Shown piece after piece: positions 1 through 62,767 of a stretch of 62,767 bases of DNA. The stretch covers positions 1 to 62,767 of the forward strand of contig JAFRLZ010000009.1 of assembly GCA_017430985.1 (NCBI GenBank), read 5' to 3'. The translations under genes were made by a program, and so were the position numbers. Numbering within the stretch: the first letter of the stretch is position 1; each line of letters starts with the position of its first letter. The DNA comes from Oscillospiraceae bacterium. GTDB taxonomy: Bacteria > Bacillota > Clostridia > Oscillospirales > Oscillospiraceae. Under the pieces are notes generated by a model. That model searched no databases. It had not been told where the DNA came from and saw only the letters and a list, made by a program, of their open reading frames with translations.

Positions 1-708
1 AATAACAACGCCGTTCAGCAGATCATCGACGCCTTTACCCAGCAGCTGGTACAGGGAAAGCTGCGTCCCGGCGATCAGATCCCCACGGAGGTGGAGCTTT
101 CGGAGAAATTCGGCGTGGCTCGCAATACAACGCGGGAGGCGATCAAGATCCTGGTGGCTATGGGTGTCTTGGAAATCCGCCGCCCGGTGGGTACCTTTGT
201 GTGTGAGGGCTTCACGGAACCTATGATTTCTCCTCTGCTCTATGGCATCATCCTCGGCCGGGGCGACAGCTACGATGAGCTGATGGATCTGCGGGAGATC
301 ATGGAGACCGGTACGATGCTGACGGTCATCCGCAACGCCGGGGACGAGGAGATCGCCGCGCTGTCCGCACCATTGGTTGCGTTGGGAGAGGCTTGCCGCC
401 GTCCGGAGCCATCGATTGAGGAAGTGTTCAGCCGCGACGACGCCTTCCACGAGACGATGATGGCGCTTGCGCATAATTCTATGGTCGAGCGGATCGCCGC
501 GACTGTCCGAACCATGACGCACGATATGCGCCATGAGAGCGTGGAGCTGATGCTCTCATCCAACCGGGCGGAGGAGCTGTATCAGGCACATGAAAAGCTA
601 TACCGGATCCTTTGCGAACGAGATGTCGCCGCAGTATATGAGCAGATTCGCAGCACTTATTTTGTGCCGGATGAGAATAGGATAGCTGTTCCCCTTTCGG
701 AGAAGTAG
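1..708 (+). CDS. GntR/FadR-family transcriptional regulator, 5'-truncated
   Basis: The reading frame is open from base 1, so the start lies upstream of the window; 235 residues are visible. The N-terminal winged helix-turn-helix of GntR proteins is recognisable (LRPGDQIPTEVELSEKFGV, then TTREAIKIL and GVLEIRRPVGTFV). It is followed by an alpha-helical FCD ligand-binding domain (LREIMETG, RDDAFHETMMALAHN, then a late histidine region). FadR-subfamily members usually repress neighbouring sugar-acid or organic-acid genes and release DNA on binding a carboxylate. The likely target operon lies upstream and cannot be seen. The GTG at position 91 is an internal valine, not the start. Confidence 0.85.
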   Translation, partial: NNNAVQQIIDAFTQQLVQGKLRPGDQIPTEVELSEKFGVARNTTREAIKILVAMGVLEIRRPVGTFVCEGFTEPMISPLLYGIILGRGDSYDELMDLREIMETGTMLTVIRNAGDEEIAALSAPLVALGEACRRPEPSIEEVFSRDDAFHETMMALAHNSMVERIAATVRTMTHDMRHESVELMLSSNRAEELYQAHEKLYRILCERDVAAVYEQIRSTYFVPDENRIAVPLSEK

Positions 709-790
709 TGCGGGCGCTGATGTAAAAACTTAAGTATACCGCTTCGCTTCCGTCTCAAAAGGACTCTTTTCCACGAAAATGCACCACAAC

Positions 791-829
791 AAAAAACGCC
801 TCCGGGATATAAATTCTCGAAGGCGTTTT
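791..829 (-). terminator. Rho-independent terminator of the excisionase-like gene
   Basis: A 9-bp inverted repeat (AAAACGCCT at 793-801 with AGGCGTTTT at 821-829) is followed on the minus strand by six T. It begins six bases after the stop codon of the minus-strand gene ending at 835. Confidence 0.7.
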
Positions 830-834
830 CCCTT

Positions 835-1122
835 TTATCCTTTACATTTTTGCTTGCTTTCTGCTTCCGATGATGACAAGAGACTATTTGTTATTTCATC
901 TGAGTAATCACCATAGTTAGCAATTTGCTTTTTCATCCATGCGAAAAACAGATCGCGAGGAACAACCACGCGTCTGCCAATGCGAATACAAGGGAAATCT
1001 TCTCGATGAAAAAGACTATAAGCCTTTGTGCGAGAGATATTAAGAATCATGGTTATTTCTGTAGCGGAAAGGGCAAGCGGGAGATCCTTATATGAGTGAT
1101 AAAGCAAGTCTTTTGAATTCAT
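835..1122 (-). CDS. Excisionase-like helix-turn-helix DNA-binding protein (orphan)
   Basis: A 95-residue protein with an AlpA/Xis-type winged helix: LSATEITMILNISRTKAYSL, then IRIGRRVVVPRDLFFAWM. This is the HTH_17 signature of excisionases that direct integrases of phages and conjugative elements. The ATG at 1122 is preferred over an upstream in-frame start because AAAGGA lies about 9 nt before it. No integrase or other mobile gene lies beside it, so it is either a remnant of a lost element or a stand-alone regulator. The function as an excisionase is inferred from the fold only. Confidence 0.7.
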   Translation of the reverse strand: MNSKDLLYHSYKDLPLALSATEITMILNISRTKAYSLFHREDFPCIRIGRRVVVPRDLFFAWMKKQIANYGDYSDEITNSLLSSSEAESKQKCKG

Positions 1123-1308
1123 AAAAAGCAGTCCTTTCAACGTATTGTTTTGACGCCTTGCTGACGCCAATTGAGTTAACAGAAAGCGTTTCAATATGCT
1201 TGACCGGTACCCAAAAACACTGCTTTTTGCCCGATTTGGGACTTTTTATTACTCAATAGATGACCGAAATCTGATCTTTTCCCTTCGAAGCCTTCTTCCC
1301 CTGCCATG

Positions 1309-1349
1309 ATAAATGCCGAATTTGCCTGCCAGGCAAATCCGGCATTTAT
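1309..1349. other. 41-bp near-perfect palindrome
   Basis: ATAAATGCCG followed by ATTTGCCTG is mirrored by CAGGCAAAT and CGGCATTTAT with almost no loop, inside the 323-bp gap between the excisionase-like gene and the CDF transporter. There is no clean T-tract after it, so it is not an obvious terminator. It could form a cruciform or bind a dimeric protein. The rest of the gap (1123-1308) shows no gene and no convincing promoter. Confidence 0.55.
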
Positions 1350-1394
1350 TGCGTTTATGAGGTAAAAAACCCCGTTTTCCCTGTATTTTCAACG

Positions 1395-1443
1395 AAAAAA
1401 TCGCTCCTGCCGGACCGAGCTGGTCTGGCAGGAGCGATTTTTT
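1395..1443 (-). terminator. Strong terminator downstream of the CDF transporter
   Basis: A perfect 17-bp inverted repeat (arms 1395-1411 and 1427-1443) with a GC-rich core (CGCTCCTGCC) is flanked by six A and six T. It starts three bases after the stop codon of the minus-strand transporter and could act in both directions. Confidence 0.85.
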
Positions 1444-1445
1444 GC

Positions 1446-2570
1446 CTATTCTTCGGCAAAGTCCGTGTCCATGGCGACCTGCAGTTCATAGTCCGGGAAG
1501 GCTTTCTGCACATCAGATACGACTTCATTGCAGACCGCCCGACGATCCTTCGCGTCAAAGCTGATCACGATATCGAAGCGCATCTTCTTCTGATCCTTCG
1601 TCAGATAGAAGCCGTGCATCTGCCTGACATGCTCATGGGAAAAGACGATCTCCTCTACCTGCCGCTTGGCCTGGATGATCTCTTCATCCTTTGTATTCAC
1701 CGAGTACACGCCGATCGCCGTCAGGATGACGTGATGCTCCCGGAGGACCTTAATCATGATCTCGCGGATCAGCCGATCCAGATCGTCCGCCGAGCAGGTG
1801 TCCGGAACTTCGATGTGGATAGAACCGTTCCAGGTATTCGGGCCATAGTTGTTCATCACCAGATCATAGGCGCCCTGTACTTCGGGAAAACTCAGCACAG
1901 TATCGCGGATCGCCTTGGCCAGCTCCTTGTCATTGCGCTCGCCGAGGATCTGCGAGATCGTGTCCTTGAGCATCTCGACACCGGATTTGATGATAACAAG
2001 AGAGATGATCGCGCCGAGCCAGGCTTCCAGGGAAACATGGAAGATCAGGAAGATCGCTGCGGCAACAAGCGTTGATGCCGATATGACGGAATCCAGCGTG
2101 GCGTCCTCGCCGGAGTTGATCAGAGAATCCGAGTTCACCTTGACGCCCACGCTCTTGACATAGCGCCCGAGCAGGATCTTGACCACCACGGCGACGGCCA
2201 CGATGATGAGGGAAACGGCGTTATAGTCCGGCGTCTCCGGGTGGATGATCTGCTTGACAGACTCCACAAAGGACGTAATACCGGCGTACAGTACGATCAC
2301 GGAGATGATCATGGCGCTGAGGTACTCGATCCGACCGTAGCCGAAGGGATGCTTCTTGTCCGGCTCCTTGCCTGCCAGCTTTGTTCCGACGATGGTGATC
2401 AGCGAGCTGCCGGCGTCGGAAATGTTGTTGACCGCATCCAGGACGATGGCGATGGAGTTTGTCATCAGACCGATGACTGCTTTAAAACCAGCAAGGAATA
2501 CGTTGGCAATGATCCCGATGATACTGGTTTTGACGATTGTTTTTTCGCGAGATACTTCCATGTTATCCAT
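1446..2570 (-). CDS. Cation diffusion facilitator (CDF) metal efflux transporter
   Basis: A 374-residue CDF protein that exchanges a divalent metal for protons across the membrane. Six transmembrane segments cover about residues 12-210, then a cytoplasmic ferredoxin-like C-terminal domain (FPEVQGAYDLVMNNYG, SIHIEVPD). The transport-site residues in TM2 read NNISD (N-x3-D) and in TM5 DATLD (D-x3-D), not the H-x3-D/H-x3-D of zinc CDFs. An N/D-D/D site is closer to manganese- or iron-type CDFs, so Mn2+ export is the favoured guess. The C-terminus extends beyond the usual domain with a second soluble stretch (HEHVRQMHGFYL, MRFDIVISFDA). It is a single-gene unit with its own terminator. Confidence 0.9.
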   Translation of the reverse strand: MDNMEVSREKTIVKTSIIGIIANVFLAGFKAVIGLMTNSIAIVLDAVNNISDAGSSLITIVGTKLAGKEPDKKHPFGYGRIEYLSAMIISVIVLYAGITSFVESVKQIIHPETPDYNAVSLIIVAVAVVVKILLGRYVKSVGVKVNSDSLINSGEDATLDSVISASTLVAAAIFLIFHVSLEAWLGAIISLVIIKSGVEMLKDTISQILGERNDKELAKAIRDTVLSFPEVQGAYDLVMNNYGPNTWNGSIHIEVPDTCSADDLDRLIREIMIKVLREHHVILTAIGVYSVNTKDEEIIQAKRQVEEIVFSHEHVRQMHGFYLTKDQKKMRFDIVISFDAKDRRAVCNEVVSDVQKAFPDYELQVAMDTDFAEE

Positions 2571-2601
2571 AAGCGTCTCCAGTCATTATGCTTTGGTGAA
2601 C

Positions 2602-3162
2602 TTATCTTTCGGCTGTTTGCAGCGCCTCGATCGCGGCATTTCTGACGTCCTTCATATCCACGGTGGGCTCAAAACGGGCAATGACCTTCCCCTCACGGTC
2701 GATCAGGAATTTGGTGAAATTCCACTTGATATAGGCCTTGTCGCCGAATTGCTTGTTGTTCATGTCCGCAAACTTGTTCAGAGCTGCGTTTTTCAGCCCC
2801 TTTCCGAAGCCGGCGAAGGGCTTTTCCGTCGCGAGAAACGCGAAAAGCGGCTCGGCAGTCTCGCCGTTCACATCGATCTTTTTGAACTGCGGGAACTCCG
2901 TGCCGAACTTCAGCGTGCAGAACTGATGGATCTCCTCCTCGTCGCCGGGCGCCTGGTTGGCAAACTGATTGCAGGGGAAGTCCAGGATCTCAAAGCCCTG
3001 CTCCTTCAGTTCCCTGTACATGGCCTCCAGCGGCTCGTAATGCGGCGTGAAGCCGCAGCCGGTCGCGGTGTTCACGATCAGCAGCACCTTGCCCCGATAG
3101 TCCGCCAGACTGACGTCCTGGCCAAATCTGTCCTTTACCGTAAAATCGTATACTGTTTTCAT
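2602..3162 (-). CDS. Glutathione peroxidase family (thiol peroxidase, cysteine type)
   Basis: A 186-residue thioredoxin-fold peroxidase that reduces hydroperoxides. The peroxidatic residue is Cys36 in NTATGCGFTPHY, in place of selenocysteine. The other tetrad residues are seen as Gln70 in FPCNQFANQ and the Trp-Asn of KWNF. Bacterial enzymes of this type normally use thioredoxin rather than glutathione. It overlaps ohrR by ATGA, so the two are translationally coupled and probably co-repressed by OhrR. Confidence 0.92.
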   Translation of the reverse strand: MKTVYDFTVKDRFGQDVSLADYRGKVLLIVNTATGCGFTPHYEPLEAMYRELKEQGFEILDFPCNQFANQAPGDEEEIHQFCTLKFGTEFPQFKKIDVNGETAEPLFAFLATEKPFAGFGKGLKNAALNKFADMNNKQFGDKAYIKWNFTKFLIDREGKVIARFEPTVDMKDVRNAAIEALQTAER

Positions 3163-3617
3163 GTTCCTGCTCCTTCCGTTTTCTTTTGGTTTTCCAACAA
3201 TTCATACAGCAGGCCGTACAGCGTCTGTGCCTTTTCCGGCGGCAGGTCGATACAGCCCGCGACCTTCGCGGGGATGTCCTTCGCCTTTTCCTGCAAAGCG
3301 CGGCCTGCTTCCGTCAGCGTGATGACGACGACGCGTTCATCCTCGCGGCTCCGCTCTCTGCGGACATAGCCGGCCTGCTCCATCTTCTTCAGCAGCGGAG
3401 AGAGCGTCCCGTTATCCAGCAGCAGCCTTTCGCCGATCTCGCCGACGGTGAGGCCGTCCTTTTCCCACAGCACCAGAAAAACGATATACTGCGTATAGGT
3501 AAGACCCAGCGGTTTAAGCACGGGCGTATAGAGCCCCGTCACATGCCGCGCCGCGGCATAGAGCGGGAAGCACAGCTGGTTTATAAGCTTCATCGCTTCC
3601 TGATAATCGTAGTCCAT
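3159..3617 (-). CDS. ohrR: OhrR-type MarR-family organic peroxide sensor/repressor
   Basis: A 152-residue winged-helix regulator closely matching the one-cysteine OhrR pattern: the N-terminal sensor Cys16 sits in LINQLCFPLYAAAR, followed by GLTYTQYIVFLVLWE, LLLDNGTLSPLLKKMEQAGY and the wing SREDERVVVITLT. OhrR proteins leave DNA when the cysteine is oxidised by organic hydroperoxides. The ATG at 3617 is chosen because CGGAGG lies 7 nt upstream; a longer reading from 3659 lacks a ribosome binding site. It is followed directly by a glutathione peroxidase gene instead of the usual ohr gene, which suggests autoregulated control of that peroxidase. Confidence 0.9.
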   Translation of the reverse strand: MDYDYQEAMKLINQLCFPLYAAARHVTGLYTPVLKPLGLTYTQYIVFLVLWEKDGLTVGEIGERLLLDNGTLSPLLKKMEQAGYVRRERSREDERVVVITLTEAGRALQEKAKDIPAKVAGCIDLPPEKAQTLYGLLYELLENQKKTEGAGT

Positions 3618-3640
3618 CTCTTTTCCTCCGCTTTGGTTTA

Positions 3641-3678
3641 TACAAATATATTTTATCAAACATATTTAATGCTGTCAA
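3641..3678 (-). promoter_or_regulatory. ohrR promoter with a candidate OhrR box
   Basis: On the minus strand, -35 TTGACA (3673-3678) and -10 TAAAAT (3650-3655) are separated by 17 bp. The -10 region lies inside TACAAATATATTTTA (3641-3655), an imperfect match to the OhrR operator core TACAATT-AATTGTA, which suggests autorepression. The promoter is well supported; the operator is inference. Confidence 0.7.
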
Positions 3679-3817
3679 GCCTGGGATCATACTAATACCC
3701 AATAAGATGGTTGGAGAGCTTTTCGAGGCAGAATCGCGCCGGGCGAGGGCGTCGACCCCCTGCGCAGGAGTTGATCGCCCTTGACGAAACGCGCGAGGGG
3801 CAAGAGAGCTTTTCACG

Positions 3818-3846
3818 TTGTACAGCCGGGCCGGATAGTGTATAAT
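3818..3846 (+). promoter_or_regulatory. Sigma-A promoter for the 3902 gene
   Basis: TTGTAC (3818-3823), a 17-bp spacer and TATAAT (3841-3846). Confidence 0.7.
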
Positions 3847-3901
3847 CGTCTCAGCGAATCGGATTTTGCAGAGAAGAGAAGAAGCTTTTGGGGGCCGGAT
3901 C

Positions 3902-4246
3902 ATGAAAAAGACCTTTATTGAGATGAAACTCTTTCAGGTAAAGCCTGACAGACTCGAACAATTTGAAGCAAAGATCGAGGAAATGTCCGCAAATCAGCTC
4001 AAATGCGAAGGCTGCCTGTCTCTCAAGTATTTCAAGAGGTTTTATACCATAGACGGGATCGAGCCTGGCGAGCCTCCGAGAGAGTTGACCAGGATCGTAA
4101 AGTGCGTAAAGTACTGCTCATACTGGGAGTTTGATACAAAAGAAAACTATGGCAAGGCTATCAAGCTCTTTTTCGATAACTACAATAAAGATTTGCAAAA
4201 ACTGCTGATCGCACCTTTTGACATTCATTTGGGATATTCTGTTTAA
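3902..4246 (+). CDS. Small hypothetical protein, possible dimeric alpha/beta-barrel
   Basis: A 114-residue soluble protein. The opening strand-helix pattern (FIEMKLFQVKPDRLEQFEAK, then a central CEGCLSLKYF) resembles small ABM-type ferredoxin-fold proteins that dimerise into an alpha/beta barrel. The family assignment is only suggestive and no catalytic residue can be named. The ATG at 3902 follows a GGGGG stretch; the gene has its own promoter 55 bp upstream and is apparently monocistronic. Confidence 0.6.
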   Translation: MKKTFIEMKLFQVKPDRLEQFEAKIEEMSANQLKCEGCLSLKYFKRFYTIDGIEPGEPPRELTRIVKCVKYCSYWEFDTKENYGKAIKLFFDNYNKDLQKLLIAPFDIHLGYSV

Positions 4247-4323
4247 GAGATCTGCAACTTCCGGTTTGCAAGGCAACGACGATCCGGAAATTGTAAAGCA
4301 TCGCTGGTGATATGGAGAACGAT

Positions 4324-5172
4324 ATGAAGCTTACGATCGCATTTTTGCAGATCCTTCCGGCAGGGAGTTTGAACGAAAACCTGGAGAAGGGGATCAAAGC
4401 CTGCCTTCAGGCGAAAGAAAAGGGCGCGGACATTGCGCTTTTCCCGGAGATGTGGAGCTGCGGATACAGCTTTCCGCGTGAAAAGGAAAGCCTGCGGGAG
4501 CGCGCTGTTGACTGCGACGGCTTTTTCGTGCGGCGCTTTTCGGAGCTGGCGGCGGAGCTGGATATGGCTATAGCCATCACCTTTTTGGAACGGCACGAGC
4601 CGAAACCGCGAAACACGGTCTGCCTTTTCGACCGGCACGGAAAGCTGCAGTACCGCTATGCCAAAGTCCATATCTGCGATTTCGGAGAAGCGGACGACGA
4701 AAGCGTCCTGGACGCCGGCGACAGCTTCTCTGTCGCAGACCTGGACACAAAGGACGGGATCATCAAGGTCGGCTCCATGATCTGTTATGACCGGGAGTTT
4801 CCGGAGAGCGCCCGGATCCTGATGCTCAAAGGCGCGGAGCTGCTTCTGGTCCCCAACGCCTGCCCGATGGAGCTCAACCGCCTCGCGCAGCTTCGGGGCC
4901 GGGCCTATGAAAACATGCTGGCCATCGCCACCTGCAATTATCCGTCACCGCATCCGGACTGCAACGGCCGTTCCACCCTGTTCGACGGCGTGGTCTATCT
5001 CCCGGAGCTTCCCGCCTCGCGGGACACCTGCGTGTTTGAGGCAGGGGAGGGAGAAGGCGTGTACACGGCCGAACTGGACGTGGACATGCTGCGGGAGTAC
5101 CGCCGCCGTGAAGTCTGGGGCATGAAAAACCGCCGTCCGGAGCTGTACGGCGAAATATCGGAGAAAAGATAA
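4324..5172 (+). CDS. Carbon-nitrogen hydrolase (nitrilase superfamily)
   Basis: A 282-residue amidohydrolase with the Glu-Lys-Cys triad visible: Glu42 (LFPEMWSCGY), Lys114 (RYAKVHICDF) and Cys154 (SMICYDREFPESAR). Members hydrolyse amide or nitrile C-N bonds of small molecules; this branch resembles omega-amidase and N-carbamoylputrescine amidase-like proteins, but the substrate is not determined. The ATG at 4324 is chosen because GGAG lies about 7 nt before it; another ATG 12 bp upstream overlaps that site. A GNAT gene resembling polyamine acetyltransferases follows 64 bp downstream, so a polyamine-related role is possible but unproven. Confidence 0.88.
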   Translation: MKLTIAFLQILPAGSLNENLEKGIKACLQAKEKGADIALFPEMWSCGYSFPREKESLRERAVDCDGFFVRRFSELAAELDMAIAITFLERHEPKPRNTVCLFDRHGKLQYRYAKVHICDFGEADDESVLDAGDSFSVADLDTKDGIIKVGSMICYDREFPESARILMLKGAELLLVPNACPMELNRLAQLRGRAYENMLAIATCNYPSPHPDCNGRSTLFDGVVYLPELPASRDTCVFEAGEGEGVYTAELDVDMLREYRRREVWGMKNRRPELYGEISEKR

Positions 5173-5236
5173 ATAAAAGGGAACAAATTCCCGTTTGCGG
5201 GAATCACGTCAAGTTGAAAGTTGAGGAGAAACCATT

Positions 5237-5773
5237 ATGAGAAAAGCGAGGATCCATCTGGAGAAAGTGACGGACGATAATGTCGAGGCCATCGTTAAGC
5301 TCCGCGTTTCCGGGGAGCAGCGGAATTACGTCGCAAGCAACGATTGGAGCCTGATCGACGCGTATTTATGGCTGGCGGAGGGAAACCCGGTTTTTCCCTT
5401 CGGCATATACAACGGGAAGACTTTGGTTGGCTTTATCATGATCCGTTACGATAACGACTGGACCGGCTACGAAAGAGACGCGTGGATCAACAGCGACGCC
5501 TACCGCTTTTATAAGGACAAGAACTATTATTACATCTGGCGTTTCATGATCGATAAACGCTTCCAGGGACGCGGGTATGGAAGGGAAGCACTGAAGCAGG
5601 CGGTGGATTTCATGCGGACCTTCCCGTGCGGCGCGGCGGAATACTGCGTGCTGTCCTATGCGCCGGCGAACGAAACGGCGAAAAACCTCTATTTCTCCTT
5701 CGGCTTTACGGAACTCAACGAGCCGGGGTATTACGAAGAGGATGACGAGATCTCCGCTGTGATGAAGCTGTAA
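5237..5773 (+). CDS. GNAT-family N-acetyltransferase, SpeG/BltD-like
   Basis: A 178-residue acetyl-CoA-dependent acetyltransferase. The acetyl-CoA loop is RFQGRGYGREAL (Q/R-x-x-G-x-G/A), preceded by the strand YYIWRFMIDK and followed by NETAKNLYFSFGF. The N-terminal stretch with SGEQRNYVASN is typical of spermine/spermidine acetyltransferases of the BltD/SpeG type. Such enzymes detoxify excess polyamines. An AGGAG site precedes the start. Confidence 0.85.
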   Translation: MRKARIHLEKVTDDNVEAIVKLRVSGEQRNYVASNDWSLIDAYLWLAEGNPVFPFGIYNGKTLVGFIMIRYDNDWTGYERDAWINSDAYRFYKDKNYYYIWRFMIDKRFQGRGYGREALKQAVDFMRTFPCGAAEYCVLSYAPANETAKNLYFSFGFTELNEPGYYEEDDEISAVMKL

Positions 5774-5824
5774 GAACAGCCGGGAGAAGCGCAATATGAA
5801 ACAGGGAATGGCAGGAAAACCATC

Positions 5825-6538
5825 ATGAACCTTCTGCTGCTTGCGGCGCTCCTGGCCGCGGCGCTCGTCCTGTGCGGCTATACGACGATCCGGCTTCCCG
5901 TCGGGCGCAGAGAGCGGAAAGAGCATATCGCCTGTGTCGGCGACAGCGTGACCTACGGCTGCACGCTGCCCCTGTTCTTCCTGCGCCGTTATCCGGCCGT
6001 GCTGCAGCGTCTGATCGGCTCCGACGCGCAGATTGCCGCGTTCGCGGTCAACGACCGGACGCTGCAGGACACCGGCAACAAGCCCTTCCGCAAGGAGCGC
6101 GCTTTCCGGCAAAGCATGGAATACAGGCCGGACACGGTCGTCATCCTGCTGGGCACCAACGATTCCAAGGACAGCAACTGGATCTCGGCGGAGGCCTTCC
6201 GGCGGCAATATGCGGAGCTGATCGCGGCGTATCGCGCGCTCTCCCCGGCCCCGCGGATCGTGATCTGCACGCCGCCCTGCGCCTTCAAGCCGATCAACCG
6301 TTTCTTCTACATCACGAACGACGCAAAGCTCGACCGCGTCCCGGAGATCGCGGAAGCGGTCAAGACGGTCGCGGCGGAGAACGGCGCGGAGCTCGTGGAT
6401 CTGTACGCGCTCACGCAGGGGAAGCGGGAGCTCTTCGGGCCCGACGGCCTGCACCCCAACGCCGCCGGAGCGAAGCGCATCGCCGAAGCGGTGTTTCGGA
6501 CGTTGAGCGATACTTCCGCTCAAGGAGGGAAGCCATGA
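5825..6538 (+). CDS. SGNH/GDSL-type hydrolase with N-terminal membrane anchor
   Basis: A 237-residue serine hydrolase. Residues 1-20 form a hydrophobic signal anchor. Block I holds nucleophile Ser41 (ACVGDSVTYG), block III is GTND and block V is DGLHPNAAG, supplying the Asp and His. SGNH enzymes act as esterases on lipids, acylated sugars or cell-wall polymers. The extracytoplasmic location is inferred from the anchor. It overlaps the next gene by ATGA, indicating translational coupling. Confidence 0.88.
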   Translation: MNLLLLAALLAAALVLCGYTTIRLPVGRRERKEHIACVGDSVTYGCTLPLFFLRRYPAVLQRLIGSDAQIAAFAVNDRTLQDTGNKPFRKERAFRQSMEYRPDTVVILLGTNDSKDSNWISAEAFRRQYAELIAAYRALSPAPRIVICTPPCAFKPINRFFYITNDAKLDRVPEIAEAVKTVAAENGAELVDLYALTQGKRELFGPDGLHPNAAGAKRIAEAVFRTLSDTSAQGGKP

Positions 6539-7245
6539 TCTGCAATCTCGGCAGCCGGGTCGTCAACAATTATCTGATCTCCTCCGAACTCGGCTATATC
6601 CTCATCGACACCGGGTACGACGGGAGCTTCCCGCGCTTTCTGAAGATGCTCGGGAAGAACGGAGTCGACCCGAAAGAGATCAAATTCGTTTTTCTCACCC
6701 ACGCCCATGACGACCACGCGGGCTTTCTCAACGAGGTGCTTGCCACGACGGACGCGCAGGTCATCCTGCACCCCAAAGCCGTCGCGGGCTTAAAGCGCGG
6801 ACAGAACTCCTTCGAGGGCGGCTGCTCCTCGTTTCCGGCCTGGCTCTTCTGCCAGATCCTGGCCCTGTTCGGCCACGGCGAGCACCGCTACCCGCCCATC
6901 CGGGACGCGTTTCTGGACAGGCTGATCCCCATCGGCTCCGAGCGCTTCCGCTCGCTCGGCTTCCCCTATGAGATCCTCGAGACGCCGGGGCACACGGCGG
7001 ACCACATTTCCCTGCTCGCGGGCGACAGGCTCTTCTGCGGCGACGCGGCCATGAACGGCTTTCCCAGCCGGCGACGGACGATCATCTGGATCGAAAACCC
7101 GGAGCAGTACAAGCAGTCCTGGGACGCGATGGTGCAGAAAGCGCCCGCCAAGCTCTGCCCCGGCCACGGCAAACCGTTTAAGACCTCAGATCTACGGAAA
7201 TACCGCGGCAGCCTCGAGCGGATCAGGCTCTACCCGCTGAAATAA
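6535..7245 (+). CDS. Metallo-beta-lactamase-fold hydrolase
   Basis: A 236-residue MBL-fold protein. The metal-binding motif is THAHDDHAG (His56, His58, Asp60, His61), with later ligands in ETPGHTADHISLL, DRLFCGDAAM and PGHGKP. These proteins use a di-zinc or iron centre to hydrolyse esters, thioesters or phosphodiesters; the substrate is unknown. The start is set by ATGA overlap with the SGNH hydrolase gene, so the two probably form an operon. Confidence 0.88.
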   Translation: MICNLGSRVVNNYLISSELGYILIDTGYDGSFPRFLKMLGKNGVDPKEIKFVFLTHAHDDHAGFLNEVLATTDAQVILHPKAVAGLKRGQNSFEGGCSSFPAWLFCQILALFGHGEHRYPPIRDAFLDRLIPIGSERFRSLGFPYEILETPGHTADHISLLAGDRLFCGDAAMNGFPSRRRTIIWIENPEQYKQSWDAMVQKAPAKLCPGHGKPFKTSDLRKYRGSLERIRLYPLK

Positions 7246-7302
7246 CGGCCCGGGGAGCTTCCCAAAGAAAGCCGAAGCATTTTTCGATCGGAGCGAGGAA
7301 GA

Positions 7303-7701
7303 ATGAAATACAAGCACACAAACAGGCCCGGCTTTCTTCTGGGCTTCATCGACTTCTTTACCGCCGGGCTCTTCTTCCTGCTGTATATGCCCCTCAGCGG
7401 GCTGCAGGACGAGCTGGAAGAGATCCTGGGGCACAAGGTACAGCCATACTGGAAGGCCTATCTCCTGGGCGTCCCGACGCTGTTCATTTACACGCTGGTG
7501 TGGATGGCGAGGATCGCCGAGGAGCTGAAGGCAAAGGCGATCGTGCTCGGAATACCGGGGCCCCATACCTCGTGGAAGCACATGTTCTGGTGGAACCTGC
7601 TCGGCTGCCCGTGCTGCGGCCCGATGATCGCGACGAAGCGCTTTTTCGATACGCTGAACAAGGTCGAGACGGCCCTGAATGAACGCTCCAGGCTTTCTTA
7701 A
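7303..7701 (+). CDS. Small membrane protein, DUF4234-like, copy 1
   Basis: A 132-residue protein with two hydrophobic segments (GFIDFFTAGLFFLLYMPL and AYLLGVPTLFIYTLVW) and a cytoplasmic-looking C-terminal part containing GCPCCGP. The arrangement resembles DUF4234-type integral membrane proteins of unknown role. A near-identical paralogue lies at 11307, and the similarity extends into the upstream DNA. No function can be assigned. The ribosome binding site is GAGGAAGA just before the ATG. Confidence 0.75.
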   Translation: MKYKHTNRPGFLLGFIDFFTAGLFFLLYMPLSGLQDELEEILGHKVQPYWKAYLLGVPTLFIYTLVWMARIAEELKAKAIVLGIPGPHTSWKHMFWWNLLGCPCCGPMIATKRFFDTLNKVETALNERSRLS

Positions 7702-7717
7702 AAAGTGTTAAGTTCGC

Positions 7718-7746
7718 TTGTAAGATGCCCATTTTGAGATTATAAT
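7718..7746 (+). promoter_or_regulatory. Sigma-A promoter for the 7800 lipoprotein gene
   Basis: TTGTAA (7718-7723), a 17-bp spacer and TATAAT (7741-7746). Confidence 0.75.
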
Positions 7747-7799
7747 CCGACGCGAACAAAGCAAGGAAGAAGATAGTCCTTTCGCAAGGAGAAAAGCTT

Positions 7800-9644
7800 A
7801 TGAAAAACAAAAGCATCATATTGATCATGATTCTGGCGCTGATGCTGACGCTCACGGCCTGCGGGAAGTCTGAATTCGGACTGAGCGAAAACGACGGGAA
7901 GCATATGACGATCACGGCCCGGAATGCCGACAGGGACGCATTCTTTATGGTCGGGTCTCTTGACGTTGCGGACGGAGAGCAGATCGAGATCGCGGCAAAC
8001 CTGACGAAAGGCTCGGTCAGAGTGGAGATCGTCGCGGGCGCGGGCGGCCAGGACATCAACGTGCTTCCCGAGATGGACGGCGCGGCGATCCTTACGGCAG
8101 ATCTTGTTCGCACCGACGGCGCGTCGGGAACCGTGCCCGCCGGGCTGTATTATCTCAGAGCCACCTGCCTTGAGAGAGCGACCGGCACGATTCAGATCAA
8201 CGTAACTCCGGCTGAAACAAACGCGCCCGAGCAGAGCGCTTCTTCCGTACTGCCGGAGGAGGAACAGCGGCGTATTCTGGAGGAAAACCGCGGCCTCTGG
8301 GCCTTTGACGAGGGCGAATACGCGCCGGACTGGTACTATGCCTTTACCGATCTGGATCACAACGGGCTGCTGGAGCTGCTCTCCGCCTCCACCCAGGGCA
8401 GCGGCATCTTCACGTATGCCCACTTTTATGAAGTCCTGCCCGACGGCTCCGGAGTTCGGAACCTGTACCGCGCCGACGGGGAGATCGAGGGCCCGGACGA
8501 CTGGCCGGAGATCATTCTGGACACGCTGCCCTGTTACTACGACAGCGCCGCGGACCGGTATTATTACGTCTGCAGCAATGACGTCCGCGACGGCGCCTGG
8601 CATGGTATGACACAGCTGGCCGCCCTCTCGCTGAAGGACGGCACGGCGACGATCGAGACCCTCGCCGCGATGGACGTACAGCTGACGGAGGACGGCGAGC
8701 AGCGGACCTATACGGACGGCGAAGGCAAGCCCATCTCCGAGGAGGACTACAACAGCGCCGTCGAGCGCCGCTTCGCCGGAATGGCGCGTTCCGAACTGAG
8801 ACCGGATTGGAATGCCGCAGCGAGGCCGCAGGCCGAGCCCGCCAGACAGGACGGCGAACGCTTTGAAGGGGTCATCATCCTCGAGGGCATGGAAGAGACG
8901 GTCCAGTATGAGCACGTCCGTAACGACGCGCTCGGCTTCGAGCTGGACTATGATTATGAGAATTTCGTGCGCCGCAGCGAAGCGGATCGCGAGATCTTCG
9001 TCTCGTGCTGGGACGATCCCGAAAAGCCCGAGAACTATCTCGAGCTGAGATACAACCCCCAGGACGCCGGGACCGTCGCCGCGAACATCTGTGCGTTCCT
9101 CTCCGGCGAATATGAGGTCCGCAGGGACGACGCTTTTGAACTGGAACAGCTCGGAAGCTGCATCCGTATTGACGCGGACGAAGTCAAGGGCGGCGGGTAT
9201 ATGCCCGATCAGCTGCAGACGGTGTATGTGATCCCGGCCGGAGACGGCTGCCGCATCGCCTGGGAGCGCACGTACATCGTCGAGTCCGAGGGCTTCGGCA
9301 GACGGTTCGGCTACATGATGCAGACGCTCTCGCTCCTGCCCGCGCAGGGCGAAAAGAAGCTTACGGACGAGCAGGCCGCTGCCGCCGTCCGGAACTGCTG
9401 CATCATTCAGAATCCGGCGCTGGCGGAGATCGTGGAGAACGGGGAATACCCGAGCTGCTGGGAAGTGCAGTCCTCCGACGGCAATGAGATCGTGGTGTTG
9501 TTCCGCTCCTATACCGGCGCGCAGATCCGGTATTATATCGACCCCGTTTCGGGAGAGACGACCGTCACAGAGCTTGTCCCGGGCGTCACGGACGAAGAAC
9601 AGCGCACGGGTGAGAGCCTGAACGCGTGGGATTATCTGTTCTGA
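7800..9644 (+). CDS. Large lipoprotein of unknown function
   Basis: A 614-residue secreted protein with a lipoprotein signal peptide (lipobox LTAC, acylated Cys at about residue 21). After it come a small beta-rich domain (about 35-140), an acidic segment starting EEEQRRILEENRGLWAFDEG (about 155-310) that resembles proteins reporting on element size or calcium-like repeats (FTDLDHNGLLELL), and a C-terminal region rich in Glu and Asp. FTDLDHNG is an EF-hand-like loop. The last part (EQAAAAVRNCCIIQN) may be a separate domain. No family can be named with confidence. Confidence 0.7.
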   Translation: MKNKSIILIMILALMLTLTACGKSEFGLSENDGKHMTITARNADRDAFFMVGSLDVADGEQIEIAANLTKGSVRVEIVAGAGGQDINVLPEMDGAAILTADLVRTDGASGTVPAGLYYLRATCLERATGTIQINVTPAETNAPEQSASSVLPEEEQRRILEENRGLWAFDEGEYAPDWYYAFTDLDHNGLLELLSASTQGSGIFTYAHFYEVLPDGSGVRNLYRADGEIEGPDDWPEIILDTLPCYYDSAADRYYYVCSNDVRDGAWHGMTQLAALSLKDGTATIETLAAMDVQLTEDGEQRTYTDGEGKPISEEDYNSAVERRFAGMARSELRPDWNAAARPQAEPARQDGERFEGVIILEGMEETVQYEHVRNDALGFELDYDYENFVRRSEADREIFVSCWDDPEKPENYLELRYNPQDAGTVAANICAFLSGEYEVRRDDAFELEQLGSCIRIDADEVKGGGYMPDQLQTVYVIPAGDGCRIAWERTYIVESEGFGRRFGYMMQTLSLLPAQGEKKLTDEQAAAAVRNCCIIQNPALAEIVENGEYPSCWEVQSSDGNEIVVLFRSYTGAQIRYYIDPVSGETTVTELVPGVTDEEQRTGESLNAWDYLF

Positions 9645-9685
9645 TCCGCGCGGGCTTTGCACAAAGCCGCGACGAAACCGCAAGA

Positions 9686-9727
9686 AATACTCCCGCCCGC
9701 CGGTATGATCCGGCGGGCGGGAGTATT
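9686..9727 (+). terminator. Terminator downstream of the 7800 lipoprotein gene
   Basis: A perfect 18-bp GC-rich stem (arms 9686-9703 and 9710-9727) with loop TATGAT; the right arm ends in TATTT. Confidence 0.75.
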
Positions 9728-9744
9728 TGCATGTTCTTAAGGCA

Positions 9745-9773
9745 TTCCAAACGAAAGCGACCTGTGGTATAAT
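9745..9773 (+). promoter_or_regulatory. Promoter for the ferredoxin-like gene
   Basis: TTCCAA (9745-9750), a 17-bp spacer and TATAAT (9768-9773). Confidence 0.6.
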
Positions 9774-9811
9774 GACTGTTATAAAAAAGAGAGACTGAGG
9801 GAGGACAAGCC

Positions 9812-10537
9812 ATGATCCGCAAGATCATCCGTATCGACGAAGAGAAGTGCAGCGGCTGCGGCCTGTGCGCGAGCGCGTGCCACGAGGGCGCGATCGACAT
9901 CGTGGACGGCAAGGCGAAGCTGGTGCGGGAGAACTTCTGCGACGGCTTCGGCGACTGCCTGCCGAACTGCCCCGCCGGCGCGATCAGCTTTGAAGAGCGG
10001 GAAGCCCCGGCCTATGACGAGGCGGCCGTGAAGGCGGCCCAGAAAAAGAAAGCCGCGGAGAAGCTGCTGCGCGAACTGCAGGCCAAGGGCGGCTGCCCCG
10101 GCTCACGGATAGCGGAGCTGCACAGGGAAGACGCGCCGGAACGGGAGGCCGCGCCGGTCAGCGCTCGCCCCGTCTCCCGCCTGAATCAGTGGCCCTGCCA
10201 GATCAAGCTCCTGCCGACGCAGGCGCCCTTCTTCGACGGCGCGAAGCTGCTGATCGCGGCGGACTGCACGGCCTACGCCTACGCCAACCTGCACGAGGAC
10301 TTCATGAAGGGCAGGATCACCGTGATCGGCTGCCCGAAGCTGGACGCGGTGGATTATTCCGAGAAACTGACGGCGATCATCCGCGACAACGACGTTAGGG
10401 GCGTGACCATCCTGCGGATGGACGTGCCCTGCTGCGGCGGCCTGCAGAGAGCGGCGGAAACTGCTCTGCGCAGCAGCGGCAAATTCATCCCCTGGCAGGT
10501 CGTCACGATCTCCCGCGACGGCAGGATTTTGGATTAA
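9812..10537 (+). CDS. 4Fe-4S ferredoxin-type iron-sulfur protein
   Basis: A 241-residue cytoplasmic protein. Residues 1-60 carry two 4Fe-4S motifs (CSGCGLCASAC, then CDGFGDCLPNC). A Lys/Ala-rich linker and a CPGS motif come next. The C-terminal half (ADCTAYAYANLHEDF, GCPKLD, DVPCCGGL) has several conserved cysteines, a layout typical of electron-transfer subunits found across anaerobic Clostridia. An electron-carrier role is inferred; the partner is unknown. Confidence 0.85.
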   Translation: MIRKIIRIDEEKCSGCGLCASACHEGAIDIVDGKAKLVRENFCDGFGDCLPNCPAGAISFEEREAPAYDEAAVKAAQKKKAAEKLLRELQAKGGCPGSRIAELHREDAPEREAAPVSARPVSRLNQWPCQIKLLPTQAPFFDGAKLLIAADCTAYAYANLHEDFMKGRITVIGCPKLDAVDYSEKLTAIIRDNDVRGVTILRMDVPCCGGLQRAAETALRSSGKFIPWQVVTISRDGRILD

Positions 10538-10547
10538 CGGACGGCAT

Positions 10548-11237
10548 ATGAGAAAGAAAAAGCTGTGGATGATCCCGGCGGGCCTCGTCATACTCCTCGC
10601 CCTGGGATTTTTCCTCTATGTTTCGGATTACTACCGTGCGGGCGACAAGGCGCTCAAAGCGCTGGAGCCGGACAGCGTGTCGGTGGAGCAGGCAGAGTAC
10701 GGCTGGTTTTTCGACGGGCCGGCAGAGGACAGATGTCTCATTTTCTATCCCGGCGCAAAAGTGGAGGAGACGGCCTATGCTCCGCTGCTGCACGAGCTCG
10801 CGGCAAACGGCGTCGACGTCTGCCTGGTCAGAATGCCGTTTCATCTGGCGTTTTTCGGCATGAACACCGCCGACGGCATCATGGCGCAGTATGAATATGA
10901 TTGCTGGTACATCGGCGGGCATTCCCTCGGCGGCGCGATTGCCGCAAACTATGCCGCTGCTCATGATCTGGACGGCGTGATCCTGCTCGCCGCCTATCCG
11001 ACCAGGGACGTGGATGAACCGATGCTGATCATCTGCGGGTCCGAGGACGGCGTTGTGAATCAGGAGCGCCTTGCAGAGGCCGACCGATTCGGCACGGTCG
11101 AGGAAGTGATCATTCCGGGCGGAAACCATGCGGGCTTCGGCGACTATGGCCCGCAGGCGGGAGACAGGGCCGCCGCCATAAGCGCCCAGGAGCAGCAGCA
11201 GGCCGCGGCAGACGCCGTCCTCGCATGGATCTCATAA
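10548..11237 (+). CDS. Membrane-anchored alpha/beta hydrolase
   Basis: A 229-residue alpha/beta hydrolase (Abhydrolase_5-like). An N-terminal hydrophobic anchor covers about residues 7-24. The nucleophile elbow is GGHSLGGA, the Asp is likely in GSEDGVVN and the His in GGNHAGFGDYG. These family members are small-molecule esterases or lipases with unclear substrates. It starts 10 bp after the ferredoxin-like gene and probably shares its transcript. Confidence 0.85.
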   Translation: MRKKKLWMIPAGLVILLALGFFLYVSDYYRAGDKALKALEPDSVSVEQAEYGWFFDGPAEDRCLIFYPGAKVEETAYAPLLHELAANGVDVCLVRMPFHLAFFGMNTADGIMAQYEYDCWYIGGHSLGGAIAANYAAAHDLDGVILLAAYPTRDVDEPMLIICGSEDGVVNQERLAEADRFGTVEEVIIPGGNHAGFGDYGPQAGDRAAAISAQEQQQAAADAVLAWIS

Positions 11238-11306
11238 GAAACGACAAGGAAAACACAGGCAGAAAACGATGACCTCGTGATGCTTTTTCGATCGGAGCGA
11301 GGAAGA

Positions 11307-11717
11307 ATGAAGTACAAACACACAAACAGGCCCGGCTTCCTGCTGGGCTTCATCGACTTCTTTACCGCCGGGCTCTTCTTCCTGCTGTATATGCCCCTCG
11401 GAGGGCTGCAGGACGAGCTGGAAGAGATCCTGGGGCACAAAGTGCAGCCCTACTGGAAGGCCTATCTCCTGGGCGTCCCGACCCTGTTCATCTACACGCT
11501 TGTCTGGATGGCGAGGATCGCCGAGGAGCTGAAGGCAAAGGCGATCGAGCTCGGAATTGAGGGGCCCTATACGTCATGGCGGCATATGTTCTGGTGGAAC
11601 CTGCTCGGCTGCCCGTGCTGCGGGCCGATGATCGCGACGAAGCGCTTTTTCGATACGCTCAACAGCGTCGAGACCGAACTGAACAGGCGGGGCGCTTACG
11701 CTCCCGAAAAGGAGTAA
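11307..11717 (+). CDS. Small membrane protein, DUF4234-like, copy 2
   Basis: A 136-residue paralogue of the protein at 7303. The first 60 residues differ at a single position (GGLQ for SGLQ); divergence rises towards the C-terminus, which ends in APEKE. The copies share even the 18-20 bp preceding the start (TTTTTCGATCGGAGCGAGGA), so this is a DNA-level duplication of about 0.4 kb, or the two are kept alike by gene conversion. The ATG at 11307 is taken by comparison with copy 1. Confidence 0.75.
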   Translation: MKYKHTNRPGFLLGFIDFFTAGLFFLLYMPLGGLQDELEEILGHKVQPYWKAYLLGVPTLFIYTLVWMARIAEELKAKAIELGIEGPYTSWRHMFWWNLLGCPCCGPMIATKRFFDTLNSVETELNRRGAYAPEKE

Positions 11718-11756
11718 ACGGATATCCGGCGGCGATCCTTGTGAGGTGAGTGAGAG

Positions 11757-13271
11757 ATGCGGCTTCACGCATTCGGCAATAAGAATACAATGATCCCGAG
11801 CGAAGAGACGCGCGGCAAAGCATACCCGGCCCTGCTCGTCGGATTTGCCGCCTACGTGTTTTCGGGCGGCAGGTGGAACATCGGGCTCGCCGCGTGGATC
11901 TGGCCGCTCGCGTTTTTGACCTACAGCAGAAAAACGGAGGGCCGGAGATCGTTCCTGCTGCTGGCCGCCGCGCTGGCGGTCGGACACGTGATCAAATGGC
12001 TGAACAATCTGGACGCGGGTTATTTCCTGGACGCCGCGGTCTGCCTGATCTGGAGCCTGGCCTGGATCATCCCCTTCCTGGCCGACCGGCTGATCGCGCA
12101 AAAGCTGCCCGGCGTTTTCCTCCGGAGCCTGGTCTTCCCCGCGCTGTTCACCTCCGTTGAAGTGCTGCTGGCCTTTTCGGCCACCAGCAGCTTCGGAACG
12201 ATGGCCTATACGCAGGAGGGCTTTCTGCCGCTGCTGCAGATCGCGTCGCTCATCGGCAGCTTCGGGCTGTCCTTCCTGATCTTCTGGTTCGGGACCGTCG
12301 CGGCGACGGCCCTTGAAAAGCGCCCCGGCTGGAAAGGGCTTGCCGCCGTCTATCTGGCCGTTCTGGCCGCCGTGCTCGTCTTCGGATGCGCCCGGCTGGC
12401 CGCACATCCCGCGGAGAGAGACAGGACCGTCCGGGTGGCGGGCGTCGTCGGCCCGTATTATGAGAAATATGCCGACGGCAGTTATGCCGAGCTGCCATAT
12501 GACGAGACGCAGCGCTGTCTCGTTTCGGAGGCGCGGCGCGCGGCGGAGGGCGGCGCGGCGATCGCCTGCTGGAACGAGGAAGCCTTCACCGTGGACGATA
12601 CGGAGGAAGCCGGTCTTCTCCAAACCACGGAAGCGCTGGCAAAAGAGCATGACATGATCCTGATCCTCGGCGTCGAAGTGAACGACACCGATGACAGCGA
12701 GGGAGGGCTCACGGTCAACAAGTCCGTGATCGTCCTTCCGGACGGCGCTCGCCGTGAGTACGTCAAAACAAAGCTGGTTCCTCTGGTAGAAGCTGCCTAC
12801 GTCAAGGGGACGGGAGAGATCCCCACCGTGGCGACGGACAGGGGGATCCTCTCCAACGTGATCTGCTTTGACGAGACGTATATCGGCTTCGTTCACGGGA
12901 TGGGCGCCAGGACCGACGAGCACTTCAAGGACACCGACATCCTGTTCGTCCCCTCCTGGGATTGGGATTCCGTCAAAAACGCGCATACCAGGATGGCGGC
13001 ATTCCGCGCGATCGAAAACGGCGAGGCCGTCGTCAAGCCCACTTACGGCGGGATAAGCGCCGCGGTTGACCCCTTCGGCCGCGAGCTCCTGCGCTCGGAT
13101 ACGGCGGACGCCGGATTTGATTCGGTATGGTTCGCGGAGGTCCCCGTCGCCGGGGTCCGAACGCTTTATTCAGCGATCGGAACGGGCGTCGATCTGGCGT
13201 TCTGCGCGCTCGGGCCCGTGATGCTGTTTCTCTGCCATCTGGTCATACGCCGGAAGAAAACACACGCCTGA
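11757..13271 (+). CDS. Apolipoprotein N-acyltransferase-like protein (membrane plus nitrilase domain)
   Basis: A 504-residue integral membrane protein with the Lnt layout: about six to seven hydrophobic segments over residues 22-212, then an extracellular carbon-nitrogen hydrolase domain. Triad candidates are Glu274 (CWNEEAF), Lys339 (YVKTKLVP) and Cys370 (NVICFDETY), with a final C-terminal transmembrane segment (FCALGPVMLFLCHLVI). In Gram-negative bacteria and actinobacteria Lnt attaches a third acyl chain to lipoproteins. Overall similarity is divergent and the second half of the signature (WNEEAF for WPE) is unusual, so a different amide substrate is possible. Confidence 0.78.
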   Translation: MRLHAFGNKNTMIPSEETRGKAYPALLVGFAAYVFSGGRWNIGLAAWIWPLAFLTYSRKTEGRRSFLLLAAALAVGHVIKWLNNLDAGYFLDAAVCLIWSLAWIIPFLADRLIAQKLPGVFLRSLVFPALFTSVEVLLAFSATSSFGTMAYTQEGFLPLLQIASLIGSFGLSFLIFWFGTVAATALEKRPGWKGLAAVYLAVLAAVLVFGCARLAAHPAERDRTVRVAGVVGPYYEKYADGSYAELPYDETQRCLVSEARRAAEGGAAIACWNEEAFTVDDTEEAGLLQTTEALAKEHDMILILGVEVNDTDDSEGGLTVNKSVIVLPDGARREYVKTKLVPLVEAAYVKGTGEIPTVATDRGILSNVICFDETYIGFVHGMGARTDEHFKDTDILFVPSWDWDSVKNAHTRMAAFRAIENGEAVVKPTYGGISAAVDPFGRELLRSDTADAGFDSVWFAEVPVAGVRTLYSAIGTGVDLAFCALGPVMLFLCHLVIRRKKTHA

Positions 13272-13301
13272 ACATCGCAGGATAGAAGGAAGCGAAAGAG
13301 T

Positions 13302-13970
13302 ATGAACACACTGCATCGTTATCAGGACAAAGAAGTGCGGATCACCACGGAGGACGGGGCCGTGTTCACGGGGGTCGCGGAGCTCTTTTCCTCCGGCTAC
13401 GGCCTCCATGAGTTCGACCGCGAGGAAGAGGGGATCCAGCTGGACGACGTGATCCTGTTCAAATCCGACATCCGAAGCATCGAGGAGCTGCCGGAGCCTG
13501 CCTCCGGCGCCGCAGACCCGCGCCGATTCGACGAGATGATGGGCGCTCTGCTGGAGGGCCCGTACTGGATCGTGGACATCCTGCCCGAGCAGGTGAGCGC
13601 GGAAGCCGCCGTGCAGTACTTTGCGGTGGAGCGCTACTTCCTGCGGCCGGAGCGGATCGTCCCCCTGCGCCGCAAGTACGCGGAGATCCTTCTGCGGCTG
13701 AACTGCTACTGCGACATGGCGGCGTCCTTCGATTCCTGCGCGTCCTGGGAGACGAATCCCGACCCGGAGGCCTTCGCGGCGCGCGTGGAGGGGCTCTCCG
13801 GAAACGAATTCCTTCGGGCCGTGTTCGCGGAGCAGAACGCGATGATCGATTACGACCACAACGACACCTATCTGACGGTATACGATCCGGACCGGGCGCT
13901 GCTGGACAAGATCCGGGCGCTCGCCGCCGCGGAGGGGCTTTTCGTGTGGAGAGCGCCGCGGGAAGAATAA
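13302..13970 (+). CDS. Hypothetical protein with N-terminal Sm-like barrel
   Basis: A 222-residue cytoplasmic protein. Residues 1-62 (YQDKEVRITTEDGAVFTGVA, then DDVILFKSDIRSIEEL) have the strand pattern of a small Sm/LSm-type beta barrel. Residues 80-220 are helical and unrecognised (PYWIVDILPEQV, YFLRPERIVPLRRKY). The C-terminal half resembles the kind of small unannotated immunity- or contact-type proteins common in Clostridia, but nothing specific can be claimed. AGAAGGAAG precedes the start. Confidence 0.65.
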   Translation: MNTLHRYQDKEVRITTEDGAVFTGVAELFSSGYGLHEFDREEEGIQLDDVILFKSDIRSIEELPEPASGAADPRRFDEMMGALLEGPYWIVDILPEQVSAEAAVQYFAVERYFLRPERIVPLRRKYAEILLRLNCYCDMAASFDSCASWETNPDPEAFAARVEGLSGNEFLRAVFAEQNAMIDYDHNDTYLTVYDPDRALLDKIRALAAAEGLFVWRAPREE

Positions 13971-13980
13971 AGAAAGCTTG

Positions 13981-14043
13981 AGCCGATCAAACCCGGACGG
14001 ATGCTCCGCGGCCTTGACAGGACGGGCTTTGATCGGCTATAGT
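13981..14043 (+). promoter_or_regulatory. Promoter for the 14078 gene within an inverted repeat
   Basis: TTGACA (14014-14019), an 18-bp spacer and TATAGT (14038-14043). A perfect 11-bp inverted repeat (AGCCGATCAAA at 13981-13991 with TTTGATCGGCT at 14029-14039) brackets the -35 box and runs into the -10 box, so it could serve as an operator or as a weak terminator for the upstream gene. Confidence 0.6.
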
Positions 14044-14077
14044 ATCCCCGATCATACGAGAGAAGGAGGTTTACCAG

Positions 14078-14302
14078 ATGGAAAAGTTTATCCCGTATGA
14101 AAAGCTCTCGAAAAAGAAAAAGCGGGAGCTGGATGCAGACAGGCGGACGCTCTGGGCCATCAGCCCGGTGATGCGCAGGCCCGAAAACCCGAAAGCCTAT
14201 AACAGAAAGAAAGCACAGAAACGGATGGATGATCCCGCTTCTGTGCTTTCGCTTTTCTATAAAATTGTTGTTTCCCGCCTTCGCCGGGGGCCGTCTTTTT
14301 GA
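14078..14302 (+). CDS. Small basic hypothetical protein
   Basis: A 74-residue protein beginning FIPYEKLSKKKKRELDADRR and containing NPVMRRPENPKAYNRKKA-like residues, a pattern I recall from conserved short clostridial proteins of unknown function. GGAGG lies 9 nt before the ATG. The final 25-30 residues are encoded by a strong terminator-like hairpin (14209-14250) and look non-conserved, so the protein may have been extended by loss of an earlier stop. The role is unknown. Confidence 0.6.
   Translation: MEKFIPYEKLSKKKKRELDADRRTLWAISPVMRRPENPKAYNRKKAQKRMDDPASVLSLFYKIVVSRLRRGPSF
14209..14250 (+). terminator. Terminator-like hairpin inside the 3' end of the 14078 gene
   Basis: A perfect 12-bp stem (14209-14220 with 14239-14250) is followed by GCTTTTC. 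It lies 52 bp before the annotated stop codon, so transcripts ending here would lack a stop. Confidence 0.55.
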
Positions 14303-14446
14303 GAAAATGCTTCTGCTTGTTTTGTGTTATTGTTTTTTGCTGCGCATTAGCGTAGAATAAGATCAACAAGCAGAAAAACGCATATCACAGTCTCGCAGCA
14401 CAGCTCTTTTGAACGGCATACTGGAATAAAACGGAGAGGGTCGCAT

Positions 14447-15301
14447 ATGAATTCGATTTGGCTTCTGGTGGGGATCACAGCCATTGCCGGCGTAGGCGGA
14501 ACGGGAATGGGCGGCGTTATCGCCTGCATGTTCCGGAAGGATTCCGACAAAACCGTCAGCCTTTTGCTGTCCTTTGCGGCCGGCGTCATGACCGCCGTGG
14601 TCTGCTTCGATCTGCTGACGGAAGCGCTGCATGCCGATGGGGCGGCCGCCAACGTGTGGCTGGTGATCTGCGGAGTGCTTATCGGCTTCGTGGTGATCGC
14701 CCTGCTCAACGCATGGATCGATAAAGCGACAAACCACGAGGTGGCGCATATCGACGAAAACCACCCGCGCACCGCGGACTCTCTGGAAGAATTGACCCAC
14801 GCCAACCATCTGCATGAGCACATGTCGGGCCGCCAGCCCCGCAGCGGGCTGTTCCTGGCCGGCCTGGTGATGGCGGCGGCCATCGCGCTGCACAATGTGC
14901 CCGAGGGCATGGTGATCGGCGCGTCCTTTGCCAGAACGGTGGATCAGATCCTGAGCAACCGCGGCGGCCTGATCATGGCCCTGGTGATCGGCCTGCACAA
15001 CATCCCGGAGGGCATGGCCGTCGCGGTGCCGCTGATCTCGGGCGGCATGAGCAAATGGCGGTCTGTCGGGGTAACGGCCCTGTCCGGCGCGCCGACCATC
15101 CTGGGAGCCCTGATGGGCTTCCTCATCGGCGCCATCAGCCCGACCGCGCTGGTGATCTCCCTGAGCTTTGCGTCCGGCGCGATGCTGTACGTGGTGTTCG
15201 GCGAGCTGCTGCCCGAGTCCATCCTCATGTGGAAATCGAAGCTGCCCGCCGCCCTGGCGGTTCTGGGGATGCTGACGGGGCTGGTCATCATCTATCTGTA
15301 A
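14447..15301 (+). CDS. ZIP-family divalent metal transporter
   Basis: A 284-residue ZIP protein with eight predicted transmembrane segments. The paired metal-binding helices TM4 and TM5 carry HNVPEGM and HNIPEGM, hallmark H-N-x-P-E-G motifs. A His-rich cytoplasmic loop (THANHLHEHMSG) lies between TM3 and TM4. It imports zinc or a similar divalent metal. GGAGAGG precedes the ATG; the gene appears monocistronic. Confidence 0.92.
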   Translation: MNSIWLLVGITAIAGVGGTGMGGVIACMFRKDSDKTVSLLLSFAAGVMTAVVCFDLLTEALHADGAAANVWLVICGVLIGFVVIALLNAWIDKATNHEVAHIDENHPRTADSLEELTHANHLHEHMSGRQPRSGLFLAGLVMAAAIALHNVPEGMVIGASFARTVDQILSNRGGLIMALVIGLHNIPEGMAVAVPLISGGMSKWRSVGVTALSGAPTILGALMGFLIGAISPTALVISLSFASGAMLYVVFGELLPESILMWKSKLPAALAVLGMLTGLVIIYL

Positions 15302-15446
15302 AGCCGACGGCGCGGGACCGTGAAGCTGATCGGCAGAGGATTTGTTCGACGGGAACCAGTCGGAACGATTACGGCTGTTCTTGCGTGCACGCGATCGATC
15401 GAAAAGATATAATCGAAGCGGAAAGGCAAAAAAGAGGGAGATACCG

Positions 15447-16859
15447 ATGGACACCTGGTACACATCGAAGAAGGAGCGGTCCTTCTACGGGCTTTATTTC
15501 ATGGGCCAGAACGCGGTCTACACCTTCACCTACATGTTCCTCGCGACTTATCTGCTGCTCTGCGGACTGGACGCGGTGGCCACGGCGGGCGTCCTGCTGC
15601 TGGTCAAGGTCTGGGATGCGGTCAACGACTGCCTCTTCGGCGGGCTGATCGACAAATTCCACTTCAAAAAGGGCCGGTTCCTCCCTTGGCTGAAGATCTC
15701 GCTCCCGCTGATCCTGCTGACGACGATCCTCCTGTTCCGCATCCCGCAGAGCCTCGGGATCAGCCAGAAGCTCGTCTTCTTCGCGATCGCCTACGTCCTG
15801 TGGGACACGGCCTACACGATCTGCGACGTGCCGATCTTCGGTCTGGTCACGACCATGTCGGACCTTCAGGACGAGCGCACCTCGCTGATGACGACGGGGC
15901 GCATCTGGGCCAACATCGGCGTGCTGCTCGCCATGATGATCGGCTACGTCCTGCCCAGCGAAGCGGTCGGCATGTCCTTCTCGAACGCCGCTCTCGTCGT
16001 CTGCGTGATCGCGCTCGCGAGCATGTTCTGGCTCTGCTTCCGCGCGAAGGAGCACGTGCAGACCGAGGAGCGCACGGAGGAATATACCCTGCGGAGCATG
16101 TTCACCTATCTGTTCCACAACAAGTATCTGTTCGTCTACTACGGCGGGCTGCTGCTCTTCACCGGCCTCAACACGGCGGCCACCGTGCTGCAGTTCACCT
16201 GCTTCTATCTCTTCAAGAACTCTCTGCTCTCCACGATCCTGGCCATGCTGTCCTTCTTCCCGGCGGTCGTCGTCGCCTTCTTCATGCCGAAGATCCTGAA
16301 GAAGTGGGACAAGTTCCGCGTCTTCTATGGCAGCGCGGTCCTGTATGCCGCTCTCTCCGTCGTAATCTGGATCGTCGGCCCGCATCTCATCCCGCAGCTG
16401 ATCCTAATGGTCATCCGCGGCTTCGTCTACGGCGCGATCACGGTGCTGCAGTTCATGTTCACGCCAGACTGCGCCGAGTACGGCCGGTACACCACCGGTA
16501 TCGAGGCCAAGGGCATCACCTTCGCCATCCAGACCTTCACGATGAAGCTCGTGAGCGCGCTCTCCTCCGTCCTCGCGATCGCGATCCTCGGCCTCTTCGG
16601 CTGGCAGAGCGTCGCGGCCGAGAGCTTCGCGGAGCTGGCGGCGCTGAACGTCGCGCAGAGCGGCACGGCGCTTAAGGCGCTTTGGGCGGTCTTCGCCCTG
16701 ATCCCCGCGCTCGGCGCCGTGCTGGCGGTGCTCATCTGGCGCAAGTATGACCTCAAGACCGGCGACGTGGAGCTGATGGCTAGGTTCAACAACGGCGAGA
16801 TCGACCGCGAAAGCTGCGACGCGGGGCTCTCGCACCCGTATCCGGGGGCCGTGAAATGA
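15447..16859 (+). CDS. GPH-family sugar:cation symporter (MFS)
   Basis: A 470-residue glycoside-pentoside-hexuronide type MFS transporter with 12 predicted segments. The conserved first-loop motif is present (KVWDAVNDCLFGGLIDKF). The sequence DTAYTICDVPIFGLVTTMS near TM4 is also typical. It imports a glycoside or oligosaccharide with Na+ or H+. The ATG at 15447 follows GAGGGAGAT; more distal in-frame starts lack a site. It overlaps the alpha-glucosidase gene by ATGA, so its substrate is probably an alpha-glucoside. Confidence 0.9.
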   Translation: MDTWYTSKKERSFYGLYFMGQNAVYTFTYMFLATYLLLCGLDAVATAGVLLLVKVWDAVNDCLFGGLIDKFHFKKGRFLPWLKISLPLILLTTILLFRIPQSLGISQKLVFFAIAYVLWDTAYTICDVPIFGLVTTMSDLQDERTSLMTTGRIWANIGVLLAMMIGYVLPSEAVGMSFSNAALVVCVIALASMFWLCFRAKEHVQTEERTEEYTLRSMFTYLFHNKYLFVYYGGLLLFTGLNTAATVLQFTCFYLFKNSLLSTILAMLSFFPAVVVAFFMPKILKKWDKFRVFYGSAVLYAALSVVIWIVGPHLIPQLILMVIRGFVYGAITVLQFMFTPDCAEYGRYTTGIEAKGITFAIQTFTMKLVSALSSVLAIAILGLFGWQSVAAESFAELAALNVAQSGTALKALWAVFALIPALGAVLAVLIWRKYDLKTGDVELMARFNNGEIDRESCDAGLSHPYPGAVK

Positions 16860-18511
16860 GGGCGGAATGGTATAAGGACCGGGTCTTTTATCAGATCTGG
16901 CCGCGCAGCTTCTGCGACGGAAACGGCGACGGGATCGGCGACCTCTACGGCGTGTACGGGAAGCTCGACTATCTCAAGTCGCTCGGCGTCGGCGGCATCT
17001 GGTTCTCGCCGCTCTATCCCTCGCCCAACGCCGACTACGGCTACGACATCTCAGATTACTGCGCCATCCACCCGGACTACGGCGACCTGGAGATCTTCAA
17101 AAAGGTCGTCGAGCGGGCGCACGAGCTGGATATCAAGATCGTGATGGACCTCGTCGTCAACCACACGTCCGACGAGCACGAGTGGTTCCAAAAGAGCCGC
17201 GACAAGGACAGCCCCTACCGCGGCTACTACTTCTGGAAAAAGGGCAAGAAGCCCGGCCGGCCGCCGAACAACTGGGACAGCTTCTTTGAAAACGAGGCCT
17301 GGAGCTATGACGAGCGCTCGGGCGAGTACTATCTGCACCTGTTCCACCGCAAGCAGGTCGATCTGAACATGGATAACCCCGCGGTGCGCGGGGAGATCAA
17401 GCGCATCCTGCGCTTCTGGCTCGACCTCGGCGTGGACGGCTTCCGCGAAGACGTCATCACGCTGATCTCCAAACCCGAGGGCCTGCCGGACGACCGCTTC
17501 GGCGTCGGCGTGAAGGGCATGCGTCTCTACGAGAGCGGCCCGCACATCCACGAGTATCTGCAGGAATTCCGGACGGAGGTGCTGGACGGCTACGACTGCT
17601 TCGTCGTCGGCGAGGCGCCGCTCATGACCACGAAAAAGGCGCTCGGCTACCTCGAAGGCGAGCACCCGGATCTGGACATGATGTTTTCCTTCCAGCACAT
17701 GGAGGCCGACTGCTTTTTCACCGAGTACATGCCCCTGCCGTTCGATCTGCGCAAGCTCAAGCGCGCCTTCACCAAGTGGCAGGACGCGCTCGAGTGGAAC
17801 GCCCTGTATCTCGAAAACCACGACCACCCGCGCGTCATCTCCCGCTACGGCAGCGAAAAGTACCACGACGAGAGCGGCAAGATGCTCGCCGCCTGCTATC
17901 TGCTGCTCAAGGGCACGCCTTTCGTGTACCAGGGGCAGGAGATCGGCATGACGAACATCGCCCTGCCCTCCATCGAGGATTACAAGGACTGCATGGCGCT
18001 CAAGCACTATTACAACGACGTCAGAAGGAAGTCCCCCGACAAGGTGCTGCCGAAGATCCAAAAGGCGACGCGGGACAATTCCCGCACGCCGGTGCAGTGG
18101 AGCGCGGAGGCGCACGCGGGCTTCTCAAGCGCCGAGCCCTGGTTTGCCGTCAACGGCAATTACCGCTCGATCAACGTGGCGGCGCAGGAGAAAGACCCCG
18201 GGTCGCTCCTGAACTTCTACCGCGCGCTGATCGCCTTCCGCAGCGGCAGCCGCACCGTCCGCTTCGGCGACTACCGCGAGCTCTGCCCGGGCCACCCGCA
18301 TCTGTACGTCTACACGCGCTCCTTTGAGGGCGAAACGCTCCTCGTGCTCTGCAGCTTTACGGAGAAGCCCTGCCGTTTCTCCCTGCCGGACGGCCCGGCC
18401 TGGGGCGCGCCGGAGCTGCTGTTCGCCAACTATCCCTGCAAAAGCGGGGAGACGGCCTTCACGACCCGGCCCTATGAGACGCGCGTCTATCGCGTCCGGG
18501 CCGACAGATGA
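16856..18511 (+). CDS. Alpha-glucosidase (GH13 family, oligo-1,6-glucosidase type)
   Basis: A 551-residue intracellular glycoside hydrolase that releases glucose from short alpha-glucosides. GH13 regions are clear: DLVVNHTSDEH (region I), GVDGFREDVI with nucleophile Asp199, acid/base Glu253 (VVGEAP) and LENHDHPR with Asp323. NGDGIGDL near the N-terminus gives the calcium loop typical of oligo-1,6-glucosidases. The residue before the nucleophile is Glu where most relatives have Met or Leu. It is coupled to the symporter by ATGA; no signal peptide, so cleavage happens after uptake. Confidence 0.93.
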   Translation: MRAEWYKDRVFYQIWPRSFCDGNGDGIGDLYGVYGKLDYLKSLGVGGIWFSPLYPSPNADYGYDISDYCAIHPDYGDLEIFKKVVERAHELDIKIVMDLVVNHTSDEHEWFQKSRDKDSPYRGYYFWKKGKKPGRPPNNWDSFFENEAWSYDERSGEYYLHLFHRKQVDLNMDNPAVRGEIKRILRFWLDLGVDGFREDVITLISKPEGLPDDRFGVGVKGMRLYESGPHIHEYLQEFRTEVLDGYDCFVVGEAPLMTTKKALGYLEGEHPDLDMMFSFQHMEADCFFTEYMPLPFDLRKLKRAFTKWQDALEWNALYLENHDHPRVISRYGSEKYHDESGKMLAACYLLLKGTPFVYQGQEIGMTNIALPSIEDYKDCMALKHYYNDVRRKSPDKVLPKIQKATRDNSRTPVQWSAEAHAGFSSAEPWFAVNGNYRSINVAAQEKDPGSLLNFYRALIAFRSGSRTVRFGDYRELCPGHPHLYVYTRSFEGETLLVLCSFTEKPCRFSLPDGPAWGAPELLFANYPCKSGETAFTTRPYETRVYRVRADR

Positions 18512-18523
18512 AAGGAGGCTGCC

Positions 18524-18829
18524 ATGAAGAAAAAGCTGTGGATCGTTGTCGGCGCCGTGCTGGCCGTCCTGCTGATCGCGCTTGTCGTGCTGAACCTGTC
18601 GTTTCATAAGATCACCGTGACCTCCGGCAGGGACTTCGTCGACAAGTGCCCCCGTTATGCGCGCCCGGGGCAGGAGGTCACGGTCACGACCGCGGTCGTT
18701 TCGGACGGCGAGATCTATGTGAACGGGGCGGACGGGAGCTACGTCCGGCCGGGCGTCTATGTGTTCACGATGCCGGACGAGGACGTCCGGCTCACGGTGA
18801 CCGTCATCGCGTTCCGCGACGGGGCCTGA
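18524..18829 (+). CDS. Small membrane-anchored beta-rich protein
   Basis: A 101-residue protein with one N-terminal hydrophobic segment (about residues 5-25) and an outward beta-rich domain (HKITVTSGRDFVDKCP, GQEVTVTTAVVSDGEIYVN, YVFTMPDEDVRLTVTV). The small domain resembles an Ig-like or repeat-type surface module. A GGAGG site lies 8 nt before the ATG, 12 bp downstream of the glucosidase gene. The function is unknown. Confidence 0.7.
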   Translation: MKKKLWIVVGAVLAVLLIALVVLNLSFHKITVTSGRDFVDKCPRYARPGQEVTVTTAVVSDGEIYVNGADGSYVRPGVYVFTMPDEDVRLTVTVIAFRDGA

Positions 18830-18843
18830 GCGGGGGACGGCGC

Positions 18844-19320
18844 ATGAAAAAACTGCTGCTCCCCTTGATCGCCCTGCTGCTTTTGACCGGCTGCGCGTCG
18901 GGAGCGCCTCCGCTTCAGACCATGAGCCCGGAGCAGGAGGCGGCCGTCAGACCGACCCCGAACCTCGTCATCGAGGCCGGAGGGAGGATCTTCTATGCCG
19001 ACCTGGAGCACAATCCCTCCGCGGAGGCCTTCGTTGAGAAGCTCAGCGCCGGGCCGCTGGAGCTGGAGCTGCACGACAACGGCGGGGTCGAAAAGGTCGG
19101 ATCGCTGCCGTGGACGCTGGAAGAGAGCGGCGAAGAGCTCACGGCGGAGCCCGGAGACCTGATCCTGTACCCGGGGAACCGGCTCGCCGTCTGCTGCGGG
19201 CAGAACGCCGGGACCTTTACGCGGCTTGCGAGGATCGGCGGTCTGAGCGGAGACGAGCTGCGCCGGATCCTGGGAGACGGAGACGTGACCGTGAGCCTTT
19301 GGATCGAGTGGAGCGAGTGA
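18844..19320 (+). CDS. Cyclophilin-like-fold lipoprotein
   Basis: A 158-residue secreted protein with lipobox LTGC (Cys about residue 18). Residues 40-158 (HNPSAEAFVEKL, LPWTLEESGEELTAEPGDLILYPGNRLAVCCGQN) match the cyclophilin-like domain seen in many clostridial proteins that is unlike true prolyl isomerases. It follows the 18524 gene by 14 bp and is likely co-transcribed. Function unknown. Confidence 0.75.
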   Translation: MKKLLLPLIALLLLTGCASGAPPLQTMSPEQEAAVRPTPNLVIEAGGRIFYADLEHNPSAEAFVEKLSAGPLELELHDNGGVEKVGSLPWTLEESGEELTAEPGDLILYPGNRLAVCCGQNAGTFTRLARIGGLSGDELRRILGDGDVTVSLWIEWSE

Positions 19321-19344
19321 TCCGGCCTTTTTCGGAAGGCGCAC

Positions 19345-19373
19345 TTGTCTCTCTCCGCGGCTTATGCTATAGT
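19345..19373 (+). promoter_or_regulatory. Sigma-A promoter for the first YhhN gene
   Basis: TTGTCT (19345-19350), a 17-bp spacer and TATAGT (19368-19373). Confidence 0.7.
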
Positions 19374-19425
19374 GAAACAAGAGCCCGATCCCCGCATTCC
19401 CGCAAGATACAAGGGAGGTTTTTCG

Positions 19426-20070
19426 ATGAAGACCGTGTTTTTGGCCGTCTTTGTGCTCTCCACCGCCGTCCATCTGTACGCGTCCTACCGGAAGGAAGCC
19501 AAACTGAGGAACATCACCAAGCCCTTCATCCTGCTGTCCCTGCTCGGCTTCTATGTGCTGGCGGCGCGCGCGCCGGCGGCGGCCGTTATCCTCGCGCTGA
19601 TTTTCAGCTGGCTCGGGGACGTGCTGCTGATCCCCAAAGGGACCAAGTGGTTCACGGCCGGCGGGATCGCCTTTATGATCAGCCACGCCTTCTTTATCGC
19701 CGGATACTGGAAGGACGTCGACTTTTCGCGGCTCCCGCTCCCGCTGATCCTGTTCCTGGCCGTGTTTTTCGCGGCGATCGTCACGGTCCTCTTTTCCAAG
19801 CTGAAGCCGCATCTCCCCAAGGCGCTGTTTTACCCGATGTTCCTTTACCTGCTCATCAACGGAGCCATGAACTGCTTCGCCGTCTTCCGCTGCGTCAGCC
19901 TGGGCACCGCGGCCGGAGCCGTCACGGCGGTCGGCGCGGCCCTGTTCTTCATATCCGACTGCACGCTGTTCTTTGTCCGCTTCAAGAAGGACAGCCGCAT
20001 CAAATCGCATTTCCTGGTGATGCTCACCTATTCGCTCGGAGAGCTGCTGATCGTTTTGGGACTACTGTAA
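19426..20070 (+). CDS. YhhN/TMEM86-family membrane protein (lysoplasmalogenase-like), copy 1
   Basis: A 214-residue, about eight-segment membrane protein. The YhhN motif LIFSWLGDVLL is present, with a later ISDCTLFFVRF. Animal TMEM86 and some bacterial relatives hydrolyse the vinyl-ether bond of lysoplasmalogens; Clostridia contain plasmalogens, so that role is plausible. The ATG at 19426 follows AAGGGAGG. A lipid-kinase-like gene follows 26 bp downstream, supporting lipid metabolism. A second YhhN gene lies at 24051. Confidence 0.85.
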   Translation: MKTVFLAVFVLSTAVHLYASYRKEAKLRNITKPFILLSLLGFYVLAARAPAAAVILALIFSWLGDVLLIPKGTKWFTAGGIAFMISHAFFIAGYWKDVDFSRLPLPLILFLAVFFAAIVTVLFSKLKPHLPKALFYPMFLYLLINGAMNCFAVFRCVSLGTAAGAVTAVGAALFFISDCTLFFVRFKKDSRIKSHFLVMLTYSLGELLIVLGLL

Positions 20071-20096
20071 GGATCAACTATACGGAGGGATAAAGC

Positions 20097-20915
20097 ATGA
20101 AATACTATCTGTACAATTCCCTGGCCAACAACGGCATCAAGCCCGAGGTGGCCCCGGGGACCGAGCTGATCGACGCCGTCGGCCTGGACTATCCGGCCTA
20201 CCTGAAAGGCCTCGCGCCCGAGGACGAGGTCGTTCTGGTCGGCGGGGACGGCACGCTGAACTACTTCATCAACGCGGTCAAGGGCACGGAGATCAAAAAC
20301 AACATCTACCTGCTCGGCAGCGGCACCGGCAACGACTTCTTCAACGACATCGGCCGCAAGCCCGGCGAAGAGGTCCTCATCAATCCCTATCTGAGCAAGC
20401 TGCCCACCGTATACGTCAACGGGATGGAGAAGCTCTTCATCAACAACATGGGCTTCGGCATCGACGGCTACTGCTGCGAGGTGGCCGATCAGATCAAGGA
20501 AAAGAACCCGCAGGAGAAGATCGACTACACCGGCATCGCCATCAAGGGCCTGCTGTTCCACTTCAAGCCCTGCCACGCGGAGATCGTCGTGGACGGCGTG
20601 AAGCATGAGTTCGACCACGTCTGGATCGCACCGACCATGAAGGGCAAGTTCTACGGCGGAGGCATGAAGATGGCCCCGGATCAGGACCGCTTCTCCGACA
20701 AGCTGACCGTGGTGGTGTATCACTGCCGTTCCAAGCTGAAAGCGCTGATCTCCTTCCCCTCCATCTTCAAGGGGGAGCATGTGGCGAAGACCGACATGGT
20801 CCGGGTCTTCACCGGCAACGAGGTCGAGGTCCGCTTCTCGCGCCCCTGCGCCGCGCAGATCGACGGCGAGACGGTGCTGAACGTGACGGAGTACAAGGCG
20901 GTCCTGCCGAGATAA
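20097..20915 (+). CDS. Diacylglycerol/sphingosine kinase-type lipid kinase family protein
   Basis: A 272-residue protein of the DAG_kinase_cat fold. The nucleotide site VLVGGDGTLNYFIN and GSGTGNDFFND are clear, as is NNMGFGIDG. The family phosphorylates lipids such as diacylglycerol with ATP. The protein is slightly shorter than the usual 290-310 residues. It lies behind YhhN in a two-gene unit ended by the terminator at 20931. Confidence 0.88.
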   Translation: MKYYLYNSLANNGIKPEVAPGTELIDAVGLDYPAYLKGLAPEDEVVLVGGDGTLNYFINAVKGTEIKNNIYLLGSGTGNDFFNDIGRKPGEEVLINPYLSKLPTVYVNGMEKLFINNMGFGIDGYCCEVADQIKEKNPQEKIDYTGIAIKGLLFHFKPCHAEIVVDGVKHEFDHVWIAPTMKGKFYGGGMKMAPDQDRFSDKLTVVVYHCRSKLKALISFPSIFKGEHVAKTDMVRVFTGNEVEVRFSRPCAAQIDGETVLNVTEYKAVLPR

Positions 20916-20930
20916 GCGCCATGGAAGCGC

Positions 20931-20963
20931 GCAAAAAAGCCCGGAACAACCGGGCTTTTTTGC
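20931..20963 (+). terminator. Terminator of the YhhN-lipid kinase unit
   Basis: A 14-bp stem (20931-20944 with 20950-20963) with core GCCCGG/CCGGGC and six T. Confidence 0.9.
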
Positions 20964-20972
20964 ATCTCCGTC

Positions 20973-21002
20973 TTGGCAGGGCGCGCCGTCCTGTGATACA
21001 AT
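20973..21002 (+). promoter_or_regulatory. Promoter for the aldo/keto reductase gene
   Basis: TTGGCA (20973-20978), an 18-bp spacer and TACAAT (20997-21002). Confidence 0.6.
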
Positions 21003-21092
21003 AAATCAAAAAGATCGTGCACAAGGCTGTTTCTCCGGCTTCGCGGAGACGACAGCGGAGCAGCCGCCGCGCGGCGGGAAAGGAGAAGGAAC

Positions 21093-22211
21093 ATGCCGGT
21101 CGTCTACGGAAAAGATACGCCGAAGCTCGGCTTCGGCCTCATGCGCCTGCCCAAGAGGGGCGTCGTCATCAATGTGGAAAAGGTCAAAACGATGGTGGAT
21201 CTCTTTCTCGAGGCGGGCTTCACCTATTTTGACACGGCCTACGTCTACCCGGGCTCGGAGACCGCGATCCGCAAAGCGCTGGTGGAGCGTTACCCGCGCG
21301 ACAGCTTCACGCTGGCCACCAAGCTCAACGCCATGGTCGCGCCGACCGAGAAGGCCGCGCGCAAGGAGTTCGCCACGAGCCTCGAACGAACGGGGGCTGG
21401 CTATTTCGACTACTACCTGCTGCACGCGCTGATGGAGAACAACTATGAGAAGTACGAGAAGCTGCATCTCTGGGATTTCGTCAGAGAGCAGAAGGAGAAG
21501 GGGCTGATCCGCAAGCTCGGCTTTTCCTTCCACGCCGGGCCCGAGCTGCTGGACAAGCTGCTGACCGAACATCCCGAGGTGGACTTCGTGCAGCTGCAGA
21601 TCAACTACGCTGACTGGGAAAACCCCAAGGTCACCTCCCGCGCCAACTACGAGACGGCACGCAGGCACGGCAAGCTCATCACGGTCATGGAGCCGGTCAA
21701 GGGCGGCAGGCTCGCCGATCCCCCGGAGGATGTGCAGAAGTTGTTCAAGGCGATCCATCCGGACATGTCCTGCGCTTCCTGGGCAATCCGCTTCGTGGCC
21801 TCGCTCGACGGGATACTGACTGTGCTCTCCGGCATGTCGACCGTTGAGCAGATGCAGGACAACCTCTCCTACATGAAGGCCTTCGAGCCGCTTGACGAAG
21901 AGGAGCAGGAGGCCATCCGGCAGGCGCAGCGCATCCTGGGCAATTCCTCCACGATCCCCTGCACGGCCTGCCGCTACTGCACCGAGGGCTGCCCGCGGCA
22001 GATCGATATCCCGGACGTCTTCGCGGCGATGAACAAGCAGCTCGGCAACGGCCAGATGCAGGACGCGCGCGAGAGCTATTTCCGCGCCGCGCCGGAGGGC
22101 CGCCGCGCCTCCGACTGCATCGAGTGCCGCCAGTGCGAGGGCGTCTGCCCGCAGCACCTGCCCATCACGGAGCATCTCAAGCGCGCGGCGGAAATGTTCC
22201 CCGCAGACTGA
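21093..22211 (+). CDS. Aldo/keto reductase with C-terminal 4Fe-4S domain
   Basis: A 372-residue oxidoreductase. Residues 1-270 form an AKR TIM barrel (FGLMRLPKRG, FDTAYVYPGSE, LATKLNAM for the catalytic Lys region and LLHALMENNY for His). Residues 285-365 carry two ferredoxin-like cysteine clusters (CTACRYCTEGCP and CIECRQCEGVCPQ). The fusion is common in anaerobes and probably couples aldehyde or ketone reduction to ferredoxin. A cluster-dependent electron route is inference. Confidence 0.9.
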   Translation: MPVVYGKDTPKLGFGLMRLPKRGVVINVEKVKTMVDLFLEAGFTYFDTAYVYPGSETAIRKALVERYPRDSFTLATKLNAMVAPTEKAARKEFATSLERTGAGYFDYYLLHALMENNYEKYEKLHLWDFVREQKEKGLIRKLGFSFHAGPELLDKLLTEHPEVDFVQLQINYADWENPKVTSRANYETARRHGKLITVMEPVKGGRLADPPEDVQKLFKAIHPDMSCASWAIRFVASLDGILTVLSGMSTVEQMQDNLSYMKAFEPLDEEEQEAIRQAQRILGNSSTIPCTACRYCTEGCPRQIDIPDVFAAMNKQLGNGQMQDARESYFRAAPEGRRASDCIECRQCEGVCPQHLPITEHLKRAAEMFPAD

Positions 22212-22258
22212 AGCGCGCGGCACGCCCGGGCATATCCGCGGGAAAAGGGGGGAGCGGC

Positions 22259-23137
22259 ATGTACGAACTCATTCAGATCACGGATCGGAGCTATTATATC
22301 GAAAGCCCCGCGAAGATCGGCCTCGTCCGGCTCTCCGGCGCGGAGGTCTGCCTGATCGACAGCGGCAACGACAAGGACGCCGGGCGCAGGCTGCGGCAGC
22401 TCCTGGACAAAAACGGCTGGAAGCTGACGGCGATCTACAACACGCACGCAAACGCCGACCACATCGGCGGCAACCGCTATCTGCAGGCGCAGACCGGCTG
22501 CCGCGTCTTCGCCCCGGGGATCGACTGCTGCTTCACGCGCCACCCGGTGCTGGAGCCGGCCTTCCTCTACGGCGGCTATCCGCCGAAGGACCTGCGGCAC
22601 AAGTTCCTGCTGGCGCAGGAGAGCGATGCCGAGCCTTTGACGCCGGAGGCGCTGCCCGAGGGCTTCGAGGCCATCCCCCTGCCCGGCCACTTTTTCGACA
22701 TGGCGGGCTACCGCACGCCGGACGACGTGGTCTTCCTGGCCGACTGCCTGTCCAGCCGGGAGACGCTGGAGAAGTACCGGATCGGCTTCATCTACGACGT
22801 CGCCGCCTACATCCGGACGCTCGAAAAGGTCAGGGAGATGCAGGCGCGCCTCTTCGTGCCGGCGCACGCCGCGGCCACGGAGGATATCGCCCCGCTGGCA
22901 CAATACAATCTGGACTGTGTGCGGGAGATCGCGGAGCGGATCGTCGGCCTCTGCGCGGAGCCTCTCTGCTTCGAGGCGCTGCTGCAGAAGCTCTTTCAGG
23001 CGTATTCGCTCAGCATGAACTTCGAGCAGTACGTCCTCGTCGGCAGCACCGTGCGCTCCTATCTCGCGTGGCTGAAGGACGCCGGGCGGCTCAGCGTCAT
23101 CTTTGAAAACGGGACGCTCCTTTGGGTCAGAGCTTAA
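22259..23137 (+). CDS. Metallo-beta-lactamase-fold hydrolase
   Basis: A 292-residue MBL-fold protein. The motif is NTHANADHIGG, the His-x-His-x-Asp-His form starting with His. The later ligands lie in PLPGHFFDM and VFLADCL. The C-terminal 80 residues (CAEPLCFEALLQKLFQ) form a helical winged-type extension, as in proteins with a C-terminal MBL-associated domain. It follows the AKR gene by 47 bp. ATG chosen with GGGGGGAG upstream. Substrate unknown. Confidence 0.85.
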   Translation: MYELIQITDRSYYIESPAKIGLVRLSGAEVCLIDSGNDKDAGRRLRQLLDKNGWKLTAIYNTHANADHIGGNRYLQAQTGCRVFAPGIDCCFTRHPVLEPAFLYGGYPPKDLRHKFLLAQESDAEPLTPEALPEGFEAIPLPGHFFDMAGYRTPDDVVFLADCLSSRETLEKYRIGFIYDVAAYIRTLEKVREMQARLFVPAHAAATEDIAPLAQYNLDCVREIAERIVGLCAEPLCFEALLQKLFQAYSLSMNFEQYVLVGSTVRSYLAWLKDAGRLSVIFENGTLLWVRA

Positions 23138-23173
23138 CAGACACTTTGAAATCATAAACAGGGAGGGCTCAAC

Positions 23174-23842
23174 ATGTTCGTGTTCTGGGGAGACGGATCG
23201 CAGGAGGCCAAAGCGCTGGTCGACGCCATCCGTGTGAGAAGCACCGAAAACTTCAACTGGACCTTTATCTTCATCCTCGCCGTGGTCTTCTACGTCTACT
23301 GGTCGGAGATCCACAGGAAAAACACCGAGGCCGTCTGCGCGGGCCTCGCGCTCTACGGCGTCCACTGGCTGTATGAGATCGGCAACGCCGTCATCGCGCA
23401 TGTCTTCGGCTATCCGCTGTGGTCGGTCTCGAACGCCTCGACGACCTTCATCCTGCTCATCGGCGTTTGCTGGGAGCTGTCGATGATGTTCTCGCTCGCG
23501 GGCATCATCTCCTTCAAGATGATGCCGCAGGACAGGACCACGCGCTATTTCGCCAAAAACGGCAAGCGCGGGATCGACTGCCGTCTCGTTGTCGCGCTGG
23601 AGATGGCGCTGCTGTTCGCCCTGTTCGAGTCCTTCCTCGCCGGGACGAGCAATCACTCCTTCATCTGGGTGTACAAGTGGTGGGGCGTGCTGCCGGTCTT
23701 CGTCACGACCTACATCCCCTTCTTCCTCGCCTCGAACTACGTGCCGGACATGGAGCCGAAAAAGCGCAGGAACTTCCTGCTCGGCCTCTGGGGTCTGGTC
23801 GCCCTGCTGCTGGTCGTCCTGATCCCGCTGGGCGTGATCTGA
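23174..23842 (+). CDS. Multi-spanning membrane protein of the redox cassette, copy A
   Basis: A 222-residue integral membrane protein with about six segments. It is a clear paralogue of the protein at 27543: both share a Y/W-G-V-x-x-x-x-E-I-x-N helix (ALYGVHWLYEIGNAVIAHVF here) followed by W-E-x-S-x-M-F (GVCWELSMMFSLAG) and an aromatic-rich late helix. I do not recognise the family. Aromatic and charged residues inside helices suggest a cofactor, quinone or lipid partner. GGGAGG precedes the ATG. Confidence 0.75.
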   Translation: MFVFWGDGSQEAKALVDAIRVRSTENFNWTFIFILAVVFYVYWSEIHRKNTEAVCAGLALYGVHWLYEIGNAVIAHVFGYPLWSVSNASTTFILLIGVCWELSMMFSLAGIISFKMMPQDRTTRYFAKNGKRGIDCRLVVALEMALLFALFESFLAGTSNHSFIWVYKWWGVLPVFVTTYIPFFLASNYVPDMEPKKRRNFLLGLWGLVALLLVVLIPLGVI

Positions 23843-23891
23843 GCGCGAAAGCAGGACCAATATCGCGGGGACGGGTCTGTCCGTCCCTCCG

Positions 23892-23917
23892 GAACGCGCC
23901 GGGAGACCGGCGCGTTC
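23892..23917 (+). terminator. Possible terminator after the copy A membrane protein
   Basis: A 9-bp stem (GAACGCGCC at 23892-23900 with GGCGCGTTC at 23909-23917) followed by GTGATTTTGT. The T-tract is weak, so termination may be partial. Confidence 0.5.
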
Positions 23918-23973
23918 GTGATTTTGTATAAGAAGCGCGCCCGAATTTCAGCAGGCGCGGCCGCAGGGGCCGA

Positions 23974-24002
23974 TTGCCGTGAAAAAAAGATCGTGCTACA
24001 AT
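23974..24002 (+). promoter_or_regulatory. Sigma-A promoter for the second YhhN gene
   Basis: TTGCCG (23974-23979), a 17-bp spacer and TACAAT (23997-24002). Confidence 0.65.
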
Positions 24003-24050
24003 AGATTTGAAATCATCGGATTTGACGGAAAGCGAAAGGATGTGTGGAGC

Positions 24051-24716
24051 ATGCCGCTGCTGATCGCCCTGTGCCTGGCTCTCGCCGCGCTCTTCCTGCG
24101 GGAGGAGAGCCGGGAGCGCTATGTCCCGGCCGTGGTCCTCAAGGGCCTGGCCTCGCTCTGCTTTGTCGTCCTCGGCCTGCTCTGCAGCCCCGGCACGCCG
24201 CTCGCCGGGCGGGTCATCGTCGGCCTTGTCCTCGGCTGCGCCGCGGACGTGCTGCTGAATCTCCGCTGGGTTTTCCGGGAGAAGGGCCAGCCGATCTTCC
24301 TCGTCGGCATCCTCGTGTTCCTGGCCGGGCATATCCTGTATCTCGCCGCCGTCTGGCCGCTGAACGCGAAGCCGCTCCTCTGCCTCGCCGCCGCCGTCGT
24401 GCTGACGGCGCTGCTGATGCTCTGGATCTTCAAACAGATCACGGCCAAGCCGGCCTTCAAGATCTTCGGCGTGTTCTACATCGGCGCGATCATGCTGCTC
24501 AACTGCGTCGCGGTCGGCAACCTGCTGTCCGCGCCGGGCGCGTTCACGGGGCTCTTCGCCGCGGGCGCGGTCTTTTTCCTCGTGAGCGATATCGTCCTGA
24601 TCCTCAACACCTTCGGCGCGGAGACCCGGCAGAGCCTTCGCGTCACGAACATCGCCCTGTACTATGCCGGGCAGCTGCTGATCGCGCTGAGCCTGCGGTT
24701 TGCCGCCCTGCTGTGA
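24051..24716 (+). CDS. YhhN/TMEM86-family membrane protein (lysoplasmalogenase-like), copy 2
   Basis: A 221-residue, about eight-segment membrane protein with the YhhN pattern (LVLGCAADVLLNLRW and a late FFLVSDIVLILN). It is a distant paralogue of the 19426 protein. The ATG at 24051 is used; AAAGGA lies about 11 nt upstream. A potential hairpin separates it from the redox operon that follows, so it may or may not be co-transcribed. A plasmalogen-related function is inferred from the family. Confidence 0.82.
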   Translation: MPLLIALCLALAALFLREESRERYVPAVVLKGLASLCFVVLGLLCSPGTPLAGRVIVGLVLGCAADVLLNLRWVFREKGQPIFLVGILVFLAGHILYLAAVWPLNAKPLLCLAAAVVLTALLMLWIFKQITAKPAFKIFGVFYIGAIMLLNCVAVGNLLSAPGAFTGLFAAGAVFFLVSDIVLILNTFGAETRQSLRVTNIALYYAGQLLIALSLRFAALL

Positions 24717-24722
24717 AAACAC

Positions 24723-24755
24723 GGCCCTCCTCCGCACTCACGCCGGAGGAGGGCC
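24723..24755 (+). terminator. GC-rich hairpin before the redox operon
   Basis: A perfect 12-bp stem GGCCCTCCTCCG/CGGAGGAGGGCC with a 9-nt loop, placed 6 bp after the YhhN stop and 37 bp before the TTG start of the next gene. There is no U-tract, so it may be an RNA-processing or pausing structure rather than a full terminator. Confidence 0.5.
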
Positions 24756-24792
24756 GAACACATATGATGTGATCGAAAAGGAGGCATGCAAA

Positions 24793-26337
24793 TTGGACAA
24801 ACAATACGACATCATCGTCATTGGCGCAGGCAATGGCGGTCTGTCGGCGGCGGCGTCCGCGTGCAAGCGCGGCTTCAAGACCCTGCTGATCGAGCAGCAC
24901 AACCTGCCCGGCGGCTTCGCCACGAGCTTCCGGCGCGGCCGCTTCGAGTTCGAGCCGGCGCTGCACGAGCTCTGCGACGTCGGCGAGCCGGACGCCCGCG
25001 AGGAGGTCGGCGCGCTGATCGACTCCTACGGGGCGAAGGTGGACTGGGTGAAGCTCCCGGAGGCCTATCGCCTGATCATTACCGGAGAGAACGAAGAGCG
25101 GATCGACGCAGTCATGCCCTTCGGGAAGCAGGCCTACATCGACAAGATGGAGGAATACGTTCCCGGGAGCCGCGAGTCCATGGAGAAATTCTTCTATCTG
25201 GCGGACTGCATCATGGCCGCCAACGCCGCCGTGGCTGCCGCGGGCGGCAACGCGGACCCCAAGGTCATGATGAAGGAGCATCCCGATTTCCTCAAATGCG
25301 CCAACTACCCCACGGCGGTCGTGCTCCGGAAGCTGAACATGCCGCTCAAGGCGCAGAAGATCCTGTCGGCCTACTGGTGCTACATGGGCGTCAATATGGA
25401 GGATCTGGAGTTCGGCTTCTACGCCTCCCTGGTACACAAGTACATCGTGAACGCCGCCTACATTCCCCGCTACCGCTCCCATGAGCTCTCGGTCGCCATG
25501 GACAAGACCATCCGCGAGCACGGCGGGACGATCCTGTACAACACGCTCGCCACGAGGATCCTGATGGAGGACGGGGCTCCCGTCGGCGTGGAGACGACGC
25601 ACGGCACCTTCCATGCCCGCCATATCATCCCGGACATCTCGCCAAACGCCGTGTTCGGCGACATGATGGACGGCGGCAGGGGGCTGCCGGAGGCGCACAT
25701 CCGCGCGGTCAATGCCCGCAAGATCGGCGGGCGGGGCTACTGCTGCTATGTCGGCCTCAACAAGAGCGCCGAGGAGCTCGGCGTCAAGGAGTACAGCTAC
25801 TTTATCAGCGAATTGTCGGACACCGTGAAGGAGCAGGAGCTCGCCGGCACCTTCCGTGAGCACCCGATGCAGGCGACGATCTGCCTCAGCAACGCCATCC
25901 CCGACTGCTCGCCTCCGGGCACCTGCATCATGAGCTTCACCACCTTCTTTATGAAGGATATCTGGTCCGACGTGACCGAGAAGGAGTATTTCGCCAAGAA
26001 GCGCGAGGTCGCCGTGAAGATGATCCGCGACTTTGAAAAGGCGACCGGCACGAGCATCGAGCCCTACATCGAGGAGATCGAGATCGCCTCGCCCGCCACG
26101 CTGGCCCGCTACGCGCTGGTCCCGCAGGGCGCGATGTACGCCTATTCCTGCGGCGAAGGCGACGGCCTGATGGCCCGCCTGCAGATGATCGACGAGGATC
26201 AGCGCGTGAAGAACATCCGCTTCGCCAGCGGCTACAGCCCGCGTCTCTACGGCTACAGCTCGACCTATATGGGCGGCGACATGGCCGTGAAGCTGACGCT
26301 GAGGGACATGAAGGAGGAGAACTATGAAAAAGTTTAA
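24793..26337 (+). CDS. FAD-dependent oxidoreductase, CrtI/phytoene-desaturase-like
   Basis: A 514-residue flavoprotein. The Rossmann dinucleotide motif VIGAGNGGLSAAASACKRG is at residues 9-27, followed by the second-strand LLIEQHNLPGG. The late FAD motif lies near FASGYSPRLYGYSSTYMGGD. This is the amine-oxidase/CrtI superfamily that includes carotenoid desaturases and retinol saturases; similar anaerobe proteins have unknown substrates. The start is TTG at 24793, with GGAGG about 9 nt upstream; no ATG gives a comparable site. It overlaps the next gene by 14 bp, so the two are tightly coupled. Confidence 0.85.
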   Translation: MDKQYDIIVIGAGNGGLSAAASACKRGFKTLLIEQHNLPGGFATSFRRGRFEFEPALHELCDVGEPDAREEVGALIDSYGAKVDWVKLPEAYRLIITGENEERIDAVMPFGKQAYIDKMEEYVPGSRESMEKFFYLADCIMAANAAVAAAGGNADPKVMMKEHPDFLKCANYPTAVVLRKLNMPLKAQKILSAYWCYMGVNMEDLEFGFYASLVHKYIVNAAYIPRYRSHELSVAMDKTIREHGGTILYNTLATRILMEDGAPVGVETTHGTFHARHIIPDISPNAVFGDMMDGGRGLPEAHIRAVNARKIGGRGYCCYVGLNKSAEELGVKEYSYFISELSDTVKEQELAGTFREHPMQATICLSNAIPDCSPPGTCIMSFTTFFMKDIWSDVTEKEYFAKKREVAVKMIRDFEKATGTSIEPYIEEIEIASPATLARYALVPQGAMYAYSCGEGDGLMARLQMIDEDQRVKNIRFASGYSPRLYGYSSTYMGGDMAVKLTLRDMKEENYEKV

Positions 26338-27508
26338 TTTCCACGTTAAACCGATCGGCCTCCTCGACATGCTGCACTTCAAGCAGATGGTGCCGCGGAG
26401 GCGGGCGATCCTGGCCTCCGGCTCGCTCGAGCCCATCACGGCCGTCTACGGGGTCAACCGCCTGGCGCAGTCCCTGCATCCGAAGCGGCAGAAGGCCGTC
26501 GTCAGCGAGATCATCCCCCGCAAGGACGCGAACACCTATGTGCTGAAGGCGGACAAGCTCGCCTATTTCCGGGCAGGACAGTATGTGTCGGTCAAGCTGC
26601 GGATCGGCGAGGCCGTCACGGCCAGGCCCTATACGCTGGCCGCGGCCCCCGCGCTGGCGCTCGAGGGACAGTATCAGATCACCGTGAAAAAGGCGCAGGA
26701 CGGCTTCGTGTCGGACTATATCCTCAACAACTGGACGGTCGGGACCGAGGTGACGCTTTCCGGGCCGGAGGGTCCCTTCAGCTATGAGCCCCTGCGTGAC
26801 GAAAAAGAGGTCGTCGGGCTCGCGGGCGGCAGCGGCATCACGCCGTTCATGTCCATGGCCTATGCCATTCTGGACGGGACCGAGGACTTCCGCCTGACGC
26901 TGCTCTACGGCAGCCGGACGAAGAAGGACATCCTGTACGCGGAGGAACTGGAGAAGATCTGCGCCGCGACGGACAAGGTCAGGGTCGTCCACGTGCTGAG
27001 CGAGGACGAGGCCGAAGGCTGCGAGCACGGCTTCATCGGCGCGGACCTGATCCGGAAATACGCGCCGGAGACTTATACGCTCTATATCTGCGGCCCGCGC
27101 GCCATGCACGACTTCCTGGCCGGCGAGCTGCCCAGGCTCGGCCTGGATCAGAAGCATATCCGCCGTGAGTTCGTCCCCGCGCCGAGCTCTCCGGAATACT
27201 TCGCAAGCTACACGGGAGACCCCTCGAAGGTCTACACGCTCACGCTGCATCTTCTGGGGGAGGAAAAGCAGATCCCCCTGCGCGCCGACGAGCCTGTCCT
27301 GACCGCCATCGAGCGCGCCGGGATCGCCGCGCCGTCCCGCTGCCGCAGCGGCGAATGCGGCTGGTGCCGTTCCCGGCTCATCGGCGGCGAGGCCTTCATC
27401 CCCGACTCCCTGGACGGCCGCCGTCTCGCGGACGACGAGGCGGGCTATATCCATCCCTGCAGCACCTGGGCGCTCTCGGACCTGGAGCTGGAGATCTTCC
27501 CGGAATAA
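26324..27508 (+). CDS. Flavin reductase with C-terminal 2Fe-2S ferredoxin domain
   Basis: A 394-residue electron-transfer protein. An N-terminal segment (1-60) is unlike the family. The FAD domain follows (ARPYTLAAAP, the R-x-Y-T/S motif), then an NAD(P) domain (VVGLAGGSGITPFMSM and YICGPRAMHDF). The C-terminal plant-type 2Fe-2S domain has CRSGECGWCRS and a final Cys in IHPCS. It resembles phenol hydroxylase-type reductases and probably feeds electrons from NAD(P)H to the FAD oxidoreductase encoded just upstream, or to the membrane protein that follows. Confidence 0.9.
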   Translation: MKKFNFHVKPIGLLDMLHFKQMVPRRRAILASGSLEPITAVYGVNRLAQSLHPKRQKAVVSEIIPRKDANTYVLKADKLAYFRAGQYVSVKLRIGEAVTARPYTLAAAPALALEGQYQITVKKAQDGFVSDYILNNWTVGTEVTLSGPEGPFSYEPLRDEKEVVGLAGGSGITPFMSMAYAILDGTEDFRLTLLYGSRTKKDILYAEELEKICAATDKVRVVHVLSEDEAEGCEHGFIGADLIRKYAPETYTLYICGPRAMHDFLAGELPRLGLDQKHIRREFVPAPSSPEYFASYTGDPSKVYTLTLHLLGEEKQIPLRADEPVLTAIERAGIAAPSRCRSGECGWCRSRLIGGEAFIPDSLDGRRLADDEAGYIHPCSTWALSDLELEIFPE

Positions 27509-27542
27509 CGGATGACCCTGCCACACGAAGGGAGGCATGCTT

Positions 27543-28193
27543 ATGAACGGGTTTTCCGCCTATACGCAGACCGCGCTCGAGATCCTGCGCAAGCCGCAGC
27601 TGACCATGCACTGGTACGCCGTGCCGCTGCTGCTGATCACGATGTACATCGTCACCAAGCAGCTCCACGAGAAGAATTACAAGGTCGTGCTGGGCGCCTT
27701 CGCGCTCTGGGGCGTGGACATCTTCAATGAGATCTGGAATTCCATGATCTGCTTCATCAGCGGCTACGCGCCCGTCTGGGGCACGCCGGTCGGCGTGGGC
27801 AACACCGCCTGGCTCCTGATGATCGGCTACAACGTCGAGATCTCCTTCATGTTCCTCATCATGGGCGTCACGGTCTGCCTGATGCTCCCGGACGACCCGA
27901 AGAAAAAGATCCTCGGCGTCAACAACCGCATCCTGCTCTGCGTCGTGCTGACGACGCTCGCGGTCATCATCGAATGTTTCCTCAACTACTGCGGCGTCCT
28001 CACCTGGGAGTGGGCCTTCTGGCAGTGCAGCTGTCCCTGGGTTTTGTGGCTGATCGGCTATCTGCCCTTCTTTGCCACGGCCTTTTATGTGCACGACAGG
28101 CCGACCGTGAAGCAGTCCGCCGCGGTCGTCGGCGGGATCCTGGGCTTCGACGCGCTGCTGATCGTGCTCTGCGCCTGCCTGGGCTGGATCTGA
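27543..28193 (+). CDS. Multi-spanning membrane protein of the redox cassette, copy B
   Basis: A 216-residue, about six-segment membrane protein paralogous to the 23174 protein (FALWGVDIFNEIWNSMI, then GYNVEISFMFLIMG and a cysteine-bearing WQCSCPWVLW). Its placement behind the reductase suggests that it forms or docks a membrane complex for the cassette. The ATG at 27543 is preferred over an ATG 6 bp earlier because GGGAGG then lies 7 nt away. Family not recognised. Confidence 0.78.
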   Translation: MNGFSAYTQTALEILRKPQLTMHWYAVPLLLITMYIVTKQLHEKNYKVVLGAFALWGVDIFNEIWNSMICFISGYAPVWGTPVGVGNTAWLLMIGYNVEISFMFLIMGVTVCLMLPDDPKKKILGVNNRILLCVVLTTLAVIIECFLNYCGVLTWEWAFWQCSCPWVLWLIGYLPFFATAFYVHDRPTVKQSAAVVGGILGFDALLIVLCACLGWI

Positions 28194-28205
28194 GGAGGGT
28201 TGACT

Positions 28206-28307
28206 ATGGCAATTATTTCCGGCGGCGCTCTGGCCGTTCTGATCGCCGCGGCGATCATCGACTGCGGTCTTGTGACCGTGGCCTTCATCAGCTTCCTGAA
28301 AAAGTGA
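28206..28307 (+). CDS. 33-residue single-span membrane microprotein
   Basis: ATG at 28206 and TGA at 28305-28307 encode 33 residues: a short start (MAIISGG), a hydrophobic span of about 22 residues and a basic end (SFLKK). The GGAGG site lies 8 nt before the ATG. It starts 12 bp after copy B and ends just before the operon terminator. The good ribosome binding site and position argue for a real gene, perhaps a small subunit of the membrane complex. Function is inference. Confidence 0.65.
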   Translation: MAIISGGALAVLIAAAIIDCGLVTVAFISFLKK

Positions 28308-28313
28308 AAAAAC

Positions 28314-28350
28314 GCTCGCCGCCGGGCTTCGGTCCGGCGGCGAGCCGCTT
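28314..28350 (+). terminator. Terminator of the redox/membrane operon
   Basis: A 12-bp stem (28314-28325 with 28334-28345) followed by CGCTTTTT. Confidence 0.85.
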
Positions 28351-28397
28351 TTTGCATTTACTTTTCCCCCGCGAGATGGTAAGGTAGTCTCAGAAGG

Positions 28398-28778
28398 ATG
28401 AAAGCGGGTGGGGCCTTGAGCAGCGACGAACTGATCCGCTATGTGGCGGAGCGGTATTCGACGGACGCGGAATACCCCTGGAACGATGACAACTTCATCT
28501 TCCGGCACCGGGAAAACCGGAAATGGTTCGCCGTCGTCCTGCGCGTCCCCGCGCGGCGCCTGGGGCTCGACAGGGACGGGAGCGTGGACATTGTGGACCT
28601 CAAGTGCAGCCCGCTGCTGATGGACGCCTACCGGAAGCTCCCGGGGGTCCTTCCGGGCTACCACATGAACAAGGATCACTGGCTGACGGTGCTGCTGGAC
28701 GGCACGGCGGAGGACGCCGTGCTCAGGGAGCTGCTGGAGCTCAGCTACGATCTGACTTACGGAGGAAAACGGACATGA
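28398..28778 (+). CDS. YjbR/MmcQ-family DNA-binding-like protein
   Basis: A 126-residue YjbR protein (YPWNDDNFIFRHRENRKWFA, then VDLKCSPLL, PGVLPGYHMNKDHW and a C-terminal LLELSYDLT). The domain is widespread in bacteria and related to MmcQ proteins; its role is not established. The ATG at 28398 is used, but its ribosome binding site is poorly spaced, and a TTG at 28416 after GGGTGGGG is an alternative. It overlaps the cyclophilin gene by ATGA. Confidence 0.82.
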   Translation: MKAGGALSSDELIRYVAERYSTDAEYPWNDDNFIFRHRENRKWFAVVLRVPARRLGLDRDGSVDIVDLKCSPLLMDAYRKLPGVLPGYHMNKDHWLTVLLDGTAEDAVLRELLELSYDLTYGGKRT

Positions 28779-29377
28779 AAAGAACACTCTGCGCTCTGCT
28801 CGCCCTGCTTCTGGCCATCGGCTGCTGCGCCTGCGGCCGTGCGCCCGCGCCGGAAGAGACGGCGGCAGCCGAGCCCTTTCAGACCGTGCGCCACGCGGAG
28901 ATCACCGTGAGGGATTACGGCACGATCAAGCTGGAGCTGGACGAGGGCAGCGCGCCCGTCACGGTCGAAAACTTCTGCAAGCTCGCGCAGGCGGGCTTCT
29001 ACGACGGCCTGACCTTTCACCGCATCATGGACGGCTTCATGATCCAGGGCGGCGATCCGGACGGCAACGGCACCGGCGGCTCGGGCGAGACGATCAAGGG
29101 CGAGTTCGCGTCAAATGGCGTCAACAACCCCATCAGCCACGTCAAGGGCGTGATCTCCATGGCGCGCGCCAAGGACCCGAACAGCGCGAGCTCGCAGTTT
29201 TTCATCACCGTGGCCGACGCGACCTTCCTGGACGGCAGCTACGCCGCCTTCGGCCGCGTGACGGAGGGCATGGAGGTCGCCGAGCAGATCGCGAAGGACG
29301 CCAGACCCACCGACAACAACGGCACGATCCCGGCCGGGCAGCAGCCGGTCATCGAGAGCGTCGTCATCACGGACTGA
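28775..29377 (+). CDS. Peptidyl-prolyl cis-trans isomerase (cyclophilin), lipoprotein
   Basis: A 200-residue secreted cyclophilin. The signal peptide ends in a lipobox-like CCACG (Cys near residue 19-20). The catalytic and binding residues of the family are visible: FHRIMDGFMIQGGDP, MARAKDPNSASSQFFI and LDGSYAAFGRV. It probably helps fold proteins outside the membrane. It is translationally coupled to YjbR. Confidence 0.9.
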   Translation: MKRTLCALLALLLAIGCCACGRAPAPEETAAAEPFQTVRHAEITVRDYGTIKLELDEGSAPVTVENFCKLAQAGFYDGLTFHRIMDGFMIQGGDPDGNGTGGSGETIKGEFASNGVNNPISHVKGVISMARAKDPNSASSQFFITVADATFLDGSYAAFGRVTEGMEVAEQIAKDARPTDNNGTIPAGQQPVIESVVITD

Positions 29378-29397
29378 GAGACACGGGGAGATAGAGC

Positions 29398-30114
29398 ATG
29401 AACGTCTACATGGCATTTTCGCTGTTTTCGCTGATCGTCATCCTGTACTGGATCATCACGGAGCTGTTCACGATCCTGTTCCGCTTCACGGGCTTGCCGG
29501 ACGAGCGGGCGCGCTTCCAGGTGATCTCGCTGCTGACCGGCTGCGGCTTCACCACGCGCGAGAGCGAGATGATCCTCTCCTCCCGGCCGCGCCGCCGCCT
29601 CGCGCGGATCACGATGCTCTTCGGCTATGTGTTCAACATCACGATCGTTTCCGCGTTCATCAACGTCTTCCTCTCGCTGAAGATGACGCAGGTCGAGCAC
29701 TATTTCATCGGCGTGCTGATCCCGCTCGGCGCGATCGCCGTCATCTTCGTCTTCATGCGCGTGCCCGCGGTGCACGCCTGGGGCGAGCGGCAGCTGCAGC
29801 GCGTAGCCGACCGCTTCTTCACGCGGCCGGAGACCTTCAACTCGGTGCTGCTGCTCGACTACATCGGCTCCGATTCCATCGCTCAGGTGACGCTCCGGCA
29901 CATCCCGGAGGAATATCAGGGCCTCACGCTCCTGCAGACGAAGCTGCGCGCGGAGACGGGCATCCTCGTCATGCTGCTGGAGCGCCCGGGCGAGAAGCCC
30001 CAGGCCGCCGGCGCGGACACGGTCTTCGCCGTGGGCGACAAGCTGACCGTCTTCGGCAACTACGCCGAGATCTGCCGCGCCTTCCACGCGCGGGAGCACT
30101 TCACGGAGGACTGA
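29398..30114 (+). CDS. Membrane protein with RCK_C (TrkA-C) domain
   Basis: A 238-residue protein. Three hydrophobic segments (about 5-27, 75-97 and 105-125) are followed by a cytoplasmic TrkA-C domain (about 155-235; LDYIGSDSIAQVTL, LLQTKLRAETGILVMLLER, FAVGDKLTVFGNY). RCK_C domains bind nucleotides or ions and regulate transport. No K+ channel or KtrB-like gene is adjacent, so it probably works alone. Confidence 0.82.
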   Translation: MNVYMAFSLFSLIVILYWIITELFTILFRFTGLPDERARFQVISLLTGCGFTTRESEMILSSRPRRRLARITMLFGYVFNITIVSAFINVFLSLKMTQVEHYFIGVLIPLGAIAVIFVFMRVPAVHAWGERQLQRVADRFFTRPETFNSVLLLDYIGSDSIAQVTLRHIPEEYQGLTLLQTKLRAETGILVMLLERPGEKPQAAGADTVFAVGDKLTVFGNYAEICRAFHAREHFTED

Positions 30115-30115
30115 G

Positions 30116-30697
30116 ATGAAGCTGCTCGCGACTGCCTTCGAGCCCTTTGGGGGCGAGGCCGAGAATGTGTCGCAGAAGGCGCTCGCTCTGCTGCCGGAGG
30201 AGATCGACGGAGCGCAGATCGTCAGGCGCGTGCTGCCGGTCGTCTTCGGCGAGGCCGGCGCGGCGCTGCGCCGCGCCGTTAAGGAGACGGAGCCGGACGC
30301 GGTGCTCTGTCTCGGCGAGGCGGGCGGCCGCAGCGCGCTCACGCCGGAGCGCGTGGCCGTCAATCTCCGCGACGCGCGCATCCCGGACAATGCCGGGGCG
30401 CAGCCGGCGGACGAGCCGATCGTTCCCGGCGGCCCGGCCGCGTATTTCGCGACGCTGCCGGTCAAGGCGATGTGCGGGGCCATCCGCGCGGAGGGGCTCC
30501 CCGCGGAGCTGTCGAACACCGCGGGCACCTTCGTGTGCAACGAGGTGATGTATACGCTGCTGCACCTGCTCGCCGCGGAGCATCCGGGCGTGCGCGGCGG
30601 CTTCCTGCACCTGCCCCGGGCGGAAGGCTCCGGTCTGACCTGCGGGGATCTCGCCCGCGGCGTCGCGGCGGCGCTCCGGGCGATCATAAAGGGATGA
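30116..30697 (+). CDS. pcp: Pyroglutamyl-peptidase I (C15 cysteine peptidase)
   Basis: A 193-residue cytoplasmic peptidase removing N-terminal pyroglutamate. The family signature is visible with ATAFEPFGG near the start, GEAGGRS (Glu), NTAGTFVCNEVMY (Cys) and GFLHLPR (His). It is slightly shorter than the typical 200-215 residues, with a compact loop region. It starts one base after the stop of the upstream gene and is likely co-transcribed. The operon ends in the terminator at 30774. Confidence 0.9.
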   Translation: MKLLATAFEPFGGEAENVSQKALALLPEEIDGAQIVRRVLPVVFGEAGAALRRAVKETEPDAVLCLGEAGGRSALTPERVAVNLRDARIPDNAGAQPADEPIVPGGPAAYFATLPVKAMCGAIRAEGLPAELSNTAGTFVCNEVMYTLLHLLAAEHPGVRGGFLHLPRAEGSGLTCGDLARGVAAALRAIIKG

Positions 30698-30711
30698 AAA
30701 GACGCAAAAGG

Positions 30712-30773
30712 CGTCATTGCGAGGCTCCGCAGGAGCCGTGGCAATCCGCATGCTTGAAAGAACGGATCCCCAC
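30712..30773 (+). repeat. Dispersed intergenic repeat (GCGTCATTGCGAGG type)
   Basis: GGCGTCATTGCGAGG, then CCGTGGCAATCCGC and a distal half GGATCCCCACGC, form a foldable element of about 60 bp. The same wording (CGTCATTGCGAGG followed by CGTGGCAATCCG) recurs between genes in many clostridial genomes as I recall them. Only one copy lies in this window. It may be a non-autonomous mobile repeat. Confidence 0.6.
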
Positions 30774-30808
30774 GCAAAAAGGGCCGCCCTGTAGGGCGGC
30801 CCTTTTGC
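30774..30808 (+). terminator. Bidirectional terminator between pcp and the D-lyxose isomerase gene
   Basis: A 16-bp stem GCAAAAGGGCCGCCCT-like (30774-30790 with 30793-30808), loop GT, T-runs on both strands; it separates convergent genes. Confidence 0.85.
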
Positions 30809-30826
30809 TCGGAATGAAAAAGATGT

Positions 30827-31510
30827 TTATGCCTTCGGGTACTCGGTACAGAGCAGGCGGTAGGGCGGCTCGTCCTCCTCGATAGCGGGGAAGCGGCCGA
30901 CCGGAGGGTTGAAGCGGTTGTCCGTCTCGTCGTCGTTGCACTGGCTCACCTCGCCCAGCAGCACCGGCCCGGTGCCGGGCTCGACCTCGAAATCGTGGTA
31001 GAGGTACTGCCGGATGTGGATGCTCTCGCCCGGCGTGAGGCGCACCTGCGTGCCCGCGGGGACGGTGTAGCTGTGCCCGTCGGTCTGCACGAGCACGGGG
31101 GAGTTGTAGTCGATCTCCTCGTCCGGCAGACTGTTGTAGACCCGGATCAGCACGTTGCCGCCGCCCCGGTTGATGATGTCCTCGGTCTTGTACCAGTGGA
31201 AGTGGTTGGGGCTGTACTGCCCCTCCTTGAGATACAGCAGCTTTTCCGCGTAGACCTTGGGATACTTTTCCGGCAGGGCGCGGCAGCCGTTGCGGATCGT
31301 GATGAGCGACATGCCGACCTTGTCGAAGTCGCCGAGGCCGTAGTCGGTGATGTCCCAGCCGAGCAGGCACTCGCGCACCTCGTCGTACTCGTGGCCAAGC
31401 GTCCGCCACTCGTCGGGCGTGAAAGCGCAGAAGGGCGGCAGGGCGAAGCGGTAGGCCCGGCACATGGCCTCCAGCTCGCGCAGCGCGCGGTTGATCTCGG
31501 AACGTTTCAT
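30827..31510 (-). CDS. D-lyxose ketol-isomerase (cupin)
   Basis: A 227-residue cupin enzyme of the D-lyxose isomerase family that interconverts D-lyxose and D-xylulose (often also mannose and fructose). Metal ligands are the His pair and Glu in NHFHWYKTEDI and the late His in YLYHDFEV. The typical N-terminal KRSEINRALRE helix is present. It may feed pentoses to the split transketolase nearby (32762-34522), though the genes are on separate units. Confidence 0.9.
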   Translation of the reverse strand: MKRSEINRALRELEAMCRAYRFALPPFCAFTPDEWRTLGHEYDEVRECLLGWDITDYGLGDFDKVGMSLITIRNGCRALPEKYPKVYAEKLLYLKEGQYSPNHFHWYKTEDIINRGGGNVLIRVYNSLPDEEIDYNSPVLVQTDGHSYTVPAGTQVRLTPGESIHIRQYLYHDFEVEPGTGPVLLGEVSQCNDDETDNRFNPPVGRFPAIEEDEPPYRLLCTEYPKA

Positions 31511-31537
31511 AGGCGCCTCCCGTTTGTGGATGGCTAT

Positions 31538-31566
31538 ATTATAAAAATAACAGCCGCGCTTGTCAA
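31538..31566 (-). promoter_or_regulatory. Sigma-A promoter for the D-lyxose isomerase gene
   Basis: Minus strand: TTGACA (31561-31566), a 17-bp spacer and TATAAT (31538-31543). Confidence 0.8.
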
Positions 31567-31669
31567 CTTAACCGCTGGTTGAGCAAACTTGAACACGCGG
31601 CGCTTTCCTTTTCCCGAAACCTGCGCTATGATAAAGCCACGGTACCGAAGGAAACAAGGAGAGGTCATC

Positions 31670-32704
31670 ATGGAGATCGGAAAGAAGATCCGCGCGCTGC
31701 GCGTGAAAAAGGGCGTCACACAGGAGACGCTGGCCGAGGCGCTGCTGGTCAGCTCCCAGGCCGTGAGCAAGTGGGAAAACGAGCAGAGCGCCCCGGATAT
31801 CCAGCTGCTGCCGGAGATCGCCGTCTATTTCGGCGTGACCGTGGACGAGCTGTTCTCGCTGAGCGAGGAGAAGGAATACGACCGCATCCAGAACATGCTC
31901 TGGGACGAGCGCGTCGTCAGCCAGTCCGAGGCCGACCGCGCCGAGCGCTGGCTGCTGGGCAAGATCAAGGAGGGCTGGCGCGCGGCAGACTGCTATGTGC
32001 TGCTGGCGGATCTGTACAACCACCGCGCGTACTCGATGCACGAGCAGGCCGCGGAGTACGCGAAGGCGGCGCTCGCCATCGGCGAGGAGGGCGGACTGAC
32101 GCAGATCAAGGACGCGCACGGCGAGCTCTGCGACGCCATGGACGGCTTCATCCCCGACTGGTGCGCCCGCAACCACCACAAGCTGATCGATTATTATCGG
32201 GACTATCTCGAAAAGCATCCGCAGGACTGGCGCGCCCATATGTGGCTGCTCGACAACCTCATCGACGACAACCGGCTCGCGGAGGCCGAAGAGGTCCTCG
32301 CGCGCTTCGAGAAGATCAACGCGACCTACCGGCCGCTCGGCTACCGCATCCAGATCGCCCGCCGCGCCGGAAGACTCGACGAGGCCGAGGCGCTGATGCG
32401 GCGGCTCGAGGAGGAGTACGGCGAGGATCATTTCGCGGTCTTCGCGCTCGGTGACGAGCTCGCCGTGCAGGCCCGCTACGACGAGGCGATCGCGGCCTAC
32501 CGCCGCTCCTTCGAGATCGAGAAGAAGCCGCGCTACGTCGACGCGCTCATTTCCATCGCCCACATCTATGAGATCCTGGGGCGGCCGGAAAAGGCGATCG
32601 AGGCGCTGGAAGAGGAGCTCGTCATCCTGCGCGACGAATGGGATACCACGACCGGCGAGACCGCCGACCATGTACGCCGCGAGATTGAACGGCTGAAACA
32701 GTAA
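31670..32704 (+). CDS. XRE-type regulator with C-terminal TPR-like repeats
   Basis: A 344-residue protein. Residues 1-65 form an XRE helix-turn-helix (IRALRVKKGVTQETLAEALL, SSQAVSKWENEQSAPD). Residues 90-330 are TPR-like helical repeats (LLADLYNHRAYSMHEQAAEY, ALGDELAVQARYDEAIAAYR). The layout recalls peptide- or ligand-sensing regulators of Firmicutes, but no signal peptide gene is adjacent. The ATG at 31670 follows AGGAGAGG. It is divergent from the D-lyxose isomerase gene, suggesting but not proving control of it. Confidence 0.85.
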   Translation: MEIGKKIRALRVKKGVTQETLAEALLVSSQAVSKWENEQSAPDIQLLPEIAVYFGVTVDELFSLSEEKEYDRIQNMLWDERVVSQSEADRAERWLLGKIKEGWRAADCYVLLADLYNHRAYSMHEQAAEYAKAALAIGEEGGLTQIKDAHGELCDAMDGFIPDWCARNHHKLIDYYRDYLEKHPQDWRAHMWLLDNLIDDNRLAEAEEVLARFEKINATYRPLGYRIQIARRAGRLDEAEALMRRLEEEYGEDHFAVFALGDELAVQARYDEAIAAYRRSFEIEKKPRYVDALISIAHIYEILGRPEKAIEALEEELVILRDEWDTTTGETADHVRREIERLKQ

Positions 32705-32707
32705 GAG

Positions 32708-32761
32708 AAGCGAAAGAAACAGCCTCTGGTCAGGTTTGACCAGAGGCTGTTTCTTTCGCTT
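32708..32761. terminator. Long bidirectional terminator between convergent genes
   Basis: A perfect 25-bp stem (32708-32732 with 32737-32761) with a 4-nt loop lies between the stop codons of the XRE-TPR gene and the transketolase C-terminal gene. Confidence 0.85.
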
Positions 32762-33700
32762 TCAGCCCTTTCGCCGCAGGACCTTCCGGACAGCGGCGGC
32801 GACAGCCTCCGCGTCGAGGCCGTATTTTCTCATCAGCTCCTCCGGCTGGCCGGACTCCCCGAAGGAATCGTCCACGGCGACCATTTCCAGCGGGACGGGT
32901 TTTGCCGATACGAGCACCTCCGCCACGGCTGAGCCCATACCGCCGAAGCGCTGGTGCTCCTCCGCCGTCACGATCGCGCCGGTCTGCTCGGCGAAGCGGA
33001 GGATGCAGTCCCGGTCGATGGGCTTGATCGTATGCAGGTTGATGACCGCGGCGTCCACGCCCTCGCCGGCCAGCGTCTCGGCCGCGGCCAGCGCCTCGTA
33101 CACCATGGCGCCGATCGCAAAGATCGCGGCGTCGCATCCGTCTCGGAGGACGTTTGCCTTTCCGGGGATGAACGGGGTGTCCTCCGTGCTGACGACCGGC
33201 ACCGGCTCGCGCCCGAAACGCAGGAAGACCGGACCCTCGATCCCGGCCGCGGCCAGCGTCGCCTTTTCGGTCTCGATCGCGTCGCACGGGGCGATCACCG
33301 TCATGCCGGGGAGCACGCGCATCAGCGCGATGTCCTCCAGCGCCTGGTGCGTGGCGCCGTCAGGTCCCACGGAAATGCCGGCGTGCGCGCCGCCGAGCTT
33401 GACGTTCAGCCGGTTGTAGCATACCGTCGTGCGAATCTCATCCCAGGCCCGGCCGCAGAGGAACACGCCGTAGGTCGAGGCGAAAGCGCGCATGCCGCCG
33501 AGCGCAAGCCCGGCCGCGGTGCCGATCATATCCTGCTCGCTGATGCCCATGTTCAGGAAGCGGTCGGGGAATTGATCGTGGATCCAGGCGGTCCGCGTCG
33601 ATTTGGACACATCCGCGTCCAGCACGACGACGTCGTCCCGCTCCCGGCAGAGCTTCAGCAGAGCTTTGCCGTAACCGTCGCGCATCGGGATCTTTTCCAT
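32762..33700 (-). CDS. Transketolase family protein, C-terminal subunit
   Basis: A 312-residue protein equal to the pyrimidine-binding and C-terminal domains of transketolase (VVVLDADVSKSTRT, LNMGISEQDMIGTAAGLAL, AHAGISVGPDGATHQALEDIAL, LRFGREPVPVV). It pairs with the N-terminal subunit gene, which ends one base upstream, to form a split thiamine-diphosphate transketolase. It is the last gene of the second minus-strand unit. The reaction is transfer of a two-carbon unit between sugar phosphates; a related 1-deoxy-xylulose-type activity is possible. Confidence 0.9.
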   Translation of the reverse strand: MEKIPMRDGYGKALLKLCRERDDVVVLDADVSKSTRTAWIHDQFPDRFLNMGISEQDMIGTAAGLALGGMRAFASTYGVFLCGRAWDEIRTTVCYNRLNVKLGGAHAGISVGPDGATHQALEDIALMRVLPGMTVIAPCDAIETEKATLAAAGIEGPVFLRFGREPVPVVSTEDTPFIPGKANVLRDGCDAAIFAIGAMVYEALAAAETLAGEGVDAAVINLHTIKPIDRDCILRFAEQTGAIVTAEEHQRFGGMGSAVAEVLVSAKPVPLEMVAVDDSFGESGQPEELMRKYGLDAEAVAAAVRKVLRRKG

Positions 33701-34522
33701 TCAGCAGACCTCCCTTCGGATCTCGTCGAGCGCAGCGGCGAGCTGCGCGTCATTGGGCGCTTTTCCGTGCCATTCGGCACGGTCCTCCATAAAGGAAACG
33801 CCCTTTCCTTTTATCGTGCGGGCGAAGATCACGCTGGGCGCTACGTTTGCGCAGGCCTCGTCGAAGGCGCGCCCGAGCGCGGCGAGGTCGTGCCCGTCGC
33901 AGGAGATCACGTGCCAGCCGAAGGCAGCGAAGGCCTCCTCCGGGCAGCCGATGCCCATGACCTCCTCCAGCCGTCCGTCCAGCTGTACGCCGTTGTAGTC
34001 GACGATCGCGCAGACATTGTTCAGCTGATAGTGCGCCGCGGTCATGACCGCCTCCCAGACCTGCCCCTCCTGGAGCTCGCCGTCGCCGAGGATGCAGTAG
34101 ACCCGGCTGTCCAGCCCGCGGCGGCGCAGGGCCATCGCGAGGCCATTCGAGACGGACAGGCCCTGTCCCAGAGAGCCGGACGAGCAGTCGCAGCCCGGAA
34201 CGCGGACCGCGTGCGGGTGGCCCTGCAGCGGGCTGCCGAGCCTGCGGAGGCTGTCCAGCCAGCTCAGCGGGAAAAAGCCTTTGCGGGCCAGAACGCTGTA
34301 CAGCGCCGGCGCGCTGTGCCCTTTGGACAGGATGAGCCGATCGCGCGCCTCCCATTCGGGAGAGTTCGGGTCCACGCGCATCACGCCGCCGAAGTACAGC
34401 GTCGCCAGGATCTCCACCTCGGAGAGCGAGCCGCCCGGATGCCCGGAGCCGGCGGCATGGATCATGCGCAGGATATCCTCCCGCATCTGTCTGCAGAGTT
34501 TTTTCAGTTCAAGTTCTTCCAT
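33701..34522 (-). CDS. Transketolase family protein, N-terminal subunit
   Basis: A 273-residue protein equal to the PP domain of transketolase, holding thiamine diphosphate. The motifs are AAGSGHPGGSLSEVEI, LSKGHSAPALYSVLA and the GDG...N binding motif GDGELQEGQVWEA (with Mg2+ and ThDP), then IVDYNGVQLDG. The ATG at 34522 is chosen because AAAGGA lies about 12 nt upstream; a longer start at 34564 would overlap the AEC gene. It abuts the C-terminal subunit gene. Split transketolases are common in Clostridia. Confidence 0.9.
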   Translation of the reverse strand: MEELELKKLCRQMREDILRMIHAAGSGHPGGSLSEVEILATLYFGGVMRVDPNSPEWEARDRLILSKGHSAPALYSVLARKGFFPLSWLDSLRRLGSPLQGHPHAVRVPGCDCSSGSLGQGLSVSNGLAMALRRRGLDSRVYCILGDGELQEGQVWEAVMTAAHYQLNNVCAIVDYNGVQLDGRLEEVMGIGCPEEAFAAFGWHVISCDGHDLAALGRAFDEACANVAPSVIFARTIKGKGVSFMEDRAEWHGKAPNDAQLAAALDEIRREVC

Positions 34523-34545
34523 GTATCCACATCCTTTCCTGTCGA

Positions 34546-35484
34546 TCAGAGGACTCCCAGCCATTTAAACAGCAGGCTCCAGCAGAACAGCGTCAGGGGA
34601 CAGAGCATGCTGGTGACCACGACGATCTCTCCGGCCAGCTGTGCGTCGCCCTTCATCTGCTGGGCCATCGTGAAGGAGCTCACGCCCGTCGAGGAGGCGA
34701 AAACGCCAATCAGGCCGGCAAATTCGATCCCGCGGAAGCCGAGCTGCCAGGCGAGAACGAGAAAGATCAGCGGCACCGCGATCAGCCGGCCGACGACCGC
34801 GCGGAACAGGTTTTGCGACTGGCGCAGCAGGCCGCGGAAGCGGAAAAAGCCGCCGAGCAGGAACAGCATCATGGGGCTTGCGACCTCCGCCATGCTGCGG
34901 ACGGCCGAGGCCGCGGGCGCCGGCAGACTGAGACCGGTCCCGGAGAAGACGAGCGCCGCGGCCGACGCGATGATCAGCGGATTCTTCACGATCGACAACA
35001 GCAGCTTCTTCGGCTCCATCTTCTGCCCGTTGAACACCTGCAGACAGATCACAGCCAAAACATTCAGCAGCGGGACCACGAAGGCCGCAAGGACCGCCAC
35101 GCAGGACATGTCAGCCTCCGGGACCAGCGCCTGGGCCAGAGGATAGCCGATGATCAGAAAGTTTGAGCGATAGATCCCCTGGATCACCACGCTCCGGGCC
35201 TTCCGGTCGCGGACGGCGAGCCGGGTATACAGCGCGCCGAGCAGGAACGCCGCGAGCACGCCGAGCAGCGCGAAGGCCAGCAGCGCCCCGTTGACGGCCG
35301 TGGAGAAATCGGAACGGTAAATGCTCTGGAAAATGCTGAGGGGAATAAATATGTTGAACACGATCTTGTTGCCGCGCGTGATGTCCTGCTCCTGCAGGAG
35401 ACCCGCCCGCTTGGACAGGTAACCGGCCGCCATGATCAGAACGATCGGCAGCACGGCGTTGAGACATACCCGGATCTCTTCCAT
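34546..35484 (-). CDS. AEC-family transporter (auxin efflux carrier type)
   Basis: A 312-residue membrane protein with about ten segments. The AEC motif area (LPIVLIMAAGYLSKRAGLL, then a broken helix with NKIVFNIFIPLSIF and the late FASSTGVSSFTMAQQ) is present. Bacterial members move malonate, malate or other dicarboxylates. It sits in an operon with an AspT-like transporter and a split ChrA, so carboxylate transport is the likely theme. Confidence 0.85.
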   Translation of the reverse strand: MEEIRVCLNAVLPIVLIMAAGYLSKRAGLLQEQDITRGNKIVFNIFIPLSIFQSIYRSDFSTAVNGALLAFALLGVLAAFLLGALYTRLAVRDRKARSVVIQGIYRSNFLIIGYPLAQALVPEADMSCVAVLAAFVVPLLNVLAVICLQVFNGQKMEPKKLLLSIVKNPLIIASAAALVFSGTGLSLPAPAASAVRSMAEVASPMMLFLLGGFFRFRGLLRQSQNLFRAVVGRLIAVPLIFLVLAWQLGFRGIEFAGLIGVFASSTGVSSFTMAQQMKGDAQLAGEIVVVTSMLCPLTLFCWSLLFKWLGVL

Positions 35485-35488
35485 GGCG

Positions 35489-36610
35489 CTACCAGAGCAT
35501 GGCGAGCAGTTGAGCGCCGATCACGACGGCGATCAGGGCGAAGGGATAGGTCGCCGCGTAGGAGGCGGCGACGTCCTCGCTTTTGCAGCTGGAGATCAGC
35601 GCGCCGAGCGCGGGCGTGCTCGTCATGCCGCCGCAGACCGAGCCGAGCGTGGACAGCAGGTCCAGTCTGAAGAGCTTCACGGCGAGGGCCGTGGCGAGGA
35701 GCATCGGCAGCAGCGTGATGGCCACGCCGATCAGGAACAGCACGGCGCCGTACTGGCGGAGGATGTCCACGAAACCGGCCCCGGCCTCCACGCCGGCCCC
35801 CAGCAGGAACAGGCAGAGGCCGAGCTCGCGGGTGATCTTCAGCGTCGGCTCCGGGACGGAGACCGAGAGCTTTCCGAAATGCCCGAAGTGGCCGAGGGCG
35901 AGGCCGACAAAGAGCGGCCCTCCGGCGACGCCGAAGCTGAAGCGCACGCCGCCGGGTAGGGGGATGCTCAAACTGCCGAGCAGCACGCCGAGCGTCAGCG
36001 TCAGGCAGAGGTTCATCAGCCCCGTCGGCTCAAGAGAGAGGAAAACGCCGTCTGCTGCGGTCGTTTTGGACGCGCGGTGCAGGCGCTCGTGCAGGAGCCG
36101 CACCTCTTTGTCCAGATCCGCGCGGAACAGCCGGGGAATCAGCTGCACAAAGAGGACCACGCCGATCACGCCGAAGGGATAGGCGATCCCGTAACCGATG
36201 GAGGCCATGCTGTCGCCCGTCGCTTCGATGGCCGCGGCCAGGCCCGGCGTGGAGGTGAGGGCCCCGGTGAACATCCCGATCGCCAGCGCGTGCGGGACCT
36301 TCGCCAGATCGCTCAGTACGACGGTCACCAGCGCGCCGCTGAGGATGATCAGCAGCCCCAGGATCAGGTAGGAGTACACCTTTTGCCGGAAGTTCCGGAA
36401 GAAGACCGGCCCGGAGATCAGGCCGACGCTCCCGACGAACATGGCCAGGCCGAAATTGCGCAGTACGGCGGGGACCTCCACGCCGAAATGCCCGAACACG
36501 AGCGCGACGATGAGCACGCCCGAGGTCCCGAGGGACAGGCCCTTGACCTTGACGCTCCCCAGAAGATAGCCGAGCGTCACGATCAGAAAACAGTAAAACA
36601 CAGATGGCAT
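35489..36610 (-). CDS. AspT/YidE-type aspartate-alanine exchanger family transporter
   Basis: A 373-residue protein made of two repeats of the YidE/YbjL membrane domain (LIVTLGYLLGSVKVKGLSLG and TLGVLLGSLSIPLPGGVRFS, with TSTPGL and MTSTPAL in each half). The usual central pair of RCK_C domains is missing, so it is a short form. The family exchanges amino acids or dicarboxylates. The ATG at 36610 has GGGAGAG upstream; longer in-frame starts run into the preceding gene. Confidence 0.82.
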   Translation of the reverse strand: MPSVFYCFLIVTLGYLLGSVKVKGLSLGTSGVLIVALVFGHFGVEVPAVLRNFGLAMFVGSVGLISGPVFFRNFRQKVYSYLILGLLIILSGALVTVVLSDLAKVPHALAIGMFTGALTSTPGLAAAIEATGDSMASIGYGIAYPFGVIGVVLFVQLIPRLFRADLDKEVRLLHERLHRASKTTAADGVFLSLEPTGLMNLCLTLTLGVLLGSLSIPLPGGVRFSFGVAGGPLFVGLALGHFGHFGKLSVSVPEPTLKITRELGLCLFLLGAGVEAGAGFVDILRQYGAVLFLIGVAITLLPMLLATALAVKLFRLDLLSTLGSVCGGMTSTPALGALISSCKSEDVAASYAATYPFALIAVVIGAQLLAMLW

Positions 36611-36630
36611 GTCGATCTCTCCCTTGTGGA

Positions 36631-37191
36631 TCAGTGCGCCGCGCGGAACAGCGTCGGCACATATAACAGCAGCAGACCCGCGGCGGCGGACACGATAACG
36701 GTTTTGGGCGCGGTGAAGCGGAAGCGGAGCAGCAGCACGAGCGCCGCGACGCCGATCGCGATCAGCGCGGGGGACAGCTGCCCGTTCACGAGATAATCCG
36801 AGCGCAGCAGATTGATCAGAAAGCCCGCGATGATGCCGAGACAGGCGGGGCGCACCGCCTGCAGGAGATGCTGCACCGCGGCGGCCTCCTTGAAGCGGTG
36901 AAAGGCCAGGGCGACCACGCTGCAGATGATGACCGTCGGGGTCAGCACGCCGAGACTCGCGCACAGCGCGCCGAGCATGCCTCCGGCGCGGACGCCCGCG
37001 AAGGTCGCGCAGTTAAGGCCGAGCGGCCCCGGCGTCATCTCCGCGATGGCGACGATGTCGCTCAGCTCCTCCAGCGCCATCCAGGCATGGGCGGTCATTT
37101 CGCTCTCAATGAGCGGGATCATGCTCAGCCCGCCGAAGCTGGTGAAGCCGATCTTGCAGAAGGCCCAGTAGAGCTGCAGATATACGAGCAT
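36631..37191 (-). CDS. Chromate transporter family half-protein (ChrA), second half
   Basis: A 186-residue, about six-segment membrane protein with CHR-domain motifs (CKIGFTSFGG, AIAEMTPGPLGLN, FAGVRAGG). Short CHR proteins work as pairs; the partner starts 4 bp upstream. In most anaerobes the substrate is unlikely to be chromate; an organic or inorganic anion is possible. Confidence 0.85.
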   Translation of the reverse strand: MLVYLQLYWAFCKIGFTSFGGLSMIPLIESEMTAHAWMALEELSDIVAIAEMTPGPLGLNCATFAGVRAGGMLGALCASLGVLTPTVIICSVVALAFHRFKEAAAVQHLLQAVRPACLGIIAGFLINLLRSDYLVNGQLSPALIAIGVAALVLLLRFRFTAPKTVIVSAAAGLLLLYVPTLFRAAH

Positions 37192-37194
37192 GGC

Positions 37195-37740
37195 TCAGCC
37201 CTCCTTCTTCCGATAGAGCAGCAGACCGGCTGCGGCCGCTATGGCGATGATCAGGATGCAGTCGAGCCCGAAGACATAGGCGGCCAGAGCGAGCGCGAAA
37301 AACACGTACCCGCTGCGAAGCATGAAGGCCGCCTTGCGCAGCCGCAGCGTGCCGGACAGGATGATGGGCGCCACGGCCGCGCGCACGCCGAGCAGCATGC
37401 TCTCCACGAGCGGCTGCGCGCGCAGCCGCTCATAAAACCAGGTGAGGACCGTCAGGAAAATCACCGGCGGGAGCGAGATGCCGATCACGCAGGCGAGCGC
37501 GCAGGCGAAGCCGCCGACCTGGTAACCGAAGAGGTAACAGGTGTTTCCCGTCAGCAGTCCGGGCAGAGAGCGCCCGATGCTGATGACGTCGAGCATCTCT
37601 TCCTCGCTCAGCAGCTTCTCTTCCTCGACGAATTTTTTCTGGATCTGAGCGATCAGGGACCAGCCGCCGCCGAAGGTATAAAAGCCGAATTGAAAAAAAC
37701 TCCAGAACAGGTGGAGAGGCAAAGATTTTTTAGCGCTCAT
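37195..37740 (-). CDS. Chromate transporter family half-protein (ChrA), first half
   Basis: A 181-residue membrane protein with CHR-domain motifs (FFQFGFYTFGGGWSLIAQI, ISIGRSLPGLLTGNTCYLFG). It forms a two-gene pair with the following half and opens the second minus-strand unit. A terminator separates it from the AtuA unit upstream. Substrate unknown. Confidence 0.85.
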   Translation of the reverse strand: MSAKKSLPLHLFWSFFQFGFYTFGGGWSLIAQIQKKFVEEEKLLSEEEMLDVISIGRSLPGLLTGNTCYLFGYQVGGFACALACVIGISLPPVIFLTVLTWFYERLRAQPLVESMLLGVRAAVAPIILSGTLRLRKAAFMLRSGYVFFALALAAYVFGLDCILIIAIAAAAGLLLYRKKEG

Positions 37741-37769
37741 GATCCATCCTTCTCGTTTTGCCGCGCTTC

Positions 37770-37822
37770 AAAAAAAGACCTCCAGGCAAGCGTAAGCGTT
37801 CTTGACAGCCTGCCTGGGGGTC
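37770..37822 (-). terminator. Terminator after the AtuA/TRAP unit
   Basis: On the minus strand a stem pairs GACCCCCAGGCA (37811-37822) with TGCCTGGAGGTC (37777-37788), followed by seven T (37770-37776). It begins 5 bases after the DUF4387 stop. Confidence 0.85.
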
Positions 37823-37826
37823 GTGC

Positions 37827-38138
37827 TCAGACTTCGATATACATCAGCGGGACGTGCTGCTGGGCCGCATGCATATCCACCTCTCCGATGGAGCCCTGCT
37901 GCCGCGGGCGGGGGAAGGTGATCTTGATCGCGTTGGCCGCGTCGAAGACCGCGAGCGTCGTGATCTTCTCAATCGGGACGTTGTAAAGAGCGGATATTTT
38001 TTCCTTGGTGATGATGCCCTTGTTCCAGACTTCGAGGAAGTCCTCATGGTTTTTGAAAATGATGTCCATGGTGATCTCGAAGGGGCCGGAATTCTTGGTG
38101 CGGATCATCTTGGCGATATCCTTCAGGTATCGGCTCAT
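37827..38138 (-). CDS. DUF4387 protein, AtuA-associated, copy 1
   Basis: A 103-residue protein: SRYLKDIAKMIRTKNSGPFE, DIIFKNHEDF, then a C-terminal AFDAANAIKITFPRPRQQGS. DUF4387 proteins occur next to or fused to AtuA (DUF1446) and are thought to form a small ferredoxin-fold partner. The ATG at 38138 has GGAGG 7 nt upstream and lies 2 nt after the AtuA stop; an upstream GTG would overlap that stop. It is the last gene of the unit. Confidence 0.88.
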   Translation of the reverse strand: MSRYLKDIAKMIRTKNSGPFEITMDIIFKNHEDFLEVWNKGIITKEKISALYNVPIEKITTLAVFDAANAIKITFPRPRQQGSIGEVDMHAAQQHVPLMYIEV

Positions 38139-38140
38139 GC

Positions 38141-39496
38141 TCACACCTCCTCGTACACGGTCCTGAACAGGGCGACCGGGTCGTCGATGGCCAGCAGATG
38201 GTAGACGTTGAACTTGCAGACCTGGCCGAGCGGGATCTCCAGCGGCGTGAAGGGAGAGGCAATGTTGCCGGCGGTGGCGATCCGCCCCTCGTAGGGGTTG
38301 TGCAGGAGCTGGACGCGGGTCTTGTTGCAGATCTTGGTCGCGGTCTCCTGGTCCTGCGCCACGGCCTCAACGATGACGCACAGCTCATGCGCCGGGGTCT
38401 TGACCGGCTCGAGTTCGCCCATGACGCCGTTCTTCCCGTAGACGTGATAAATGATCTGTGTGCTGTCCTTCAGCTCGGGGTAGGCCGTGTAGACGTCGTT
38501 TCTGGCCCGCTCCAGGAAGGGATCGATCTGCGAGATCAGGATCGGATCCCGGATGCCGGTCACGGCGATGGAGCGGTAGCCGCAGGGGCGCGCGCCCTCC
38601 ATCTTCACGGTGTAAGTCTCTGCCTTGAGGAACTTGCTGCCGGAGATCTTGACGCGCCGCTCGTCGATTTGCTCGAAACGGCAGCCGGAGAGGTCCAGCG
38701 TCCCGCCGGGACCCGGCAGGAGATAGGGATGGCTCTTTTCGTACAGCGTGTGGGCGGCGGCCGAATAGGTGTGGCAGATCTCGGCGGGGTTCATGGCCTC
38801 GAGGATGAAGCCGTCCTCCTGAAGCGTGCCGAGGATCACGCGGCCGGCGGGCTCGGCGCACTGCGCGCCGCACTCCGCGATCTTGCCCATGTGCCAGCAG
38901 TAGGCGGGGTCAAAGCCGTTCTTGATGCCCAGCGCGGCGATGGGGACGGGGTCGTAGGCGCGGCCGCCGATGATGATGTCGATGTCCGGGTGCTCCTCCA
39001 GGAGCTTTAAATAGGGCTCCACGCCCATCTGCGCGACGATGACGGTGGCCAGATCGATCTCTTCCTCCGTCAGTTCGGGGACCGGCCCGCAGGGGCTGAC
39101 GCGGCCTTCCCGGAGGCCCTGCTTGACGGTCTCCTTGTTCAGACCGGCGTAGATGCGCGCGGCTTTCAGATGGAAGCCGTGCCTGGCGGCGATGTCCTTG
39201 ACCATGCCATAGATGACGTCCACATGCTGGTCGGAGCCGTCTCCGCCGGCGGAGCTGATAAAGACGGGGATCTTGTTTTTCTGCCCGCCGCAGATCATCA
39301 TCTCCAGGTCGCGGTAATAGGCGTCGTATGTACAGGTCATCGCGCCCAGACCCAGTTTCTGCGGGCCGGAGTCCGTCGAGCCGGAGTCGGCGGTGATCAC
39401 GTCGGGCTGCAGACTCAGTCCGCGCTCGAACCACTGGGGCGGAAAGCCATAGCCCAGCATGCCGGTCGGCGTCAGGACTTTTAACTCTTTTTTCAT
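38141..39496 (-). CDS. AtuA family protein (DUF1446), copy 1
   Basis: A 451-residue cytoplasmic protein of the acyclic terpene utilization AtuA family. Conserved features are GMLGYGFPPQWFERG, ADSGSTDSGPQKLG, SSAGGDGSDQHVDVI, GGRAYDPVPIAALG, CWHMGKIAECGAQ and TGIRDPILISQ. AtuA is linked to terpenoid degradation in Pseudomonas, but the enzymatic reaction of the family is not settled. It is about 35-40 percent similar by eye to copy 2 at 43499 and is paired with its own DUF4387 gene. Confidence 0.88.
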   Translation of the reverse strand: MKKELKVLTPTGMLGYGFPPQWFERGLSLQPDVITADSGSTDSGPQKLGLGAMTCTYDAYYRDLEMMICGGQKNKIPVFISSAGGDGSDQHVDVIYGMVKDIAARHGFHLKAARIYAGLNKETVKQGLREGRVSPCGPVPELTEEEIDLATVIVAQMGVEPYLKLLEEHPDIDIIIGGRAYDPVPIAALGIKNGFDPAYCWHMGKIAECGAQCAEPAGRVILGTLQEDGFILEAMNPAEICHTYSAAAHTLYEKSHPYLLPGPGGTLDLSGCRFEQIDERRVKISGSKFLKAETYTVKMEGARPCGYRSIAVTGIRDPILISQIDPFLERARNDVYTAYPELKDSTQIIYHVYGKNGVMGELEPVKTPAHELCVIVEAVAQDQETATKICNKTRVQLLHNPYEGRIATAGNIASPFTPLEIPLGQVCKFNVYHLLAIDDPVALFRTVYEEV

Positions 39497-39574
39497 TCTC
39501 TTATCCTTCTTTTTGTGATTTGCGGCACACCGGGGGAAAGACCGACGATGTGCCGCAGTACAGAAACACAGGCG

Positions 39575-41446
39575 CTATGCGGCCGCTTTTCTCCCGCGCA
39601 GGACGTTGAGCACGACAATACCGCCGGCGATCACGAGGCCTGCCAGACTGACGTAGAGGTTTGTGACAACGAGCATGACGCCCGAAACGACGAGAAGGAC
39701 GCGGAAGGGGAGCGGGATGTTCTTCTTCACGTAGCCCGCCGCGCCGATGCCGATCGAGATGACGCCCAGCGTCGCCGTGAGCACGCAGACGGCGATATTG
39801 CCGAACGAGCCCATCAGGAGCAGCGACTGGTCGTATACGAAGGTGAAGGGCACGATGAAGGACGAGAGCGCGAGCAGCACGGACAGGAAGCCTGTCTTGA
39901 CCCACTTGGATTCCGCGATGCCGGAACTCAGATACACGGCGGCGCAGACCGGAGGCGTGATGGTCGAGATCGTCGAGAAGAAGAACACGAAGAGATGCGC
40001 GATCATGATGTCGAGCCCCAGCCTCACCAGAGCCGGCGCCAGAACGGAGGCGGCGAGCACATACGCGGCCGTGGTCGGCAGACCCATGCCGAGGATCAGA
40101 CAGACCAGCATGGACAACAGCAGGCACAGGAACAGATTGCCCTGACCGAGGCTGACGATCACGTCGGACATTTTGACGCCGAAGCCGGTCAGCGAAATGA
40201 GAGAGATGGCGACCTGCGCGCCGGCCAGCAGGCCCGCAACCGTGATGATGTTCGAGGCGGAGTCGAGCGAGATGGAGTAGGCCGAGCGGACGATCTCCTT
40301 CGCCGGTCGCTGATAGCGTTTGGTGAAGAGGTTGATCAGGGCGCAGATGATGAAGCCGGCGACGGAGGCGTACAGCGCGCCGTAGGTGACCGAGAAGCCG
40401 CAGACCAGCAGGATGACGAAGATCGTGATCGGGATCAGGATGATCATCAGCTCCGGCAGGTCGATCTTGACCTTCTCATCCTCGCCCTTGATGCCGTCGC
40501 GCTTGGCGACAAAATGCACGGCGACGAAAGATCCCAGATAATAGAGGATCGCCGGGACGATCGCCGCGACGGCGATCTTGAGGTATTCCACGCCGATCAG
40601 CTGCGACATGACGAAGGCGCCCGCGCCCATGATCGGCGGCATGATCTGCCCGCCGGTCGAGCCGACGGCGGAGATGGCGGCTGCCCACTCGTTGTTGAAC
40701 TTGTCCTTCTTCATCATCGGGATGGTGAAGGTCCCCGTCGCCATGACGTTGGCCATGGCGCTGCCGGAGAGCATCCCGAAGAGGCCGCTGGCGATCAGCG
40801 TCACCTTGCCGGAGCCGCCGGCGGTCTTTCCGGTCAGCTTCTGGCCCAGCTTGATGAAGGTCTCGGAACCGCCGGTGGCCGTCAGGACACAGCTGAAAAT
40901 GCTGAACATGGCCAGCATCGTGGAGGAGATGCCGAGCATGGTCCCCCACACGCCGTTGGTCGAGTGGTAGAGCGTCTGGAAGATGGTGTCGATCTTGATC
41001 TTCTGGTGGCCCCAGATCCCGGGGAAGTACGGGCCGAAGTAGGCATAGATCATAAAGATGAACGCCATGATCGGGAAGGTCCATCCCACGCAGCGGCGGC
41101 TTGCTTCGATGACAAGGAAGATAAGAACGATGCCGAAGATCTTATCGGCGAGGCTGACCCACTGCAGGGGATCCCAGGTGATAACGTCGTAGATGCTCAC
41201 GACATACACGCAGGCCGCGGTGCCGAGCACGGCAAAAACGATGTCATAAAAGGGGATCTTGTCTTTCGGGGCCTTCTTGGTGGCCGGCTTCAGCAGAAAG
41301 CAGAGAGCCAGGATAAAGGAGAGATGGACGCCGCGCTGAATGATGGCGGAGAAGATGCCGAAAGCCGCCGTATAGATCTGGAAGATGACCAGCGCGATCG
41401 ACAGGATTGCAACAACGATCTTCCAGGGACCGGATAGTTTTCTCAT
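39575..41446 (-). CDS. TRAP transporter fused 4TM/12TM permease, TAXI type
   Basis: A 623-residue permease combining the small DctQ-like and large DctM-like subunits. The large domain shows GMLSGSAMANVMATGTFTIP, AVGSTGGQIMPPIMGAGAFV and GMGLPTTAAYVLAASVLAP. It drives Na+-coupled uptake with a TAXI receptor, whose gene lies 24 bp upstream in the operon. The substrate is likely the organic acid used by the AtuA/lyase genes. Confidence 0.92.
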   Translation of the reverse strand: MRKLSGPWKIVVAILSIALVIFQIYTAAFGIFSAIIQRGVHLSFILALCFLLKPATKKAPKDKIPFYDIVFAVLGTAACVYVVSIYDVITWDPLQWVSLADKIFGIVLIFLVIEASRRCVGWTFPIMAFIFMIYAYFGPYFPGIWGHQKIKIDTIFQTLYHSTNGVWGTMLGISSTMLAMFSIFSCVLTATGGSETFIKLGQKLTGKTAGGSGKVTLIASGLFGMLSGSAMANVMATGTFTIPMMKKDKFNNEWAAAISAVGSTGGQIMPPIMGAGAFVMSQLIGVEYLKIAVAAIVPAILYYLGSFVAVHFVAKRDGIKGEDEKVKIDLPELMIILIPITIFVILLVCGFSVTYGALYASVAGFIICALINLFTKRYQRPAKEIVRSAYSISLDSASNIITVAGLLAGAQVAISLISLTGFGVKMSDVIVSLGQGNLFLCLLLSMLVCLILGMGLPTTAAYVLAASVLAPALVRLGLDIMIAHLFVFFFSTISTITPPVCAAVYLSSGIAESKWVKTGFLSVLLALSSFIVPFTFVYDQSLLLMGSFGNIAVCVLTATLGVISIGIGAAGYVKKNIPLPFRVLLVVSGVMLVVTNLYVSLAGLVIAGGIVVLNVLRGRKAAA

Positions 41447-41470
41447 AAGCGTTCCCTGTGCTTTCCTCGT

Positions 41471-42532
41471 TTAGGCTACCGGCACGTATTCGTCGGGGAT
41501 CAGATTGGCGGGGACTTCCACGCCGAGTTCGGTCAGATACTGGACGGTGCCGGCGTGCAGCTTGGAGCAGGCCGAGGAGAGGAGCAGGTCGACCAGGTCA
41601 TACTTGCCGGTCGCGGGATAGGCCGCCACGACGCTGTCGTAGCCGCTGCCCTCAAACACGGCCTTGATGAACTTGTAGCCGTCCTCCTGCGGGAGCTCCG
41701 TCGTGGTCTGCACGCTGCCGACGACCTGGAAGGTCTTGACGTCGTAGTCGGCAAAGTCATAGGTGTTGGCGGGGATCACGGTGGGCGTGAGGTAGGGGTA
41801 CTGCTCGGCGATCTTCGCCAGGTCCTCGTCGGTGAAGCTCAGCAGGCGCACGTCGCGTGCGGTGTTGAGCTGCAGCACGAAGCTGTCGGGAGCGCTGCCC
41901 TGCTTGGTGGTGCCGACGATCTGACGGTCGCCGTAAGCGTCGGCGGCATCGCCCTGCGTGGCCTCAAAGTAGGCCGGCTGGAGCCCCAGCACGGCGAAGG
42001 CGTTGGTCACGGCCTGAGCGGTCGCGCCGCCGGTGGCGCCGGGATTGAACTTCTGACCTTCAAGCTCATAGATGTCCTGGATGCCGGTGTCGACCGCAAC
42101 GGCGATCTGGATCGGGGTCACGTCGTAGTACCAGAGCACGCGGGCGTCCTGGTTCTGCTTGTCGGCGTAGGAGCCGGTGCCGAAGTACAGCTCGTAGTCG
42201 GCCGCGGTCGTGGAGTTGCCGATGATGGCGTCGCCGTTGGAGATCTTGTTGATGATGTCGGCGATGCCCTGGGATTCGGAGACCGTCAGGTTATACTCGG
42301 GATAGGTGTCCTGAATGGCCTTGCCGATGGCAACGAAATAGGTATACAGCGCGGAGGTGGAGGGAGGCGCGGCGATGGTCATGAATTTCTTTTCCACTCT
42401 CGGAGCGGCGGTGGCGGCCGGGGCGTCGGAGCCGCCGGACGGCGCGGGAGCCGTCTGCTGCCCGCAGGCGCACAGGGCCAGCATCATGACGGCGGCCAGG
42501 AGAAGGGCGACGATCTTGGTCAGGTTTTTCAT
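41471..42532 (-). CDS. TAXI-family TRAP solute receptor, lipoprotein
   Basis: A 353-residue substrate-binding lipoprotein. The signal peptide ends in lipobox LCAC (Cys about residue 23), followed by an Ala/Pro/Ser-rich linker to about residue 48. The binding domain starts at FMTIAAPPSTSALYTYFVAIG and contains NPGATGGATAQAVTNAF. TAXI receptors bind dicarboxylates or amino acids such as glutamate. AAGGAGG lies 6 nt before the ATG. Confidence 0.92.
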   Translation of the reverse strand: MKNLTKIVALLLAAVMMLALCACGQQTAPAPSGGSDAPAATAAPRVEKKFMTIAAPPSTSALYTYFVAIGKAIQDTYPEYNLTVSESQGIADIINKISNGDAIIGNSTTAADYELYFGTGSYADKQNQDARVLWYYDVTPIQIAVAVDTGIQDIYELEGQKFNPGATGGATAQAVTNAFAVLGLQPAYFEATQGDAADAYGDRQIVGTTKQGSAPDSFVLQLNTARDVRLLSFTDEDLAKIAEQYPYLTPTVIPANTYDFADYDVKTFQVVGSVQTTTELPQEDGYKFIKAVFEGSGYDSVVAAYPATGKYDLVDLLLSSACSKLHAGTVQYLTELGVEVPANLIPDEYVPVA

Positions 42533-42594
42533 AATATCCTCCTTTTTGTTTGAACGGTTTTTCCGGTTCTTTCGTCTGTTCGGGTCAAAGGGTC

Positions 42595-43161
42595 TTATTT
42601 GTGCTTGTCCAGGAGCAGTTCTCTGCCGGCGAGGAAACGGTGGAAGTCGGCGTCCGCGACGTCGGCGTAATAGAGGGCCAGACCCTCGATGCTGCGGGGG
42701 ATCTTTCGCGATTCGCCGGTATGAGAGATCAGGATGGAGACGACCTCTTCGGGGAAGCCCTCGCGCTCGGCGTAAAAGGCGCTCAGGAAGCCGTGCTGAT
42801 AGGTCTCGCCGAGCGAGCCCTTGTGCGCGCCGTCCGGCGTGGGCTCGTATTCCACGATCTTGCACACGTCGTGCAGCAGGCAGGAGGCCACCAGCACGTC
42901 GCGGTCGCACGTCTCGCCGAAGAGCTTTTCCAGGACATCGACCAGACCCAGCGCGCCGAGCACGCAGGCGCGGGTGTGCGTCACAAGGCTGATGCCCGGA
43001 GCCAGAGGATTGTACCAGGCCTCGGTCATATCGTCCCATTTGCTGCGCTGATAGGCCTCGTTCCAGATCTCCAGAACTTTTTTGGCCCAGGCTCTGTTCT
43101 TGAGGAGCGCCTCCTCGGGGAACAGGGCGGCCACTTCTTCGATGCTGTATTGTTTTTTCAT
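42595..43161 (-). CDS. HD-domain phosphohydrolase-like protein
   Basis: A 188-residue protein with the H...HD...D signature: His in SLVTHTRACV, HD in SCLLHDVCKI, and a later D near YYADVADADF. HD proteins are usually metal-dependent phosphohydrolases of nucleotides. Its position between the receptor gene and DUF4387 copy 2 suggests a part in the same pathway; no other link is visible. ATG at 43161 has AAAGGAG upstream. Confidence 0.85.
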   Translation of the reverse strand: MKKQYSIEEVAALFPEEALLKNRAWAKKVLEIWNEAYQRSKWDDMTEAWYNPLAPGISLVTHTRACVLGALGLVDVLEKLFGETCDRDVLVASCLLHDVCKIVEYEPTPDGAHKGSLGETYQHGFLSAFYAEREGFPEEVVSILISHTGESRKIPRSIEGLALYYADVADADFHRFLAGRELLLDKHK

Positions 43162-43177
43162 AGCGTCTCCTTTCTGT

Positions 43178-43486
43178 TCAGACAGGGATCTCCAGTTCGA
43201 CCAGCGGCGCGTGATGCTGGCAGCCGTACACGTCGCCGTCTTCAAAATCGCCGCAAAAGGCTTTGCGCGGGAAGGAAAATTTTATGGCGTTGGCGCCGGT
43301 GCATTCAAAATACTGCACCTTTTCCAGCGGGATGTCGTAGAGCTCGGAGATCAACTTCGGCGTCAGGACGCCGGTGGCCAGCGTTTTTTCATAGCTTTCC
43401 CGATCTCCGAAGAGGATATCGATCGTCAGGGCAAAGGGGCCCGCATTTTTGCAGCGGACCATCTGCGCCAGTTCGTACAGTTTCAT
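43178..43486 (-). CDS. DUF4387 protein, AtuA-associated, copy 2
   Basis: A 102-residue paralogue of the protein at 37827 (YELAQMVRCKNAGPFALTID, ECTGANAIKFSFPR). It lies 12 bp after AtuA copy 2, repeating the AtuA-DUF4387 order of copy 1. The repeated module implies a dedicated partner for each AtuA protein. Confidence 0.88.
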   Translation of the reverse strand: MKLYELAQMVRCKNAGPFALTIDILFGDRESYEKTLATGVLTPKLISELYDIPLEKVQYFECTGANAIKFSFPRKAFCGDFEDGDVYGCQHHAPLVELEIPV

Positions 43487-43498
43487 TTGGACACCCCC

Positions 43499-44842
43499 TT
43501 ACAGTTCTTCATAGCGAATGGGGAACAGCTCCAGCGGATCGTCCACTTCGATCACATGGTTCAGGCAGAAATTGTAGACGACGCCGTTCTCCACGACGAT
43601 GGGCGAATACGGATAGGCGATCTGGCTCTGATGGCCGTGCCACTCCTTGATCGGGTGATGCAGGAAGGTGTGGCTGGCGATCGCGATGATCGACTGAGCG
43701 TTCTCGGGGCTGTCGGCGATGGTCTCCATGACAATGCCGATCTCGCCGGGCTCTTCCGCCCTGGGGTTGCCGTAGACCCGGTACTGGAACCTGTAATCGT
43801 CTTTGGTGAGGCCCGTACTGGCCTCGATCTTCTTCATGATCGTCGCGCGGGAGCTGTCGAGGAAGCTGTCCAGCTGGCGGAGGATCAGCGGGTCGCGGAT
43901 CCCGCCCAGCGCGAAGGCGCGGTAGCCGGCCTTGAGCGCGCCCTCGAGCTTGACCGTGTACCTGGGGCTGAACTCCAGGCGGCTGTTCGAGATGTTCACG
44001 CGGCGGTCGTTCTCCGCCTCGTATTTGGCGTCTTTGATCTGCAGCACCCGGCCCGGCTCCACGAGGACGAAGGGGTCGGTGTTCTCATACAGAGAATGCG
44101 CCAGACAGCTGACCGGCGTGCAGCGCATCAACGGGTTGGGAGGCTCGATGCTCACGGAGTCCTCGCGGACCCAGGCCATCATGCAGTCGGGATAGATCCG
44201 CTGCTCCACCGCGCCCGCGCCGCATTCCAGGATCTTGGCGGCATGCCAGGCCGAGCCCGTATCCATGCCCTTCATGATGGGATAGGCGGCATAGATCGAG
44301 GTGTCGCTGGCGCGGCCCGCGATCACGACGTCGGCGCCGGCGCGCATGGCCTCGATGAAGGGCTCCGGGCCCATGACGCCGACGATCCGCTCGGTTTTTT
44401 CCAGAGTCGTCTCGTCGAAATCCGGAGCGGGGTCCAGCGGCGACATCCTGCCGGCGCGCATATAGGAGCGCAGCTGCTCCTTGCTGATCTCGGACTGGAT
44501 CACCGCGAGCTTGAAATGATAGCCCTCTTCGGCCGCGATCTCGCGGACGATGTCCACCATCCAGTCCACATGGGGCTTGCCGCCCGCGGTGCCGGCTGAG
44601 CCGACGAGCACCGGGATGTGCGCCTTCAGGCCTTCGCGGATCATGAGGCGGAGGTCCCGCTTGGCAGCCGCGCGGGAAGAGATGGGCACGCCGGCGCCGA
44701 GATAGTACGGGCCGTTGTCGCAGGAACCGGAATCGCAGCCGATCACGTCGGCCTTGAACTCTGTGACGCCCCGGACAAGACTTTCTTCCTTGAAGCCGGT
44801 GGCGAGCATCCCTGTTGCGGCGAGTACGCGAACTTCGTTCAT
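43499..44842 (-). CDS. AtuA family protein (DUF1446), copy 2
   Basis: A 447-residue paralogue of the protein at 38141, sharing CDSGSCDNGPYYLG, GSAGTAGGKPHVDWM, GRASDTSIYAA, WHAAKILECGAG and GIRDPLILRQLDSFL. The duplicates are divergent, so they probably act on different intermediates of the same route or form a heteromeric enzyme. It is the second gene after the divergent promoter region. Confidence 0.88.
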   Translation of the reverse strand: MNEVRVLAATGMLATGFKEESLVRGVTEFKADVIGCDSGSCDNGPYYLGAGVPISSRAAAKRDLRLMIREGLKAHIPVLVGSAGTAGGKPHVDWMVDIVREIAAEEGYHFKLAVIQSEISKEQLRSYMRAGRMSPLDPAPDFDETTLEKTERIVGVMGPEPFIEAMRAGADVVIAGRASDTSIYAAYPIMKGMDTGSAWHAAKILECGAGAVEQRIYPDCMMAWVREDSVSIEPPNPLMRCTPVSCLAHSLYENTDPFVLVEPGRVLQIKDAKYEAENDRRVNISNSRLEFSPRYTVKLEGALKAGYRAFALGGIRDPLILRQLDSFLDSSRATIMKKIEASTGLTKDDYRFQYRVYGNPRAEEPGEIGIVMETIADSPENAQSIIAIASHTFLHHPIKEWHGHQSQIAYPYSPIVVENGVVYNFCLNHVIEVDDPLELFPIRYEEL

Positions 44843-44854
44843 ATCCTGTTCTCC

Positions 44855-45709
44855 TTATTTAACAACGCTGTCGAGCTCGGAGAGCTCGTCGATGTGGATC
44901 AGCGACATGATCTCCTTGGACAGCGCCGAGGTCTCCTCCGGTGTGAAGCCGCTGCGGCCGGTGCGGAACATGTTTTCGTAGGTGCGCTTGATGCTGGAGA
45001 AGGCGGAGATCACCGGGGTGAGCGGGTAGATGATCATCTTGTAGCCGTAGGAGGCCGCTTCCTCCGGGGAGGGGATCGGACGTCCGAGACCCTCGGAGGC
45101 GACGTAGCAGAGCGGATAATCCACCTTCTTCGGGGTCAGGATCATCTCCTCCTCGTTCCGTGGGAAGGTCATCACCAAATCGCAGCCCGTTTTGGCGTAG
45201 AGATTGGCGCGCTCGATGGCGTTGTTCCAGTCCTCATCCGCGTTGCGGCCGGCGTCCGTCCGGGCGATGATGATCGTGTCCGGCGTCTTTCTGCACTTGA
45301 GGCACAGATCGATCTTCTGGAGCATCTCGTCGGCGGAGATGATGTAGTGCTTGCCCTTGTGATAGCTGATTGGCTTGGGATAGACCTGGTCTTCGAGCTG
45401 GATGCCCTGGCAGCCGGCCTCTTCAAAGCATTTCAGCATCCGCTTCACCATCGGCAGGTCGCCGAAGCCGGCGCCCGCGTCGACCGTCAGCGGGATGTCG
45501 GACACATGGCTGATGTTCCGGGAGATGTCCGCGAACTCCGTCAGGGTCGTCAGGGGCTCCGTCGTCCCCAGATGCGCGCCGACCGCCCAGCCGCCCAGGT
45601 AGGCTGCTTTGAACCCAATATTTTCTATAGCCAGCGCGGACAGAGGGTCAAAACAGCCGGGCGCCACAACGATCTTCTCTGTTTCTAATAATTTTTTTAA
45701 CTTTTCCAC
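44855..45709 (-). CDS. Isocitrate lyase/PEP mutase-fold protein with altered active site
   Basis: A 284-residue TIM-barrel protein of the ICL/PEPM superfamily (PGCFDPLSALAIENIGF, TVDAGAGFGD, GIQLEDQVYP, IIIARTDA). Typical C-C lyases such as 2-methylisocitrate lyase have the gating-loop motif K-K/R-C-G-H; here the loop reads KPISYHKGK and lacks the catalytic Cys. The second Mg-binding Asp is Gly79 (VDAGAG), while Asp77 and Glu106 remain. It may cleave or hydrolyse another 2-oxo or 2-hydroxy acid. The start is GTG at 45709, with AGGGGG about 8 nt upstream. It opens the AtuA/TRAP unit. Confidence 0.85.
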   Translation of the reverse strand: MEKLKKLLETEKIVVAPGCFDPLSALAIENIGFKAAYLGGWAVGAHLGTTEPLTTLTEFADISRNISHVSDIPLTVDAGAGFGDLPMVKRMLKCFEEAGCQGIQLEDQVYPKPISYHKGKHYIISADEMLQKIDLCLKCRKTPDTIIIARTDAGRNADEDWNNAIERANLYAKTGCDLVMTFPRNEEEMILTPKKVDYPLCYVASEGLGRPIPSPEEAASYGYKMIIYPLTPVISAFSSIKRTYENMFRTGRSGFTPEETSALSKEIMSLIHIDELSELDSVVK

Positions 45710-45815
45710 AAATACACCCCCTAATATTTTACAGAAACTGTGCGGATTAATGCTCTTGTGAGTAAAATATAACATTGAGATGGCGAAAGATGAAGCTCAA
45801 AAACATAGCATTTGA

Positions 45816-45832
45816 TATAAACAATATTTATA
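45816..45832. promoter_or_regulatory. Candidate LysR operator (T-N11-A palindrome)
   Basis: TATAAACAATATTTATA is a perfect inverted repeat with 6-bp arms and contains T-N11-A (45818-45830), the classic LTTR core. It lies between the divergent LysR gene and the AtuA unit, about 107 bp upstream of the lyase start. Confidence 0.6.
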
Positions 45833-45860
45833 ACAAGCGGCCTTTTGGATGCAGAGGGCC

Positions 45861-45888
45861 TTGTAATCCGAAAACGCCGTGCTATACT
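45861..45888 (+). promoter_or_regulatory. Promoter of the LysR gene
   Basis: TTGTAA (45861-45866), a 16-bp spacer and TATACT (45883-45888), 47 bp before the GTG start. Confidence 0.65.
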
Positions 45889-45934
45889 GAAGCAGAGATC
45901 GACGCCTTTCAACGGGAAAAAGGGGGCCGGAACC

Positions 45935-46819
45935 GTGGATAATATGGATTGGCAGATCGTAAAAGTACTGAGAGAAGAAAAGAGCGCCATCAAAACGGCG
46001 GCGCGCTGCAACATGTCACAGCCGGCGGTGATGTACCGGCTAAACAAGATGGAGGAAGAGTTCGGCGTGATCCTCTTCTCCCGGAGCAACCACGGCATTT
46101 CGTTCACCAGCGCAGGCGAGCGGCTTCTGCTGTATTCGGACAAGATGCTCCAGCAATACAGCGACATCAAGGACTACGTCCGCTCCGCCGGTTCCGATCT
46201 GGTCGGAACGATCAGCATCGGCGCCACCTCGTCTTTCACAAACCTGTTTTTCCCGCATCTTCTGCAGAAATTCCGGCAGCAGTATTCCAAGATCCAACTG
46301 CAGTTTTTCTGCGGCAAGAGCGACGAGCTTCTGGCCAAGCTCGAGCGGCGGGAGATCAGCATCGGCATCATCCGCGGCGCGCACGAGTGGAACGGCGGGA
46401 AATACACCATCGCGCGCGAGCCGATCATGATCGCCTCCAGCACGCCCATCGATATGGAGGCGCTGCCGCATATCCCCTATATCAACTACCGGGCGGACCC
46501 GCTTTTGCAGAGCCAGATCAACAGCTGGTGGGCCGGCCTCTACGGCGACTGTCAGCCGAATACGATCATCTATGCCTACGACACACAGAGCTGCCTGAGC
46601 TTTGTGGAGTGCGGTCTCGGCTTTTCCATCATGCCGGCGATCCGCCTGGCGCAGAGCCCGAACATCTATAAAAAAGCGCTCACGAAAACGGACGGGAGCC
46701 ACATCCTTCGCGAGACGCACCTGTTTTATCATCAGGACATCACCGAGCTCGACGCCTACAACGCCTTCCTCACCTTCTTCCTGAACGAGATCAAGTACAT
46801 GGACTTCTCGTTCTCCTGA
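45935..46819 (+). CDS. LysR-family transcriptional regulator of the AtuA/TRAP unit
   Basis: A 294-residue LTTR. The winged helix covers about residues 5-65 (VKVLREEKSAIKTAARCNMS, then PAVMYRLNKMEEEFGVILF and TSAGERLLLYSD). The periplasmic-type substrate domain begins near GTISIGATSSFTNLFFP, with a small-ligand pocket. Being divergent from the lyase-AtuA unit, it probably activates that unit when its substrate is present. The GTG at 45935 follows AGGGGG at 8 nt; an ATG at 45944 is an alternative. Confidence 0.88.
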   Translation: MDNMDWQIVKVLREEKSAIKTAARCNMSQPAVMYRLNKMEEEFGVILFSRSNHGISFTSAGERLLLYSDKMLQQYSDIKDYVRSAGSDLVGTISIGATSSFTNLFFPHLLQKFRQQYSKIQLQFFCGKSDELLAKLERREISIGIIRGAHEWNGGKYTIAREPIMIASSTPIDMEALPHIPYINYRADPLLQSQINSWWAGLYGDCQPNTIIYAYDTQSCLSFVECGLGFSIMPAIRLAQSPNIYKKALTKTDGSHILRETHLFYHQDITELDAYNAFLTFFLNEIKYMDFSFS

Positions 46820-46851
46820 GCGGCGGCGCGAAAGACCCGAAGCAAGGTTTC

Positions 46852-46914
46852 GCATAACGAAAAACCTCCTGCAAATACTATCCGTGTCAACAGATAGAAA
46901 CGCAGGAGGTTTTT
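46852..46914 (+). promoter_or_regulatory. Candidate sigma-G promoter inside an SD-sequestering hairpin (spoVT leader)
   Basis: GCATA (46852-46856), a 17-bp spacer and AATACTA (46874-46880) resemble the sigma-G consensus. A 13-bp inverted repeat (AAAAACCTCCTGC at 46860-46872 with GCAGGAGGTTTTT at 46902-46914) pairs the AGGAGG ribosome binding site of spoVT. A nested CTATC/GATAG pair lies in its loop. Transcripts starting near 46887 would omit the left arm and leave the site free; read-through from the LysR gene would mask it or terminate. Confidence 0.55.
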
Positions 46915-46919
46915 AGCCT

Positions 46920-47462
46920 ATGAAAGCAACCGGTATCGTGCGACGGATCGACGACCTCGGCCGGGTGGTCATCCCCAAGGAGATCCGCCGCACCATGCGC
47001 ATCCGCGAGGGTGACCCGCTGGAGATCTTCACCGATAAGGACGGGGAGCTCATTTTCAAAAAGTATTCGCCGATCGGAGAACTGACGGATTTCGCTGCGC
47101 AGCTCTGCGACAGTCTGAGGCGCTCCAGCGACGGTATCGCCGCCATCTGCGACCGCGACACGCTGATCGCCGTCGCCGGTCCCGGCCGGCGCGAGCTGTT
47201 GGAAAAGACGATCAGCCCCGCGCTGAGCGAGATCATGGACAAGCGCGGGATCTACCGCCGGGAGACGGGGGACAGCGAGCTGCCCGCCGCCGCCGCGGAC
47301 GAGCACTTCTGCCTCGCCGTGGCCGCGCCCATCCTCAGCGAGGGCGACGTGATGGGCGCGGTGCTCTTCCTCGCGCCGCGCGGCGCGCAGGGCGCCGGCG
47401 AGGTGGAATACCGCCTGGCGCAGGCCGCGGCGGCCTTTCTCGGCAAGCAGATGGAAAGCTGA
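46920..47462 (+). CDS. spoVT: Stage V sporulation protein T (SpoVT)
   Basis: A 180-residue transcription factor that modulates sigma-G-dependent genes in the forespore. The AbrB-type N-terminal domain is nearly invariant (MKATGIVRRIDDLGRVVIPK, then IRRTMRIREGDPLEIF). A GAF-like C-terminal domain follows (about 60-180). It marks the organism as a spore former. AGGAGG lies 11 nt before the ATG. Confidence 0.95.
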   Translation: MKATGIVRRIDDLGRVVIPKEIRRTMRIREGDPLEIFTDKDGELIFKKYSPIGELTDFAAQLCDSLRRSSDGIAAICDRDTLIAVAGPGRRELLEKTISPALSEIMDKRGIYRRETGDSELPAAAADEHFCLAVAAPILSEGDVMGAVLFLAPRGAQGAGEVEYRLAQAAAAFLGKQMES

Positions 47463-47469
47463 AGCCCCC

Positions 47470-47498
47470 TTGTCAAGCGGAGGCGGCTGTGCTATAGT
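47470..47498 (+). promoter_or_regulatory. Sigma-A promoter of the ABC-F leader
   Basis: TTGTCA (47470-47475), a 17-bp spacer and TATAGT (47493-47498). It directs a leader of about 220 nt. Confidence 0.8.
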
Positions 47499-47529
47499 AG
47501 ACTCATCCAAAACAGATGGGAGTTGGGAA

Positions 47530-47629
47530 GATGCGCCTTTCCTGCTGATTTCACAGGTATGACGGACCGACGCGGCCGCAGAGACCGCGGGTTTTGTTGT
47601 GCCTGCCGAAGCGCAGGAAGCATCTTTTT
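47530..47629 (+). promoter_or_regulatory. Leader attenuator upstream of the Lsa-type ABC-F gene
   Basis: GATGC (47530-47534) and TTCCTGC (47539-47545) can pair with GCATC (47620-47624) and GCAGGAA (47613-47619), followed by five T (47625-47629): a terminator whose left arm overlaps a five-codon leader ORF. An alternative hairpin CCTGC (47602-47606) with GCAGG (47613-47617) would block it. The pattern fits ribosome-stalling attenuation as known for ABC-F resistance genes. Confidence 0.6.
47531..47548 (+). CDS. Leader peptide MRLSC
   Basis: ATG CGC CTT TCC TGC TGA follows GGGAG by 8 nt. The five-residue reading frame lies in the 5' arm of the attenuator. A ribosome held here by a drug would keep the terminator from forming, allowing the ABC-F gene to be transcribed. 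Translation is inferred from the Shine-Dalgarno site and the layout. Confidence 0.5.
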   Translation: MRLSC

Positions 47630-47723
47630 CGACCGATCATAGACGGAGCATGCCCTGTCATGCCCTCATGTTGGCCGCGGGAGGATTTCCTGCGGCCAAA
47701 TCTGTTATTCAGGAGGGCACATC

Positions 47724-49211
47724 ATGTCTCAAATCAAGGTGAGCGATCTGAGCTTTGCCTACCCGGGCAGCTACGACAACGTGTTTGAAAACGCCTCCTT
47801 CCAGATCGACACAGACTGGAAGCTGGGTTTCACCGGCCGCAACGGCCGCGGCAAGACCACCTTTTTAAAGCTTTTGATGGGGGAGTATCCCTATCAGGGC
47901 AGCATCTCGGCGAGCGTCGCCTTCGACTATTTCCCCTTCCCCGTGCCGCACCCGGACTGGCTGGCCGGCGAGGCGCTGGAGGAGGTCTGCCCGGAGGTGC
48001 CGCGCTGGCGGCTGCTGCGGGAGATGGCGGCGCTGCAGCTCGATGAGGAGCTGCTCTACCGCCCCTTTGAAACGCTGTCCAACGGCGAGCGCACGAAGCT
48101 GCTGCTTGCGCTGCTCTTCGCGCGGGACAACCGCTTCCTGCTCATCGACGAGCCGACCAACCACCTCGATCTGCGCGGCCGCGAGCTCGTCAGCCGGTAC
48201 TTGAACAGCAAAAAAGGCTTTATCCTCGTCAGCCACGACCGCGCCTTCCTCGACGGCTGCGTGGATCACATCCTCTCGATCAACAGGGCGACGATCGAGG
48301 TGCAGCGGGGGAACTTTTCGAGCTGGTGGGAGAACAAGCAGCGGCAGGATCAATTTGAGCTGGACGAGAACGAAAAGCTCAAGAAAGAGATCAGGCGGCT
48401 GAAGGAAGCGGCGCGCGAAAAAGCGCAGTGGTCGGACGCTGCGGAGAGCCGGAAGATCGGCGCCGGCGCGGCGAAGGCGGAGAACAAAAAGGGCTGGGCC
48501 CCGCTGCAGGGCGCCAAGGCCAAAAAGCAGATGGCCCGTTCCAAGGCCATCGAGGGGCGGCAGCAGGCCGCCATCGAGGAAAAATCGAAGCTGCTGAAGA
48601 ACCTCGAGGAGGCCGAGGCGCTCAAGCTGACGCAGATGCCTTATCACAGCTCGCGCCTGCTCTGGGCGAAGGACCTGAGCGTGGACTACGGCGCGGGGCC
48701 GGTCTTCGAGGGCCTGGGCTTCGAGCTGCTGCAGGGCGACCGGCTCGCCGTGCTCGGCCCGAACGGCAGCGGGAAATCGAGCCTTCTGAAGCTCGTCTGC
48801 GGGGAGGAGATCCCGCACGCGGGCGTTTTCGAGCGGGGCAGCCGCCTCCGTATCTCCTATGTGCCGCAGGACACGGCCTTCCTGCGCGGGGACCTCTCCC
48901 ATTTCGCGCGCGAGCGGGAGATCGACGAGAGCCTGTTCAAAGCGATATTGCGCAAGCTGGATTTCGCGCGCGTTCAGTTTGAAAAGGACATGGCCGACTA
49001 CAGCGCCGGGCAGAAGAAAAAGGTGCTGCTCGCGGCGAGTCTCTGCGAGCGCGCGCACCTGCACGTCTGGGACGAGCCGATGAACTTTGTGGACGTGCTC
49101 TCGCGCATGCAGCTCGAGGAGCTGATCCTCCGCGCGCGGCCGACGCTGCTGTTTGTCGAGCACGACCGCGCCTTCTGCGAGAAGATCGCTACGAAGACGG
49201 TAACACTTTGA
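47724..49211 (+). CDS. Lsa-type ABC-F ribosomal protection protein
   Basis: A 495-residue soluble ATPase with two nucleotide-binding domains and no membrane segments. Domain 1 has GRNGRGKTT (38-46), LSNGERTKLLLALLF and LLIDEPTNHLD. A charged linker of about 100 residues follows (the part that reaches the ribosome). Domain 2 has GPNGSGKSS, YSAGQKKKVLLAASL and the typical Lsa form WDEPMNFVDV. The start IDTDWKLGFTGRNGRG is characteristic of the Lsa group, which protects ribosomes from lincosamides, streptogramin A and pleuromutilins. Expression is probably drug-controlled through the leader. Confidence 0.92.
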   Translation: MSQIKVSDLSFAYPGSYDNVFENASFQIDTDWKLGFTGRNGRGKTTFLKLLMGEYPYQGSISASVAFDYFPFPVPHPDWLAGEALEEVCPEVPRWRLLREMAALQLDEELLYRPFETLSNGERTKLLLALLFARDNRFLLIDEPTNHLDLRGRELVSRYLNSKKGFILVSHDRAFLDGCVDHILSINRATIEVQRGNFSSWWENKQRQDQFELDENEKLKKEIRRLKEAAREKAQWSDAAESRKIGAGAAKAENKKGWAPLQGAKAKKQMARSKAIEGRQQAAIEEKSKLLKNLEEAEALKLTQMPYHSSRLLWAKDLSVDYGAGPVFEGLGFELLQGDRLAVLGPNGSGKSSLLKLVCGEEIPHAGVFERGSRLRISYVPQDTAFLRGDLSHFAREREIDESLFKAILRKLDFARVQFEKDMADYSAGQKKKVLLAASLCERAHLHVWDEPMNFVDVLSRMQLEELILRARPTLLFVEHDRAFCEKIATKTVTL

Positions 49212-49242
49212 AACTTTTTTCGCGCACAGGGCGGAAAAAGCC

Positions 49243-49270
49243 TTGACATTCCGGGGGAAATCGGTATAAT
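49243..49270 (+). promoter_or_regulatory. Promoter of the rpsF-ssb-rpsR operon
   Basis: TTGACA (49243-49248), a 16-bp spacer and TATAAT (49265-49270). Confidence 0.85.
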
Positions 49271-49276
49271 GATATG

Positions 49277-49325
49277 GCCTGTCCGTATGGACAGAGCTAT
49301 CCTTGCTCCCGCCCGAGAGCGGGGG
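49277..49325 (+). promoter_or_regulatory. Candidate S6:S18 ribosomal-protein leader
   Basis: Two hairpins lie in the 5' leader: CTGTCC/GGACAG with loop GTAT, and GCTCCCGC/GCGGGGGC around CCGAGA. Firmicutes rpsF leaders often carry an S6:S18-binding autoregulatory motif in this position. The match to that motif is a guess. Confidence 0.4.
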
Positions 49326-49351
49326 CCACTAGACCAAAAGGAGGTGCAACC

Positions 49352-49648
49352 ATGGCAAAAGCAAGCGAAAAGTACGAAGTGATGTACATCATCACCCCCA
49401 ACTTCAGCGAGGAAGAGACCGCCGCTGTCGTTGAGAAGTTCAAGGGGCTTGTCGAGGCAAATGGTACGCTGGAGGAACTGGAGGAGATCGGCAAGCGCAA
49501 GCTCGCGTACGAGATCAACTACCTGACCGAAGGTTACTATGTGCTGATGAAGTTCACCAGCGGCCCCGAGTTCCCCGCCGAGCTGGACCGTATCCTCGGC
49601 ATCACGGACGGCATCCTGCGTCGCCTGATCACCCTGCGTGCAGAGTAA
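49352..49648 (+). CDS. rpsF: 30S ribosomal protein S6
   Basis: A 98-residue S6 protein (YEVMYIITPNFSEEETAAVV, KRKLAYEINYLTEGYYVLM). It binds S18 in the platform of the small subunit. The ATG at 49352 has AGGAGG 8 nt upstream. First gene of the classic rpsF-ssb-rpsR operon. Confidence 0.97.
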   Translation: MAKASEKYEVMYIITPNFSEEETAAVVEKFKGLVEANGTLEELEEIGKRKLAYEINYLTEGYYVLMKFTSGPEFPAELDRILGITDGILRRLITLRAE

Positions 49649-49660
49649 GGAGAGACTGAG

Positions 49661-50125
49661 ATGCTGAACCACATTGTTATCATGGGTCGTCTGACCCGCG
49701 ATCCCGAGCTGCGCACCACGCAGTCCGGCGTCAGCGTGACGTCCTTCACCGTCGCGGTCGACCGCGACTTCGGCGGGCGTGACGGCGGCGAACGGCAGAC
49801 CGATTTCATCGACTGCGTCGCCTGGCGTCAGACCGGCGAGTTCGTCTCCAAGTACTTCCACAAGGGCAGCATGATGGTCGTCTCCGGCCGTCTGCAGAGC
49901 CGCAAGTGGCAGGACCGCGAGGGGAACAACCGCACCAGCTGGGAGATCGTCGCCGACAACGTTTACTTCGGCGAGAGCCGCCGCGACAGCGGCGAAGGCA
50001 GCTACGAGAGCCGCAGCAGCTATGAAGCGCCCCGCAGCACGGGCTACGACGCTCCCAAGAGCGTGAGCCCCGCGCCCTCCGCGTTTTCCGAGCTGAGCGA
50101 CGACGACGGCGAGCTGCCGTTCTGA
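49661..50125 (+). CDS. ssb: Single-stranded DNA-binding protein
   Basis: A 154-residue SSB: OB fold over residues 1-105 (NHIVIMGRLTRDPELR, DFIDCVAWRQTGEFVSKYFH), a Ser/Tyr-rich linker and the conserved acidic tail DDDGELPF that recruits replication and repair proteins. Middle gene of the S6-SSB-S18 operon. Confidence 0.97.
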   Translation: MLNHIVIMGRLTRDPELRTTQSGVSVTSFTVAVDRDFGGRDGGERQTDFIDCVAWRQTGEFVSKYFHKGSMMVVSGRLQSRKWQDREGNNRTSWEIVADNVYFGESRRDSGEGSYESRSSYEAPRSTGYDAPKSVSPAPSAFSELSDDDGELPF

Positions 50126-50156
50126 TTGACACTATTCTGATAAGGAGGATACCGCT

Positions 50157-50396
50157 TTGGCTTTCGATAAGAACAACCCCAAGAACCGCAAACGCCGCAA
50201 GGTTTGCCAGTTCTGCGTGGACAAGGCCACGTTCATCGACTACAAGGACACCGCGAAGCTCCGCCGTTTCCTGTCCGAGCGCGGCAAGATCCTGCCCCGC
50301 CGCACGACCGGCACCTGCGCCATGCATCAGCGCGAGCTGACCGAGGCGATCAAGCGTTCCCGCCAGATCGCTCTCCTGCCCTACGTGCTCGATTGA
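50157..50396 (+). CDS. rpsR: 30S ribosomal protein S18, zinc-ribbon-type cysteines, TTG start
   Basis: A 79-residue S18 ([20 protein letters not shown]). It carries CQFC and a later Cys-Ala-Met-His, i.e. the metal-binding (C+) form. The start is TTG at 50157, with AAGGAGG about 7-8 nt before it; no in-frame ATG gives a full-length protein. The third gene of the operon, followed by a terminator. Confidence 0.95.
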
Positions 50397-50407
50397 TCTG
50401 CACAACG

Positions 50408-50441
50408 AAACCGCCCGTACCGAGAGGTACGGGCGGTTTTT
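50408..50441. terminator. Bidirectional terminator after rpsR
   Basis: A 14-bp stem AAACCGCCCGTACC/GGTACGGGCGGTTT (50408-50421 and 50426-50439) with loop GAGA. It separates rpsR from the convergent PIG-L gene. Confidence 0.9.
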
Positions 50442-50455
50442 CGTTTCGCGCGGGC

Positions 50456-51730
50456 TCAGCCGCGCCAGTCGCTGATCGAGATGTTCTCCATAAGGTCGTT
50501 TTTTTCAATGTCCGGGCCGACCAGGCTGCGGTAGAGACCGAAGCTGTGGCTGTCGAACGGGGAGTCGAAGCTGTAGACCTCAAAGTCCCAGATCAGCTGC
50601 GAATGGTGCTCGTTGAGCCCCTGCAGGGCCACCTCGTAGGCGGTCTTCCCGCCGAAGAAGTCCAGCGGCGTCTCATAGTTGAGCGAGGTGCGGCTGTCCG
50701 GCTCGCCGTAGAGGTGCAGATAGGTCTTCGGCGTATCCCACACGCCGTAGAGGGCGGCGCTGTCCGGGTCATAGCTCGGGTCAGCGGCCAGGACGACCGC
50801 CTCCTCCATGCTGTAGGCGTTGAAGCGGTGCACAGCGTGGCCGTACTCGCCGTTCTCGTCATGCTCTACGATGACCAGAGGCTTGAAACGGCGGATCTGC
50901 TGCACCTGGAATTCGGTGAAGGCGCCGGGGCCGTAATAGCCGGCCGCCTCCCGGTAGCTGTCGAACAGATAGTCGCGCACCATGTTGGTGACGGGATAAT
51001 GCCGCACGCCCGCGATCCAGAGGCCGTTGAGCTTTTCATGACAGCGGTGGCGCTCGGAGCCGATGTAGTGCGAGGTCATGTACAGGACCTGCACCTCGAG
51101 GCCGCGCTCGGCCGCGTAGCTGGGCAGGATACCGCCGAAGAAAATGAATTCATCGTCGGCGTGGGTCGGCACCACGAGGATGTCGGCCGTCTCGCAGGGC
51201 GGCAGCCAGAGCTGGACCCAGTCGGGGAGGATCCCTTCGCTGACGGCGTAGATGTCGCAGAGATCCATGTCCGTATCGGCCGGGAAATGGATCGTGAACT
51301 CCGTCGAGGGCACGGGCAGCGGCACATATTCGTGCAGGTATCCGTTCGTTCCCGCCTCGACGCTCACTCCGTCGGCGGAGAGCGTCCAGGCCGAGGGGAA
51401 GGTGTTCCAGACGAGATAGACGCCGCCCACGGGCTCGTCCGCGCGGAAGCTGAGCTCCGAGCCTGCGTCGAAGGAACACCAGGTCAGGAAGTTGTCGTCG
51501 AACAGAGGGTTCAGATACGCGTCGCTCTCGGCCTGGAAAAAGACCTGATGCGCGTCGGGCGTCGGGGTGGGCTCCGGCGTCGGTTCCGGAGTGGGCGTCG
51601 GGGTGGGCTCCGGCGTCGGCGAAGCGGTAGGCTCCGGCGTCGGGGTGGGCTCCGGCGCGCTCTGCCCGCAGGCGCAGAACAGCAGCGCCAGCGCGAGGAA
51701 CACGATCAGGCAGGACAGACATTTTTTCAT
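50456..51730 (-). CDS. Secreted lipoprotein with PIG-L deacetylase domain
   Basis: A 424-residue extracellular lipoprotein (lipobox FCAC near residue 20). A Pro-Thr-Glu repeat linker covers about residues 24-58. A small beta domain follows (about 60-185), then the PIG-L/LmbE domain, with VVPTHADDEFIFFGG as the zinc motif (A-H-P-D-D-E form) and a late His region (EYGHAVHRFNAY). PIG-L enzymes remove acetyl from N-acetylglucosamine-like sugars, so a role on cell-surface glycans is likely. Start chosen at 51730. Confidence 0.85.
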   Translation of the reverse strand: MKKCLSCLIVFLALALLFCACGQSAPEPTPTPEPTASPTPEPTPTPTPEPTPEPTPTPDAHQVFFQAESDAYLNPLFDDNFLTWCSFDAGSELSFRADEPVGGVYLVWNTFPSAWTLSADGVSVEAGTNGYLHEYVPLPVPSTEFTIHFPADTDMDLCDIYAVSEGILPDWVQLWLPPCETADILVVPTHADDEFIFFGGILPSYAAERGLEVQVLYMTSHYIGSERHRCHEKLNGLWIAGVRHYPVTNMVRDYLFDSYREAAGYYGPGAFTEFQVQQIRRFKPLVIVEHDENGEYGHAVHRFNAYSMEEAVVLAADPSYDPDSAALYGVWDTPKTYLHLYGEPDSRTSLNYETPLDFFGGKTAYEVALQGLNEHHSQLIWDFEVYSFDSPFDSHSFGLYRSLVGPDIEKNDLMENISISDWRG

Positions 51731-51763
51731 AAGGGGGACTCCTTGTACGGTCGGGCTAACAGA

Positions 51764-51792
51764 ATTATACAAACGGAGAGCGGCGCTGTCAA
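51764..51792 (-). promoter_or_regulatory. Promoter of the PIG-L gene
   Basis: Minus strand: TTGACA (51787-51792), a 17-bp spacer and TATAAT (51764-51769), consensus at both boxes. Confidence 0.8.
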
Positions 51793-51809
51793 GAACGGTG
51801 AAAGGAGAC

Positions 51810-51839
51810 TTGACGCGCCGCGCTCCGGCATCATATAAT
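51810..51839 (+). promoter_or_regulatory. Promoter of the 51901 lipoprotein gene
   Basis: TTGACG (51810-51815), an 18-bp spacer and TATAAT (51834-51839), divergent from the PIG-L promoter. Confidence 0.75.
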
Positions 51840-51900
51840 GAAAACAAGAAGAGAGAGGACAGTCCGTTTTACAGAACTCGACAGAAAAGGAGACGATCAG

Positions 51901-52923
51901 ATGAAAAAGATGTTAGCGATCCTGTTGGCCTTGTTGATGGTGCTGATGGCCGGCTGCGGAGGAGCGTCTGAGCGCTCTGCCCCGGAAAACAACGCGGCGG
52001 GCCTTTACCTCTGCACGGGCGGCACCGACGAAAACGGCGACGACATGACCTCCATGCTGGACACGCTCTCCGCGCTCGGCCTGTACTTCACGCTGGAGCT
52101 GCGCGAGGACGGGACCGGCGTACTGGATCTGGCGGGCGATCAGACGGAGCTCACCTGGTCCAAAAGCAGCATCACCATGGAGGGCGTCAAGAACCTCTAT
52201 ACGCTGGACGGGGACACGCTCAGCCTGAAGGACGGGAAAGAGTCCCTCATCTTCACCCGCATCAGCGCGGAGGAGATGGAGGCCAAGCGCAAGGGCCTGA
52301 TCTCGGAGGAGGGAGAGATCCTTCCAGATGACAGCGCGAACATGGTCCCCGGCGTCTATTATGTCACAGACTGCTCGAAGGACGGGGAGGCGGCCTATCT
52401 CTCCGACGAGTATCTGCGCATCGAGAACGACGGGACCGGCGTGTTCGGCCTGCTGGGAAGCGAGTACAGCTTTGAATGGACCCTCAGCGGCACGAGCTTC
52501 ACCTTTACGGACGAAGAGGGAGACACCTTCGACGGCGTTTATGACGGGACCGTGATCGCCGGCGACTATTACAGCGGCTATCACTATGTGTTCGAGCTGA
52601 TGGATGAGCCGCCCGAGGACTTCGGCCACGCCACGGCCGTCTACCGCATGGCCGGCAATTATCAGTTGGTCGCGGTGTTCGACGAGGCGCAGGGCGACCT
52701 GACGGCGTATCTCGACCCGAACGACCCGATCACCATGGAGCTGCGCCAAGACGGGACCGGGACTATGTATGGCTCCTTTGACGGCACCGACGGGAGCGTG
52801 GAGCTCGAGTGGGACGAGTATACGATCGTGGCGGAGGGCGACGCCATCTCCTGCTCGCTGGAGGACGGGAACCTTGTCCTCCGTGAGGAAGGATCCGTGC
52901 TGACCTTCGCGCCGATCGACTGA
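51901..52923 (+). CDS. Lipoprotein with three internal beta-rich repeats
   Basis: A 340-residue secreted lipoprotein (lipobox LMAGC, Cys about residue 18). Three copies of a strand pattern centred on L-x-L/I-x-x-D-G-T-G are seen near 60 (LELREDGTGVLDL), 178 (LRIENDGTGVFGL) and 280 (MELRQDGTGTMYG), each followed by an E-x-x-W strand and an acidic turn. The repeat type is unfamiliar; it may bind extracellular ligands. ATG at 51901 is chosen for the signal peptide and AAAGGAG upstream. Confidence 0.72.
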   Translation: MKKMLAILLALLMVLMAGCGGASERSAPENNAAGLYLCTGGTDENGDDMTSMLDTLSALGLYFTLELREDGTGVLDLAGDQTELTWSKSSITMEGVKNLYTLDGDTLSLKDGKESLIFTRISAEEMEAKRKGLISEEGEILPDDSANMVPGVYYVTDCSKDGEAAYLSDEYLRIENDGTGVFGLLGSEYSFEWTLSGTSFTFTDEEGDTFDGVYDGTVIAGDYYSGYHYVFELMDEPPEDFGHATAVYRMAGNYQLVAVFDEAQGDLTAYLDPNDPITMELRQDGTGTMYGSFDGTDGSVELEWDEYTIVAEGDAISCSLEDGNLVLREEGSVLTFAPID

Positions 52924-52943
52924 CGGACACCGAAATCTGCAGG

Positions 52944-52966
52944 AACGACCGCCTCAGGCGGTCGTT
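52944..52966 (+). terminator. Terminator after the repeat lipoprotein gene
   Basis: A 10-bp stem AACGACCGCC/GGCGGTCGTT with loop TCA. Confidence 0.7.
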
Positions 52967-53002
52967 TCTGCATAGACCAAAGAACGGGAGAAGGGGAGAG
53001 CC

Positions 53003-53419
53003 TTGAAAAAAGAGATCCAACAGATGAGCGACCGCGAGCTGATGATGGAGCTCGTGGAGGCCAAGCGCCGCGCGGAGAAGTGGGAGCGTATCCGCCTCTG
53101 CGTCATGGCGGCGCTGCTGCTGACCGTCGTCGTGCTGGCCGCCGTCTATGTACCGCGCGTCACGGCGACGCTGCGCCGCGTCAACGAGACGATGGACCAG
53201 GTGCAGGCCATGAGCGAACAGGCGCAGAGCTTCCTCGACAGCTTCAAGAGCATCAGCGCCGAGAAACTGGCCGAGACGGTCGAGAACGTCAACGCGACCG
53301 CGCAGGAGGCCAGGGAGATCATGGACAAGCTCAAGGAGGTCGGGCTGGAGAGCCTGGAGCAGTCGCTCAAGGAACTGAGCGAGTTCGCGGAGAAGCTCCG
53401 CGGCTTCTTCGGCCGATGA
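53003..53419 (+). CDS. Membrane-anchored coiled-coil protein
   Basis: A 138-residue protein. One membrane segment (about 33-54, LCVMAALLLTVVVLAAVYVP) is followed by a long helical region (60-135) rich in Glu, Lys and Gln, fit for a coiled coil. The start is TTG at 53003 with GGGGAG upstream. It overlaps mutY by ATGA, so the two genes are coupled. No domain is recognised. Confidence 0.75.
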   Translation: MKKEIQQMSDRELMMELVEAKRRAEKWERIRLCVMAALLLTVVVLAAVYVPRVTATLRRVNETMDQVQAMSEQAQSFLDSFKSISAEKLAETVENVNATAQEAREIMDKLKEVGLESLEQSLKELSEFAEKLRGFFGR

Positions 53420-54465
53420 GCCGGGAGGAGCTGCTGCGCCGCTGCGTAGCGCCGCTGTTGGGCTGGTACGGCGAGAAGCGGCGGCCGCTGCCCTGGCGCC
53501 TTGCGCCCACGCCCTACCGGGTCTGGGTGGCGGAGATCATGCTGCAGCAGACGCGGATCGAGGCGGCCATCCCCTATTATGAGCGCTTCATGGCGGAGCT
53601 GCCCGATCTCGCGTCGCTCGCCGCGGCGCCGGAGGAGCGGCTTCTGAAGCTCTGGGAGGGGCTCGGCTATTACAGCCGCGCCCGCAACCTGAAAAAAGCG
53701 GCGGAACAGGTGGTGCGCGAGCACGGCGGCGAGCTGCCCGCCGAGGCGGAGGCGCTGCGGAGACTGCCCGGGATCGGAGACTACACCGCCGGCGCCGTCT
53801 CGTCGATCGCCTTCGGCCGGCCGGAGCCGGCCGTGGACGGGAACGTGCTGCGCGTCGTCATGCGGCTGACGGCCTGCGCCGACGACGTGCTGGAGCAGAA
53901 GACGCGCCGCCGCGTACGGGAGGAGCTGCGGCAGGTCTATCCCTCCGGCGCGGAGGCCGGGCGGCTGACCGAGGCGCTCATGGAGCTGGGCGAGACGGTC
54001 TGCGTGCCGAACGGCGAGGCGCGCTGCGGCGAGTGCCCGCTGCGGGAGCTGTGCCTGGCCCGCGCGCGCGGCGAGGTGGAGCGCTACCCGACGCGCAGCG
54101 CGAAAAAAGAGCGCCGCCGCGAGGAGCGGACGGTGCTGCTGCTCCGCTGCGGCGAGCGCTGGGCGCTGCGCCGCCGGTCGGAGGCGGGGCTGCTCTCCGG
54201 GCTGTGGGAGCTGCCCAATCTGGAGGGGAAGCTCACGGCCGAGGAGACCGCCGCCGTGCTGGGCACGCAGGGGATGCGCATCGCGGAAATACGCCCGTGT
54301 GGGGAAGCAAAGCATGTTTTCACCCATGTCGAATGGCATATGACGGGGTATTATGCCGTCTGCATGCAAGAAAGTGGGGAATACATCTGGGAAACGGCGG
54401 AAACCGTCCGCCGCGAATACGCCATCCCCACGGCTTTCAAGGCCTATGTGAAGCAGTTGAAGTGA
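53416..54465 (+). CDS. mutY: A/G-specific adenine DNA glycosylase MutY
   Basis: A 349-residue glycosylase that removes adenine opposite 8-oxoguanine. Visible are Glu40 (VAEIMLQQTR), the HhH LPGIGDYTAGAV, catalytic Asp141 (AVDGNVLRVVMR), and four cluster cysteines (196, 204, 207, 213). The C-terminal domain (230-349) is Nudix-like and recognises 8-oxoG. Start by ATGA overlap with the upstream gene. Confidence 0.95.
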   Translation: MSREELLRRCVAPLLGWYGEKRRPLPWRLAPTPYRVWVAEIMLQQTRIEAAIPYYERFMAELPDLASLAAAPEERLLKLWEGLGYYSRARNLKKAAEQVVREHGGELPAEAEALRRLPGIGDYTAGAVSSIAFGRPEPAVDGNVLRVVMRLTACADDVLEQKTRRRVREELRQVYPSGAEAGRLTEALMELGETVCVPNGEARCGECPLRELCLARARGEVERYPTRSAKKERRREERTVLLLRCGERWALRRRSEAGLLSGLWELPNLEGKLTAEETAAVLGTQGMRIAEIRPCGEAKHVFTHVEWHMTGYYAVCMQESGEYIWETAETVRREYAIPTAFKAYVKQLK

Positions 54466-54469
54466 CAGC

Positions 54470-54495
54470 GTAGGGCGAGCTGTGCTCGCCCCTAC
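54470..54495. repeat. Short palindromic repeat (TAGGGGCGAGC type)
   Basis: TAGGGCGAGC and GCTCGCCCCTA form a hairpin between mutY and its terminator. Similar short palindromes recur in many bacterial genomes from memory. Only one copy is in the window. Confidence 0.4.
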
Positions 54496-54507
54496 AGGTC
54501 CGTATAT

Positions 54508-54544
54508 GCAAAAGGAGACGGGGAAACCCGTCTCCTTTTTGCAT
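54508..54544. terminator. Bidirectional terminator between mutY and yhaN
   Basis: A stem of about 15-18 bp (AAAAGGAGACGGG with CCCGTCTCCTTTT, loop GAAA) flanked by A and T runs between convergent genes. Confidence 0.9.
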
Positions 54545-54553
54545 ACCCAAAAC

Positions 54554-56473
54554 TTATTTGACTTCCCGGCAGCTGAACAGGATCACCTGCCGCTCTTTGG
54601 CGATCTGAGCGAGCAGCTTCATGGCCTGCTCCTGCCGCGTCTCGTCGAGGTTGACGAGCGCGTCGTCGATGATGAGCGGGCAGCTCTCGCCCTCCGGCAG
54701 CGCCAGCTCACAGACGGCCAGGCGCACGGCCAGATACAGCAGGTCCAGCGTGCCCGCGCTCAGATACTCCGACTCCCGCGCCACCGCGTCGCTCGACGTG
54801 CGGGTGAGGGCGGAAAAGTCGCGGTTGATGAGCACGTCGGTGTAGCGCCCGCCGGTCATCTGCGCCATATACTCGGCGGCCACGCGCCCGAGCTCGGGCG
54901 AAAAGCGGCTCTGGAGCTCGGCGTCGGCGCTGCGCAGGGTGTCGATCGCCAGCGCGATCGCGTCGTACTCGGCCTGGATGAGTTCGTATTCCTCGCTCAT
55001 GCAGCTCAGATCGCTGGCGAGCACCAGGGGGTCGCCCATGACGGACAGCCGTCCGTTGAGCCCGGCGATCTGCGCGCTCAGGCGCTCGGCGGCCTCCCGC
55101 GCGGCGCTGAGCTCCCGCCCGAGGCGGGCGGCCTCAGAGCTGCCGCTGCTAAAATCCAGATCGGACAGCGCCTGCTCCTCCAGATCGCTCATGCGGGCGC
55201 GGGCGCGCTCCCAGGCTGCGCGGCTCGTCTGCTCGGCCTGCTCGGCGTCGGCGAGGGCCGCCACGCGGCCTTCGTAGTCCTTCAGCTGCGCAGCGATCTC
55301 GCCGCCCGACTGCGCCCGGTATTTCTTCAGGATCCGTCGGCGCTCCTCGGCGGCCTGTTCGGCCGCGCGGCGGAGGCGGTTGCCGCGCATGAGCAGCACG
55401 ATGGCCGCGACGCCCAGCACGGCGGCGAGGATGATAAAGGCCAGCGCATAGGGCAGGGCCTGCTTGACGGTATAAAGCGCGGCGGAGCCGACGGCCAGCG
55501 CGAAGAGCAGCAGAGCCGGCAGAAAGGACACCTTTTTCTTCGCGGCCGCGATGAGCTCGGACAGGCTCTGCAGGTCCTCCCGCGTTTCCTGCGCGACCTC
55601 CGCGTAGGGGCGGCCGGCGAAGGCGCTGCGCCGCAGGTCCTCCCGGCGGTCGGAGAGCTGCTCCATGGCCCGGTCGTGCGCGTCGCTTGCGGCGGCGGCC
55701 TGCGCCCGGCCCTCGCCGAGGCGCAGCATGGCCTCCCGGCGCTGGCGCTTGCGGCTCTCGGCCACGGCCTCTTCCAGCTGTGCGCAGTCCCGCTTGGCGC
55801 TCTCCAGCCGCTCGTTGAGCAGGGCCAGGTTCTGCGCCGAGCCGTTCATCTCTTCGAGCAGATGCTTGCTCTCGTCCATCTTCCCCTCGAGCTCCGGCAG
55901 GAGGCCGCGGCGGTTGTAGCGCCGCTTGCGCTGCCAGGTGCGCAGCCGCGCGTCCGCCTCGCTGTAGGAGGTCTGCTCGTCGCCGGTGGAGACGATGGAG
56001 CTGATGCGCTTTTCCAGCTCCGGGCTGCCCGTGACGGCCACGGTGCCCTGCTCGATAAAGGCGCTGCGCACGAACACGTCGCGCGACACGCCCGTGAGCT
56101 GTACGCCCGCGTTGGAGGCGTTCAGCCCCTCGACGGGCACGTTCGTGCCGGTGTAGACGGCGGAGAATTCCCGCATGGGGGCGCTTTTGGACTTGGTGCG
56201 CCGCTGGATGGTGATATCGCAGCGGTCGGCCGTGAGGTCCATGCTGCCCTCCATGGGCGCGCCGGACCAGGGCGCGTAGCGCAGCTTGTCCGGCAGATAG
56301 CCGCTGCGCGCGCGGGCCGAGGAATCCACCCCGTAGAGCATGGCGCGGATGAAGGCGCACCAAGTGGACTTGCCGCTCTCGTTGGGGGCGTAGATGACGT
56401 TCAGACCGTCGTGCAGGGTCAGCGTCTCGTTTTCGAGCTTGCCGAAGGACGCGGTGAGCTTATGGATCATCAT
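54554..56473 (-). CDS. YhaN-like SMC/Rad50-type ATPase
   Basis: A 639-residue DNA-repair ATPase. Walker A is APNESGKST (29-37), the signature is EYLSAGTLDLLYLAVRLA and Walker B is CPLIIDDALVNLDE. The centre holds helices and two hydrophobic segments (LLLFALAVGSAALYTV, LAFIILAAVLGVAAIVLL), a typical YhaN trait. It is shorter than B. subtilis YhaN (about 960 residues), so the coiled coil is reduced. It forms a nuclease complex with the YhaO-like protein whose gene it overlaps. Confidence 0.88.
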   Translation of the reverse strand: MMIHKLTASFGKLENETLTLHDGLNVIYAPNESGKSTWCAFIRAMLYGVDSSARARSGYLPDKLRYAPWSGAPMEGSMDLTADRCDITIQRRTKSKSAPMREFSAVYTGTNVPVEGLNASNAGVQLTGVSRDVFVRSAFIEQGTVAVTGSPELEKRISSIVSTGDEQTSYSEADARLRTWQRKRRYNRRGLLPELEGKMDESKHLLEEMNGSAQNLALLNERLESAKRDCAQLEEAVAESRKRQRREAMLRLGEGRAQAAAASDAHDRAMEQLSDRREDLRRSAFAGRPYAEVAQETREDLQSLSELIAAAKKKVSFLPALLLFALAVGSAALYTVKQALPYALAFIILAAVLGVAAIVLLMRGNRLRRAAEQAAEERRRILKKYRAQSGGEIAAQLKDYEGRVAALADAEQAEQTSRAAWERARARMSDLEEQALSDLDFSSGSSEAARLGRELSAAREAAERLSAQIAGLNGRLSVMGDPLVLASDLSCMSEEYELIQAEYDAIALAIDTLRSADAELQSRFSPELGRVAAEYMAQMTGGRYTDVLINRDFSALTRTSSDAVARESEYLSAGTLDLLYLAVRLAVCELALPEGESCPLIIDDALVNLDETRQEQAMKLLAQIAKERQVILFSCREVK

Positions 56474-57575
56474 GCTGCGCCACCTCCTCCCGGTTGTCGA
56501 TGGCGGCCAGGCCCCAGCGGGCGGCCTGCTCGATCTGCTGCCGTTCGGCTTCGCTGCGCGCGGCGTCGTAGCGCTCGCGCAGCCGCGTGAGGAAGAGCCC
56601 GCGCAGCGTGTCCTCGCCGGCGCGGTCCCAGACGCTCTGCTGCAGGTGCGTCTCGTCGCGCAGCTGCAGCTCGAAGAAGAATTCCTCCAGATTGCGCCGG
56701 AGGCGGTTCAGGTCCGGCGGCGAGGCGACCTCGCCCGTCAGGATGATCCGGTACACGTCCCGCACGCTCTCGTCGGTGATCTGGGTGTGCACGGCGAGCA
56801 GGGGATCGCTGCCGGTGACGTTGACGCGCAGGACCTCATAGCGCCGCTTGGCGATGTCGACCTGCCGCAGCGCGCAGCGCCCGTCCTCGAGCTCGACGAT
56901 GTTGACGAAGCGTTCGCCCGTCTCGTCGAAGCCGCGCCCCTCCGGGCAGCCGGGCCAGGAGTACCAGACCGAGCCCGCGCGGCACAGGCCGCTGGCCTTG
57001 TGCACATGGCCCAGCGCGGCGTAGTCCACGCCGCTGGCGGCGAGCTCCGCCTCGCTGATCGCGTTGTAGATCGACTCGCGCGCGCCGACCTCCCCGTGCA
57101 GGCACAGAAGGTCGATCTGCCCGGCCGTTTTCGGCGCGGCGCGGAAGCCCGTCAGCAGCGGGCGGCTGCGCCGGTCGGTGAAGGCCGCGCCGTAGACGCG
57201 CACGTTCAGCTCCGGCAGGTAGACGCACTCGATCTCGCCGCGCCGGAAGACGTGGACGTTCTCCGGCAGCGAGAGCCTTGCGTAGGGCGAGGAATCGGAG
57301 TAATAGTCGTGGTTGCCGGGAGAGATGAAGACCGGCACGCCCAGGCGGCCGAGGCTGCGGACGAGCTCCTCGCCCGTCTCGTAATAGGTGTTGTCGCTGT
57401 CGAGCAGGTCGCCGCTGAGCAGCACCAGCTGCAGCCCCTCCTGCTCCACGAGCTCCGCCATCCGCGCGAGCAGCTCGCGCTGCTCCCCGCGGCGGACGGC
57501 GGCCTTGCGCGCGGGCAGGCCCTCGAAGGGGGAGTCGAGGTGCAGGTCCGCCGCGTGCAGAAGACGCAGCTTCAT
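56460..57575 (-). CDS. YhaO-like DNA repair exonuclease (metallophosphoesterase)
   Basis: A 371-residue Mre11/SbcD-type protein. The metal motifs are ADLHLDSPF (D-x-H), SGDLLDSDN, SPGNHDYYS, LCLHGEVG and LGHVHKAS. It is the nuclease partner of YhaN. The start is set by ATGA overlap with ymdB; its end overlaps the ATPase gene by 14 bp, so the three form one operon. Confidence 0.9.
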   Translation of the reverse strand: MKLRLLHAADLHLDSPFEGLPARKAAVRRGEQRELLARMAELVEQEGLQLVLLSGDLLDSDNTYYETGEELVRSLGRLGVPVFISPGNHDYYSDSSPYARLSLPENVHVFRRGEIECVYLPELNVRVYGAAFTDRRSRPLLTGFRAAPKTAGQIDLLCLHGEVGARESIYNAISEAELAASGVDYAALGHVHKASGLCRAGSVWYSWPGCPEGRGFDETGERFVNIVELEDGRCALRQVDIAKRRYEVLRVNVTGSDPLLAVHTQITDESVRDVYRIILTGEVASPPDLNRLRRNLEEFFFELQLRDETHLQQSVWDRAGEDTLRGLFLTRLRERYDAARSEAERQQIEQAARWGLAAIDNREEVAQHDDP

Positions 57576-58345
57576 GTCAGCCGCACCCCCTCCGCACGCA
57601 GGCAGCGCCCGGTCTCCGGGTCGATCTCGAACAGGCAGCCCTCCAGCTTGGCCGGGCCCTTGCCCGCCTCGTAGCGCCGCGGCGGGTCGCCCATGAACTT
57701 GCCGATGCTCTGCTCCGCGTCGATGCCGAGCACGGACTCGGCCGCGCCCGTCATGCCGAGGTCGGTGATGTAGCCCGTGCCCTTGGGCAGCACGCAGGCG
57801 TCCGAGGTCTGCACATGGGTGTGCGTGCCCCAGACGGCGCTGGCCCGGCCGTCGAGCAGGTAGCCCATGGCGCGCTTCTCGCTGGTGCCCTCGGCGTGGA
57901 AGTCCACGAGGATGATCTTCTCGCGGATCTCCTCCATGTAGCCGTCGGCGATGACGAAGGGGTTGTCGGTGTTGCTGTCGAGCGTGAAGCGGCCCATGAG
58001 GTTTAAGACGCACACGTCGCCGAAGTCGGTCGAATAGACGTTGATGCCCTTGCCGGGGCACTGGGGCGCGAAGTTTGCCGGGCGCAGGATGCGCCGCCGC
58101 TCCTCAAGGTAGGGCTGCAGCTCGGTGCGCGTCCAGGTGTGGTTGCCGAGCGTGATCACGTCCGCGCCGGCGCGCAAAATGGCGTCGGCCTGCTTGGGGG
58201 TGATGCCCACGACGTTGGCGTTTTCCCCGTTGACGACGACGAAGTCGATGCCGTTTTCACGGCGGTAGTCCTTCAGGCGCTTGTCGAGAAAGCTCAGCCC
58301 GGGCTCGCCGCAGATGTCGCCGACGGCCAGGATCTTCACGCTCAT
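57572..58345 (-). CDS. ymdB: YmdB-type metallophosphoesterase (cyclic nucleotide phosphodiesterase family)
   Basis: A 257-residue protein of TIGR00282. The di-metal site is visible: VGDICGEPG, NGENAN, GNHTW, HAEGTSEK and THTHVQT. B. subtilis YmdB hydrolyses 2',3'-cAMP and affects biofilm and motility decisions. The ATG at 58345 is selected because GGAGG lies about 9-10 nt upstream; a GTG at 58351 is too close to that site. Confidence 0.92.
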   Translation of the reverse strand: MSVKILAVGDICGEPGLSFLDKRLKDYRRENGIDFVVVNGENANVVGITPKQADAILRAGADVITLGNHTWTRTELQPYLEERRRILRPANFAPQCPGKGINVYSTDFGDVCVLNLMGRFTLDSNTDNPFVIADGYMEEIREKIILVDFHAEGTSEKRAMGYLLDGRASAVWGTHTHVQTSDACVLPKGTGYITDLGMTGAAESVLGIDAEQSIGKFMGDPPRRYEAGKGPAKLEGCLFEIDPETGRCLRAEGVRLT

Positions 58346-58468
58346 GCGCACGCGCCTCCTTTCGGATCAAGATACTTTTCTGATGCTATCATACCACAAA
58401 TTGGCTGAGCTCTTCAATGGAATTTCTGCACATAATAGGAACAGACCATGAACAGGAGGTAAAATCTT

Positions 58469-58636
58469 ATGGACAAGAAGAACATTTTCCTCGGCATCGG
58501 GATGGGGCTGGCGGTCGGCGGTCTCACGGCGCTGGCGATGAAGCCGCGCAAGCGCAGCATGAAGACCACCGTCGGCCGGACGCTCAAGACCATGAGCGAC
58601 GTGGTGGAATCGGTCTCCGACGCGCTCGGTTTCTGA
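58469..58636 (+). CDS. 55-residue glycine-rich membrane protein, YtxH-like
   Basis: ATG at 58469 with AGGAGGT 8 nt upstream encodes 55 residues: a glycine-rich hydrophobic span (IFLGIGMGLAVGGLTALAM), a Lys/Arg stretch (KPRKRSMKT) and an amphipathic C-terminal helix (MSDVVESVSDAL). The layout is similar to the YtxH group of stress-associated small proteins. It is monocistronic between ymdB and tRNA-Arg. Confidence 0.7.
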   Translation: MDKKNIFLGIGMGLAVGGLTALAMKPRKRSMKTTVGRTLKTMSDVVESVSDALGF

Positions 58637-58662
58637 AAAGAGGAAAAAATTTTCAAAAGCCC

Positions 58663-58691
58663 TTGCATTTTCTCCCTGGCTGTGCTATATT
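58663..58691 (+). promoter_or_regulatory. Promoter of tRNA-Arg
   Basis: TTGCAT (58663-58668), a 17-bp spacer and TATATT (58686-58691). Confidence 0.75.
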
Positions 58692-58720
58692 ATTCAAGCT
58701 TTCAGGTGAAAGCCTGATCT

Positions 58721-58797
58721 GCGCGATTAGCTCAGCTGGATAGAGCGTCTGGCTACGGACCAGAAGGTCAGGGGTTCGAATCCCTTATCGCGTGCCA
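58721..58797 (+). tRNA. tRNA-Arg (anticodon ACG)
   Basis: A 77-nt cloverleaf including an encoded CCA. The acceptor arms GCGCGAT and ATCGCGT pair with one G-U. D arm: TAGCTCAGCTGGATAGAGC. Anticodon arm TCTGG-CTACGGA-CCAGA gives anticodon ACG. T arm: AGGGG-TTCGAAT-CCCTT. Its 3' end is the likely attachment site of the integrated element to the right. Confidence 0.96.
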
Positions 58798-58804
58798 ACA
58801 AAAC

Positions 58805-58836
58805 GGCCTCGAAACTTAACGGTTTCGGGGCCTTTT
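58805..58836 (+). terminator. Terminator of tRNA-Arg
   Basis: An 11-bp stem GGCCTCGAAAC/GTTTCGGGGCC (one G-U) followed by TTTT. Confidence 0.75.
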
Positions 58837-58896
58837 GGCATTTATACGGTATTTTTTCGACCAATTCAAAAATGGCGAAAAACCCGGAAAAATGGA

Positions 58897-58917
58897 TTTG
58901 GTGCACATTTGGTGCAC
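58897..58917. repeat. Direct repeats near the element end, possible integrase arm sites
   Basis: TTTGGTGCAC occurs twice (58897-58906 and 58908-58917), about one helical turn apart, between the tRNA and integrase stop. Such paired repeats in this position often bind the integrase N-terminal domain. Inference. Confidence 0.5.
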
Positions 58918-58971
58918 GACTTTCAAAAAACTTGGAAATTTGACCATCTGAAGATTGATCTGCGAATAGAA

Positions 58972-59001
58972 ACGGCTACCAAATCGGTAGCCGTCTTTTT
59001 T
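58972..59001 (+). terminator. Hairpin with T-tract at the integrase 3' end
   Basis: ACGGCTACC/GGTAGCCGT with loop AAATC, followed by CTTTTTT on the plus strand; the T-tract abuts the integrase stop codon. On the minus strand only a short T-run follows. Confidence 0.55.
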
Positions 59002-60379
59002 ATGCCCTTCTTCGGAGAAGAGTATCTGCAATTGTTTCAGATGCGTCCGCGTCGGCCTCTGCGATCAGATGGCTATAAAGGTCGATCGTTGTACTGACTC
59101 GGGAATGCCCCAAACGTTTTGAAACGGTAACAGGGTCGACCTGAGCGCCGATCAGAACGCTTGCAACAGAATGCCGGAATGCATGCGGGTTGATGTGTGG
59201 GAGCTGTGGATACTTTACGTTAAGGGAATTCAAGTATGCGGTGATACTGTCCGGGAATATTACAGAACCGTCGTCCTGTACGAAAACATAATCGTCGCCT
59301 TTCCACTGGTCACCGTTCTTGAATTTCAATTCTACCCAATACTGCCGGTAATCTCGCAAAAGATTCATTGTCTCTTTCGGGAGCTTCAGGAAGCGCACAT
59401 CACGAGTTTTTGTTGCATTTTCAAAGATGCCGGTTCCAGAGCTGTACAGAAGCGTACTGTCAATTTTGATCTTGTTGTGATCAAAGTCGACGTTGCTCCA
59501 TTTCAAACTGGCGATCTCTCCACGGCGACAACCAGTAACAACAAGCAGATTCACGATGGTTTTCCATTTGATAGATTCGCTCTCCATTACGTCAAGAATG
59601 TCCGAGATCTGATCAGGCTGAAAATAATTCGGGTCTTTCCGTTCGATGGTCGGCGGCGTTACCTTGTCGGCGGCGTTGTACGGAACAAGCATTTCTTTTT
59701 CTGCCTGCTGGAGGATCGTGTGGATCAATCTGTGATATTCGAGGCGGCTTTTTGCTGACAGAGGGCTCGTATCAATTTCGATATTGAACGTCTTTTTAAT
59801 ATCAAGGTCGAAAGCATCACAGAATTTCTGTGCTGAGAGAAGAGAAACATTCTGTCCCTTGCAGAGCGTGTCAACGGTTGCTGCAGAGATTCCGGCACGT
59901 TCTGCCGCTTTCGCATGACTCAGCTTAAGAGATTTCAGGAGAGCGGGTATTGTGTCGTCTTTGGTGCTGGCCTTTCCGCGATCATTCCGTATACCTTCCT
60001 GTTCAAGCTGCTCATAAAGCTTGTTCAGATGGGCAGGCCTGATATCCTGCAATTTCAAGTAGCCGATTCCCGGAATGATTCTCTGCAGAAGGTATTCATA
60101 GCTCTCAAGGGTCTTCTGTTTGCATCCGGCGCGTTTTTTCAAGCCGAGAACATACTGAGAATACTCGGCAAAAGTTTGCCGGTCGTCTGCTATGAAGCCT
60201 TGCTCAATACTCCGCTCGAAATCGTCGGCAACTCTATGCAGTTCTTTTTCAACCTGTTTCTTTGTCATGCCCTTATCGGGCGTCCAAGTTTTGGTGTGCC
60301 GGATCTGCTGCCCGGTCTGGTCCCTTCCGCATGATACCACGATCCTGTAGGAATCTCCACGTTTTACGATAGATGCCAT
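59000..60379 (-). CDS. Tyrosine integrase with inserted helix-turn-helix
   Basis: A 459-residue site-specific recombinase. Residues 1-60 form the AP2-like arm-binding domain. The core-binding region (65-245) is split by an XRE-like HTH (about 140-205; SLKLSHAKAAERAGISAATV, SAQKFCDAFDLD). The catalytic domain has Arg285 (TGCRRGEIA), Lys324, His399-x-x-Arg402 (HAFRHS), His425 (LGHSR) and nucleophile Tyr435 (TIDLYSHL). The ATG at 60379 follows AGGAAGGAAGGG. It likely integrates the element at tRNA-Arg. Confidence 0.9.
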   Translation of the reverse strand: MASIVKRGDSYRIVVSCGRDQTGQQIRHTKTWTPDKGMTKKQVEKELHRVADDFERSIEQGFIADDRQTFAEYSQYVLGLKKRAGCKQKTLESYEYLLQRIIPGIGYLKLQDIRPAHLNKLYEQLEQEGIRNDRGKASTKDDTIPALLKSLKLSHAKAAERAGISAATVDTLCKGQNVSLLSAQKFCDAFDLDIKKTFNIEIDTSPLSAKSRLEYHRLIHTILQQAEKEMLVPYNAADKVTPPTIERKDPNYFQPDQISDILDVMESESIKWKTIVNLLVVTGCRRGEIASLKWSNVDFDHNKIKIDSTLLYSSGTGIFENATKTRDVRFLKLPKETMNLLRDYRQYWVELKFKNGDQWKGDDYVFVQDDGSVIFPDSITAYLNSLNVKYPQLPHINPHAFRHSVASVLIGAQVDPVTVSKRLGHSRVSTTIDLYSHLIAEADADASETIADTLLRRRA

Positions 60380-60420
60380 AGATACCCTTCCTTCCTCTTC
60401 GGTGCGTTCCAATACTCTGC

Positions 60421-61137
60421 TTACTGTTCCTGATCCTCTTCCGGTGGCGGTCCATAATCATCCGGGATGCTGTGTATCAACTGAGAGAGTCCTTTCAGAG
60501 CAGAACGAGCCTCAAGCTGATCATAAACAAAGCGCTGAAATGCTTCCTGTGCTTCCAGGATGCTGAATTTGACTTCTCTCTCACATAGATGGAGACCTTC
60601 GACAGAGCTGTCGGTAGTCCAATACTGGTTCCTTATCTGATAGTCTATCGGGAATACAACTTCACGAAGAAAAACCAAACTGCTTACAAAGTCATTTCCG
60701 TTGTGAGTGCATAAAAGTTCGTTGATAAGATTAAGTGTATTGGCGCTGCGACCGTCTTTTTTCAGAGCGAGCTGATGCAACTGCTTGATAGCGCCTTCAG
60801 ATAGCCCTGTTATTTCGGATATATCGTGGAAGTCTTTTTTTGATTCATCATATATGCCGAGTAGATAGCCAGGGTCACAGTTGCCGAGAATCTCACACAC
60901 TTGAAAGATTGTTTGTTTGAAAGGTAAAGACTTACCTGTCTCATACTTTTTAAGAGTTTCATAGAAGCTCTTATTTTCTTTAGTATTGAATTTGTCATCG
61001 AACGCCTGCGAGAATTCTTCTTGTGTGTACCCTGCCTGTTTCCGCTTTTTAGCAAGCCTCTTTGAGAACTCGGGCTTATCCTTCTTATCATTGAACAATT
61101 CTTCATCTGATACAGGTAAATTATTACTTGATTTCAA
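60421..61137 (-). CDS. XRE-family repressor-like protein of the element
   Basis: About 238 residues. The HTH (about 25-80; RLAKKRKQAGYTQEEFSQAF, YETGKSLPFKQTI) sits in the N-terminal third; the rest is a helical domain of unknown role. It lies divergent from the early genes, the position of a phage-type repressor. The TTG at 61137 is chosen because AAGGTGG lies 8 nt upstream; a GTG at 61149 with no visible site is an alternative. The lower GC content than the core genes suggests transfer. Confidence 0.8.
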   Translation of the reverse strand: MKSSNNLPVSDEELFNDKKDKPEFSKRLAKKRKQAGYTQEEFSQAFDDKFNTKENKSFYETLKKYETGKSLPFKQTIFQVCEILGNCDPGYLLGIYDESKKDFHDISEITGLSEGAIKQLHQLALKKDGRSANTLNLINELLCTHNGNDFVSSLVFLREVVFPIDYQIRNQYWTTDSSVEGLHLCEREVKFSILEAQEAFQRFVYDQLEARSALKGLSQLIHSIPDDYGPPPEEDQEQ

Positions 61138-61188
61138 GATATTCACCACCTTAAAGAGTAATAAAAGTGTATGGACTTACATGTTATG

Positions 61189-61217
61189 ATTATAGCAGAA
61201 GCGAAAGAAGAAAGCAA
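61189..61217 (-). promoter_or_regulatory. Promoter of the element repressor
   Basis: Minus strand: TTGCTT (61212-61217), a 17-bp spacer and TATAAT (61189-61194). Confidence 0.7.
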
Positions 61218-61259
61218 TAGAAACTCGAGCTTCAATGAATCTTTTCAGGAGGTATAACC

Positions 61260-61451
61260 ATGAGGGTAAAAAAAGTACCCAATCCGGACATCCGAGAGCG
61301 GATGATCAAGGGCCGTCTCGACTTTGGTGAAGTTTCCGATGCCCTTGGCGTCAGTGAGTCCACACTGTATCGATGGATGCGGCATGAGCTTACGGCGGAA
61401 CAGCGACAGGCAATCACGACAGCGCTGGAAAAGCTGGAAGGGGTGGCCTAA
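61260..61451 (+). CDS. Small HTH protein of the element
   Basis: A 63-residue protein with a helix-turn-helix (FGEVSDALGVSESTLYRWMR). Such short proteins occur as the first early gene of prophages and conjugative elements, divergent from the repressor. AGGAGG lies 8 nt before the ATG. Role presumably regulatory. Confidence 0.72.
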   Translation: MRVKKVPNPDIRERMIKGRLDFGEVSDALGVSESTLYRWMRHELTAEQRQAITTALEKLEGVA

Positions 61452-61452
61452 G

Positions 61453-61689
61453 GTGGCACGGATGCGGGGCATTGATCAGGCGTTCGAATTTCTGATTAGC
61501 AGCGATCCAGAATGCGCCTTGACACGGACGGCGCTGCGGCGGCTCGTAGTGACGGGCAAGATTCCATCTGTTAGGATTGGGAAAAAATACCTTTTAGACC
61601 TTGACCAGTTGGAGCAGTACCTTGCCAATCCTCCAGTCCCTATATCGGAGCTGTATCAGGAAGGCAAAATTAGGAGAGTGGTGGTCTAA
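61453..61689 (+). CDS. Excisionase-type HTH_17 protein
   Basis: A 78-residue AlpA/Xis-like protein (LTRTALRRLVVTGKIPS, then RIGKKYLLDLDQLEQYL). It would direct excision by the integrase. GTG at 61453 follows AAGGGG at about 9 nt and starts 1 base after the previous stop; ATG at 61462 is an alternative. Confidence 0.75.
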   Translation: MARMRGIDQAFEFLISSDPECALTRTALRRLVVTGKIPSVRIGKKYLLDLDQLEQYLANPPVPISELYQEGKIRRVVV

Positions 61690-61749
61690 GACCGCAGGGA
61701 GTCAGCGGTCTGACTGAGACCGCAAAAGAAAGAAAATGGAGGAAAACAA

Positions 61750-62106
61750 ATGAAACAGAAAAAAGCCGAAGAACTTAAAACTGTGCGTCCGATGCAGGGA
61801 AAGCGAATTGAACTGCTATGCAGGTCTTTCCGCGATGAGTGGAACGATGAAGAGCGGCTGCAGCAGGCTCGCGATCTCGAAACATTCGACGGCCCGCAGG
61901 TCGCAAAGGACTACTTCCGCGACAAAAAAATGAGGAAGCTGACGTGTTCCATCTGCGGTTGTACGTTTTGGGACCGGACCGGCAGAAATCCGGACCCGGT
62001 TATCCCGGATGATGAAGAGGCTGTTTGTTGCGCTTACTGTGATGAAACATTCGTTCTTCCGGCAAGAATTGGGATTAATCCGGGTACATTCAGATATTTT
62101 GCGTGA
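61750..62106 (+). CDS. Zinc-ribbon hypothetical protein of the element
   Basis: A 118-residue protein. The C-terminal half has CSICGCTF and CAYCDETF, a zinc-ribbon-like pair of Cys-x2-Cys motifs. The N-terminal half is helical and charged. Such proteins are common in phage early regions with no known function. GGAGG lies 9 nt upstream. The 158 bp after it (62107-62264) show no further gene. Confidence 0.68.
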   Translation: MKQKKAEELKTVRPMQGKRIELLCRSFRDEWNDEERLQQARDLETFDGPQVAKDYFRDKKMRKLTCSICGCTFWDRTGRNPDPVIPDDEEAVCCAYCDETFVLPARIGINPGTFRYFA

Positions 62107-62264
62107 TCACGCTACAGGGGGGACGGAGGGATATCCCGCCTCCCCACAACACCAGTATACAGGGCGGAAGTTAAGCTGCCAACACGGGGATGGAAGGTAT
62201 GTCAGAGCTCAGGTGTGGTACTTTTGCGGACGGTTGGTAAACGGATGCAAAAGGAGAATTCGAT

Positions 62265-62489
62265 ATGGACAAAGAGTATAAAGGCTTAGGCCTGATACAC
62301 GACTATCTTGTCGGAATTGGTGCTCGGGGGGAAGAGAAAAGGTGTCCGGCTATTATTCTGACAAAAGCAGTCGGTGCTGCGGACACAAGGCAGTTGCAAG
62401 AGTGGATTGCAGCGGAACGAGATCCCCACGATCCGATACTTGCATCGAGCAGGGGCGGGTATTTTTTGCGTGCTCATGGCCTGCAATGA
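62265..62489 (+). CDS. Winged-helix-like phage protein, probably truncated by in-frame TGA
   Basis: A 74-residue product (LGLIHDYLVGIGARGEEKRC, then GAADTRQLQEWIAAERD and SSRGGYFL). It resembles the N-terminal part of short phage/ICE winged-helix proteins. Reading past the TGA at 62487 in the same frame continues for about 52 codons with a plausible helical C-terminus. AAAGGAG precedes the ATG. Function unknown. Confidence 0.6.
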   Translation: MDKEYKGLGLIHDYLVGIGARGEEKRCPAIILTKAVGAADTRQLQEWIAAERDPHDPILASSRGGYFLRAHGLQ

Positions 62490-62648
62490 CGCTGCGAGCT
62501 TGTAAAGAACAGCAAGACCGTACACAAGCGCGGTGTACACACGTTGTCGTTGTCGTCACTGCTGGATAAGGCAATTGCGCTGTGGGATCTGGAGCATGGC
62601 GGTCAGATGGAGATGGAGGACATGGGGACGGAGGGCAAAAACGTGTGA
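62490..62648 (+). pseudogene. In-frame continuation of the 62265 gene beyond TGA
   Basis: The same frame stays open from 62490 to a TGA at 62646-62648, ending DLEHGGQMEMEDM...V, a C-terminus of the type I recall for full-length relatives. It has no start of its own that looks good. It is either the lost half of the 62265 gene or expressed by read-through. Confidence 0.45.
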
Positions 62649-62767
62649 GGAAGAAAAGCGAACAGCCGGGTTTTCTGGTTTTCTACGATTTGCTGCGGTC
62701 CTTCCGGAAAATGAAACCGGAGGATGTGGGGCGCTTTGTGTTGGCAATGGGTGATTATTCACAGATG
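62645..62767 (+). CDS. Phage replication-type protein, 3'-truncated by window end
   Basis: 41 residues are visible (QPGFLVFYDLLRSFRKMKPE, then GRFVLAMGDYSQM). The start pattern matches DUF6291/replisome-organiser N-termini (G-F-x-F-Y ... E-x-G-x-F/L). GTG at 62645 has GGAGGG about 8-10 nt upstream and overlaps the previous stop (GTGA). Identity provisional. Confidence 0.55.
   Translation, partial: MRKKSEQPGFLVFYDLLRSFRKMKPEDVGRFVLAMGDYSQM

Follow-up and report, generated by a model that had tools for sequence, protein, structure and literature searches.

A TAXI-TRAP gene cluster with two CmlAB-like AtuA-DUF4387 pairs, a candidate route for import and cleavage of a substituted 2-hydroxy acid

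Introduction

The closest described relative of the enzymes considered here is an AtuA-DUF4387 complex in PDB entries 9erq and 9evf, deposited as the citramalate lyase CmlA/CmlB; the latter entry is titled 'Citramalate lyase - ADP - pyruvate complex'. A search of open-licence PubMed Central found no publication on the function of CmlAB, DUF4387, DUF1446, PF07287 or PF14330, so the reaction assignment rests on the PDB titles and names. According to an excerpt of one paper, a DUF1446 gene to which no function is assigned follows mal on its downstream side in Enterobacteriaceae (PMC4682846), and an excerpt of another describes how citramalate is cleaved during glutamate fermentation, giving acetate and pyruvate (PMC8473912). 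Among TAXI receptors, VcGluP has been characterised; in the excerpted account it binds glutamate, with Y45 and Q93 as key determinants (PMC11574862).

DUF4387 and AtuA carry uninformative names, and their tie to the citramalate-lyase structures provides a testable function. Here, we analyse a locus in a 62,767-nucleotide stretch of DNA from an Oscillospiraceae bacterium (the window) that encodes two such pairs. Because importer, regulator and enzymes lie together, this operon is a compact test case.

Results

Eight closely spaced genes end at a candidate terminator

All eight minus-strand genes that a preliminary description had placed between 37827 and 45709 are present in the order it gave, and their profile scores pass curated cut-offs. 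From the PEPM-fold gene to DUF4387 copy 1, the intergenic gaps are 12, 12, 16, 62, 24, 78 and -4 bases, and by eye most of the genes are preceded by a Shine-Dalgarno-like sequence. The strong terminator described earlier was also recovered just past DUF4387 copy 1 as a long, GC-rich hairpin with a T7 tail (37770..37822, minus strand, read from 37822 to 37770), identified from sequence and RNA folding. The folding z-score of the 86-nt terminator stretch was -2.17, and 7 of 200 shuffles folded equally well. This hairpin was not among the matches of a simple pattern scan, and a promoter pattern scan gave 2 matches versus 3.0 in shuffles, that is, no excess; the case for co-transcription thus rests on spacing. 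A further terminator candidate from the pattern scan, at 37716, was rejected as it sits within the next coding gene.

The divergent LysR gene beside the unit was likewise borne out (ORF 45845-46819, plus strand), with a likely start at GTG 45935 (giving 45935..46819) or ATG 45944. Its nearest NCBIfam model is NF058504 (CcpC), at 176.4 bits, below the cut-off of 400; the runner-up model scored 98.4. CcpC is a citrate-responsive regulator.

Both AtuA-DUF4387 pairs belong to the CmlAB family

Both subunits of each pair are encoded side by side on the minus strand, as in relatives, and are homologous to CmlAB over their full length. AtuA copy 1 (38141..39496), the putative large subunit, is 43.8% identical to CmlA (44% versus 37% for copy 2), and its small-subunit partner, DUF4387 copy 1 (37827..38144), scores 123.5 bits against PF14330 (cut-off 27) and is 43.9% identical to CmlB of 9erq. 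The second large subunit, AtuA copy 2 (43499..44842), matches 9erq_A at E 2.4e-94, and DUF4387 copy 2 (43178..43486) scores 105.8 bits against PF14330 and matches 9erq_B at E 5e-22; both DUF4387 copies are 44% identical to CmlB. The two AtuA copies scored 56.8 and 76.4 bits against the AtuA profile (cut-off 22.8), and for each, CmlA of 9erq/9evf was the one PDB sequence found at E<=1. A predicted model of AtuA copy 1 shares the CmlA fold, since 9evf_A was its sole match at E<=0.001 (E 1.4e-62, TM 0.89; next TM 0.12). Given this homologous complex, the earlier statement that no reaction is settled for AtuA and DUF4387 is outdated.

Across 47 selected rows we identified 44 near-invariant positions, of which all 44 are retained in copy 1 and 43 each in copy 2 and in CmlA; the one departure in copy 2 is Val for Phe230. 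In trees, the second of which was built after leaving out six long-branch rows, the CmlA clade (27 rows) holds all 22 methylaspartate-labelled AtuA rows, a grouping that fits citramalate cleavage. Both window copies, duplicated within one operon, fall outside this clade, unlike CmlA itself, so their specificity may differ. Their companions also differ from those of CmlAB: TAXI-TRAP, HD and Cys-less PEPM genes rather than glutamate mutase and methylaspartase. Other AtuA clades have dioxygenases, SDRs and CoA transferases as neighbours, which suggests that the family may carry out more than one reaction. Anchoring the two families to the citramalate-lyase structures also sets apart clades whose likely substrates differ.

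Relatives of AtuA copy 1 lie in tricarboxylate-transporter loci

The nearest relatives of AtuA copy 1, L194 and L198 (62%), form a clade with it and have tripartite tricarboxylate transporter genes near AtuA (TctC and TctA in L194, TctA in L198). L194 further carries an aconitase gene, citF, a citE-like gene and an isocitrate dehydrogenase gene. That its two nearest relatives sit in tricarboxylate-transporter loci suggests that copy 1 may take a more citrate-like acid. The next four relatives are mixed, with recombinase genes by L070 and ABC-transporter genes by L078 and L080. In L072, within the wider clade, glutamate mutase genes lie about 7 kb off and a fumarase-type gene is next door, neighbours that would favour citramalate over citrate. 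CitF was not found in the window's own genome (81% complete), and it is possible but unproven that AtuA copy 1 stands in for citrate lyase there.

AtuA copy 2 is linked to an HD protein and an altered PEPM-fold protein

The PEPM/ICL-fold gene lies at 44855..45709 on the minus strand (PF13714, 115.5 bits, cut-off 31.5). Its frame is open to ATG 45775, with a likelier start at GTG 45709, which is preceded by GGGGG. The encoded protein belongs to the same superfamily as PrpB, 2,3-dimethylmalate lyase and petal death protein, and keeps the EDQ and RTDA motifs of that superfamily; against TIGR02317 it scores 166 bits, under the cut-off of 354. In PrpB- and ICL-type lyases, KxCGH is the catalytic loop and DxD a metal motif. 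A motif table revealed that the window protein has KPISYH in place of the Cys loop and, in DxD, Gly instead of the second Asp (DAGAG), which upholds the earlier label of an altered lyase. These motifs are lost in comparable fashion across phyla. A C-C or C-O lyase role, also proposed earlier, is unsupported because residues typical of known lyases are missing.

The stand-alone HD protein (42595..43161, minus strand) scores 37.9 bits against PF01966 (cut-off 22), and its structure model has a pLDDT of 91. In all 8 rows of an alignment, the H...HD...H...H...D pattern is invariant (H62, H97 D98, H123, H147, D167/D170/D172), which matches that of the metal-dependent HD superfamily. A fold search returned general HD relatives only, the best Foldseek match being a YhaM-type nuclease (9h3f, E 2e-4, TM 0.62). 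YhaM is a full-length multi-domain protein, whereas the window protein is a stand-alone domain of 188 residues and was not classed with it. Among 398 genomes, an HD search set two family members about 100 bits apart from 48 other HD matches; weak matches elsewhere fall in frames of 317-412 aa, which we take to be YhaM.

The AtuA-DUF4387-HD-PEPM set of the copy 2 clade recurs in three Actinomycetota loci, in whose PEPM-fold proteins the cysteine of the lyases and one aspartate of the metal site are likewise missing. In Fredinandcohnia onubensis (L088), which holds the closest AtuA copy 2 relative, TAXI-TRAP and HD genes are present, together with below-cut-off matches to a malate-racemase-like LarA and to a dehydrogenase of the isopropylmalate/homoisocitrate type. 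The linkage is in part circular, as AtuA served to find most of the HD and variant-PEPM loci; AtuA-independent HD searches added one linked genome (G1112, about 6 kb) and one unlinked (G952). We tentatively suggest, at less than even confidence, that AtuA copy 2, DUF4387 copy 2, the HD protein and the Cys-less PEPM protein make up a pathway that is undescribed and has spread horizontally. There, the CmlAB-type lyase might prepare or cleave a hydroxy acid, the PEPM protein might catalyse a reaction new to its superfamily, and a phosphorylated intermediate or by-product might be the target of the HD protein. A new enzyme reaction may be found at the conserved Cys-less PEPM protein and its HD partner.

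The AtuA-DUF4387 pair is conserved and its transporter linkage rare

Neighbour genes were called by tblastn with chosen marker proteins, so that counts cover the marker set, and domain names were assigned by running representatives against Pfam or NCBIfam. A contig scan gave 592 pattern matches, of which 579 were confirmed and the best 80 kept, a ranked sample rather than a census. DUF4387 adjoins AtuA in 79 of these best 80 of 579 confirmed loci, the remaining one being at a contig end. Within the class, DUF4387 occurs in 27 of 391 genomes, and all 30 stretches that were read have AtuA next to it. The preliminary description's idea of a conserved neighbourhood survives in part: the AtuA-2/DUF4387/HD/PEPM linkage holds in the three Actinomycetota loci, while 1 of the best 80 of 579 confirmed loci has TAXI-TRAP no more than 5 kb from AtuA and DUF4387 was absent from all 36 other same-genus genomes examined. 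In 4 of 30 class loci (L079, L081, L082 and L084), the vicinity of AtuA holds weaker TRAP-permease matches and no TAXI match.

Discussion

We consider it reasonably probable that this is a catabolic operon through which a malate-type 2-hydroxy acid with an extra substituent (citramalate, citrate or a homologue) is imported and cleaved by two CmlAB-type lyases, the putative substrate being read from neighbouring genes. The LysR regulator may sense the acid. By homology, import would proceed via the TAXI receptor (41471..42532, minus strand; TIGR02122, 141.8 bits, cut-off 84.35), which by eye has a lipoprotein-like signal, and the fused TRAP permease (39575..41446, minus strand; TIGR02123, 568.4 bits, cut-off 320.65), both above curated cut-offs for this transporter type. 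The two AtuA-DUF4387 heteromers, as members of the CmlAB family, would then split the carbon chain into a short acid and a 2-oxo acid, either pyruvate or oxaloacetate. Because the solved complex contains ADP and pyruvate, an adenine nucleotide probably takes part in the cleavage, an acyl-phosphate intermediate being one possible route. Copy 1 may act on a more citrate-like acid, and copy 2, with the HD and Cys-less PEPM proteins to which it is recurrently linked, may process either a related acid or a product formed further down the pathway; the pairs, which come from different clades, may thus serve different acids. The earlier proposal, in which a branched hydroxy- or dicarboxylic acid is imported and cleaved, agrees with these results and is narrowed by the citramalate lyase relative, except for the lyase role given to the PEPM protein.

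The strongest alternative, to which we give roughly one chance in three, is that one importer feeds two separate short pathways, in which the pairs act on different acids and not in sequence, and AtuA copy 2, DUF4387 copy 2, HD and PEPM are self-contained. The AtuA copies are 36% identical and fall in clades whose neighbours differ, AtuA copy 1 and DUF4387 copy 1 lie beyond the transporter genes, and the fetched stretches of L094, L104 and L108 hold the copy 2 module without an AtuA-1 copy, yet in the window the eight genes are tightly packed and share one terminator.

We regard it as unlikely that the AtuA-DUF4387 pairs are hydratases or isomerases, supplying the PEPM-fold protein as the sole cleaving enzyme. 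The varied neighbours that the family has outside the CmlA clade, among them aconitase-type and MmgE/PrpD hydro-lyases, and clade-specific substitutions where the CmlA clade is fixed (in the copy 2 clade, for example, Thr for Tyr16 and Glu for Gly262), which could alter the chemistry, would suit such a role; however, nearly all residues that are family-invariant in CmlA are kept, and the PEPM protein would have to cleave without the lyase-typical Cys and second Asp.

Import and cleavage by two CmlAB-type lyases, our preferred reading, also differs from methylaspartate glutamate fermentation with an ordinary citramalate lyase, to which the context of the CmlA clade and of L072 would point. We set this reading aside as very improbable, because glutamate mutase MutE was not found in the window's own genome (81% complete) and neither window AtuA groups with CmlA; nor did Mal, MutE, MutS or MutL markers match within 30001-52000 of the window. 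A glutamate or glutamine TAXI system in an amino acid operon, for which VcGluP is the glutamate-binding precedent in the excerpted account (PMC11574862), is just as improbable, since the glutamate determinants are not conserved in the window receptor. In an alignment to 8s4j, which we infer to be VcGluP from the matching residue numbering, Y45 is replaced by Leu, Q93 by Thr and S75 by Ile, although the residue that follows this Leu is a Tyr.

The operon pairs two relatives of citramalate lyase with a transporter

Searches with Pfam and NCBIfam bore out the gene set and order of the preliminary description: eight minus-strand genes (37827..45709) encode a PEPM/ICL-fold protein, AtuA-2, DUF4387-2, an HD protein, a TAXI receptor, a fused TRAP permease, AtuA-1 and DUF4387-1. 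In this order the intergenic gaps are 12, 12, 16, 62, 24, 78 and -4 bases. The terminator and divergent LysR gene also stood: a hairpin with T7 (37822-37770) follows DUF4387-1, the last gene. A promoter scan gave a count not above that in shuffled sequences. The eight genes are probably cotranscribed. Base composition gives no sign of a foreign origin: GC3 of the eight genes (0.73-0.89) overlaps that of nine other genes in the window (0.76-0.93). DUF4387 is patchily distributed. Of 60 relatives, only the window's own genome has it (a draft that is 81% complete, with the window as one whole contig); 36 other genomes of the genus all lack it, and across the class it occurs in 27 of 391. Directly downstream of the terminator lie two chromate-transporter half genes (36631-37191 and 37195-37740), and beyond these Asp-Al_Ex and Mem_trans permease genes.

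AtuA and DUF4387 had been described as lacking a settled reaction, a view overtaken by the citramalate lyase entries 9erq/9evf and by homology to them. At E<=1, AtuA-1 and AtuA-2 each had just one sequence match in the PDB, chain A of these entries ('Acyclic terpene utilization AtuA family protein | Citramalate lyase, subunit A (cmlA)'), with 43.8% and 37.4% identity, respectively. DUF4387-2 matched chain B ('DUF4387 domain-containing protein | Citramalate lyase, subunit B (cmlB)'); identity to CmlB is 43.9% for DUF4387-1 and 44.0% for DUF4387-2. Modeling shows the CmlA fold for AtuA-1: the predicted structure (pLDDT 92.6) aligned to 9evf_A ('Citramalate lyase - ADP - pyruvate complex') with a TM of 0.89, its sole PDB match at E<=0.001, and the other 49 structures listed had query TM-scores <=0.19. 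AtuA-1 has all 44 of the near-invariant residues (those conserved in >=97% of 47 selected rows); AtuA-2 and CmlA each have 43, with Val in place of Phe230 in AtuA-2. No publication on CmlAB was found in the open-licence literature. Because ADP is bound in 9evf, cleavage by a CmlAB-type enzyme may by analogy be nucleotide-linked, and could follow an acyl-phosphate route. On the most economical account, the operon would take up a citramalate- or citrate-type acid and split it with two CmlAB-type lyases, which may act on two different acids; it would be a new variant on a known enzyme family.

Both AtuA copies fall outside the CmlA clade

We scanned 84,980 species genomes and kept the best 80 of 579 AtuA loci. 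DUF4387 adjoins AtuA in 79 of these 80 (the remaining locus is at a contig end) and in all 30 wider stretches from the class. In a 114-row tree, all 22 rows tagged for a nearby methylaspartase or glutamate mutase E gene share a 27-row clade with CmlA, which is one of its five untagged rows. The context of this clade is the glutamate pathway that runs from mesaconate through citramalate to pyruvate and acetate, as outlined in PMC8473912. Neither AtuA-1 nor AtuA-2 lies within it.

Other arrangements occur among the best 80 of 579 loci. A P-loop NTPase-like protein (~295-321 aa) accompanies CmlAB/glutamate-mutase operons in 14/80 (<=5 kb, same strand). It carries a motif judged by eye (YFAPRG...GDAGAGKS), and one representative had no Pfam match at 1e-6; the cluster includes L166:6607-7494, L133, L136, L139-L141, L144, L145, L148, L149, L151, L156, L158, L159 and L164. 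A single stretch, L111:6617-11700, holds two divergent AtuA-DUF4387 pairs. TauD-type dioxygenase and GST genes accompany one group of AtuA genes in eight of eight loci (L096-L098, L101, L103, L106, L114, L115), with aldehyde dehydrogenase in seven, which suggests another substrate class in the family.

The nearest relatives of AtuA-1 hint at a possible citrate-like substrate

AtuA-1 groups with loci L194 and L198 (62% identity, support 100), and together they join four class relatives at support 92. L194 has TctC and TctA genes flanking both sides, plus aconitase (1022 bits, cut-off 612), citF (767, cut-off 501), NADP isocitrate dehydrogenase (659, cut-off 567) and a citE-like gene below its cut-off (389 against 443). 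A TctA match lies just downstream in L198, and L192, which holds a 59% relative of DUF4387-1 at a contig edge, has TctC, TctA and aconitase matches and isocitrate dehydrogenase alongside. This context is missing from the four class relatives, which are more distant: recombinase genes adjoin in L070, with Tct genes further off; ABC-transporter genes adjoin in L078 and L080; and L072 has an adjoining fumarase-type gene, Tct genes, and glutamate mutase genes ~7 kb away. A citrate-like putative substrate is thus suggested by two or three loci, and citramalate itself is a possible substrate. The nearest NCBIfam model to the LysR protein is CcpC, at 176 bits against a cut-off of 400 (next model, 98); CcpC responds to citrate. 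Glutamate is an unlikely ligand of the TAXI receptor, because in alignment to 8s4j, which we take to be the glutamate receptor VcGluP, Y45, S75 and Q93 are replaced by Leu (Tyr next), Ile and Thr.

AtuA-2 is linked to an HD protein and an altered PEPM protein

AtuA-2 groups with two Bacillaceae rows (support 98) in a nine-row clade (support 92) that also holds Actinomycetota and Acidobacteriota rows. Within 5 kb of AtuA on the same strand, an HD gene occurs in 7, a PEPM-family gene in 6, and both in 3 of the best 80 of 579 loci. The three with both are L094, L104 and L108, where the order is AtuA-DUF4387-HD-PEPM and then an MFS transporter gene. The full neighborhood proposed in the preliminary description is not widely conserved, because L088 is the only one of these 80 with TAXI-TRAP near AtuA. 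L109 (Syntrophus) has AtuA-DUF4387-PEPM. L088, whose AtuA is closest to AtuA-2 (59%), encodes TAXI-TRAP, AtuA, DUF4387, a dehydrogenase of isopropylmalate/homoisocitrate type (356 bits, below the cut-off of 410), HD, and a LarA protein nearest the malate racemase LarAH6 (432, below 500).

The lyase role first proposed for the PEPM protein should not be assumed. In the window, L094, L104, L108 and L109, the KxCGH loop reads K[PR][IA]xYH and the DxD motif DAG or DAC. We searched 12 genomes, ten chosen for AtuA-2-clade or HD-/PEPM-linked loci and two found by HD. The variant accounts for 5 of 20 PEPM matches (G979, G980, G981, G982, G983), each no more than 10 kb from an AtuA-2-type pair; the G979 gene is on the opposite strand to its pair, at a distance of ~9.8 kb. 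All 15 remaining matches have an acidic residue at the second DxD position, and 12 of these retain the Cys. PEPM-family matches occur in 16 of 150 genomes from the window's family; the motif could be read in 14 of 17 non-self matches, and none of the 14 has the variant. Cys-bearing PEPM genes also adjoin other AtuA clades (L100, L129). Together, these results mark the variant as a conserved, distinct type.

The HD profile exceeded 100 bits in 2 of 398 Bacillota genomes (the window's own and G952), the remaining 48 matches reaching <=61.8 bits. It was found in 2 of 246 genomes in the class of L108's genome (the seed and G1112), and in the family of L088's genome in the seed alone (1/17). G1112 and G952 were found by HD without AtuA in the query: in G1112 the HD gene lies ~6 kb from an AtuA-DUF4387 pair, and in G952 it has no linked pair, with AtuA elsewhere in the genome. 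Structures nearest the predicted HD model (pLDDT 91) are YhaM and other HD proteins, a likeness that does not fix its substrate. Any roles given to the HD and PEPM proteins are putative, and this conserved pair of HD and Cys-less PEPM is the most interesting part of the operon. In G952, L236 (~6600-12400) brings together hits to both aconitase subunits (large and small), a PEPM protein with the Cys and a MutL/MutS-like pair, a set resembling the end of nicotinate fermentation.
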